The position numbers and the translations under genes are program-made. A stretch of DNA of 32,527 nucleotides from a virus. The notes below the pieces were generated by a model. That model had not been told where the DNA came from, ran no database searches, and worked only from the letters and a program-made list of their open reading frames with translations. The stretch is from IMG/VR virus record IMGVR_UViG_3300049197_000013, positions 1 to 32,527 of that record; one strand, written 5' to 3'. Positions 1 through 32,527 of the stretch are shown one piece after another (position 1 is the first letter of the stretch; every line of letters starts with the position of its first letter).

Positions 1-305
1 TCAATGAATTCCCTTTCACCTGTCGGCGTTGACTCCGAGTTAGAAAACCCAATGAAGTACATGTACGTCTGCCAGGCTAAATACTTTTTGATGTAGCTGT
101 CGTATAGCGTCTGGTTGTCGGCACTTAACGTCTTTGGGTTTGTGCCGTACTGAGTAACGATCTGGTCGTAAAACTCAACCCCTAAAACCTGTTTCAAATC
201 TTCCTGAGCGTCATCGATACAAGGTCGAAACTTGCGTTCATCGATGTTGTCAGATAAGAAACATTCTTCTTTCAGGTACGCTATCGGTATTAATTGTAAG
301 CTCAT
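1..305 (-). CDS. Head-tail connector-like protein, partial (C-terminus outside window)
   Basis: The reading frame starts with ATG at 305-303 and runs off the window edge, giving the first 101 residues (MSLQLIPIAYLKEECF at the start). The start overlaps the portal stop codon as ATGA, so the two genes are translationally coupled and co-transcribed. The visible part is mostly helical and acidic, with FRPCIDDAQEDLKQVLG at about residues 27-43 and a Tyr/Trp-rich helix near 70-85. Small helical proteins directly after a portal gene are often adaptor or head-completion proteins, and that position is the main reason for the call. No diagnostic motif is visible, so the function is inferred from context only. 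Confidence 0.5.
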   Translation of the reverse strand, partial: MSLQLIPIAYLKEECFLSDNIDERKFRPCIDDAQEDLKQVLGVEFYDQIVTQYGTNPKTLSADNQTLYDSYIKKYLAWQTYMYFIGFSNSESTPTGEREFI

Positions 306-1918
306 ACTTCTTCAGTGGTTACTAGCCATGCCGCTAAATCTGTTTCTGTAAGTCCGTAGCTCATTAAAATCTGTTTCGCCTGATCGTAAGTAATTTCGCC
401 TACGTTGAAACGCCGCACTATTTTTTGAATCCTTCCGATCTGGGTAAGGTTCAAATCTTTCAGCGCTTCGTTTGGCTTTGGTGGTTCCGGTACGGGTTGA
501 CCGTTCTCATCTACTGCCGGGGTTGTAGTGCCTTCTGCCGGCGGATTTACTACCGTTGCTGTTCTCACGATCTCAATTTCCGGCATGTTCTTTTTGATGA
601 ACAATACCTTTTCTTGCTCGTTTAAGAACTCCCAAACCTCTTTATTGATTTCAATAGGCTGCGTGATCGGGTTGAAGTTTACAATCTTTGCATCTGCTTC
701 GGGACGCTTCTGCATGTTCGGGAACATGACGTTGTTGTAGAAGTTTTCCAAAACAGTGCGGAACTCTAACGTGCGAGACTGCATGAGTTCGATTGCCTTT
801 TGAATCTCCGACCCTCCCGAACCCAAAGAAACACCTTCCGAGATATTAGCCAGGATAGAAGGAACCTCCGTGGCAATGGTGATGATCTTTATAATGCTGT
901 CCCTAGTGGCAATGAGTTGATCTGACGCGAACGTACTTGGAAACCCGCTTACCTTGGCGGTGGCATCCTGATTTTTTGACCACATTGTAAGCGCTGTACC
1001 CGCTTTCCTAGATCCGCTGAAGTTTGTCCCCATCCACTCATTGAAAGCCTGGCCTACGGTCATTGTAGACTTTTTCTTTTTAGTCACCCCATCAGATAGG
1101 GTTTCTTCGGTCCAATGTTCCGGGTTAGGGCTTGGTGCGTCCGGATCTCCAATCATGTTTATAATAACCGATTGAAAGAATCCGTTTTCCAGTTCTTCGT
1201 TTACAAATTCCTGTAGTTTATGGTCAGCCTGGATAGCCTCTTTGGCGCTCCAATATTTAGGTTTCGGATAGAATCTTGACAGTGGCGACGTTTTGCCATA
1301 GTAAAAAACCTGTCCTGGGTATTGGTCGCGATGCTCTTTATTGAGTTCGGATAGTTCCTTGCTTACGTTCTCAGGATTAAAAACACTGAATTCTTTGGTG
1401 TATTCCTTTTTGTTTTCGAGTGTACCGAAGTACGGATTGTATTTTATGTGGGTGATATACGGTGACTTTTCACCGGGTTCCTTAAACCTACAGCTCTCAA
1501 ATGGGAGCTGGAAGGTATTAACAATCCGGCCAGCCTTGTCGTATTTGAAGTTTACCGAGAATCCCCAAAACAAGGCCAATGAATCAGCTAAGGAGCAATG
1601 GAAGTCCCAAAGGGTGGTGCCGTTCTGATCGATTACAAACTTCTGTAGATCCGGTTCTGAGAAGCCAGAACCCTTTATAAATTGGGCAATGGTATTGATA
1701 CACGATGCTGCAGCCGGGCTTTCTTCCACGGCCTGAGCAATACGCAAAGGTAGTGCGTCATCTTCACCGTAAAGAATTGTACCCTCCGCCCAATTACGCT
1801 GTGCAGGGGTTGAAATTTCACGTTTTAGATTCTCTGGTTCGCTTGATTTCTTACCCCCGAATAGTTGAGGGCTAGGGGAAACGGTGCGCTCTTGTGGATT
1901 TTTGACAGGCTTTCTCAC
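302..1918 (-). CDS. Phage portal protein
   Basis: This 538-residue protein has the size and layout of a portal, the dodecameric ring at the capsid vertex through which DNA enters and leaves. Residues about 55-150 (AEGTILYGEDD, then a helix ending CINTIAQFIKGSGF, then LADSLALFWGFSVNFKY) match the usual portal start, in which a small helical domain precedes the crown and wing. A long helical stretch around 345-415 (DQLIATRDSIIKIITIATEVP; IQKAIELMQSRTLEF) fits the stem region. The C-terminus is Pro-rich and then helical. The likely start is GTG at 1918, because no upstream ATG lies in frame. It is the last virion gene before the connector and follows the carbohydrate module with a 47-base gap. 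The assignment is by pattern, not by a search. Confidence 0.75.
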   Translation of the reverse strand: MRKPVKNPQERTVSPSPQLFGGKKSSEPENLKREISTPAQRNWAEGTILYGEDDALPLRIAQAVEESPAAASCINTIAQFIKGSGFSEPDLQKFVIDQNGTTLWDFHCSLADSLALFWGFSVNFKYDKAGRIVNTFQLPFESCRFKEPGEKSPYITHIKYNPYFGTLENKKEYTKEFSVFNPENVSKELSELNKEHRDQYPGQVFYYGKTSPLSRFYPKPKYWSAKEAIQADHKLQEFVNEELENGFFQSVIINMIGDPDAPSPNPEHWTEETLSDGVTKKKKSTMTVGQAFNEWMGTNFSGSRKAGTALTMWSKNQDATAKVSGFPSTFASDQLIATRDSIIKIITIATEVPSILANISEGVSLGSGGSEIQKAIELMQSRTLEFRTVLENFYNNVMFPNMQKRPEADAKIVNFNPITQPIEINKEVWEFLNEQEKVLFIKKNMPEIEIVRTATVVNPPAEGTTTPAVDENGQPVPEPPKPNEALKDLNLTQIGRIQKIVRRFNVGEITYDQAKQILMSYGLTETDLAAWLVTTEEV

Positions 1919-1965
1919 CTTAGCAAGTTAGCCGTTTAGATACCCTTGACGGGTGCCATAAATTG

Positions 1966-2184
1966 TCACCACTTCTTTAGTTCACATAGGGATTTTTCAC
2001 CAGAATTGGCCATAGCTTTAAGATTGCACCCACAGAAAGCGCATGAGTCGCCGTTCTTTGCAAAACAACTATCACAGATAGTGAGCTTTCGGTCTGCCTC
2101 CCTTTCCTCTATTTTGAAGATAGTTCGATACCAGCCTATGAAAAAAGCTCTAATGGTTTTGATCGAGAATATTTTTCGTACCAT
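1966..2184 (-). CDS. Small four-cysteine (zinc-ribbon-like) protein
   Basis: A 72-residue protein with a basic, hydrophobic N-terminus (MVRKIFSIKTIRAFFIGWYR) followed by a Cys motif ICDSCFAKNGDSCAFCGC, that is CxxC-x7-CxxCxC. Tiny phage proteins with a CxxC...CxxCGCxL pattern are widespread and of unknown role. The paired CxxC motifs suggest a zinc knuckle. I chose the internal ATG at 2184, because the longer frame from 2229 would bury more of its start inside the upstream glycosyltransferase; even so it overlaps that gene by 49 bases. It is the last gene of the carbohydrate module, just before the portal. Function is unknown. Confidence 0.6.
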   Translation of the reverse strand: MVRKIFSIKTIRAFFIGWYRTIFKIEEREADRKLTICDSCFAKNGDSCAFCGCNLKAMANSGEKSLCELKKW

Positions 2185-2864
2185 TCCTTTATACGTTTTT
2201 GATCTTCCCACATGCAATGATAACCCCACCCGCGCTGTTTGTTCTCATCACTGAACCTTTCACGGTATGCAGCGTGTCTTTTTACGAGCCTTTCCGGCCC
2301 TCCTACGTTTCGGTAATGGAGTAAATATAGGGTTTCTTCCGACCATTGGACACGTCCTTTAGGACTGCATACGTGCGCGCCGGCCCTGTAGTTAATATCT
2401 GTTATGGCTTTGGGGTCGAATATGACAGCCTTGGAGTAGTTTTCTTCGTGTATGCCGTTTGTAACATCATACCACGATTGCTCTGGCATACGGTAGCTGA
2501 AAACGTTCCAACCTTGTGTTTTAAAAATGGTTGCATCTTTAATCGTTCTTAATCGATACTTATGGCTGTTGCCCATTAAAACTTCATCGGCATCGACTAC
2601 AATAACATAATCTCGGCGATCATTTCCCGGGTGTGACTTTTTCCAGCAGGAGTTTTTCAAGTCCATGTTTGACCGGTCATCAAATACGCCTTTTTTTCCA
2701 AAGGTTTTTACTTTGGCTCCGAGTGATCTGGCTATGTCTGGACTGCCATCGTCGCTGAAGTTATCCCATACAATAACGCTCTGGCAGAAATTAAGGTAGT
2801 GTTCTACTGTCAGGTGTATCGTATCGGCTTCGTTCCAGCATAGTACGTGTGCTTCAATGTTCAT
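2136..2864 (-). CDS. Family 2-like glycosyltransferase (GT-A fold)
   Basis: This 242-residue protein looks like a GT-A glycosyltransferase of the Glyco_tranf_2_4 type. It begins MNIEAHVLCWNEADTI, the usual nucleotide-binding first strand with a WNE loop, followed by VIVWDNFSDDGS (about 30-41) and the metal-binding DAD motif in VIVVDADEV (about 88-95). The C-terminal half is rich in His, Trp and Tyr (HEENY, GAHVCSP, LLHYRNVGG), typical of acceptor domains in this group. No membrane segment is seen, so it acts in the cytoplasm. ATGA overlap with the upstream gene indicates coupled translation. The sugar and acceptor cannot be read from sequence. Confidence 0.8.
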   Translation of the reverse strand: MNIEAHVLCWNEADTIHLTVEHYLNFCQSVIVWDNFSDDGSPDIARSLGAKVKTFGKKGVFDDRSNMDLKNSCWKKSHPGNDRRDYVIVVDADEVLMGNSHKYRLRTIKDATIFKTQGWNVFSYRMPEQSWYDVTNGIHEENYSKAVIFDPKAITDINYRAGAHVCSPKGRVQWSEETLYLLHYRNVGGPERLVKRHAAYRERFSDENKQRGWGYHCMWEDQKRIKEWYEKYSRSKPLELFS

Positions 2865-3100
2865 ATTTTTTCGAAGCGCTTATGGTGGTAATCCTTCCAT
2901 TCACTGCTTTTAAATGTGAACTCTCGAACGTGAGGTGCAATATCTATATCGGATGGCATTGATCCTGCCATTTGCGTTGAGAAACCCCAGCTAAAAACCT
3001 CAACAACCTCGACTATGTAAGGTTCTTTTGAGTGAGATCCTTTGCCCGGATTTACCCTAAACTTAGCTCCAACTTTAATGTCTCGATAAATGTCGATCAT
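2861..3100 (-). CDS. Small hypothetical protein in carbohydrate module
   Basis: A 79-residue soluble protein, largely beta-strand by composition (YIVEVVEVFSWGFSTQM), with a basic and aromatic C-terminus (WKDYHHKRFEKI). It starts with MIDIYRDIKVGAKFRV, which resembles the first strand of a small barrel. No family was recognised. It is coupled by ATGA overlaps both to the membrane peptide gene upstream and to the glycosyltransferase downstream, so it is very likely expressed, but its role is unknown. Confidence 0.6.
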   Translation of the reverse strand: MIDIYRDIKVGAKFRVNPGKGSHSKEPYIVEVVEVFSWGFSTQMAGSMPSDIDIAPHVREFTFKSSEWKDYHHKRFEKI

Positions 3101-3273
3101 TTTCTTTTCGCTTGAAACACTGAGTCAATGTGCTGTATCGGCTTACCTTTTAAAGAGTCTGGTAAACTCCTTTCTTCAAAGTGATCTGACTTCCAGTAAG
3201 GATGGGATATTGTTTTACGCTGTGTATTGAAAGCGTTTGTCCCGATTGCTAAGGCTATTAGAATGTAGATCAT
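3097..3273 (-). CDS. Small membrane-anchored or exported peptide
   Basis: A 58-residue protein starting MIYILIALAIGTNAFNTQRK. The first 14 residues form a hydrophobic segment ending near an AFN site, so it is either a short signal peptide or a membrane anchor. The rest is polar and charged (HPYWKSDHFEERSLPDSL). I chose the ATG at 3273, because it overlaps the upstream stop as ATGA; a longer frame from 3321 would run through the upstream methyltransferase. No family was recognised. It is one of two tiny membrane proteins embedded among the sugar genes. Confidence 0.55.
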   Translation of the reverse strand: MIYILIALAIGTNAFNTQRKTISHPYWKSDHFEERSLPDSLKGKPIQHIDSVFQAKRK

Positions 3274-3896
3274 ATTCCTTTGATGTAAAGTGCATCGCCC
3301 CAACCAGTATTTCCGCACCATGATGTTTCCACGCGCTTAAACCCGTGACCGTTCAGGAACAAATCAAGATCACCTACAAGTACACATCCTTTGTAAAGTT
3401 CCTGCTGATTGACTTCAGTGTATATCCATTTGAACTGCTTTAACAGATCACCCATGCCACGCAAAGCCAAAAGTTCTGCGCCCTGTAAATCGAGATTGAG
3501 AAAATCAATCGACCCTAGCCCAATTTCATTAAACAAAACATCACCTCGCCGCATGGTTGTTTTGTACGACTCCACATAATGTACTTCTGGGTGTGCTATT
3601 TTATGCGTTCCAAGTTCCAGTATAGAACTACTTTGCCCAGCGTTATTTGATACATGAAAATCTACTTCCTTTCCTTCAACGTCACCCATGCACGCTAAGA
3701 TAATGCCGTGTTTGTACTGATTTGTATTAGTCACAAGTTGTGGTATCAAATCGGGGTTTGCCTCAACCCAAATAACGTCTTTAATTCCCAACTCATCGTA
3801 TACCGGCGCTTCCTCCCCTACGTTTGCTCCAAGGTGTAAAACTCCTGACGGCTTGATGCCGTACTTTGGAAACAGTTTTCTAAAATCGATCAGCAT
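3270..3896 (-). CDS. FkbM family methyltransferase
   Basis: A 208-residue SAM-dependent methyltransferase of the FkbM type. The glycine loop is VLHLGANVGEE (about 19-29), the acidic residue after strand 2 is in WVEANPD (about 43-49), and the characteristic FkbM signature is FLNLDLQGAELLALRGM (about 132-148), close to the family pattern of K/N-x-D-x-x-G-A-E. FkbM enzymes O-methylate natural products and bacterial surface sugars. It overlaps the upstream methyltransferase as TAATG, so the two are translated together. In this setting a sugar hydroxyl is the likely target (inference). Confidence 0.85.
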   Translation of the reverse strand: MLIDFRKLFPKYGIKPSGVLHLGANVGEEAPVYDELGIKDVIWVEANPDLIPQLVTNTNQYKHGIILACMGDVEGKEVDFHVSNNAGQSSSILELGTHKIAHPEVHYVESYKTTMRRGDVLFNEIGLGSIDFLNLDLQGAELLALRGMGDLLKQFKWIYTEVNQQELYKGCVLVGDLDLFLNGHGFKRVETSWCGNTGWGDALYIKGI

Positions 3897-4444
3897 TACT
3901 TTTTACGTTTAGGTTTGATGATATATGCACCCGCGTCTTCCTGTTTGTCTTCATCTATGCGATGTAAATTAATACCTTCCTTTTGTGCGAATTTTCTCAC
4001 AGCTACATTCACGCCATAGGATATATTTTCAAAGTCATGAAAGGCCATCACGCCGGACTCTTTTAACTTTGGCCACCATGCCTCAATATCTTTCGTCACT
4101 GAATCTTCGTCGTGACCCGCGTCGATGTAAACCAGGTCCACCGAATTATCAGGTACGTGCTGCGACATTCTCCATGTGATCCCGCGCAATACTCTTACTT
4201 TATCTTTGAATGGCTTAAACCTTGCCATTGCGGCTTTGTAGTTTGCTTCATGCCATTCATCGTCAAAGTTTCCATCCCCCGTAATACCTGCGATGTGTGA
4301 CCAGTTGTCGACAGCGTAATGCAGTTGTGGTTTCCAGTTCTTTAGGATGTGTTCCGAAAAATAGCCCTCTGCCACGCCGCATTCTACTGTCACCGGATTT
4401 GCAGGGATGAGTTTGTTAAGATCGATTCTGTATTTTATAGTCAT
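3896..4444 (-). CDS. Class I SAM-dependent methyltransferase (Methyltransf_24-like)
   Basis: A 182-residue Rossmann-fold methyltransferase. The SAM-binding loop is VECGVAEGYFSEHIL (about 19-33) and the post-loop acidic residue is in YAVDNW. The sequence VDLVYIDAGHDEDSV followed by WWPKLKESGVMAFHDF (about 105-140) is typical of the Methyltransf_24 group, where the DxGH and HDF residues line the active site. It is coupled to the GT25 gene upstream by ATGA and to the FkbM gene downstream by TAATG. The substrate is unknown; modification of a sugar is inferred from the neighbours. Confidence 0.8.
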   Translation of the reverse strand: MTIKYRIDLNKLIPANPVTVECGVAEGYFSEHILKNWKPQLHYAVDNWSHIAGITGDGNFDDEWHEANYKAAMARFKPFKDKVRVLRGITWRMSQHVPDNSVDLVYIDAGHDEDSVTKDIEAWWPKLKESGVMAFHDFENISYGVNVAVRKFAQKEGINLHRIDEDKQEDAGAYIIKPKRKK

Positions 4445-5226
4445 GATGCTTCGTGCCAGTTAAATGCATCGGGGTCAAATTCACTCATTAAGTTTTTCCA
4501 CACGTAAGGGCCGTTGTTTAAATGCCCGCTCCATACTGTCATACCTTGACCTATGTTCGATTGATTATCGATCTGATAGACGCAACCAGGGACAAAGGAG
4601 AAACATTTTAATTGAGGTTGCAGCTTGATAAAAAGCCAGTCGATCCCAATTGATTCGTGTACGTGATGGTCAAGTAGTTTAATGATCTTGTCCAGTGATT
4701 TGTAATTCACTAAGTACGCAAAGGTATTGTAACAGCCATAGGTACGGATCATGCGCGGGTCGTCGGTTCTCTTTACGTCGTAACCTAAATTAGCTGAACA
4801 GTTCGGACGCATCATTGATTCACCTTTCCTATGCCAGTGTGGCGGGTTGATGTGAAACGCAGCCCCAAGCCATACAATATCCCATTCGTGAGCTTCAGAC
4901 CAGTTAGAAATATACTCCATGCGTTCGTGAAAGTCGGAGCAGAATTTAATATCATCCTCCAAAACTATTGCATTAAGTCCAAGCTCTAACGCCGTTTTCA
5001 TCACTTCAACTTGTGAAAGATGGCATCCAATTGCGCCGGGTGTTCGCTCATACATCACCCGATACTTTGGGTTTTTGTAGTCTGTTTCCTTCCACGGAAA
5101 ACTTCTTTGTCGTACTGCATTGATACCGACGCGGTTTAGTTCCGTGTTCATGTGCTGCAATCGGTCCAACCTTTCGTCAAGGTTGCAGAATGAAATATAG
5201 CTGCTGTCTAGTAAATCAATTTTCAT
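4441..5226 (-). CDS. Family 25 glycosyltransferase
   Basis: A 261-residue protein with the hallmarks of GT25, the family of LPS beta-galactosyltransferases and relatives. It has an N-terminal block with CNLDERLDRLQHM (about 14-26), then GAIGCHLSQVEVMKTAL (about 64-80), then the metal-binding AIVLEDDI (about 86-93). The His/Trp-rich region near 125-135 and SIGIDWLF (about 192-199, with the conserved D before WLF) also fit. It is cytoplasmic with no signal peptide. Its start overlaps the preceding methyltransferase by 11 bases. It would add a hexose to a growing glycan; donor and acceptor are unknown. Confidence 0.85.
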   Translation of the reverse strand: MKIDLLDSSYISFCNLDERLDRLQHMNTELNRVGINAVRQRSFPWKETDYKNPKYRVMYERTPGAIGCHLSQVEVMKTALELGLNAIVLEDDIKFCSDFHERMEYISNWSEAHEWDIVWLGAAFHINPPHWHRKGESMMRPNCSANLGYDVKRTDDPRMIRTYGCYNTFAYLVNYKSLDKIIKLLDHHVHESIGIDWLFIKLQPQLKCFSFVPGCVYQIDNQSNIGQGMTVWSGHLNNGPYVWKNLMSEFDPDAFNWHEAS

Positions 5227-6346
5227 TTTTGCGGATTAAAACTTGATACCCTTTGTGTAGTACTGTGATCTTTGGGCGGTGTGTGTCCAGAAACTTATCA
5301 ATGCCTCTTTTGGTTTCTTCCCTCCATTCGTAATCATCGAATAGAATATGACCGCCTACCTTTGTCACTCGAAAGGCGTTGCATCCATCCAAAAACACTT
5401 CATTTTCCCGGTGATCGCCGTCGATGTAGATGAAGTCAAATTGATAGTCCCAAAGTTTACCGAATGCTTGTGGCGTTGTCTCCCTGATTAGTTCTATCGG
5501 ATAACCTTTTGTGTTCTTGATGAACCTTTCATACTGCCCGACGAACATATGATTGTCTGGATGGCCGGGTAGGTATTCGTCTGTAAGTGGATCTACGCAG
5601 ATCATGCGCCCTCCTGACTTCAAAAGATTTTCACAGATATAACGAGACGTTAGCCCCTCAAAACATCCGATCTCCAAAGCAAAATCAAACTTCATTCCCT
5701 TGGTGTTCTTGATAAATTCACCGTTCCAATTTTGTGTAAAGTCTGACATGGCAAATATTACGTTTTCTTTGTCGTCTGTTTTGAGTGATTTGTATCCGAA
5801 TGATTCAACATAAGAAACAATGTCTGCAAATGTTCTCCCTGTTACCTGGATGTGTTCGGCGTATTCGACCTGTATAAATTTGATCGCTTTTTCTGTGAGC
5901 ATGTTTTTGGCTCCCTCCAATACCATAAGTTCCGCGCCCTCCACGTCGATCTTTAAGAGGTCAATGTGATTTAATAGATGGCGGTCGCAGTAATCGTCAA
6001 TCCGGTCTGTCTGGACTTGCTTTTTCTTCCACGGTAACTCATCCCACTTGTTGTTTCCAATGATGTTGGATAGGCCGTTGTTCTCGTTTGTGAAGTAGGT
6101 AAATTCAGCGGACCCGATCTTGTTACTCAGTGCGTCGGTATTGTACACGATGTTTTTCTGATCGCAGAAACGCACCATTGAGTAATGGAGTAATATTTCG
6201 TTAGGTTCAAAAAGGTGAATCTCTGAAACGTTCCTCACAAACAAGTCAGAGAAATCACCCTTGTTACTCCCTACGTCGAAAACAATTGAATGCTTATCGA
6301 AGTACGGGAATAGATTTAATACGCTTTGCTTTTCTTCGTTGCTCAT
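5216..6346 (-). CDS. Two-domain methyltransferase: FkbM fused to Methyltransf_24-like
   Basis: A 376-residue protein holding two complete methyltransferase domains. The N-terminal FkbM domain (about 1-210) shows VFDVGSNKGDFS, HLFEPNE and the signature LLKIDVEGAELMVLEGA. The C-terminal class I domain (about 215-376) shows FALEIGCFEGLTSRYI, ICVDPL, then FDFIYIDGDHRENEVFLDG and HILFDDYEW. I start it at the ATG at 6346, because this gives the ATGA overlap seen throughout this operon; a longer frame begins at 6397 inside the upstream membrane protein gene. Both catalytic domains look intact. It probably methylates two positions of a glycan (inference). The same two domain types occur as separate genes 1-2 kb downstream. 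Confidence 0.85.
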   Translation of the reverse strand: MSNEEKQSVLNLFPYFDKHSIVFDVGSNKGDFSDLFVRNVSEIHLFEPNEILLHYSMVRFCDQKNIVYNTDALSNKIGSAEFTYFTNENNGLSNIIGNNKWDELPWKKKQVQTDRIDDYCDRHLLNHIDLLKIDVEGAELMVLEGAKNMLTEKAIKFIQVEYAEHIQVTGRTFADIVSYVESFGYKSLKTDDKENVIFAMSDFTQNWNGEFIKNTKGMKFDFALEIGCFEGLTSRYICENLLKSGGRMICVDPLTDEYLPGHPDNHMFVGQYERFIKNTKGYPIELIRETTPQAFGKLWDYQFDFIYIDGDHRENEVFLDGCNAFRVTKVGGHILFDDYEWREETKRGIDKFLDTHRPKITVLHKGYQVLIRKNEN

Positions 6347-6534
6347 TTTGTAACCAATTCGAATATACCGGCAAAGTAATAAACAAGCATCGTGCAAATG
6401 AATATGAAGAAGGCCGAGAAATAACCGGCAGAGGTTGATACGCTGTCCTCCTTTAAATTCATCTGCTTCATAAGCTGAGCGCCAAGTGTTACAAATGGCC
6501 AGCAGATAATGACAAATAAGAAAAATGTCTTCAT
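6343..6534 (-). CDS. Small two-helix membrane protein
   Basis: A 63-residue protein with two predicted membrane segments, FFLFVIICWPFVTLGA (about 4-19) and YFSAFFIFICTMLVYYFAGI (about 38-57), joined by a short polar loop. No family was recognised. It is coupled by ATGA overlaps to the epimerase upstream and the two-domain methyltransferase downstream. Such a protein could tether the sugar enzymes to the inner membrane, but nothing in the sequence shows this. Confidence 0.6.
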   Translation of the reverse strand: MKTFFLFVIICWPFVTLGAQLMKQMNLKEDSVSTSAGYFSAFFIFICTMLVYYFAGIFELVTK

Positions 6535-7508
6535 TTCTTCATTTCGTTTTCAATCCAATGATATGTTTTAGACAGTCCTTCAGCAAGTGAAAACTTAGGT
6601 TCCCAATTTAATACTTTTCGGATCAAGTCGTTATTTGAATTCCTACCCCTTACCCCTGTTGGACCGTCGATGTGTTCAATTTTCAAATCCTTCCCACCGA
6701 TGAACATGGCTAATTTTGCCAGCTCATTGATTGATACCATTTCTTCGCTCCCTATATTGATAGGTTCCTTAAAGTCGGACTGCATTAATAACCTGACAGC
6801 GTCGATACAGTCATCAATGTAAAGGAATGATCTGGTTTGTTCACCGTCGCCCCAAATCAAAATAGTGTCATTAGATTCAATAACCTTTCTACAGATCGCC
6901 GCCGGTGCCTTTTCTTTGCCTCCACTCCATGTTCCCATTGGGCCGTAAATGTTGTGGAAGCGGGCTATACGAACATCAAGCCCATAAGACAGCATGGCTG
7001 ATTCGTGCATTTTTTCGGAACATAGCTTTTGCCATCCGTATATAAGATCTGGCCATGCCGGGTAAGCGTCTGACTCTTTTAATCCTGGGTTAGCTTCACT
7101 TTCCTGTATGTGCTGATTGTAGACACACGCTGAACTGGAATAGAAAACTTTAATGCCTCGGTTAACGCAGCAGTCCAGAATGTTAGTTATGATCTGAGTA
7201 GACCCAATCATTACGTCATAGCTGTATTCTGGTTTTCCTATGTAACCCATTCCACCCATTAAACAGGCGAGTGAATAAACTTCATCGATGTGATCGTAAC
7301 CTTCAAGAAATTTATTTGGCCAGAATATTTGTGCTACAAGATTTTTTACCCGTAAATCGAACGGATAGAACTTATCAGGCTTGTTGTATTTTGGTTCTTC
7401 AATGTCAGCTCCAACAACAAAATATCCTTCAGACTGTAGGCGTTTAACCAAGTGACCACCTATAAAACCGGATGATCCAGCAACGAAAGCAACTTTATCG
7501 GTTCGCAT
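6531..7508 (-). CDS. GDP-mannose 3,5-epimerase-like NAD-dependent epimerase
   Basis: A 325-residue extended short-chain dehydrogenase. The NAD-binding GSSGFIGG lies at 11-18. The active site shows SSSACVY (Cys128), YGWQK (Tyr157, Lys161) and GGKEKAPAA (Lys200). From memory, plant GDP-mannose 3,5-epimerase uses Cys145, Tyr174, Lys178 and Lys217, and the spacings (29, 4, 39) are identical here. Other near-verbatim family blocks are RFHNIYGP, WGDGEQTRSF, NIGSEEMVS and GPTGVRGRNSNN. The known reaction converts GDP-D-mannose to GDP-L-galactose (and GDP-L-gulose). The start is the ATG at 7508, just before the Rossmann strand; a frame from 7607 adds 33 residues that overlap the endonuclease gene. 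It supplies a donor sugar for the adjacent transferases (inference). Confidence 0.88.
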   Translation of the reverse strand: MRTDKVAFVAGSSGFIGGHLVKRLQSEGYFVVGADIEEPKYNKPDKFYPFDLRVKNLVAQIFWPNKFLEGYDHIDEVYSLACLMGGMGYIGKPEYSYDVMIGSTQIITNILDCCVNRGIKVFYSSSACVYNQHIQESEANPGLKESDAYPAWPDLIYGWQKLCSEKMHESAMLSYGLDVRIARFHNIYGPMGTWSGGKEKAPAAICRKVIESNDTILIWGDGEQTRSFLYIDDCIDAVRLLMQSDFKEPINIGSEEMVSINELAKLAMFIGGKDLKIEHIDGPTGVRGRNSNNDLIRKVLNWEPKFSLAEGLSKTYHWIENEMKK

Positions 7509-7935
7509 AATCAGATTTTTTAAGACCCTTGTTCCACGCAATACAAACACCCTTAGTGCCGGTGTTCCACGGCTTTTGTCCGGCGTGGGAAACTCTAGAT
7601 TTTTCAATTGAACAATCGCTGTGCTTTCCGTTCCAACCCGGTGCCTTTAAGTTCATCATACTGTACCCTGCTGATTCAAAAATCGAGTAGTAGAACTTCT
7701 CCCAAAAATCTAATTCAGTCCTGTTCGGCTTGTACTCAAAATGTTTTAGAATATCGATTCTATGGGAATCAAATCCATAGCGCCTGAGGCTGTCCATAAC
7801 CTTTACTTGGTTGTGACATGTGAGCGTCTTGTATCGGCTTCTGCGATTGGTTAAATCAGTTGTTTGCCCTACGTAAGCACTCTTGTCAGGAGCAACTAAC
7901 ACATAAATTGCGCTGTACTTATATCGTTTACCCAT
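7495..7935 (-). CDS. GIY-YIG homing-type endonuclease with NUMOD3-like C-terminus
   Basis: A 146-residue protein. The N-terminal GIY-YIG nuclease core is visible as IYVLVAPDKSAYVGQTTDL (about 10-28), where IYV and YVG stand for GIY and YIG, followed by the conserved Arg in NRRSRY and a Glu in helix LDFWEKFYY. The C-terminus carries GQKPWNTGTKG and AWNKGLKKS, the repeated KPWNKG-type signature of NUMOD3 DNA-binding modules. Free-standing phage endonucleases of this type cut at intronless sites and spread themselves by gene conversion. It sits between a glycosyltransferase and the epimerase, overlapping both (8 and 14 bases), without an intron visible. Confidence 0.85.
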   Translation of the reverse strand: MGKRYKYSAIYVLVAPDKSAYVGQTTDLTNRRSRYKTLTCHNQVKVMDSLRRYGFDSHRIDILKHFEYKPNRTELDFWEKFYYSIFESAGYSMMNLKAPGWNGKHSDCSIEKSRVSHAGQKPWNTGTKGVCIAWNKGLKKSDYANR

Positions 7936-8656
7936 TGAGTGTTTTTAATTCCTGTTCAATTCTTTGATGTAGTCCGCGCTCCGTTCTGCGCACGTTCTTT
8001 TTGTAGTGGCTTTCTTCTTCTTTGCCGTGATCTTCTACTCGGTGCGTGTATTCTAATCCTGGAACGACATAGAAGTTGTTTCCAGCTTTCAGCCAGTTCA
8101 GGTTATGGTAAATTGAATCACTTGTCACCGGGTCAATGCTGCCGTCCCAGACTCTTAAATATTCGTCACGGTTTACAAAGTAGTTGAAAGCGTTTAGCAT
8201 GGTTGAGAATGTTGCGTCTACCATGTACTTCCCTACGTTTGATTTGTCGATTAAGAAAGATTCGTACTTTCTAAAATCGAAGTGAGGTTTAGCGAACGAT
8301 GGATGGTAAACAGTCTTACGATTCAGTCCGGCGATCCATAGATTTTCTAAACGATCGATGAATGTTTTGTCGAATTGGTTGTCGGAGTCCAGAATACAAA
8401 CCCACTCGTTTGAGGCCTTTGAAATTGCTTCGCGCTTGTTACGATAACAGTCGAGGTTCATTGCGTTTCTGAATAGCTTAACCTTTGCGCAGTCGTCGGC
8501 GGGCAGAACTGATTGAAGGAACTTTGCTGTATCTACTTTATCGCTGGCATCGTCAACGATAACTATTTCATTTACGAATGGGTGACTAAGAATGTCTTTG
8601 AATGCTTTCCAAAGTAACTCCGTCCGGTTATAGGTTGTAAAACAAACGCTGATCAT
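7928..8656 (-). CDS. Family 2 glycosyltransferase
   Basis: A 242-residue GT-A glycosyltransferase. It begins MISVCFTTYNRTELL, the classic GT2 first strand, followed by IVIVDDASD (about 31-39) and the DxD motif in CILDSDNQF (about 87-95). The C-terminal acceptor region contains DPVTSDSIYHNLNWLKAG and ends in a charged helix. No membrane segment is seen. It overlaps the GT11 gene upstream by one base (TAATG) and the endonuclease gene downstream by eight. It transfers a nucleotide-activated sugar; donor and acceptor are unknown. Confidence 0.85.
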   Translation of the reverse strand: MISVCFTTYNRTELLWKAFKDILSHPFVNEIVIVDDASDKVDTAKFLQSVLPADDCAKVKLFRNAMNLDCYRNKREAISKASNEWVCILDSDNQFDKTFIDRLENLWIAGLNRKTVYHPSFAKPHFDFRKYESFLIDKSNVGKYMVDATFSTMLNAFNYFVNRDEYLRVWDGSIDPVTSDSIYHNLNWLKAGNNFYVVPGLEYTHRVEDHGKEEESHYKKNVRRTERGLHQRIEQELKTLNG

Positions 8657-9423
8657 TAATATTCTATTTGAATCCAGTTGCTACAAGGAATGTCTTTAGG
8701 GTTTTGTACTCCGTTCTCAGGGCCAAACCAGTTTTTATAAGAGGGACACACTACAATCTTATCCGGGTTATGTCCGAGGAAGGCACCCCACCAGGAAAAT
8801 GAAGAATTTGCAATGATGTGATGTGAGCATGAAGCCATCAAAGAAAGTGACTTGAACTCGTCTTTTTCTTCGCAGTACTCAAACCATGTTGATGGTGTTC
8901 TCAATAGTTCGAGATTCTTTTTGCAGTATTCTATATCGTCTGAGAAAACAATAATCTTTTTAAATGGCATTATCTGATCAGGGAATGAAGGACTCTCTAG
9001 ATAAGGCATGCAGTTAATCGCCTTCCTGACGTACTCCATTGTAACCGGCGGAAAGTGGCTCGGATTTGTTGCATAGTCGCCCATTCTGATATGCAATGAG
9101 ATTGCGGTCATTGGCTGTATTGCCAATGCAAACATTTTCTTTATTTCTTCGTCGTACCCTTCAAAGACCAGTGTTATATCTCTGTTGAAGTTTGGTAGTG
9201 GTTCATAATTGAAAAACACCGGCTCTGTTCTGTTCACTCTTTTAAAGTTACCATCGAGTACCGGAACAGCGGGAAACATTTTACGGAAGTGTGGCACCTC
9301 TCTTGTGTCTGAAGGTATACCCCAATGGCACTTGTATTTACGAGCGTATGCGTAAGTAGCGGCGACCTGAAAAAGGACGTTTCCACAGCGCCCGACTGGA
9401 TGAAAATTCACTTGATGCGTCAA
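8656..9423 (-). CDS. GT11 family glycosyltransferase (alpha-1,2-fucosyltransferase-like)
   Basis: A 255-residue protein with GT11 signatures: VGRCGNVLFQVAATYAYA (about 10-27) and HIRMGDY (111-117, the GDP-binding HxRxGDY). Later blocks are IVFSDDIEYCK (about 148-158) and SHHIIANSSFSWWGAFL (about 190-206). GT11 enzymes transfer L-fucose from GDP-L-fucose in alpha-1,2 linkage. It is somewhat shorter than typical members (about 280-300), and the usual GYFQS motif is replaced by FEGYDEE. No GDP-fucose synthesis gene is present here, but a GDP-mannose 3,5-epimerase is, so GDP-L-galactose may be the donor (inference). The start is uncertain: TTG at 9423 overlaps the upstream stop, and GTG at 9411 is an alternative. 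Confidence 0.88.
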   Translation of the reverse strand: MTHQVNFHPVGRCGNVLFQVAATYAYARKYKCHWGIPSDTREVPHFRKMFPAVPVLDGNFKRVNRTEPVFFNYEPLPNFNRDITLVFEGYDEEIKKMFALAIQPMTAISLHIRMGDYATNPSHFPPVTMEYVRKAINCMPYLESPSFPDQIMPFKKIIVFSDDIEYCKKNLELLRTPSTWFEYCEEKDEFKSLSLMASCSHHIIANSSFSWWGAFLGHNPDKIVVCPSYKNWFGPENGVQNPKDIPCSNWIQIEY

Positions 9424-10121
9424 AGATTTATTATTTTAAATTGTTTACCGTTGATCCAGATACTAAATAACCGCTCCAAAACAAATGGAGCTATTGGCCA
9501 ATCTAATCTGCCAGTCTTCGCTTTATATATCTCCACCGCTTTAGGATCTGTCCTTTCTTTTTTACGGGCATAACCGGAGTCGGCAAAAAACACACTACGT
9601 GTAGACATAAAGTCAATGACAGGATTGAGGCACCCAGCCACATAAGACTTATAAATATCCGAGCGGCAAATGAAAGCGTTTTCATATATAGGGGTTTCAA
9701 CTTCTTCGGGAATGTCGATAATATTTTTCAGTTCCTTCATGGCGTTATCCCATGCGTAGTCGTGCATGCTTCCACCGTGGTAAACGTTAGCCATGTGTAG
9801 CATTCTGTGAGAAGAAGAAAAGGGCCGCAAGTTCACGATGTCGGCATCACTGGCCCTTATTCCATCCTTCAACTTGTCCAAACTCAAATCATCATTGCCG
9901 TAAATCTTCAATATCATTGGACAGAATCCATCCTGTCTTTTTTGTCTGAGTCTCCATGAAGCAATGCCGATGTAGTCAGCCGAACTTTTAGGAACCAAAT
10001 ATTTAATAACGCTATTTTCAAAGTAATCCGTGAGCGTGTTATTCCTGTAAGGCGTAGCGAAATCGTAACATTCTTTGAGCTGATCATCTGCGTAATATAT
10101 CTGGATGAAGTCTAAGGTCAT
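9420..10121 (-). CDS. Possible glycosyltransferase, family uncertain
   Basis: A 233-residue soluble protein starting MTLDFIQIYYADDQLKECYD. It contains DYIGIASWRLRQKRQDGF (about 48-65) and ends PFVLERLFSIWINGKQF. The combination of an 'I-G-I...R' block and a C-terminal LERLFSxW block recalls DUF4422-type glycosyltransferases, but the resemblance is weak and I cannot confirm it. Start ATG at 10121 gives an ATGA overlap with the upstream small gene. Position at the head of the sugar module supports a glycan-related role. Confidence 0.5.
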   Translation of the reverse strand: MTLDFIQIYYADDQLKECYDFATPYRNNTLTDYFENSVIKYLVPKSSADYIGIASWRLRQKRQDGFCPMILKIYGNDDLSLDKLKDGIRASDADIVNLRPFSSSHRMLHMANVYHGGSMHDYAWDNAMKELKNIIDIPEEVETPIYENAFICRSDIYKSYVAGCLNPVIDFMSTRSVFFADSGYARKKERTDPKAVEIYKAKTGRLDWPIAPFVLERLFSIWINGKQFKIINL

Positions 10122-10309
10122 TTCACATCCTGTAAAAAATCCAAAACCATTTGATAACACTTACTGCATCTATGCTCCGCTTTCATCTTCGTACCCCTGG
10201 CTTCGTTGTATAGATCAAATGCAGCCTTCCAATTATCTGTCACCTCCATAGTGTTGATCTGACGAGAGGCTTTTAAGCGGTTCAATATTTCTTCTTTTGT
10301 GATCGTCAT
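10118..10309 (-). CDS. Small CxxC protein, first gene of carbohydrate module
   Basis: A 63-residue helical protein starting MTITKEEILNRLKAS, with WKAAFDLYNEARGT in the middle and CSKCYQMVLDFL near the end. Small phage proteins with an AF-LYNE helix followed by a late CxxC are common, but I know no function for them. The frame extends up to 10381, but that extension runs back through the terminator at 10314-10365, so I choose the ATG at 10309, five bases after the hairpin's T-run. It overlaps the next gene as ATGA. Confidence 0.6.
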   Translation of the reverse strand: MTITKEEILNRLKASRQINTMEVTDNWKAAFDLYNEARGTKMKAEHRCSKCYQMVLDFLQDVK

Positions 10310-10313
10310 ATAC

Positions 10314-10365
10314 AAATAAAAAAACCTACCGAGAGTCGAGCCGTGCCGCCCTTCCCCCGGTAGGT
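10314..10365 (-). terminator. Rho-independent terminator between virion genes and carbohydrate module
   Basis: On the minus strand, ACCTACCG (10365-10358) pairs perfectly with CGGTAGGT (10331-10324), and the second arm runs into T7 then ATTTG. The 26-base loop is GC-rich and may fold further. Orientation fits termination of transcripts coming from the capsid and tail side. Read-through or a separate promoter would then be needed for the sugar module. Confidence 0.75.
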
Positions 10366-10495
10366 CTATGAAAACCCCCAATAATAAACCAACTAATTAC
10401 CCTTATGTTTGGCACGAACATGAAGCGAAGGTATAAAATTTTTCGAATTGTCCTATTTCCTCATAAAGAGAATTTTATTCCCTGATCTGTGGAAC

Positions 10496-11050
10496 CTAGT
10501 TCTCAAAGTTCTCCAGGTACGCTTTTGTTGCAGCGTAACCGCCTCCAAGCCGGAAACGCAAAGGTTTTGTCTTTTCGTTACCGCTCAAAGTACCGCTATC
10601 TGCGGTATCTCCGCCCTGTTCTTTTCCACCTGATCCACCTGTGCCAGACGTTCCCGTGAGTCCGTTCGACGCGCCCAGCAGGAAAAATTCCTGGTTCATA
10701 TCCTCCACGATAATGAAAATATCATCACCGATTAAAAGGCTTTGTACGTTCGCGTCGTCGGTTGTGGAGTCTGGCATCAGCTTCCAGTTGAAAGCCTGGT
10801 TGAAACTCTTACTACCTCCCGATGCTACGGCCATTTCCCATGTGAAGTCATGGCTAAACTTTGAACCCTCGAAAGGATAAAGTACACCATACGCGCCAAA
10901 GTCAATGGAGTTTATATCAGCAGTTTGGGCTATCGAGAAAGGAGTGTCCAGGTCGGACAGATAGCCGACCCAGAACTTTTTACCTAAACCTGAAGCCTTC
11001 GTTAGTGCCGAACAGGAGTTATCGATTCCGTCTGTTACTTTACAGCTCAT
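10496..11050 (-). CDS. Virion structural protein, probable tail tube or capsid-associated
   Basis: A 184-residue, beta-rich, acidic protein. The core includes FWVGYLSDLDTPFSIAQT, SIDFGAYGVLYPFEGSKF and SFNQAFNWKLM, followed by an aliphatic strand (LLIGDDIFIIVEDMNQEFF) and a Gly/Ser/Thr-rich flexible segment near 130-160. It directly follows the capsid gene and has the strongest ribosome binding site in the window, both consistent with a highly abundant virion protein such as the tail tube. No diagnostic motif is present; a decoration or head protein is the alternative. Confidence 0.55.
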   Translation of the reverse strand: MSCKVTDGIDNSCSALTKASGLGKKFWVGYLSDLDTPFSIAQTADINSIDFGAYGVLYPFEGSKFSHDFTWEMAVASGGSKSFNQAFNWKLMPDSTTDDANVQSLLIGDDIFIIVEDMNQEFFLLGASNGLTGTSGTGGSGGKEQGGDTADSGTLSGNEKTKPLRFRLGGGYAATKAYLENFEN

Positions 11051-11057
11051 AATCTTA

Positions 11058-11064
11058 CCCTCCT
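11058..11064 (-). promoter_or_regulatory. Strong Shine-Dalgarno sequence for gene at 10496-11050
   Basis: AGGAGGG on the minus strand lies 7 bases before the ATG at 11050, in the 19-base gap after the capsid gene. It is exceptional here: most starts in the window are ATGA overlaps or have no recognisable Shine-Dalgarno sequence. Confidence 0.7.
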
Positions 11065-11069
11065 ATTGT

Positions 11070-13337
11070 TTAGTACATGATCGTTTGAAGATCGCAATGC
11101 AGGTAGTTGTAGCCGAACTTCATGTCTGACTCGTAATAGAACTTGCGGTCTTTACGCTCATACCAGCCCTCGATCTTGTTGAGGTCTGAGCCTTGTTCTA
11201 CGCCGAGAATGTGGTTTTCTTTTACAGTCAACAGGATCAAGTGCGCGGTTGTACCGAACAATGGATTGTCTGTTTCTGCCAAGAAAGAATCCCACAGGTC
11301 AACCGGAATAACCGGGATGCCCTTGTAAGTCAGGGTCGTCAAACCTTTCTGCAAGTTCTCAAATGCTTGCTCTGTTACCGCGCCGGTTCCGATCAAACTG
11401 TTGTAGTAGTTATCCCAGATCGAATGGGTTACAAAGAACTTCTTACCTGGTGCGTTCTTCAACAAAATATTGCTCTGTGAATACGCTGTTTCAAGGTGCG
11501 TCAGTGCGTTACCCGCTGAAAGCGCAGCTGTTCCGAGCGCTGTACCTGCTCTGCGTACGCAGTAGTTTGAGGCACCAGACGAATCAATCAAGCGATCCCA
11601 CAGACCGTCGATTTGGTTGTAGTCTGCATCCGAGCTGTTACCAGCCGCGAAAGATACTCTGCGGAATACGTCGCGCTGCAATGCGTCAGCAAGTACGCGG
11701 TCGATCACTGTTGCAATCGGAGTTCCCGAAGGATCAAAAGAACGGTTTCCAGTCTTCAACCATTCCTGAGCGAGTAGGTTATACGCGCCTGTCAATTGGC
11801 CTGTAAAGTCATCCTTACACCATGATTCTGAAACCTGGAATTCTTTGGTCTGCACAGTTGTGTTAGTCACAAGCTGGCGGTTGTCATTGAATGTACGGGT
11901 ACATCCAGTATAAGGGCGAAGTATCTTGTCAAGCTGTGTGACAAGGTTGTAACGCTTGCGGTCCTTGATCCCTTGATCGATGGTGAAAATATCCGACAAT
12001 GCCGGTGCCTGAAGGGTCGGCTTGTAGAAAATTTCAGTCGTCAAAATACCAGGGTAGGTATAATTGAAGTTCGTTTCCAGGATCGAAACCATGTTCGGGC
12101 CTGACGAATACGCGGCTACTTCTTTTTCAGGGTAGTATTGGAAGATCCAAGGCATGTGTTCCGCGAAGAAACGCATGGTTTTATCTCTTTCCTGTGCGGC
12201 TACTGGTCCGCGTGAATTTGGTCCTAACATAGCTGGTCCTTTATTCGGCGCTCCTTGATCGCCTACGGGTTCTGCTTCAATTTCTTTTTTGATGGCTGCG
12301 ACTGCTTGCACTGCCTTTTCTTTTTCCTGTGCAGCGATCTTTGCAGCTTCTTCGGCTTTCGCTTTCGCTTGTGCTGCGGCCTCTGCTTCTGCTTTCAGCT
12401 TTTGGAATTCTGCTTCCATTGCAGCGAGTCTTTGCTCTGCTGTCTGTGCGGGAGCTGGGGCAGGTGTCGGAGCGGGTGCCGGTGCTGGCGTTGGGCTTGC
12501 TTGTGCTGCGGCTTTCACCTCAGTTACTACGCCACCTTCAGCGATCAAAGTGCGTCCGTCCTTCAATGCAAATGATCCGCTTGCGGGTTGACCGTTAAGC
12601 GTTACGGGCTTGCCTACAAATTCACCGTCTTCGGATTGAACGTTAAGCATGCCTTTATCAGATTCTAAATCCATTGCAGTAGGGTTGCCACTGATAATAT
12701 TCGCAACCATAGCAAGTACTTTGTCTTTTAATGTTTTTTCCATGTTCTTTTTAATTGGTTTGCCGATGGCTACGGCTTTTAAATAATGACCGTCAACTAC
12801 TTCGTCCACAAATCCAAGCTCCTTTGCCTGTTGGGCTGTAAGGGTTGTTTCCTTTGCCATCATGTCCTTCATTTTCTCCAATGGTAAATTGGTTTTCCGG
12901 ACATAAGCATTAGCCATTTCCTCTTCAATTGGGATCAATTCGTTAGCGCCTTTAATCAGATCCGAAGCTGTTGAACCCTGCATGCTTTGACGCGGGTTGT
13001 GGATCATGAAAACAGAAGGGTTACAAATACTGATCTTATCGCCAGCTAGTGCGATAAAGGTGGCCATACTTTGGGCTTCGCCCTCGATGATGGTTTCTAT
13101 AGGTTTGTTTGCGGCCTTGAGTGCGTGATAGATTTTATATCCGGCATAAACGGATCCGCCAGGTGAGGCAATACGAAGGAGTAATTTTGATTTACCTGCA
13201 TTCGCTGATAGCTGTTGTTTGACTTCCGACAAGGTGCCGTCGTCAATAACGCCGTCGATAAAAATGTGCCCTACATCCTGTGTCATGCCGCTAATTTCAA
13301 AAGAATAAGAGCGGTTACGCATGACAGAAAATGTCAC
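11070..13337 (-). CDS. Fusion of ClpP-like prohead protease, coiled-coil linker and major capsid protein
   Basis: A 755-residue fusion. Residues about 20-185 are a ClpP/S14-like protease: IASPGGSVYAG at 56-66, nucleophile Ser90 in GEAQSMATF, His113 in FMIHNPRQS, and Glu163 where ClpP has its catalytic Asp, before LTAQQAKELGFVDEV. Residues 282-297 are a Pro-Ala linker and about 300-355 an Ala/Glu/Lys coiled coil, which would be the scaffold or delta domain. Residues about 385-755 look like an HK97-type capsid protein (NFNYTYPGILTTEIFYKP; SNILLKNAPGKKFFVTHS; GIPVIPVDLWD). Separate genes are usual. The start is GTG at 13337 overlapping the upstream stop (GTGA); ATG at 13322 is an alternative. 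Self-cleavage would release mature capsid protein (inference). Confidence 0.85.
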   Translation of the reverse strand: MTFSVMRNRSYSFEISGMTQDVGHIFIDGVIDDGTLSEVKQQLSANAGKSKLLLRIASPGGSVYAGYKIYHALKAANKPIETIIEGEAQSMATFIALAGDKISICNPSVFMIHNPRQSMQGSTASDLIKGANELIPIEEEMANAYVRKTNLPLEKMKDMMAKETTLTAQQAKELGFVDEVVDGHYLKAVAIGKPIKKNMEKTLKDKVLAMVANIISGNPTAMDLESDKGMLNVQSEDGEFVGKPVTLNGQPASGSFALKDGRTLIAEGGVVTEVKAAAQASPTPAPAPAPTPAPAPAQTAEQRLAAMEAEFQKLKAEAEAAAQAKAKAEEAAKIAAQEKEKAVQAVAAIKKEIEAEPVGDQGAPNKGPAMLGPNSRGPVAAQERDKTMRFFAEHMPWIFQYYPEKEVAAYSSGPNMVSILETNFNYTYPGILTTEIFYKPTLQAPALSDIFTIDQGIKDRKRYNLVTQLDKILRPYTGCTRTFNDNRQLVTNTTVQTKEFQVSESWCKDDFTGQLTGAYNLLAQEWLKTGNRSFDPSGTPIATVIDRVLADALQRDVFRRVSFAAGNSSDADYNQIDGLWDRLIDSSGASNYCVRRAGTALGTAALSAGNALTHLETAYSQSNILLKNAPGKKFFVTHSIWDNYYNSLIGTGAVTEQAFENLQKGLTTLTYKGIPVIPVDLWDSFLAETDNPLFGTTAHLILLTVKENHILGVEQGSDLNKIEGWYERKDRKFYYESDMKFGYNYLHCDLQTIMY

Positions 13338-13540
13338 CCGTTAAGATAGGTACGCTTCACGCGTTGCACGGTACGCTCCGATATTCTGTGTTTGTCGGCC
13401 ACGGCCCCGATGGTCATACCGCTTTTAATGTCCTCTAAAATAGATCTGTCTCGCAAGGCATAAGGCGCGGCGATGCCACACATAACAGCTTTTTTGGTTT
13501 CTGCTTCGCTCATGTCTAACGGGGTTCCTGTTCGCTTCAT
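13334..13540 (-). CDS. Small helix-turn-helix protein
   Basis: A 68-residue basic protein starting MKRTGTPLDMSEAETKKAV. Residues about 38-66 (DIKSGMTIGAVADKHRISERTVQRVKRTYLNG, given in part) form a resolvase/HTH_7-like helix-turn-helix: IGAVADKHRIS is helix 2 and turn, RTVQRVKRTY the recognition helix. I choose ATG at 13540, because the longer frame from 13573 begins inside the tail-tip gene. It sits between the tail-tip and capsid genes, an unusual place for a DNA-binding protein. It may regulate the late operon or assist packaging; neither is shown. Confidence 0.65.
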   Translation of the reverse strand: MKRTGTPLDMSEAETKKAVMCGIAAPYALRDRSILEDIKSGMTIGAVADKHRISERTVQRVKRTYLNG

Positions 13541-13545
13541 CTTTT

Positions 13546-15747
13546 TTATAATTTGATTAATTCCAAGTAACACGGTTTGTCGCTGGACTTATAGCCAGTG
13601 TTCCGGTTGATATAAAAAAGGTTAGTTGTTTTATCATGCTTGATATATACGGGTGTCAATGGGGTCAATGATAGGTAAACCGCTTTCGGTAAATGTGCCG
13701 TTACTTTTAGCTTAACAGGGTCGGACAGGATCGACGCAAAGTTTCTCCAATAGGTTTCCAGTAATGTGCGTTGATAGCTGAATGGACTGTCAACCTCTCC
13801 GAAACTTAATCCCTGTTCATACTGTGTGTTTATCGTTTGCCCGTTCTCTAAAATATTGAAGTAGGCATAAGATATAGATGATACCGGATTGATGGCGCTA
13901 GGGAAATTGAACGTTGTTCTTTCACTCAGATTCGGTACGCTGTAATTGGGTAAATTGATGAACAAGAAAACGTCGTCGCTACTGGTCGGTGTCCGCGTTG
14001 CCTTGCTTGCTTTACCTACTGCATTTTCCTGGAACGGAACGCCTTGCAATTCGAAGTAGGTAACGTCACGCGCTGATACACGCCAGTCACCTTTATACTC
14101 GTTCAAATTGCACTCTTTAATTCGCACTAAGTCACCCACAAGAAACGCATTGTTAGCGGTGTTAAACCTTGCATTCCCTGATGAGTCGGTTACGGATGTG
14201 AAATCTACTTCATCGCTTTCGTCGATCTCCATGAAGTTCACGCGCTCCAAACTGCAACCAAAAGGACCATTTAAATAGCTGATCGGTGTCTTAAACTTAG
14301 ACTGTATTACGTCTGTGGTGTCCTCAATGAAATCATTATCGACTTCTATTTCACCAGCTCCGTATTTGATGAACTTAGTAACATTGTAATCTCTTATTTC
14401 TTCGTCTTCGCCTTCTTCGTATGCAAATACATTCCGTTTCGCATAGTTGGAAATGAATTCAGAGTAATCGACGCTATTAATTTGGATATACGGCGATAGG
14501 TCTACTGCTGTTTTGGTTTTGATCTTGTCGAAGAAATTGAACGTAACAACCTTTGTTAATGGGTTGTAGTGACTAACAACATTGAACAGGTTTAAGATAT
14601 TGGCAACGAATTCCTGTTTTGTCCATGTTGGGACAACTGAAGAACCTTTTACATTGAAGATAAATTTAGGTGTCATCTTCCAGTAACCGGAAACAATATC
14701 GTTGGCTGTTGAACCGGAAGACTGTTGCCATTCCCCGTACACCTCCACAATATCACCGGCTGAAACCTGAATCGTTTGTTTGTATACGGTAAGATCTCCG
14801 CCGACGCGGGCCGTGTTGTAAAGTCCTCCGATAGAAAGTCCGATATCAACGAATGTAAAAGAACCGTTGATGTAAATGTAAATCCGGTTACTGTAACTAG
14901 AGTCGTCAATGTCTGGCTCTAGTCCTACCTCAACCTCCACAGTCATATCGTATGGAGCTATCCACCTGCTGTTCGCTAAGTCAAATGCGTCGTCGTCACC
15001 GTCGAAGTAAGGATAAACCGAATCGTTATCGAATGTTATTTTGTACTGCGTGTTCTCTAAAGGCTGTGAAGTGGTTGACGTTTTTTGAACGTAACACGAT
15101 GCACTGTTAATATCTTCGAGGTTCTTGTTGTTCTTGCAGATGATCAGGTTATTGAATACGAAATCATTTACCAAGTCACCGTCGAACTTGATACCTACAG
15201 ACCAGAATATCTTCTCAAACAACGTCTTGACATAAAAGCACCCATTGAAATCTGCCGGGGTTATCGTTCTGTATGACCTGGTTATTAGCGTTCCGGTATC
15301 GATCAAAGGGAAAACAAGCCCACTGGTATTTAACCATGAGTTTGATATGTTGGTAATGTCTAACTCTGTATCGTATTCCGATAGGTTCAGATCGTTTACG
15401 TTCCCCGTTAACTGCGCGATCCAGTTGTAATTACCTGAGAAGAAAGAACAGATTATTCTCTTTGTGTCAATGTCAACATTTTCAACGCGTAGCTGTCCAT
15501 AAAACAGCGCATAGCCTTCATCATCACACAAGGCCGCGTCGATGGTATTATAAATCGGCTTGTCGGCAAGATCAACTAATGCCGGTAGTCCAAGCAAATC
15601 CAGGTTTGGAGTTGTTGCATTAAGCTCAAATTGATAGGAGTAATCACCATAGGTGAATGATATTTCCTCGAAAACGCGGGATATTTTTTCAACGTCCACA
15701 TCTTCAGTGAAGTCTCTTACAAATTCGTTTCCGACTTTCAACATCAT
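13546..15747 (-). CDS. Large tail protein, probable tail tip or distal tail component
   Basis: A 733-residue, beta-rich protein directly after the tape measure gene (ATGA overlap), the position of distal tail and tip proteins. The N-terminus (VGNEFVRDFTEDVDVEK, then YSYQFELNATTPN and ALFYGQLRVENVDID) resembles the start of tail-tip hub proteins that describe a local frame and a ligand surface. A small beta module around 530-565 (NAFLVGDLVRIKECNLNEYKGDWRV) resembles one in the 708-residue protein at 18057-20183. No enzymatic motif is seen. It is probably part of the adsorption apparatus. Confidence 0.6.
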   Translation of the reverse strand: MMLKVGNEFVRDFTEDVDVEKISRVFEEISFTYGDYSYQFELNATTPNLDLLGLPALVDLADKPIYNTIDAALCDDEGYALFYGQLRVENVDIDTKRIICSFFSGNYNWIAQLTGNVNDLNLSEYDTELDITNISNSWLNTSGLVFPLIDTGTLITRSYRTITPADFNGCFYVKTLFEKIFWSVGIKFDGDLVNDFVFNNLIICKNNKNLEDINSASCYVQKTSTTSQPLENTQYKITFDNDSVYPYFDGDDDAFDLANSRWIAPYDMTVEVEVGLEPDIDDSSYSNRIYIYINGSFTFVDIGLSIGGLYNTARVGGDLTVYKQTIQVSAGDIVEVYGEWQQSSGSTANDIVSGYWKMTPKFIFNVKGSSVVPTWTKQEFVANILNLFNVVSHYNPLTKVVTFNFFDKIKTKTAVDLSPYIQINSVDYSEFISNYAKRNVFAYEEGEDEEIRDYNVTKFIKYGAGEIEVDNDFIEDTTDVIQSKFKTPISYLNGPFGCSLERVNFMEIDESDEVDFTSVTDSSGNARFNTANNAFLVGDLVRIKECNLNEYKGDWRVSARDVTYFELQGVPFQENAVGKASKATRTPTSSDDVFLFINLPNYSVPNLSERTTFNFPSAINPVSSISYAYFNILENGQTINTQYEQGLSFGEVDSPFSYQRTLLETYWRNFASILSDPVKLKVTAHLPKAVYLSLTPLTPVYIKHDKTTNLFYINRNTGYKSSDKPCYLELIKL

Positions 15748-17627
15748 ATCCTTACTGCGTTCTGCTTAGTGGTGAGTAGTTTGCTGGCTCTATTGAATTG
15801 CTCTATCCCTATGGATGGGGTAGGCATCTGCTTGAACATGTTAGCCATCATTAACTGAGTGTTAACATCTGCCGTTAATGAGTTCGATATTAGCCCGCCT
15901 GGGTTTGTAGTGATGGACCCACCTCCGGCCATCGCCACAAGGTTAGGTCCGTAGACTTTTGTTTGTCCCTTTCCTGAAATGGGTTCCACTGTTACGCGCT
16001 CAACTCCACCTGGGTTATCCCCTACCATAAGAAGGGATGGACCACGAGTAATGAAGTCACCACCACCTGCGGCCTGTGAGAATATGTCCTTAGCATTGGC
16101 AATGTTTCCAAGTACCGTAGCTACTGAGGTTGCGATAGCCGCGATGTTACCAGGGAAAGGAACACCCGAAGCAGCGGCGGTAGCCTTTGCAATAGCGTCT
16201 GCGGTTGATACCAGAATAGAAGAAAAGGCAAAGAACTTTTGCGCGTCAGATCCTTCTTTAAATAGTCCGGCTAACGCATCGTTTATAAGCATGGAGCTTA
16301 CAACCGCAGACTCGTAAGTAGCTGCGTCCCATGCTTGTTGGTTTTCAAAACGTTCGGCTGCGGCCGCGTTAGCGTCTTCAGTGCGTTGCTGCTCAAGTGT
16401 TTTTAAGGCGTTGTTAAGGTATTGCTGATTTCCTACTTGAACGTTTGCCGCTTGTACATCTGAAGGAGTTGTAACGTTGGCAACCGATGATTTTACGGCC
16501 TTAGTGTTGTTATTTGTGGATGCCCCTCCCGCTGTTTTGGTGCTTTCTTTCAGATCGTTTGCAAGGGCTAAAATTTGCCTTCTGGCTGCGATGTTTTCTG
16601 TTAGCTTGCCGTTAACCGATTCTTCGATGTCGGCTATTTCCGCGGCGATCTTTGAAATCTCATCAAGCGTTTGGGTGTCATTGTAGAGGTACCCATACGT
16701 TTGAAATTCTACCGAGGCCTCACGAACCAAATCAATTTGCTTTCTTAATGCGGTTACCCTTACTTGTTCACTGGCTTTTAGATTGTCCTCAACGGCTTGA
16801 ACCGCTTTAACCCTTTGCTCAATGGAGGCTTGATCATCGTCCCTTACACGCCTGGCATCTTCGGATGCTTTTTCAAAAGCCTTTGATGCCCTCAGTGCAT
16901 CATTCATTTCTCTGTTGAATTTGCGAAGATCCTCAAGCGCCAGTTTTATTAAGGTGGATTTATTATAGACTTTGTCTCCAAATATTGTTCTGGTAAATCC
17001 TTCTGATAGCCTTTCGAAAATACCCTTTCCTCCCCGACCGCTTTCTCCTGTTACAAGCTCTTCAACGAAAGCGCCATAATTATCCCGTGCTAACGCAAAG
17101 GCAGCGCTGAGTTGATCTGTGGCAAGTTGTAAATCTTTTGATCCCGCTGTTGATGTGGCATAGGCTCCGACTAAGGCTGTTACGACCCCAACAGCCGCAG
17201 TGGCTGGATTAAGGAATGAGGCTATTTTGGTTGTTACATCACCAATACTTACACCAGCAACATTTACGCTTTTTGAGGCTGTTATAAAGTCTGTGCCAAA
17301 CTTCTGCATTGTCGCAGAGGTTTTCTTTAGGTCTTGTGCTATTTCTTTGTTTGAATCGATCAGCTTATCAAGCTGCGTTTTTACACCTGTGACTGACTTT
17401 TGAAGTGTGTTGTAGGAAGATTGTTGTTTTTTCAGGATGCCTTCAAGCCGTACCGAATCTTGCACGTATTCGTCAAGGGTTATATTGCCTTGCTTGTAGG
17501 CTTTGTTTAACTCCTGCTGTTCCTGTTTTATTCCGAGAATAGATTTTTTGGTGCGCTCTAATTCTGTCAGTGCGTCACCTTGTTCTACTTCGAATTTTAA
17601 AATTACATCTTCCTTCTGTGTTGCCAT
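15744..17627 (-). CDS. Tail tape measure protein
   Basis: A 627-residue protein with the architecture of a tape measure, which sets tail length and is ejected with DNA. Residues about 20-105 form a coiled coil (LTELERTKKSILGIKQEQQE). A hydrophobic Gly/Ala segment follows at about 138-160 (FLNPATAAVGVVTALVGAYA), then long helical stretches. A second hydrophobic region lies near 465-515 (FFAFSSILVSTADAIAKAT; GNIAAIATSVATVLGNIA). The C-terminus has a GPSLLMVGDNPGG block, common in tape measures. No lytic domain is seen. At roughly 0.15 nm per residue the tail would be near 90-95 nm long. Confidence 0.85.
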   Translation of the reverse strand: MATQKEDVILKFEVEQGDALTELERTKKSILGIKQEQQELNKAYKQGNITLDEYVQDSVRLEGILKKQQSSYNTLQKSVTGVKTQLDKLIDSNKEIAQDLKKTSATMQKFGTDFITASKSVNVAGVSIGDVTTKIASFLNPATAAVGVVTALVGAYATSTAGSKDLQLATDQLSAAFALARDNYGAFVEELVTGESGRGGKGIFERLSEGFTRTIFGDKVYNKSTLIKLALEDLRKFNREMNDALRASKAFEKASEDARRVRDDDQASIEQRVKAVQAVEDNLKASEQVRVTALRKQIDLVREASVEFQTYGYLYNDTQTLDEISKIAAEIADIEESVNGKLTENIAARRQILALANDLKESTKTAGGASTNNNTKAVKSSVANVTTPSDVQAANVQVGNQQYLNNALKTLEQQRTEDANAAAAERFENQQAWDAATYESAVVSSMLINDALAGLFKEGSDAQKFFAFSSILVSTADAIAKATAAASGVPFPGNIAAIATSVATVLGNIANAKDIFSQAAGGGDFITRGPSLLMVGDNPGGVERVTVEPISGKGQTKVYGPNLVAMAGGGSITTNPGGLISNSLTADVNTQLMMANMFKQMPTPSIGIEQFNRASKLLTTKQNAVRI

Positions 17628-17675
17628 TTCGTTTTATACTTTCTGACTTAGGCACGTCATCAGTATAGAACATAA

Positions 17676-17702
17676 GGGAGGTTTTTTTACCTCCCCTTTT
17701 TT
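17676..17702. terminator. Hairpin with T-run, terminator candidate on the plus strand
   Basis: GGGAGGT (17676-17682) and ACCTCCC (17689-17695) form a perfect 7-bp stem with a T6 loop, followed on the plus strand by C and T6. This is terminator-like in the plus direction, opposite to the surrounding genes. On the minus strand the hairpin follows the stop at 17704 but is not trailed by a T-run. It may block antisense transcription or stabilise an mRNA end. Confidence 0.45.
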
Positions 17703-17703
17703 A

Positions 17704-18021
17704 TTACGACTTGTGAAGAATTGGAGTTATGTCATCAACAAACTTTGTGCATTGATCCGCGATGTACTTTAGAGTTACCCCTAAACGAACGTCGTTCATT
17801 TGATACTCTCCTTTACTTACCTTGTGTTGATGTAACATCACGCCGTCACCTGCTTCTGGCTTACTCGCTGACTTCCACAATTCAATTGTAAAGCTGTCTT
17901 CGGTCGATCCGTAGGTGATGAACAATCCGCGTCCAGTTAATTCAGCAGACCGCAGACCTTCTACAACCGCTGCAAATAAATTGAACTGCAATTCATTGTG
18001 TGTTAAAATTACGTTACGCAT
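17704..18021 (-). CDS. Hypothetical protein between tail structural genes
   Basis: A 105-residue soluble protein, MRNVILTHNELQFNLFAAVV at the start. It mixes strands and helices (GRGLFITYGSTEDSFTIELW; VRLGVTLKYIADQCTKFVDD), and no family was recognised. It lies between the 708-residue structural protein and the tape measure, with gaps of 35 and 76 bases on its two sides, so it is less tightly packed than its neighbours. A virion or tail assembly role is likely from position only. Confidence 0.55.
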   Translation of the reverse strand: MRNVILTHNELQFNLFAAVVEGLRSAELTGRGLFITYGSTEDSFTIELWKSASKPEAGDGVMLHQHKVSKGEYQMNDVRLGVTLKYIADQCTKFVDDITPILHKS

Positions 18022-18056
18022 AAACTTCTTCGTTCAGTTATCCGCTGTCCACCGGG

Positions 18057-20183
18057 TTAAATTGTTTGACTTGGTATATCGTCAGTATAAGTTATGGTGA
18101 ACTCTATTGTGTAAGGGGTTGTTGTTTGCTGTCCTTCCGTGTAAACTTTAAAGCTGTTTTTATCTACTATCACTGTCCGACGATCATAGATTGAGTTTAC
18201 GATCTGGACTAAGATAGAAGATTTGATGTATTTTAATGCGTTCAATTGATCGAGTGTAAGCCCTTGACTACGGATGACTTTTTGAGTGCGTGATCTGCGA
18301 GATGTTTCGTAATTGATTGTGTCGGCAAACTCTCCCACTGAGTTAGGAAAATCCGGGAAAGTGTTTAGTTCTGCTTCTGTGCTTTCAACTATATCCACAA
18401 TGTCGTCGGCGTAGCCTTTAAAATACCATTGATCAAACCCTCCAAGGTTATTTTGCCATACAATATTAGTCCCTGAGGCGTTAGCCAGTAAACAAGTTGA
18501 ATCAACGTCAATGATCTTTGTTTCTGTTACTGGCATTGGTGTATCGGTGATAACAACCTGAACCACTGCCTGACCCACAAAAGCACCGCCTGTAGGAGGT
18601 ACGTCATTAACGCTAACTTGCAAGGTTACTGAAACAACATTTTTGGAAGGAGTAGGTAACACTGTCGACGCAACAGTTGTATTTCCGTCTGTGTTTCTGG
18701 ATGCTGAAACTACTATACCTGTAGTTCCGTCGTCGTAATTATATGTGATTACAGTTTGTACACTATCGCCCGCAGATGATCCCCCGAGAGTTAAAGAATA
18801 ATTATACGTAGCTGAAGGTGTTGCTCCTGCCGGAATAAATAAATCGTATGTGTTACTCTGGGCACCTGAGGTAACTCTTGTTTCCGACCTTGTTACCGCA
18901 GTGTTCCTGACTACAATCGAAGCATCAATTCTGTCCTCTGTTCCCTCTACTTCTATTTGTGTTCTGTATACACCATCGTTGAACATGGTTATATCATCGT
19001 AAGAAGTGCCTTGAAGTACACCTGATAGATACCGCTCTCTACGTAGTTTGTAGTCCATGAGCGTGTATCTGTCTGTGATAACATAGGAAAGATCAAAGTA
19101 CTGACCTGAGAATAGAGTAGGTCTTGAAAAATTGGTTAGAAACTTCTGGCTTGAATTGGCAGTGACATACTGACTCAATGCTCCTGAGTACACATTTTTA
19201 AAAGGTAATTTTGCATTGACTGCATACCCTTGAAAAGTAGAGTAGTCGCTTGTATAACTTACTGTTGATCGGCTTAACGTTGTTCCGTCGCTGTCGTCAT
19301 ATTCTTCGCCGTACTTGATAAAGAACTTTGTGAAGGCATCCAGGTTGTTTGGTAGTGTCCCGAGCAATAGATTGTTTTTAATCGCGATGTTCTTTTTCAG
19401 TATGTCGCTTATTGAAAACTTTACCTCGTTGTTTTCGTCAGGGATCAGGTCAAGCGTTCCTAAAAGTTCGTAAGGTTCGACACTGTAAAATTCATGCTCG
19501 ACGTTCAGCCCTCCCCAAACTTCAACCTTGGTGACGTAATTGTTATAATAGTACTGAATGTTGCCCGCTGTCAGTGCTGTATCGGCGTCACTGGAATAAA
19601 CAAGGTCAATCGTGAAAGTCGTGTCGTTGGTATAAGAAATGATCTGATAAACTCCGTTGTAATCCCCGGCATTGGTGACTTTAACGAACTCTAATTTGGC
19701 TGCCGAACCTGTAGTTTTTATATCGCCACTTGCTACAATAGCACAATATCCGTTTGAGTTTGTGACTGTCATTGTTCTGGTTGTATCGGCAGAGTTGGTA
19801 GGCCATAGCGTGTTTGAAAGTTTGTATATTATTGGCAGGTGGATACAATTCCACTTAGTTAAAGCACTTGCCGCTGTATAAGTTCCTTCGCCATCTTGAA
19901 TCCATTTAATGAATGCCGCTGTAGCATCTTCAGTTAAGTCCCGTGAAATATTGAAACCATTAGGACCGTTTTGCGTCACGTACCAAAAGCCATTGTATCT
20001 ATCAATATTGGTTTTCAAGTACACGTAATCGCCTGTTACTAAGCCATGCGACGCTCTGACAACAATAGCGTTAGTAACGTCAACCACTCCTGCAGCGGGC
20101 GTGGTTTCTGGTAATACTGTGCAGCTTACTGGTGCCCCGTTAGTAATGTTAGTTCTTGGTCTTTTTATTACACTTACTGCCAT
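18057..20183 (-). CDS. Large virion structural protein, tail-associated
   Basis: A 708-residue Thr/Ser/Asn-rich beta protein. The N-terminus has a small barrel-like module at about 43-80 (VRASHGLVTGDYVYL, then YNGFWYV and GFNISRD) of the FCCH-like type found in many phage tail proteins. A second divergent copy lies near 170-210 (VTNAGDYNGVYQIISYTND). The middle and C-terminal parts (DIPSQTI at the end) look like stacked beta-sandwiches. It begins right at the stop of the preceding gene. It could be a tail fibre, baseplate or tube-associated protein. No enzymatic motif was recognised. Confidence 0.55.
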   Translation of the reverse strand: MAVSVIKRPRTNITNGAPVSCTVLPETTPAAGVVDVTNAIVVRASHGLVTGDYVYLKTNIDRYNGFWYVTQNGPNGFNISRDLTEDATAAFIKWIQDGEGTYTAASALTKWNCIHLPIIYKLSNTLWPTNSADTTRTMTVTNSNGYCAIVASGDIKTTGSAAKLEFVKVTNAGDYNGVYQIISYTNDTTFTIDLVYSSDADTALTAGNIQYYYNNYVTKVEVWGGLNVEHEFYSVEPYELLGTLDLIPDENNEVKFSISDILKKNIAIKNNLLLGTLPNNLDAFTKFFIKYGEEYDDSDGTTLSRSTVSYTSDYSTFQGYAVNAKLPFKNVYSGALSQYVTANSSQKFLTNFSRPTLFSGQYFDLSYVITDRYTLMDYKLRRERYLSGVLQGTSYDDITMFNDGVYRTQIEVEGTEDRIDASIVVRNTAVTRSETRVTSGAQSNTYDLFIPAGATPSATYNYSLTLGGSSAGDSVQTVITYNYDDGTTGIVVSASRNTDGNTTVASTVLPTPSKNVVSVTLQVSVNDVPPTGGAFVGQAVVQVVITDTPMPVTETKIIDVDSTCLLANASGTNIVWQNNLGGFDQWYFKGYADDIVDIVESTEAELNTFPDFPNSVGEFADTINYETSRRSRTQKVIRSQGLTLDQLNALKYIKSSILVQIVNSIYDRRTVIVDKNSFKVYTEGQQTTTPYTIEFTITYTDDIPSQTI

Positions 20184-20660
20184 TTAGTTTTTCAGAATGT
20201 TTCGAAGGTTGAATTTTATGAAATCTGAAACAATGGCACGTTTTATTTCAGACACTAATTTCGTTAAAGTTGGGGTATAAACAACACGCCCGCCGGATTT
20301 AAAAACCTCGTCACCATCCCGGTTGATCCGGTAGGCTAAGAATTTGGCAAGCTGTTTACGCTTCTTTTCGGGTAAGTCTGCTCCTATCCCTTTGGCTTGC
20401 ATGTACTCCAAAAGGCTTAAATCGTATTCCTGGTAGGTGGAGTTCTTGCGGGGTCCGCGTCCTGTTTCAAGGGCTTTGAAGTATTGACGACCGTAAAAGG
20501 TAAGGGTAATATTCCCGCTTGAACTGATCTCTATTTCAAACCGGATCGAGTCGGCAGTTTTGCCAGTGGCGCTGACCCTTTCTACATCATGCCTTAAAGC
20601 GTGAACGCCTTGCATACCAAAGATCTTTAATGTGGCTGCAAGCTGTTCTAGTGAGGTCAT
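20184..20660 (-). CDS. HK97 gp10-like tail completion or head-tail joining protein
   Basis: A 158-residue protein. After an N-terminal helix (MTSLEQLAATLKIFGMQGVH) comes the pattern TGKTADSIRFEIEISSSGNI and YFKALETGRGPRK, which resembles gp10-type minor tail proteins, where 'TG-L--SI-' precedes a strand and an 'x-E-G-xPx' block. I chose ATG at 20660, which overlaps the upstream stop as TGATG; the longer frame from 20723 lies wholly inside the upstream gene. Its place among small connector genes supports the call. Confidence 0.55.
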   Translation of the reverse strand: MTSLEQLAATLKIFGMQGVHALRHDVERVSATGKTADSIRFEIEISSSGNITLTFYGRQYFKALETGRGPRKNSTYQEYDLSLLEYMQAKGIGADLPEKKRKQLAKFLAYRINRDGDEVFKSGGRVVYTPTLTKLVSEIKRAIVSDFIKFNLRNILKN

Positions 20661-21103
20661 CAGCAAAGATTCGTTTGATCTGGAACGTTGAGCGTAAAGG
20701 AAAGTATTACCCCGGTGATGCAATCGGCATGCTTCTTAACAAATGGCTGCCGTGTGTACCCCGATACTGTAACCTTTTCGGAGTCACTTAAAACAAGGTT
20801 ATACTGCCGTATAAGTTTTTGGGCTACTTCATCGCACTCATCAATCAAGAGTTCATACTGATTGGGTATTGAATCCATTGAGTCCTTCTTCCCGATATGC
20901 AGGATAACTGGCCATTGATCGAGGGGGAGTATCTCGTTGACAAGGTCGACCGGGACCTCCTGAACGGACTCGTAAAATACTTTGGGGTATTCGTTGTTAC
21001 GGTTGGAATTAAAGTCTGTCAGCTTACCAGAATCAAAGGCTAGCTGTGGGTTAATGGCTGAAACGCCGGACTGAACGAATGAACGAAGCTCACTTCTTTT
21101 CAT
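20660..21103 (-). CDS. Small virion protein, possible tail terminator or neck protein
   Basis: A 147-residue protein starting MKRSELRSFVQSGVSAINP. It has alternating strands including VFYESVQEVPVDLVNEIL, WPVILHIGKKDSMDS and GVILSFTLNVPDQ. The pattern of an N-terminal helix, a central alpha/beta region and a final strand pair resembles tail terminator or neck proteins, but there is no diagnostic motif. Its start overlaps the end of the coiled-coil gene by 14 bases. Position next to a gp10-like gene supports a connector role. Confidence 0.5.
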   Translation of the reverse strand: MKRSELRSFVQSGVSAINPQLAFDSGKLTDFNSNRNNEYPKVFYESVQEVPVDLVNEILPLDQWPVILHIGKKDSMDSIPNQYELLIDECDEVAQKLIRQYNLVLSDSEKVTVSGYTRQPFVKKHADCITGVILSFTLNVPDQTNLC

Positions 21104-21269
21104 CGAGAACCGGGGTTGAGTCTAACAGTTCGTCTACTTCAAGGGCTTTCTTTTGCAGCTTTTTGATAGTGTCCTTCAGCCTTTTAGAGGCTTCCGATTG
21201 CTCCAAAATCCTAGCGTCGATGGCTTCTTTTGCCTTTGTCAGCTCTGCTATTTTTACCTTGATGTCCAT
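21090..21269 (-). CDS. Small coiled-coil protein
   Basis: A 59-residue, highly charged protein starting MDIKVKIAELTKAKEAIDAR and ending LDSTPVLDEKK. Heptad-like spacing of Ile, Leu and Ala across residues 3-50 suggests a single coiled coil. ATG at 21269 follows directly after the stop of the frameshifted tail-chaperone frame at 21270, and the stop overlaps the next gene. No family was recognised. It may be an assembly factor associated with the chaperone pair. Confidence 0.6.
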   Translation of the reverse strand: MDIKVKIAELTKAKEAIDARILEQSEASKRLKDTIKKLQKKALEVDELLDSTPVLDEKK

Positions 21270-22051
21270 TTACTTTTTCTTTCCAGGTTTAGGTCTGTTC
21301 ATTATTTCCTGATACTTCTTTTGCGTGTGTGCTTGCCATGCGTATAGTCTAACCCTGTAGTGAAACTTTGATAGGGTCCAATTTAGTATTTCTTCTTCAC
21401 TTAAACCAGTTTCTTTTTCCAGATGGACCACGGAGAGGCCAACGCTAAACGAATCCGCCAGAGCTTTAAAACCAGCTTGAATCTCTGCGTTAGAGTAGGA
21501 CGATGGAGGGAGGTTTTTTCTGTGGTGTTCTTCGATGCGATCAACCTCAGTAAAGTAAAATTTCCTATACCCATGACCTCCGTACATGGTGCGTTAAAGA
21601 ATTCCGGAGCCAGGTTTTCTGCCCATTCCCATTTATAATCACCGTAAGCTGAAACACAGGCATAGACCGCGCAATACAAAGTGTACCGTTTAAGCTGCTC
21701 TTTTGGGGATAGATCACGGCTTTCCTTGATGTAGTTCTGCAGGTCGATGTACTGCTTTGTCTTTTGGAACTCCAATCTTTTAGGGAGGTCGTAACCTAGT
21801 ATTTTATCGGGGATGGTGTTTTGTGGTTTCTCCGAAAGGAATGACAACCTATTTACGATGATATCGTCAAAGGCTTCAATCTTAGCGTCCAGTAGGGTTT
21901 GATAGTCGATTCCGGTGAATAGGGAAAGGATCTTTACCTTGTCGTTTCCGCAGTCGTCAAGGTCGCAGAACTTACCGAAAGATACCTGTTCCCATGATGT
22001 AGGGAGTTCCGCTATTTCCTTCTTGCCGTTTATGTGAATGGTTATTTTCAT
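21270..22051 (-). CDS. Tail assembly chaperone, frameshifted long form (gpGT-like)
   Basis: This is the predicted -1 frameshift product joining 22051-21557 (165 residues) to 21557-21270 (95 residues), 260 in total. After the slip at AAT TTT the frame continues YFTEVDRIEEHHRKNLPPSS and runs to LSKFHYRVRLYAWQAHTQKK before a Lys-rich end. The second frame has clearly protein-like composition, while the unshifted tail of the short form does not. An ATG at 21587 exists in the second frame, but a separate gene starting there would overlap the first by 187 bases. In lambda-like phages the long form recruits tube subunits onto the tape measure. Neither form is confirmed by homology. Confidence 0.65.
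21401..22051 (-). CDS. Tail assembly chaperone, short form (gpG-like)
   Basis: A 216-residue protein starting MKITIHINGKKEIAELPTSW (ATG at 22051, ATGA overlap with the terminase stop; another ATG lies at 22063). The N-terminal part with AELPTSWEQVSFGKF and ILSLFTGIDYQTL is typical of Bacteroidota tail chaperones. The body is helical (KYDLQN-like helices; YTLYCAVYACVSAYG). The last 45 or so residues after the frameshift site are basic and irregular, consistent with out-of-frame sequence. Its place right after the terminase is unusual, since chaperones normally precede the tape measure directly. Confidence 0.6.
   Translation of the reverse strand: MKITIHINGKKEIAELPTSWEQVSFGKFCDLDDCGNDKVKILSLFTGIDYQTLLDAKIEAFDDIIVNRLSFLSEKPQNTIPDKILGYDLPKRLEFQKTKQYIDLQNYIKESRDLSPKEQLKRYTLYCAVYACVSAYGDYKWEWAENLAPEFFNAPCTEVMGIGNFTLLRLIASKNTTEKTSLHRPTLTQRFKLVLKLWRIRLALASPWSIWKKKLV
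21510..21563 (-). promoter_or_regulatory. Programmed -1 ribosomal frameshift signal
   Basis: On the minus strand the heptamer A AAT TTT (21563-21557) is in the correct zero-frame phase for X XXY YYZ slippage. Eight bases later GAGGTT (21548-21543) can pair with AACCTC (21515-21510), a perfect 6-bp stem with a 27-base loop. Frame arithmetic shows that -1 slippage joins the two overlapping chaperone frames. Confidence 0.7.
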
Positions 22052-23256
22052 ACTGCTCCCCATGATGTTGATACTACCGGACGATCTTTATAGGCTGAAA
22101 CTGCCAGAGCCAAAGCACAAACACAGTCATCGTGTAAGCCTTCCGGCGCTGAATATTTAACGTGGCCCGACCTTGAATAAAAGAACTCAAACGACTCTAA
22201 CTCATCCAGCATGTGACCATCGATGACGCTAATTTCACCATTTTGAATTGAAGATGCCAATCCCTCCATTAACTTTTGCTTGGATGCCGGGTTGAAATGA
22301 TAGCCAGTTACCTGGTAACATTCGCGCTGTATGTCCTCAACTATCGGATCACCTACCCCTGTGGAGTCAATGAAGGCCGGGGTGTGCTTTAAAATCTCGA
22401 TCAGTCGTCGCCGCGTCTGACCCCAGTCGGACTGCCAACGTTCAAAGTAGCATACCTGACCGTCTCTATCGAGTCCAACAATCACAGTCCAGTCATTTGA
22501 TTTGGCTAAGTCAACGCCATAAGCTACCGGAGTTTCTGTGGATAAAGGACGTAAGCATTTTTTAATGTGCTGCATCCCGAACGGGTTAGCCTGATCCTCG
22601 TTTTCCTCTGCTAGGTAAAGTTCTTTGAACGCCAGTTCCGGCAGATCTCGTTTAGCTTGTTCTATTTCTTCCTTATCCAGGATTCCAGCCTCTACAGCAT
22701 CGTAAGCCGTGATTTTAAAGAATTGATAGTTGGGTTCCCCTGAACGGGCTTTGGCTGCCAGTTTCGCGCCCCAGTTCTTTTTACCTTTCGGGTTTCCGAT
22801 GAACTTACACTTCCCTTTTGTAGCTGTCAGGGTTGAACGTAACGCCACCCATGCAGCTTCTTTTGCCCGGGTGAACTCATCAAATACCACAGCATGGACA
22901 TCTTCACCGTACAGTGTGTCTGGATCTTGTGCTGATTTAAAGTGGATTACTGCCAGGTTCGGCAGTTCTATTGTCAGCTTTGTTTGGTTGATCTTGAAGT
23001 CTGAATGTCCGGCTATAACCCTTTTTAACCGATTGAATGCTATTTCAGCCTGACTAAATACCGGGGCCACCCACCAAAAGTTAGCGCCGGGCTTTGTTGA
23101 ATTACCAGCCTCCTCAAATAACCACCATAGATGCGAGAATGTTTTGCCGGTCTTAGTTGCTGCAGTTGTTACCGTGAACCGGACAACGGCGTAGATAATA
23201 GCCTTTTGGTAGGCTGTGAGCTTCGGGCGGGTTATGTCAATTACTGATTCTTCCAA
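22048..23256 (-). CDS. terL: Terminase large subunit (TerL)
   Basis: A 402-residue DNA-packaging motor. The ATPase has Walker A-like AATKTGKTFSHL (about 32-43) and Walker B AVVFDEFTRA (about 122-131). A coupling-type motif lies in KFIGNPKG. The RNase H-like nuclease shows its acidic residues in YGVDLAKSNDWTV (about 247-259), FIDSTGVGD and LHDDCVCALALA near the end. It is at the short end for the family but has all domains. The probable start is TTG at 23256; an AGGAG sequence 19 bases upstream is too far, so the start is uncertain. The gene overlaps the tail chaperone gene as ATGA. Confidence 0.92.
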   Translation of the reverse strand: MEESVIDITRPKLTAYQKAIIYAVVRFTVTTAATKTGKTFSHLWWLFEEAGNSTKPGANFWWVAPVFSQAEIAFNRLKRVIAGHSDFKINQTKLTIELPNLAVIHFKSAQDPDTLYGEDVHAVVFDEFTRAKEAAWVALRSTLTATKGKCKFIGNPKGKKNWGAKLAAKARSGEPNYQFFKITAYDAVEAGILDKEEIEQAKRDLPELAFKELYLAEENEDQANPFGMQHIKKCLRPLSTETPVAYGVDLAKSNDWTVIVGLDRDGQVCYFERWQSDWGQTRRRLIEILKHTPAFIDSTGVGDPIVEDIQRECYQVTGYHFNPASKQKLMEGLASSIQNGEISVIDGHMLDELESFEFFYSRSGHVKYSAPEGLHDDCVCALALAVSAYKDRPVVSTSWGAV

Positions 23257-23313
23257 AGAATATTCTGCAAATATGCTCCTACGTACCCGCTACAGACAGA
23301 CAAATGCCAAATA

Positions 23314-23796
23314 TTATTCTGCATCCTTAAAGTTCAGTTTAGTCACCTTCTTATCGACTTCTTTCTTGTCTGCTAGGCCCAAGTCTCGACTGATAATGTT
23401 CGCATTAAAGAACCCAGAAGCAGCTCCAGAGAACTTTTGATTGTAGATAACTTCCCGTATACGCGTGATGACTCTACGAAAATCTTCGTACTCCGCGCCC
23501 TCTTTACCCTTTAAATCTGTCTCAAAATGGCTGAAATAGTCTGTATTGCAATCTAGGTAGGAACATAGACCGTGTAAGGTGTACGGCCTCATTACTGGTA
23601 ATTGGGCTATTTCTATTTGGGATTGATAGTCACCTATGTTTACTGTTTTGGCTTCTGATTTATGGAAAGGGTTGTTGTCGCACCAGTCAAAGTATTCACA
23701 TGCGGCTTCCCATAGATCTTTGGCGTTGGCGAAAAGCCTATCCCTGCCGTGTTTTGATCTTAGTTTCCAGAATTGGTTTCCTACTGGTGCTGACAT
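23314..23796 (-). CDS. terS: Terminase small subunit, gp3-like
   Basis: A 160-residue protein like the DNA-packaging gp3 family. The N-terminal region has WKLRSKHGRDRLFANAKDLW and helix WEAACEYFDWCDNNPF. The mid part YTLHGLCSYLDCNTDYF resembles the HTH segment that selects pac/cos DNA. The C-terminal oligomerisation stretch VITRIREVIYNQKFSGAASG, then FFNANIISRDLGLADKKE, matches the family's well-conserved 'IYTQKFEGAAxGFFNxNIIARxLGL' pattern. It is separated from terL by 57 bases and overlaps the upstream HTH gene by 16. Confidence 0.88.
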   Translation of the reverse strand: MSAPVGNQFWKLRSKHGRDRLFANAKDLWEAACEYFDWCDNNPFHKSEAKTVNIGDYQSQIEIAQLPVMRPYTLHGLCSYLDCNTDYFSHFETDLKGKEGAEYEDFRRVITRIREVIYNQKFSGAASGFFNANIISRDLGLADKKEVDKKVTKLNFKDAE

Positions 23797-23963
23797 TCTT
23801 TTGTTGTTGGCTCTATTTCTTCGATTGCAAATCCCTTTTCCTGCATTCTGATCAGCTTTGCGCCCACTTCAGCAAGTTTATCGTGCCTGTTGCGGTATAT
23901 CCATGAATACACCGTATCCCTTGGAATCCCCTTTTTTTGTGCAAATTTCCCTACTGTTATCAT
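23781..23963 (-). CDS. Small HTH protein, MerR/excisionase-like
   Basis: A 60-residue protein starting MITVGKFAQKKGIPRDTVYS. The pattern 'V-x-x-FA-x-x-x-GI-x-R-x-TVYxWI' is a MerR/excisionase-type winged helix-turn-helix. The C-terminal half is helical and ends in a Thr/Glu-rich tail. It is the first gene of the left operon, beside the divergent promoter region. It could regulate that region or aid packaging initiation as a terminase partner; the sequence does not decide. Confidence 0.65.
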   Translation of the reverse strand: MITVGKFAQKKGIPRDTVYSWIYRNRHDKLAEVGAKLIRMQEKGFAIEEIEPTTKECQHQ

Positions 23964-24012
23964 GATGACGCAATTTTACATATTATTAACGACAATATGG
24001 ATACAATCGTTG

Positions 24013-24043
24013 CAAAAAATAATTTGTAGATTTCTAAACAAAA
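24013..24043 (-). promoter_or_regulatory. Weak candidate promoter for the left (late) operon
   Basis: On the minus strand TTTTG (24043-24039) and TATTTTTTG (24021-24013) lie upstream of the ATG at 23963. The second element is one base longer than the consensus TAnnTTTG and the spacing of 17 is short, so this is a weak match. Confidence 0.3.
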
Positions 24044-24044
24044 G

Positions 24045-24077
24045 TTTGCAAAAGCCGTTTTAACTGTAGTATCTTTG
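24045..24077 (+). promoter_or_regulatory. Bacteroidota-type promoter for the right operon
   Basis: TTTG at 24045-24048 and TATCTTTG at 24070-24077 match the -33 TTTG and -7 TAnnTTTG elements of Bacteroidota primary promoters, with 21 bases between them. The first gene starts at 24106, so transcription would begin about 5-8 bases after the -7 element, leaving a leader of some 20 bases. Confidence 0.8.
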
Positions 24078-24091
24078 ATTCATTAAAACGG
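24055..24091. promoter_or_regulatory. Perfect 9-bp inverted repeat centred on the -7 element, operator candidate
   Basis: CCGTTTTAA (24055-24063) and TTAAAACGG (24083-24091) are exact reverse complements separated by 19 bases. Their centre, 24073, falls inside the TATCTTTG box. A dimeric repressor bound here would block the right-arm promoter. No phage repressor gene was recognised in the window. Confidence 0.6.
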
Positions 24092-24105
24092 GAACGAAAC
24101 TGATT

Positions 24106-24498
24106 ATGGAAACCCTACAATTAAAAAATTACCCTAAACCAGGCTGGAAAGTTTGGGACAGCAAGAAGATAGAATACCGTGGATACAGAATTGACCCCTG
24201 GGAATATGGTGGTTACACTTTCTGCCGTGGTGATTACGACGCGGAGTTAGTAGGCGAAGATTGGAAAGGAAATGCACGTATCGCCGACTCAATCGATCAC
24301 GCTATTGAACTAATCGACGAAGAAATAGCAGAGAGGAACAATACCTACGTTTTTCTCAGTCCGTCAGGAAAATACCTGGTTGCTGTCTCTGCGGAAGATT
24401 TAGAGGGAGCAATGCAATGTAGTGATGTCAAGCGCGGCGCAACACTTTTGAGTGTGAACAAGGTGAGGATTGAAGATTACAAATTTCCACAAAGATGA
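24106..24498 (+). CDS. Hypothetical protein, first gene of right operon
   Basis: A 130-residue protein starting METLQLKNYPKPGWKVWDSK. It has IEYRGYRIDPWEYGGYTFCR in the middle of a beta-rich N-terminal half, a helical stretch SIDHAIELIDEEIAERN near 62-78, and a C-terminal alpha/beta half (YVFLSPSGKYLVAVSAEDL). No family was recognised. It has no Shine-Dalgarno sequence and is the first gene after the promoter at 24045-24077, so it is probably expressed early. It overlaps the next gene as ATGA. Confidence 0.65.
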   Translation: METLQLKNYPKPGWKVWDSKKIEYRGYRIDPWEYGGYTFCRGDYDAELVGEDWKGNARIADSIDHAIELIDEEIAERNNTYVFLSPSGKYLVAVSAEDLEGAMQCSDVKRGATLLSVNKVRIEDYKFPQR

Positions 24499-24710
24499 AA
24501 ACCAAAGAACTAATACCCACGAACCACTTGAATGATAGAATGTACGTCTATCCTTCTTTTGCTAAGCAGGCAATGACATCAAAACAGGTTAAAGAAACAC
24601 TTTTAGCAACCGACAATTTTGTGACTGCTGCTGGCCGGGGCTGGAAGTTAAAAGTAAAAAGTCTTGGAGCTGGAATGCATGAGGTTAGTTTAATCCCATT
24701 TGAGTCTTAG
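24495..24710 (+). CDS. Small hypothetical protein
   Basis: A 71-residue basic protein starting MKTKELIPTNHLNDRMYVYP and ending in strands GRGWKLKVKSLGAGMHEVSL. No family was recognised. It is coupled by ATGA overlap to the preceding gene, which supports real translation. Confidence 0.55.
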   Translation: MKTKELIPTNHLNDRMYVYPSFAKQAMTSKQVKETLLATDNFVTAAGRGWKLKVKSLGAGMHEVSLIPFES

Positions 24711-24715
24711 AAACC

Positions 24716-24757
24716 ATGACCACTATATCCGCCCTCTTATTCGGTAAACAAAATTAG
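24716..24757 (+). pseudogene. Truncated copy of the start of the gene at 25013
   Basis: A 13-residue frame (MTTISALLFGKQN, then TAG) follows the preceding stop by 5 bases and resembles the first 13 residues of the gene at 25013 (MKTIQAILFGKDD). The DNA matches at 24 of 35 positions, including an 11-base block TATTCGGTAAA. It is most simply the remnant of a deleted duplicate; a tiny leader peptide is the alternative. Confidence 0.45.
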
Positions 24758-24763
24758 AAAGTT

Positions 24764-25009
24764 ATGGCACTTTATCACGGCTACGGAGAAGTAACAAAAG
24801 AGTACAAGACCTTGAAACCTAATAAGTCTATGTGTTCTGGTTGTTACAATAATCAGTACAACTACGGACTTGGTGGAGCTAAAGAGTGCTGGTCATTCTG
24901 TGATGCAAAGGTGGTTGATAAGATCGCTTACCCGAACATCCATTGCACATCCTCCCAAAGATTGAAGTATAAGAAAACATTGTCTTGTTATCACGGTGTA
25001 AACAAATAA
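24764..25009 (+). CDS. Small cysteine-rich protein
   Basis: An 81-residue protein starting MALYHGYGEVTKEYKTL. Five cysteines cluster as CSGC at about 24-27, CWSFC at 42-46, then one at about 61 and one near the end (LSCYHG). The CxxC and CxxxC arrangement suggests a metal site or disulfides, but the spacing fits no family I know. It lies in the early gene array with short gaps on both sides. Confidence 0.55.
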   Translation: MALYHGYGEVTKEYKTLKPNKSMCSGCYNNQYNYGLGGAKECWSFCDAKVVDKIAYPNIHCTSSQRLKYKKTLSCYHGVNK

Positions 25010-25012
25010 GCC

Positions 25013-25279
25013 ATGAAAACCATTCAAGCCATACTATTCGGTAAAGACGATAATCTGGAAGTGAAAGTAAGTTACTCCGGTGAAGAGTCTGAAGATGGAA
25101 GAACGTTCGTAGTGAATAACTGCATCGTTACCCAGGATCGATTCTTTCGTTGCGGCGACATATACGCCGACGTTCAGAAGTTCATTGAAGATGAAGAAAA
25201 ATATCCTGTCTCAATATCCTGTGAAATAATACAGGAAGTTAAAGAGCAAGTTCAAACCATTAAAAGTATAGCAGCATGA
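25013..25279 (+). CDS. Small hypothetical protein
   Basis: An 88-residue protein starting MKTIQAILFGKDDNLEVKVS. It is beta-rich at first (RTFVVNNCIVTQDRFF) with a helix around YADVQKFIEDEEKY. The C-terminus EVKEQVQTIKSIAA resembles the end of the following gene (EALKQVQISKPLAA). No family was recognised. It overlaps the next gene as ATGA within the repeated junction TAGCAGCATGA. Confidence 0.55.
   Translation: MKTIQAILFGKDDNLEVKVSYSGEESEDGRTFVVNNCIVTQDRFFRCGDIYADVQKFIEDEEKYPVSISCEIIQEVKEQVQTIKSIAA
25269..25279 (+). repeat. Gene-junction repeat TAGCAGCATGA, copy 1
   Basis: TAGCAGCATGA at the overlap of the genes at 25013 and 25276; it recurs exactly at 25652-25662. Similarity extends upstream (CAAGTTCAAA in both), so both upstream genes end in similar codons. 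Confidence 0.7.
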
Positions 25280-25662
25280 CCGAGGTTAAGAAATACCAAT
25301 TAACAAAAGAGGATTGCCAAGTACGGTTAGATAAAATCAATGGCGTTTGCGATCAGTGTGGTGGAAAACTGGAGCCGATTGAAACAGTTGACAATGCTAA
25401 CAATCCAACTTTTTGGGGTGGGTGCATGTCGTGTTCTAAATTCCATTGGGGCACATCTCGCGAGGTATTTGAAGCCGCGGTGATCTTAGTTGATAAATGC
25501 TTCTATGTGGCCTACCATCACATGAAGAAACCAGACCAAAAATCAGAAGCCGAACGCTTCAAGTATTGGAGGGAGAGTCAAATCTCAGGTGCATGTAGGT
25601 TAGTCCGAGATGTACAAGAAGCACTAAAACAAGTTCAAATATCTAAACCATTAGCAGCATGA
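25276..25662 (+). CDS. Zinc-ribbon-like hypothetical protein
   Basis: A 128-residue protein starting MTEVKKYQLTKEDCQVRLDK. A zinc-ribbon-like pattern is seen as CDQCGGKLEPI (about 25-35) and GGCMSCSKFHWG (about 49-60), that is CxxC-x21-CxxC. The rest is helical (REVFEAAVILVDKCFYVAYH). The function is unknown; a nucleic-acid or protein-binding role is possible. The start ATG overlaps the preceding stop (ATGA). Confidence 0.6.
   Translation: MTEVKKYQLTKEDCQVRLDKINGVCDQCGGKLEPIETVDNANNPTFWGGCMSCSKFHWGTSREVFEAAVILVDKCFYVAYHHMKKPDQKSEAERFKYWRESQISGACRLVRDVQEALKQVQISKPLAA
25652..25662 (+). repeat. Gene-junction repeat TAGCAGCATGA, copy 2
   Basis: Second exact copy of the 11-base junction seen at 25269-25279, again spanning the stop of one gene and the ATGA start of the next. 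Confidence 0.7.
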
Positions 25663-25934
25663 TAACCCTACGTATCAAAACCTCAGAGCTACCGGCATTG
25701 ATTGGAGTGTGTGGTCTTCGTTTGATCAGCTTCGAACATGCTACAGAAGGACCGACAACCTTTGTAACCATAGACATTGATCCCTCAACAGGACTTTATC
25801 TGATGAAAGAATTCGGGGAAAGGGTTGCCGAAGACAGGCACTTCGATGAACTGTGCGACAGAGTAGGTGGAAGCCAGGATCAAAGAATCTTTGACCTGAT
25901 GGCGGAGATTAACAAACCATTCAGAAATCTTTAA
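25659..25934 (+). CDS. Small hypothetical protein
   Basis: A 91-residue protein starting MITLRIKTSELPALIGVCGL. It has alternating strands and helices (TTFVTIDIDPSTGLYLMKEF) and a helical acidic C-terminus. No family was recognised. It is coupled to the preceding gene through the TAGCAGCATGA junction. Confidence 0.55.
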   Translation: MITLRIKTSELPALIGVCGLRLISFEHATEGPTTFVTIDIDPSTGLYLMKEFGERVAEDRHFDELCDRVGGSQDQRIFDLMAEINKPFRNL

Positions 25935-25940
25935 GCTCCC

Positions 25941-25988
25941 ATGACAGAGGTTAAACAATCAGAGGTAAGGATAAATCGATTCACCTAA
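25941..25988 (+). pseudogene. Truncated copy of the start of the gene at 25276
   Basis: A 15-residue frame starting MTEVKQSEVRINRFT then TAA. Its first five residues and the DNA (ATGACaGAGGTTAAa) match the start of the gene at 25276 (MTEVKKYQL; ATGACcGAGGTTAAg). It follows the previous stop by 6 bases. It is probably a leftover of a deleted paralogue. Confidence 0.4.
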
Positions 25989-26011
25989 AAAAGAAGATAA
26001 ACAGTAAAACC

Positions 26012-27133
26012 ATGTTCAAGAAATTGGAAAACAACAGACCTTTTTTAAAGATGGCATTCGAAGGCTTCGCCGGGGACGGTAAGACTTTCACCGCCACACA
26101 GGTTGCAATCGGCGTCCATAAACTGATCGGATCCACAAAGCCGATTGCATTATTCGATACGGAAAAAGCATTCAAGGCATTGAAGCCACAATTCGATGAG
26201 GCTGGAATCGAAGCAGTGGTCAACGATGAAGAAAGAAGCCTTGCCGCTCTGAACCAGGCTATCAAGTGGTGCGAAGATGGCAACGCCGATATTCTACTGA
26301 TCGACTCCATCACCCACGTATGGGAGGAATTCTTACGGGCATATCTCAACCGTCCCGGAAAGAACGGGGAACCTATCAAGCGCAACCGCTTGGAGTTTCA
26401 GGATTGGGGTGTACTCAAACCTCAATGGAAAGAAATGTTTTCAAATCCATTCGTGCTTGCAAAGTGCCACATCATTTTCACGGGCCGCGCTGGGTACGAG
26501 TATTCCGACGAAAGGAACGAAGATACCGGCAAGCGTGAAATCTATAAGTCTGGAATCAAGATGAAGGCTGAAACCGAAACAGCATTCGAACCGGATATTT
26601 TGGTTCTCATGCAAAAGGTTCAGGAACTCATTGGAGAAAAGAAACAAATATGGCGTGAGGCTATGGTCATCAAAGACCGTACAACACAGATCGACGGCAA
26701 ACAATTCAAGAACCCGACCTTCGAAGACTTCTACCCGGCTGTAAAGGTTCTGCTTGACGGCACAATCAGAGAAGTCCACGGCGCAACAATTCCGGACACG
26801 TTCGAAGAATTTGAAAACAGGTATTCCATCGCAGCAAAGGAACGTGAAATTCTGTTCGCTGAAATTGAGGGCTGCTTTGCCCTAATGGGTTTCGGCACAG
26901 GCGCGGAAGACAAGCAAAAGAAAACCTGGATCATGAACCAAATATATGGTGTGAATAGTCTGGAAATGCTTTCGAAGCGTTCGAACAAAGACATCCGCGA
27001 GGGGCTTACCAAAGTGAAAACGTTCGCCGACAAATACAAAGAGTATTTGAATGAGTGCATCGACAACGACGTGCCTGTCGATAAAAAGAAGATTGCTGAA
27101 TTCATGAAGGAACTTGTAAACGTACCTGCATAA
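26012..27133 (+). CDS. P-loop ATPase, RecA-like/AAA_24 (possible Sak4-type recombination protein)
   Basis: A 373-residue protein with a RecA-like core. Walker A is GFAGDGKTFTA (18-28) and Walker B is ADILLIDSITHVW (about 92-104). A Gln/Glu-rich helical region and a basic stretch (KRNRLEFQDWGVLKPQWKEM) follow, with HIIFTGRAGYEY as a later core strand. Phage AAA_24/Sak4-type ATPases assist single-strand annealing and recombination. This one is longer than the minimal Sak4 and has a helical C-terminal extension (about 260-373). The next gene begins immediately after its stop (TAAATG). The annealing role is inferred from family resemblance. Confidence 0.7.
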   Translation: MFKKLENNRPFLKMAFEGFAGDGKTFTATQVAIGVHKLIGSTKPIALFDTEKAFKALKPQFDEAGIEAVVNDEERSLAALNQAIKWCEDGNADILLIDSITHVWEEFLRAYLNRPGKNGEPIKRNRLEFQDWGVLKPQWKEMFSNPFVLAKCHIIFTGRAGYEYSDERNEDTGKREIYKSGIKMKAETETAFEPDILVLMQKVQELIGEKKQIWREAMVIKDRTTQIDGKQFKNPTFEDFYPAVKVLLDGTIREVHGATIPDTFEEFENRYSIAAKEREILFAEIEGCFALMGFGTGAEDKQKKTWIMNQIYGVNSLEMLSKRSNKDIREGLTKVKTFADKYKEYLNECIDNDVPVDKKKIAEFMKELVNVPA

Positions 27134-27496
27134 ATGGACGGGATTCTGTTATCGACATACGTTGAGAACATCGCCACGCGAAAGGACAAGAGTGTCAAGA
27201 TAACACTTGGCACTCCTGAGCTTACACCGGCACAAGCGGGTCAATTATTCGGACTGAATAACGCCCTAGTGGCGACTTACTTGTGTTCAAAAGGAATCGA
27301 CAAACAAGAGATTGACCTGGTTGACAAGGCTGATATTGAAATGCAGGGCAAGAGCCAAAGCCAGCGACTTCGAAACGTGCTGTTCTTAAACTTCAAACAA
27401 AGCCCGGAAGGCTTCAAAGACTTCGATTCGTATTACAAAAATAAGACTGAGGCGATCATTGAACATTACAAAGGAAAACTTCAGCCAGACTTTTAA
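27134..27496 (+). CDS. Hypothetical protein adjoining the ATPase
   Basis: A 120-residue protein starting MDGILLSTYVENIATRKDKS and beginning directly at the ATPase stop (TAAATG). It contains a beta-rich first part (VKITLGTPELTPAQAGQLFG) and a helical second part (FKDFDSYYKNKTEAIIEHY). No family was recognised. Tight spacing suggests it works with the ATPase, perhaps in DNA metabolism (inference). Confidence 0.6.
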   Translation: MDGILLSTYVENIATRKDKSVKITLGTPELTPAQAGQLFGLNNALVATYLCSKGIDKQEIDLVDKADIEMQGKSQSQRLRNVLFLNFKQSPEGFKDFDSYYKNKTEAIIEHYKGKLQPDF

Positions 27497-27498
27497 TC

Positions 27499-27517
27499 AA
27501 ACTGTTAACCCCATGAG
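27499..27517 (+). repeat. Leader repeat AAACTGTTAACCCCATGAG, copy 1
   Basis: This 19-base sequence covers the last 14 bases before an ATG and the first 5 bases of the gene at 27513. It recurs exactly at 28167-28185 before the gene at 28181. The two genes are otherwise unrelated. Confidence 0.75.
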
Positions 27518-28160
27518 CTATCAAGTTACAAGGCATTCAGACCCGCAGACGTTTCCTCAGTTGGCTAACTGTGTGTCTTATTTCAACTTCTGGATATTCA
27601 AGCATTTCCCGGAAGATTTGAATTGCTGGATTGCGGGCGGTGCTGTGCGCGACTATTTCTCTACGGGCAAGATGACAGAATCGGATATTGATTTCTTCAT
27701 GGCTGATCGTAAGACTATGGCGCGGCTGGTCGTGTTGCTTCGAAAGGTCTTCAAGTTCAAGCACTACATGATTACAAAGAACGCAATCAAGGGCTACGGG
27801 ATGATCGGCGGTAAGAAGCAGGACATTGACGTTGTCAAAATACCATGCGATACGATGGAGAGTACGATTGACCGATTCGACTATACCATTTGTTGCTTCG
27901 CTGTGAATCGTAAGTCTGTTGTGCATCATCCTTCCGCCCCTTTTGACCTTATGGCGAAGCGATTGGTAATTAATAACCTCCCGTTTCCACTGTCAACTTT
28001 CCAAAGGATGCAAAAATTCTTAAAGCGTGACTACTGGATTTGTAACGGCGGCATGGTAGAGATCGCTAAGGCGATGGCCAAAATTGATTTCGAGAACCCT
28101 GCTGATAATCCGATTGAATTCTATCCAGACGGAACAGCGCGTATAGTTCGAATAGACTAA
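27513..28160 (+). CDS. Nucleotidyltransferase of the poly(A)/CCA-adding type
   Basis: A 215-residue protein. Residues 42-47 GGAVRD and 57-62 SDIDFF (with ES before them) match the class II nucleotidyltransferase signature (GGxVRD...D-x-D), where the Asp pair binds catalytic metal. The rest is alpha/beta with KGYGMIGGKKQDIDVVKI (about 95-112), giving a third Asp. It is far shorter than a full CCA enzyme, so it is a head-domain-only form. The start is ATG at 27513, because the longer frame from 27459 begins inside the upstream gene. Possible roles are tRNA-end repair, RNA tailing or AMP transfer to a protein; the sequence does not tell. Confidence 0.75.
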   Translation: MSYQVTRHSDPQTFPQLANCVSYFNFWIFKHFPEDLNCWIAGGAVRDYFSTGKMTESDIDFFMADRKTMARLVVLLRKVFKFKHYMITKNAIKGYGMIGGKKQDIDVVKIPCDTMESTIDRFDYTICCFAVNRKSVVHHPSAPFDLMAKRLVINNLPFPLSTFQRMQKFLKRDYWICNGGMVEIAKAMAKIDFENPADNPIEFYPDGTARIVRID

Positions 28161-28166
28161 GCAAAT

Positions 28167-28185
28167 AAACTGTTAACCCCATGAG
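28167..28185 (+). repeat. Leader repeat AAACTGTTAACCCCATGAG, copy 2
   Basis: Exact second copy of the 19-base leader at 27499-27517, again placing its ATG as the gene start (28181). Confidence 0.75.
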
Positions 28186-28627
28186 AGCAACAAAATATAA
28201 AGCATGGCTTCCTTCCGATAAGTTTATGGGAGTGCCTTTTGATCTGGCTGAGGAGCTTACTTCGGGTGGATCATGTGATTGGCCGAGTGATACAATTTTT
28301 CTGCAATCGACCGGACACTCAGACCAAAAGGATGTCGAAATATTCGAAGGTGATATTCTCAGAGAAACCATTGAATTGGAGGAGGGTGACGTTAATCACT
28401 ACTTCATTGTAACGTGGATTTCTGAATGGTGTTTACTCGCAGCACTTCTACACACAGAGTATGAAAAGTATGTAAAGTATGGCGCTGATTCTCTTGATGA
28501 ATCAATGTTCTGGACTTTCACTATAGAGCGTGGTAATCAATTCGCGGTCTGCGGAAACATCCATCAACATCCAAATTACATTCAGAACGCATTAGTCGAG
28601 GAAGGTAAATCATTTGACGAGTTATGA
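28181..28627 (+). CDS. YopX family protein
   Basis: A 148-residue protein of the YopX family, common in phages of Gram-positive and Bacteroidota hosts. Family blocks are a start with RATKYKAWLPSDKFMGV, then IFLQSTGHSDQKDVEIFEGD (the 'QyTGlkDkng-eIyEGDil' signature) and near the end FAVCGNIHQHPNYI (the 'vvGNIyenPeL' signature). The function of YopX is unknown. It is followed by an ATGA-overlapping small membrane protein gene. Confidence 0.85.
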   Translation: MRATKYKAWLPSDKFMGVPFDLAEELTSGGSCDWPSDTIFLQSTGHSDQKDVEIFEGDILRETIELEEGDVNHYFIVTWISEWCLLAALLHTEYEKYVKYGADSLDESMFWTFTIERGNQFAVCGNIHQHPNYIQNALVEEGKSFDEL

Positions 28628-28800
28628 GAAAGAATCTAATAGCTAAAGACTCCGACAGGCTTTGCGTCTTAGGGGATGACAACGAGAAGTTCAAGAGGAC
28701 TTTGATCAGGGACGCTTTTCTGCTGGCCTTGATAACGTTCGCTTGTGTCGCAGGAATATTTACAGTCTTGTATCTAGCAGCTAAGGGGATAATTGATTGA
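28624..28800 (+). CDS. Small single-pass membrane protein
   Basis: A 58-residue frame starting MRKNLIAKDSDRLCVLGDDN at the ATGA overlap with the YopX gene. A hydrophobic segment of about 20 residues (AFLLALITFACVAGIFTVLY) spans roughly 31-50, with a positively charged region before it. No family was recognised. The overlap and the intact membrane segment support it as a real gene. Confidence 0.55.
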   Translation: MRKNLIAKDSDRLCVLGDDNEKFKRTLIRDAFLLALITFACVAGIFTVLYLAAKGIID

Positions 28801-28807
28801 GAAACTT

Positions 28808-29104
28808 ATGGTAATGCAGAAAAAAGAAACGAAAGAAAGGGAGCCTATCGGAGAAACATTCAAAACTCTGATTGCTCTTGTTCACTTCCTGCGTGAAAAG
28901 CCAAGGCGAAGATTATCAGTTCACGTGGCACTTGGTGTAAGTGAGCGATCATTTTACAGGCATGTGCAAATGCTTGAGGCGTTAGGCGTACCGGTCGAAA
29001 AGGATTTTAACAACAGATATTTTATACCAGAACATACTTGCCCGCTCTGCGGGAAACAACCAGCAACCACCACTACGAATGACAGCAGTGCAGAGAGAAC
29101 TTGA
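28808..29104 (+). CDS. HTH DNA-binding protein with C-terminal zinc knuckle
   Basis: A 98-residue protein starting MVMQKKETKEREPIGETF. Residues about 20-65 hold a DeoR/HTH_11-type helix-turn-helix (RRRLSVHVALGVSERSFYRH, then VQMLEALGVPVEKDFNNRYF), in which 'S-x-x-ALGVSERSFYRHV' is the recognition part. The tail has a CPLCGK half-zinc motif. The start is ATG at 28808; a TTG start at 28793 is less likely. It probably acts as a transcription regulator for the early region (inference). It overlaps the next gene by 26 bases. Confidence 0.7.
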   Translation: MVMQKKETKEREPIGETFKTLIALVHFLREKPRRRLSVHVALGVSERSFYRHVQMLEALGVPVEKDFNNRYFIPEHTCPLCGKQPATTTTNDSSAERT

Positions 29105-29420
29105 CTTCAGCGTAACCGACAAAGCTATTGAAGCTGCAAGGGTACACGCCGACCAAGTACATGAGAAATGGAGCGATAAGGCTTTAGAGTTCCTAAAGGG
29201 CTACGCAGAGATAAACCCTTACTTCATGATCGAGGACGTGAGGAACGCAAGTGTAGGTCTGATCCCTGAACCTCCGACAAAGAAAGCCTGGGGAGCAATA
29301 GCGAGATCAGCAGCACACAAGGGAATGATAAGAAGGGCAGGCTACCAACAAGTAAAAAATGTAAAGGCTCACCATACGCCAGCAAGTGTGTGGCAGTCAT
29401 TGATAATAAAGAAACCCTGA
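29079..29420 (+). CDS. Hypothetical phage protein, possible winged-helix C-terminus
   Basis: A 113-residue protein starting MTAVQRELDFSVTDKAIEAA. The first half is helical (DKALEFLKGYAEINPYFMIE). The second half, with AWGAIARSAAHKGMIRRAGY and HTPASVWQSLIIKK, has the look of a winged-helix domain and recalls small phage proteins ending in 'hp-xSVWrSL'. Function unknown. It is the last gene before the noncoding region at 29421-29770. Confidence 0.6.
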   Translation: MTAVQRELDFSVTDKAIEAARVHADQVHEKWSDKALEFLKGYAEINPYFMIEDVRNASVGLIPEPPTKKAWGAIARSAAHKGMIRRAGYQQVKNVKAHHTPASVWQSLIIKKP

Positions 29421-29445
29421 ATCGTCAGACGGATGATATACAGGT

Positions 29446-29523
29446 AACCGGGGGCAAGAGGTCCGATTTAGTTTTTTCATAATCAAGGTTTGGTTTAAGT
29501 AAAAAGTCCCCCCGGTTTTTTTT
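29446..29523 (+). terminator. Long-loop terminator-like hairpin ending in T8
   Basis: AACCGGGGG/CCCCCGGTT is a perfect 9-bp, GC-rich stem directly followed by T8 (29516-29523) on the plus strand, after the stop at 29420. The loop is 54 bases, far longer than a standard terminator, so it may be a regulated or attenuated one. Confidence 0.55.
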
Positions 29524-29696
29524 GAATTATTGAGAATTGGTGTTAATCCGGGAAAATCGGATGGAGGTGTCAGCCCAAGTGGAGGTAAAAGGTTAAAACT
29601 ACCAACATGGCGATTGAGGCAGGTTGTTGAATACAGAAGTCCAGTTCGTCTGGAATAGAATAACTCTAACACCATTCTCTTTAAGATATACCGTAA

Positions 29697-29720
29697 GCCG
29701 GTCCGCGGTAGAGAGCCGGC
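29697..29720 (+). other. GC-rich hairpin upstream of methyltransferase gene
   Basis: GCCGG (29697-29701) pairs with CCGGC (29716-29720), with CCGCGG in the loop. An alternative pairing is TACCG (29689-29693) with CGGTA (29706-29710). It is followed by a T-rich stretch and lies 51 bases before the ATG at 29771. It could be a weak terminator or leader structure. Confidence 0.35.
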
Positions 29721-29770
29721 ACCTTTTAGACACTTAACCTTTTTCTTTCTATTTCTAATTACCTGAGAGT

Positions 29771-30553
29771 ATGGCTTTATCAGAAGTTTTTAATGAGGAT
29801 TGTTTAGCAGGTATGAAGCGATACCCTGATCGATATTTCGATCTACTAGTTACTGATCCCCCTTACGGAATGACGAATAACGAATGGGATAATCCAATTG
29901 ACTTAAACGCTTTGTGGCCTGAGTGGGAGCGTATTGTTAAGGAGGATGGAGCGATGATCTTCACGACAGCCCAGCCTTTCACCACTGATTTGATAGCATC
30001 TAACAAGCGTAATTTTCGGTATGACTTGATTTGGGAAAAGTCTATCGCTACGGGCTTTCTAAATGCAAACCGAATGCCTTTACGTGGGCATGAAGTAGTT
30101 TGTGTTTTCTATCGAAAGTTGCCTGTGTATAATCCTCAAAAGTACAAATTAGAAGGGCGACCATCATTCAAAAAAGGGAACAAGGCAAGAGGCTCTAAGA
30201 ATTACGGAACCTTCACACATGAAATGGATATAGGCTCGAAGGATGGCACAAGGTTTCCGCGCTCTGTTTTTACAGTTGACTACGAAAACTCATTCTTTGA
30301 CTCATCATTTGACTCAGTTCAAAAGATGATTCACCCAACTCAAAAACCAGTATCACTATTTCGATACTTGATTGCAACATACAGCAATAAAGGGGATAAA
30401 GTTCTCGACTGTTACATGGGTTCCGGGTCGTCGAGGGTAGCCGCTTTTGAGGAAAATCGAGATTATGTCGGATTTGAGATCAATGAAGAATATTTCAACA
30501 ATCAGCAAGCGCGTTTTACTAACCATACCAAACAACTAAAACTGATTGCATAA
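29771..30553 (+). CDS. DNA methyltransferase (beta class, N6-adenine or N4-cytosine)
   Basis: A 260-residue SAM-dependent DNA methyltransferase. The catalytic motif IV is DPPYG (29-33). HPTQKP (188-193) and the SAM motif I DCYMGSGSSRVAA (213-225) come later, so the order is that of the beta class. No restriction enzyme is nearby. Orphan phage methyltransferases usually protect phage DNA against host restriction or modify gene expression. The target base cannot be read from sequence: DPPY is used by both N6-adenine and N4-cytosine enzymes. Confidence 0.9.
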   Translation: MALSEVFNEDCLAGMKRYPDRYFDLLVTDPPYGMTNNEWDNPIDLNALWPEWERIVKEDGAMIFTTAQPFTTDLIASNKRNFRYDLIWEKSIATGFLNANRMPLRGHEVVCVFYRKLPVYNPQKYKLEGRPSFKKGNKARGSKNYGTFTHEMDIGSKDGTRFPRSVFTVDYENSFFDSSFDSVQKMIHPTQKPVSLFRYLIATYSNKGDKVLDCYMGSGSSRVAAFEENRDYVGFEINEEYFNNQQARFTNHTKQLKLIA

Positions 30554-30717
30554 TGATTCAGATACCCCGCCGCATCCGACTCTACAAAGCCTGTCATGCT
30601 CACTTATACTCTGAAGTAAAAGAGAAGTTAGCTACAGACAAAGAGATCAGAGCTTTAAGACATCTGGACAAAAAGGTAAGTGATTACTATGTGAGAGTGA
30701 ACGAACAAAAACTATGA
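30553..30717 (+). CDS. Small basic hypothetical protein
   Basis: A 54-residue, strongly basic protein starting MIQIPRRIRLYKACHAHLYS; the middle is helical (EVKEKLATDKEIRALRHLDK). ATG at 30553 overlaps the methyltransferase stop (TAATG), and its own stop overlaps the next start. No family was recognised. Coupling on both sides supports translation. Confidence 0.5.
   Translation: MIQIPRRIRLYKACHAHLYSEVKEKLATDKEIRALRHLDKKVSDYYVRVNEQKL
30690..30702 (+). repeat. Gene-junction repeat TGTGAGAGTGAAC, copy 1
   Basis: TGTGAGAGTGAAC near the end of the gene at 30553, 11 bases before the next ATG; repeated exactly at 30961-30973. Confidence 0.6.
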
Positions 30718-30965
30718 AACAATTAATATATAAAGCTGACTTTTTATTTATCCGCATTACGTCTGCTGAGTTGGACCGTGAGACTGAAAATAATGTTTGG
30801 ATCAATGGCCGGATGTTTCGAAAACTAACAGAGTACAATGGCTATTACAAGAGCTATGACTTAGCAAAGCAAGCTATCGTTGACTTCCATCAAAAAAGAA
30901 TGGACGCAGCTTCCCGTTTACTGAGCGGTGCTACTGAAAAATTTAATCAGGCTAATAGTTTGTGA
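30714..30965 (+). CDS. Small hypothetical protein
   Basis: An 83-residue protein starting MKQLIYKADFLFIRITSAEL, with an alpha-helical, Gln/Lys-rich C-terminal half (LAKQAIVDFHQKRMDAAS). No family was recognised. It overlaps the preceding gene as ATGA. Its stop lies within the second TGTGAGAGTGAAC repeat. Confidence 0.55.
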   Translation: MKQLIYKADFLFIRITSAELDRETENNVWINGRMFRKLTEYNGYYKSYDLAKQAIVDFHQKRMDAASRLLSGATEKFNQANSL

Positions 30966-30973
30966 GAGTGAAC
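30961..30973 (+). repeat. Gene-junction repeat TGTGAGAGTGAAC, copy 2
   Basis: Second exact copy of the 13-base sequence at 30690-30702; here the TGA inside it is the stop codon of the gene at 30714, and the next ATG follows 8 bases later. Confidence 0.6.
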
Positions 30974-30981
30974 AACGGAAA

Positions 30982-31545
30982 ATGAATATGCAAAAGGGAT
31001 GGACTAAGTGGACGGCTGAAATGGATGCTTTTCTAATTCAGGAGTTTGGTTGGATCGGCGACACGTATTTGGCGGATATGTTCGCCGAAAGATTCCCTAA
31101 GCCTTACCCTTGGACAAAGAAGCATATCGAGAAACGTCGGTCCTATTTAGGACTACGGCGAACACCAGAACAAGAGCATGTTTTGCGATGCTTAAACAAT
31201 ATGGACGGACGGCATTTCAAGGCGTGGGATAAACGTGACCGAATGAAAGATGGTGAAGTAAGGATATGGTATGAAAACCACCCAAGAAAGTACATCAAGA
31301 TTGGAAATAGGGTTGTGCTGTATGGTCGATATCTAAAGCAAGCAAAGAAGGGAGAGATCGTTCGGGTTATTGATGATGATTACCAAGTCATAACGATGGC
31401 AGAACACGCTAAGATGAACAAGGCTAAAAGCCTGTCATTACCAAAGGATTTGCAAGAGACAATCAAAGAATTAAACCGATTAAAGAAACTGATATATGGC
31501 AAAGAAAATTCAAGACCTGCGCGAAACATTGTTCGACACAATTGA
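30982..31545 (+). CDS. HNH homing endonuclease-like protein lacking the catalytic core
   Basis: A 187-residue protein starting MNMQKGWTKWTAEMDAFLIQ. The N-terminus (WTAEMDAFLIQEFGW, then HIEKRRSYLGLRRTPEQE) is the DNA-binding half of a phage HNH family. The second part (GEVRIWYENHPRKYIKIGNR, VVLYGRYLKQAKKGEIV) continues that pattern and resumes with VITMAEHAKMN. In intact relatives the segment between would hold the HxH-N-H core (about 'GHVVxHKDGNxxN'). Here it is replaced by a few residues (VRVIDDDYQ), and the first His is Gly (LYGRY for LYHRY). It is probably catalytically dead but may still bind DNA. The start is ATG at 30982 or 30988. Confidence 0.65.
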   Translation: MNMQKGWTKWTAEMDAFLIQEFGWIGDTYLADMFAERFPKPYPWTKKHIEKRRSYLGLRRTPEQEHVLRCLNNMDGRHFKAWDKRDRMKDGEVRIWYENHPRKYIKIGNRVVLYGRYLKQAKKGEIVRVIDDDYQVITMAEHAKMNKAKSLSLPKDLQETIKELNRLKKLIYGKENSRPARNIVRHN

Positions 31546-31708
31546 GCAAATAAAGGCAGGCAAACTGGACGTGGAGAAGGCTAAGGCTATTACAAACATT
31601 GCCCAAGTAATTGTCAACTCCGCGAAGGCAGAAGTTGATTTTTTAAAGAATGTCAATCAGCAAGGGAACACTGGTTTTATCGGAACCGAAACTAAAAAAC
31701 TCAACTGA
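31496..31708 (+). CDS. Small conserved phage protein, helical
   Basis: A 70-residue protein starting MAKKIQDLRETLFDTIEQIK. It contains the block KLDVEKAKAITNIAQVIVNS followed by AKAEVDFLK, a pattern widespread in small phage proteins of unknown function ('DvekAkAIxxiAQxiinsAKvEvdf'). It is probably a helical bundle. It overlaps the preceding gene by 50 bases, consistent with overlapping reading frames. Confidence 0.7.
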   Translation: MAKKIQDLRETLFDTIEQIKAGKLDVEKAKAITNIAQVIVNSAKAEVDFLKNVNQQGNTGFIGTETKKLN

Positions 31709-31712
31709 TACC

Positions 31713-31862
31713 ATGAACTTCTTAAAACGACTTCTGGAAAAGTGGACCTGCTCACATCAGTGGGTAATCATCCACCAGCAAAAACAATTCGACCTAGTTC
31801 TCGAAAGGACAATGGTGTGTAAGAAGTGCGGCAAGATTCATCACTATGACTTTTTCTCTTAA
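31713..31862 (+). CDS. Small zinc-binding-motif protein
   Basis: A 49-residue protein starting MNFLKRLLEKWTCSHQWVII and carrying CSHQW and CKKCGKIHH, that is one CxH and one CxxC with later His residues. This pattern suggests a mini zinc-ribbon common in small phage proteins. The start is ATG at 31713, four bases after the previous stop; the longer frame from 31650 overlaps the preceding gene. Function unknown. Confidence 0.6.
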   Translation: MNFLKRLLEKWTCSHQWVIIHQQKQFDLVLERTMVCKKCGKIHHYDFFS

Positions 31863-31867
31863 CGTCT

Positions 31868-32371
31868 ATGCCCCTCTTAAAGAACAGGATAAAGGTAAAC
31901 ACCGCTAGAAAGATTAATGGTAAAACATTAAATCAGTTGATCGCTTATGAGACACGGCGCAGGAAAGCATGGCATTGGGGACAGCCTAGTTTTATCAAGC
32001 CCGTTATTCATCCGGAAAAATTCGGTGATGGTTTGCAGTTGGCCTATTTCGGTACTATGGATCAACGCCCAAACTATTGGTTGATCCGCGTCGATAGTTC
32101 AATTGATTTCGAAACAGATGACTTCAATTGGGAAGAAATACTTTACGATCCCTTGTCAGAATGTTTCGGACGCTATCCGTACCCTGGCTACCTGACATAT
32201 CAAGAATTCAAAAAGTACCGAGATGATTGCGATTTAAGAGAGTATGAGTCATACAAAGATTTCCTAAATGATCTGAAGTACCCAGCCATATCAATTGACT
32301 GCGGAGTCTATTGGGGATCAATCGCGAACTACGGAAAAACCCAAACAAAGAAGCGAAATGCCTTTACATAA
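31868..32371 (+). CDS. Hypothetical protein
   Basis: A 167-residue protein starting MPLLKNRIKVNTARKINGKT. It is aromatic- and Asp-rich in the middle (GDGLQLAYFGTMDQRPNYWL, then RVDSSIDFETDDFNWEEI), with a Tyr-rich helical C-terminal half (YQEFKKYRDDCDLREYESYK). No family was recognised. It starts 5 bases after the previous stop. Its end overlaps the next gene by 14 bases. Confidence 0.6.
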   Translation: MPLLKNRIKVNTARKINGKTLNQLIAYETRRRKAWHWGQPSFIKPVIHPEKFGDGLQLAYFGTMDQRPNYWLIRVDSSIDFETDDFNWEEILYDPLSECFGRYPYPGYLTYQEFKKYRDDCDLREYESYKDFLNDLKYPAISIDCGVYWGSIANYGKTQTKKRNAFT

Positions 32372-32513
32372 AAGACCGAAAGATAGGATTAACAGGATAG
32401 CTCCGGTAGTTGAGAAACATCAAGGAGGAGGACACTTCAACGCAGCTTTTGATGATCCTATGGAGTACATAAGAAAGAAAAACAAAGGAAAAAAGAACGT
32501 GTATAAGTTTTGA
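32358..32513 (+). CDS. Small basic hypothetical protein
   Basis: A 51-residue protein starting MPLHKRPKDRINRIAPVVEK and ending in a Lys-rich stretch (RKKNKGKKNVYKF). The middle has GGGHFNAAFDDPMEYI. No family was recognised. ATG at 32358 overlaps the previous gene by 14 bases, as in other gene pairs here. Confidence 0.5.
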   Translation: MPLHKRPKDRINRIAPVVEKHQGGGHFNAAFDDPMEYIRKKNKGKKNVYKF

Positions 32514-32527
32514 AGGATGAAGACAAG

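Follow-up and report, generated by a model that had tools for sequence, protein, structure and literature searches.

The window, a complete IMG/VR record that forms a linear fragment of 32,527 bp, contains at 1966–10309 a single run of tightly overlapping minus-strand genes between the gene for a ClpP-type protease fused to the major capsid protein (MCP) and the portal gene. The evidence supports the view that the products of this island assemble, in the cytoplasm, a methylated glycan that contains L-galactose and whose most likely carrier is a virion protein. Few tailed-phage isolates are known to glycosylate their virions; in a group whose glycan locus is fixed among the head genes and combines an invariant transferase-like gene with an exchangeable cassette, it would become testable whether glycans serve as a variable coat.

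Layout of the island

With refined ATG starts, 14 consecutive overlaps of 1–94 nt each were counted from 10309 down to 1966, and the reading frames are open throughout. The genes, their order and their strand, from the ClpP-MCP side to the portal, were as the initial annotation had described them. The island and its borders are as follows.

302–1918, minus: portal protein, downstream border (phrog_11226, E 7e-41; 36–54% identity with 13 relatives)
1966–2229, minus: small CxxC zinc-ribbon-like protein directly before the portal, overlapping the last glycosyltransferase (GT); homologues or similar ORFs in related contigs L002, L003, L100, L107, L115 and L134
2136–2864, minus: GT2-type GT (Glyco_tranf_2_4), last GT of the island (PF13704, 2.7e-10)
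2861–3100, minus: small protein, no family (no Pfam; no match in L002–L004)
3097–3321, minus: small protein, no family, not membrane-like; not found in the relatives compared
3270–3896, minus: FkbM-family methyltransferase (PF05050, 6e-16; TIGR01444), conserved in the group
3896–4444, minus: class I methyltransferase (Methyltransf_24; PF13578, 1e-17)
4441–5226, minus: GT25 glycosyltransferase (PF01755, 1.4e-10), in 11/14 contigs compared
5216–6346, minus: FkbM-Methyltransf_24 fusion methyltransferase (PF05050, 3e-18; PF13578, 3e-15); ATG at 6346, ORF reaching 6397
6343–6534, minus: 63-aa protein with two hydrophobic segments (hydropathy)
6531–7508, minus: GDP-mannose 3,5-epimerase (GME; plant GMEs in PDB, E ~1e-87); ATG at 7508
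7495–7935, minus: GIY-YIG homing-endonuclease-like gene, an insertion that separates GT2 from GME (TIGR01453, 2e-10; PF01541, 0.0025; both scores below the curated cut-offs)
7928–8656, minus: GT2 glycosyltransferase (PF00535, 2.5e-15)
8656–9423, minus: GT11 (fucosyltransferase-type) protein, atypical copy (PF01531, 1.3e-19)
9420–10121, minus: U246, the slot's core gene, with a GT-A-like product (AF2 pLDDT 87); ATG at 10121, ORF reaching 10160
10118–10309, minus: small CxxC protein ahead of U246; L107, L134, L136 and L140 have a comparable short ORF in this position
10496–11050, minus: conserved protein of the structural operon with a weak tail-tube likeness, possible acceptor (phrog_19091, weak; AF2 pLDDT 76)
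11070–13337, minus: ClpP-type head protease fused to MCP, upstream border, possible acceptor (PF00574, 2e-33; phrog_94, 7e-51)

The GT2, GT25, FkbM and class I methyltransferase assignments made earlier agree with the matches to PF00535 and PF13704, PF01755, PF05050 and PF13578, respectively; PF05050 and PF13578 each occur twice, with one of each in the fused gene. Two tiny membrane proteins had also been proposed, of which only that at 6343–6534 has hydrophobic segments, and that at 3097–3321 has none. The earlier gene list lacked the endonuclease at 7495–7935, which is of the GIY-YIG, group I intron type rather than a sugar gene and is missing at the same place in most relatives.

At the portal end, the small protein of the 1966–2229 type stands immediately before the portal in relatives that have an island (the L107 copy has a weak DUF6171 match), and the GT of the 2136–2864 type is retained even where the island consists of one GT (L100, L101 and L104). 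At the other end, the gene of the 10496–11050 protein was found near U246 in 46 contigs. For the fold of this protein Foldseek gave weak tail-tube hits and no significant match, and a search of isolate phages found no homologues.

The epimerase and GT11

The best PDB matches of the epimerase were plant GMEs (8sg0 and the 2c5a series), with E = 7.5e-88 to 8sg0 over residues 9–325, whereas the next-best families reached E = 6e-27 or worse; GME was thus the top match over the full length. Numbered on the ATG-start protein (6531–7508), S126, C128, Y157, K161, K200 and R289 correspond to Arabidopsis S143, C145, Y174, K178, K217 and R306, whose catalytic roles have been described (PMC6678494), and these residues are invariant across seven phage GMEs. 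The GxxGxxG NAD motif is also present. The full catalytic set claimed in the initial annotation was therefore borne out, the plant-type set being complete by PDB match and residue alignment. The enzyme resembles the GMEs of plants and Methylacidiphilum (2c5a series; PMC6678494) in its full-length match, Cys/Lys acid-base pair, Ser/YxxxK, conserved Arg and NAD motif, but it is phage-encoded and presumably serves glycan synthesis, not ascorbate. Judged from these residues, its product is very probably GDP-L-galactose (plus GDP-L-gulose), made from GDP-mannose. An ORF for this gene beginning at TTG 7607 would run into the upstream gene.

GME is common in viruses, with at least 595 IMG/VR stretches encoding it; it has already been named as a phage metabolic gene, with a cyanophage case on record (PMC9602691). 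Because the enzyme is often annotated in phage records as UDP-glucose 4-epimerase, viral L-galactose metabolism appears to have been widely overlooked. The Synechococcus phages S-SCSM1, S-PRM1 and S-SSM7 likewise carry GME near GT11 and other GTs. However, these clusters belong to large T4-like genomes, none was seen in a position between the capsid and portal genes, and S-SCSM1, unlike the island, also carries GMD and GDP-fucose synthase. A recent common origin with the cyanophage clusters was unsupported, since the GMEs of the group form their own clade, inside which L004 is the sole outsider. The divergence of GME is weakly correlated with that of MCP (r = 0.17), which suggests that GME has been exchanged within the group too.

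The PF01531 match of the GT11 protein spans residues 97–227 only, and a comparison with PDB sequences gave no match. The window's copy lacks an 8-residue stretch of the GFFQSxKYF type that is kept in 22/22 other GT11s aligned, and its motif I reads HIRMGD, compared with HxRRGD in 18/19 relatives; the GT11s of L153 and L159 are among those whose motifs are intact. The earlier assignment to GT11 thus stands for family membership by profile, but whether this copy is active is doubtful.

All GT11 copies of the group fall in a single clade (SH-aLRT 99). GME lies beside all 16 of those with enough flanking sequence, and GMD or GDP-fucose synthase beside none (0/16); for the next most similar viral GT11s, fucose-pathway genes lie beside 34 of 77 and GME beside 6. 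This gene association suggests that the GT11s of the group probably use GDP-L-galactose, and the chance that the window's own copy does so is somewhat short of even. The initial annotation had proposed L-galactose as the GT11 sugar: the coupling of the clade to GME favours the proposal, and the atypical copy in the window weakens it, as does L115, whose 15.4-kb fragment contains a GT11 but no GME, so that the donor may be GDP-fucose supplied by the host. A less probable but serious alternative is accordingly that GT11 still takes host-made GDP-L-fucose and that GME supplies another island transferase (e.g. the GT25 or a GT2). The more frequent coupling of GT11 to GMD/GDP-fucose synthase in other viruses agrees with such a donor, as L115 does; the lack of fucose genes beside the 16 assessable GT11s, and the separation of their clade from fucose-coupled ones, argue for GDP-L-galactose.

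U246 and exchange within the slot

U246 had no significant family in Pfam. Foldseek hits to its predicted structure were mostly GT-A transferases, evidence that is collective, with no PDB hit under E 0.001; the weak fold hits include Ardmore gp87, a probable GT (PMC10955285). U246 occupies the slot in 48/48 group contigs and is the most persistent gene there; in L136–L138 it occurs without other sugar genes in the slot and ends ~50 bp before the portal. It was found neither by a motif scan of 84,980 bacterial and archaeal genomes nor in isolate phages, the compared cyanophages included, and searches of bacterial genomes for a host, with U246 and with the portal, gave no relatives.

A single-sequence portal search of viral contigs returned nothing, but an alignment query recovered the relatives. 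These records are fragments, and gene absences in them are therefore soft. The slot order MCP-minor-U246-island-portal is fixed in the 31 IMG/VR contigs with the slot fully visible; in 13 of them GME, GT11, the two GT2s and FkbM all occupy this position. Gene order is kept across contigs with capsid proteins down to 38% identity, and dN/dS in close pairs was 0.03–0.19 for island genes and 0.04–0.14 for MCP, indicating purifying selection. On the evidence of these contigs, the island is not chance cargo.

Uniform co-inheritance of the island genes with the capsid was only partly true. The block from GT11 to the portal is identical in L118 and L119, whereas the two contigs show synonymous differences in MCP and U246, which points to block exchange. 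The donor genes of the island are also swappable: L107 carries GMD plus a cupin, and its close relative L134 has neither.

Proposed function and alternatives

We propose that GME converts host GDP-mannose to GDP-L-galactose, a step strongly indicated by the catalytic residues. U246 would then initiate a glycan in the cytoplasm on a phage protein, for which the capsid protein and the product of the adjacent structural gene are the likeliest candidates. The GT2s, GT25 and GT11 would lengthen it, with L-galactose instead of L-fucose as the sugar that GT11 transfers, and the FkbM and Methyltransf_24 enzymes would methylate hydroxyls, so that the virion would bear a methylated, L-galactose-containing oligosaccharide. 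Exchange of genes between U246 and the portal would alter its make-up between lineages, as would be seen for a surface trait under diversifying pressure. Taken as a whole, this scheme, in which the island is a glycan-assembly locus core to the phage group and arranged with the head genes, seems to us evenly balanced between right and wrong.

The position of the island, the core gene U246 and the lack of GtrA and integrase among relatives favour a virion protein as the acceptor, which is the likelier candidate. The GTs are phage-encoded and without membrane export machinery, as expected for virion glycosylation: hydropathy revealed no transmembrane segments in the island GTs, and neither GtrA nor a tyrosine integrase was found among 15 related records, some of which are fragments, in line with the earlier remark that no flippase is visible. 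The earlier proposal of a methylated L-galactose glycan on phage proteins is thus partly supported, by the predicted GDP-L-galactose product and by the position and U246, which make a virion protein the putative acceptor.

In mycobacteriophages, phage-encoded GTs are similarly tied to glycans that decorate subunits of the capsid and the tail tube (Che8 and Rita; Freeman 2023, as cited in PMC11256854 and PMC12619734), where the acceptors are proteins as is putatively the case here; those are, however, temperate actinophages, and the Maravista GTs lie near the 3' genome end. In chlorovirus PBCV-1 (A064R, A061L; PMC9614988), viral GTs and O-methyltransferases build a methylated capsid-protein glycan, but this is an N-glycan with an L-rhamnose cap in a eukaryotic algal virus, and the likeness noted is one of working.

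Alternatively, the island might remodel the host surface: L-galactose placed on host polysaccharide or on a lipid-linked glycan while infection proceeds could prevent superinfection or keep progeny off debris. Cyanophage GME/GT clusters are usually interpreted in this manner (PMC9602691), some island GTs weakly match O-antigen or capsule GTs, and known phage GTs also modify host surfaces or DNA. We nevertheless regard such remodelling as rather unlikely because the GTs are not membrane-anchored, the 15 related records lack GtrA and tyrosine integrase, and the island lies among head genes, anchored by a phage-only U246 that persists without other GTs. For lysogenic O-antigen conversion of the Gtr type, a GtrA flippase and a temperate life cycle would be expected, of which these 15 records, several being fragments, give no sign.

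Glycosylation of hypermodified bases in phage DNA, established for a number of phage GTs (as cited in PMC12619734), is very improbable here: no thymidylate-synthase (PF00303) or hydroxymethylase homologue was found in eight related records, a scan of 41 ORFs of L009, a 44.7-kb record, revealed DNA methylases only and no base-hypermodification family, and FkbM and GT25 are glycan-synthesis families. A last reading takes the module for transient cargo that came from capsule loci of the host and has no selected function in this phage. The stretch lost from the window's GT11 and the homing endonuclease within the run might point to it, but it is largely refuted by the group dN/dS (0.03–0.19), the gene order kept down to 38% capsid identity and the open frames, and retains scarcely any credence.

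Extending virion glycosylation to the group as a whole, we tentatively suggest, as a possibility on the speculative side, that these uncultured, probably lytic phages (apparently of Bacteroidota) share a core head-operon locus in which a phage-only U246, of a new GT-A-like family, initiates the glycan and an exchangeable cassette follows. In many members this cassette would make GDP-L-galactose for a GT11 lineage switched from L-fucose, giving lineage-specific methylated glycans on virions. The group supplies candidate L-galactose-specific GT11s and, in U246, a candidate new GT family.

Organization of the island in the window

The window record is a complete IMG/VR entry of 32,527 bp (linear fragment), and its minus-strand run is ordered as follows.

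About 23.8 kb, minus strand: terminases, start of the minus-strand run, then tail-type proteins
11070–13337, minus strand: ClpP protease fused to the major capsid protein (MCP)
10496–11050, minus strand: conserved small structural-operon protein
10309–1966, minus strand: glycan island, between the 10496–11050 gene and the portal
302–1918, minus strand: portal, after the island

The initial annotation had described an overlapping minus-strand run between the capsid side and the portal, and this was borne out: the island genes overlap by 1–94 nt at every junction, and we accordingly read them as one translationally coupled unit. Their families were confirmed with Pfam and NCBIfam. It had missed that the gene between GT2 and the GDP-mannose 3,5-epimerase (GME) encodes a GIY-YIG endonuclease, and of the two tiny membrane proteins it proposed, one is hydrophobic and the other is not.

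The gene order at 302–23796 is unusual, with tail-type genes ahead of the capsid gene and the portal placed after the capsid gene and the island, distant from the terminase. Immediately ahead of the capsid gene, among the structural genes, 13334–13573 encodes a small helix-turn-helix-like protein. A comparison that took in L100, L104, L109, L121 and L134 shows the ClpP-type protease and MCP as a single ORF in the window and several relatives, and as two separate ORFs in other relatives. A DNA methylase-like gene (DPPY motif) lies in the plus-strand region at 29771–30553; the record of L009, a relative, contains Dam and N6/N4 methylase families.

The slot between the capsid-side gene and the portal

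Alignment-based searches of viral contigs with the portal, GME, U246 and MCP identified uncultured phages that form a group sharing one arrangement at this slot. U246, which starts with ATG at 10121 and immediately precedes GT11, was found in 48 contigs including the window, and lay within 2.5 kb (mostly <1 kb) of a homologue of the 10496–11050 protein in the 46 contigs in which the latter was visible. The slot was visible from this homologue to the portal in 31 contigs, 13 of which encode GME. All 13 GME slots contain GT11, a PF00535-type GT2, FkbM and a terminal GT2, and 11 contain GT25. The slots of L100, L101 and L104 contain only U246 and the terminal GT2; in L136–L138, U246 is the sole gene of the slot and stops some 50 bp short of the portal. 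In L107, GDP-mannose 4,6-dehydratase (GMD) and an FdtA-like cupin replace GME, and its close relative L134 has neither GMD nor cupin. These contents indicate a fixed slot with U246 as its core and exchangeable donor-sugar genes. No other part of the locus persists as widely as U246, its phage-only core gene. In the literature searched, we found no description of a phage group whose glycan locus has a fixed place between the capsid and portal genes and combines an invariant, phage-only, transferase-like gene with a donor cassette that can be swapped.

U246 has no significant Pfam family. Its fold is GT-A-like on collective evidence, no single PDB match falling under E 0.001, and weaker viral fold matches include a probable mycobacteriophage glycosyltransferase (PMC10955285).

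Mean pairwise identity among 14 contigs was 0.49–0.64 for U246 and island proteins, in line with the 0.46–0.51 of the structural proteins compared (MCP, portal and the 10496–11050 protein). In close pairs, dN/dS was 0.03–0.19 for island genes versus 0.04–0.14 for MCP, which argues that the island enzymes are maintained. L118 and L119 are identical from GT11 to the portal, whereas their MCP and U246 genes have diverged synonymously (dS 0.33 and 0.18), which shows that the glycan cassette is also swapped within the group, as a block along with the portal.

In distant relatives, L140 has a tandem U246 pair before the portal (9995–10678 and 10819–11490), and L015 has a repetitive fibre-like protein gene (2843–4021) between the 10496-type gene and U246, followed by a different set of glycosyltransferase and methyltransferase genes before the portal.

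The epimerase and the GT11 donor

The best PDB matches of the window epimerase are plant GMEs (E about 1e-87; next protein, 6e-27), and all residues of known importance are present in the PDB alignments, as the initial annotation had proposed. Those alignments include 2c5a, 2c54 and 2c5e, chains with changes from wild type at Y174, K178 and K217, and this fixes the register. Judged by its sequence, the enzyme is a genuine GME. The GMEs of the group fall into a single supported clade (100/99) with one outsider, L004, inside. Phage-encoded GME is not new: cyanophage S-SCSM1 has it under that name (PMC9602691), many cyanophages of the isolate phage collection have it under other names, and GME or a relative is encoded in at least 595 IMG/VR stretches. 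In many cyanophages the enzyme carries the label UDP-glucose 4-epimerase or nucleotide-sugar epimerase; among the phage matches listed (H1–H30), that of S-SCSM1 alone is named GME.

Endonuclease-type genes lie directly upstream of GME in the window (7495–7935) and L108 (12387–13061), where the GIY-YIG and LEM-3-like GIY-YIG proteins, respectively, have a C-terminus in common, AWNKGLKKxDYANR, located where GME begins. In L004, a different 177-aa gene without a Pfam match occupies this place (9059–9592). An insertion hot spot seems to lie at the 5' end of GME.

The 6-hydroxyl is what distinguishes GDP-L-galactose from GDP-L-fucose. The GT11s of the group fall into a single clade (99), and all 16 assessable members are accompanied by GME and none by fucose genes. 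Among 77 viral loci outside the group, picked by similarity to the window GT11, 34 encode GMD or GDP-fucose synthase, 6 encode GME, 37 encode neither, and none combines GME with GMD or GDP-fucose synthase. On a tree of 140 GT11s, GME- versus fucose-type coupling needs 10 changes (shuffled labels: mean about 25, minimum 20), which shows clustering only, since relatives have neighbours in common. Among 83 non-group loci picked by GME, GT11 is within reach in 45, directly adjoining GME in 19 of these. This coupling pattern fits a GT11 lineage that may use GDP-L-galactose; against such a use, the L115 fragment contains GT11 and lacks GME. Activity is more doubtful for the window GT11 than for its relatives, since it lacks a GFFQSxKYF-type stretch that is kept in 22/22 of the others in the alignment, and Met replaces the second Arg of its motif I.

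Acceptor and host

The sequences show the gene content, catalytic residues, conservation, selection and gene associations; from these we infer the enzyme products, the GT11 donor, the assembly order and the acceptor. The acceptor is probably a virion protein, as suggested by the GT-A-like fold of U246 and by mycobacteriophages, for which two reports describe glycans on capsid and tail-tube proteins (PMC11256854, PMC12619734). A tail-fibre protein, encoded downstream of the portal in L009, is another possible acceptor. The island might instead modify the host surface; however, its glycosyltransferases have no membrane segments, it sits among head genes, its core gene is phage-only, and neither GtrA nor a tyrosine integrase was found in 15 related records. 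DNA as the acceptor is disfavoured, as a thymidylate-synthase-type enzyme was not found in 8 related records and the scanned ORFs of L009, a relative of 44.7 kb, included no family for base hypermodification.

Searches of bacterial genomes with U246 and the portal found no host genome. Distant portal relatives belong to phages that infect Cellulophaga, Tenacibaculum and Bacteroides, and Shine-Dalgarno sequences are not in excess at gene starts (5/41 versus 6.75 by chance), both consistent with a Bacteroidota host.
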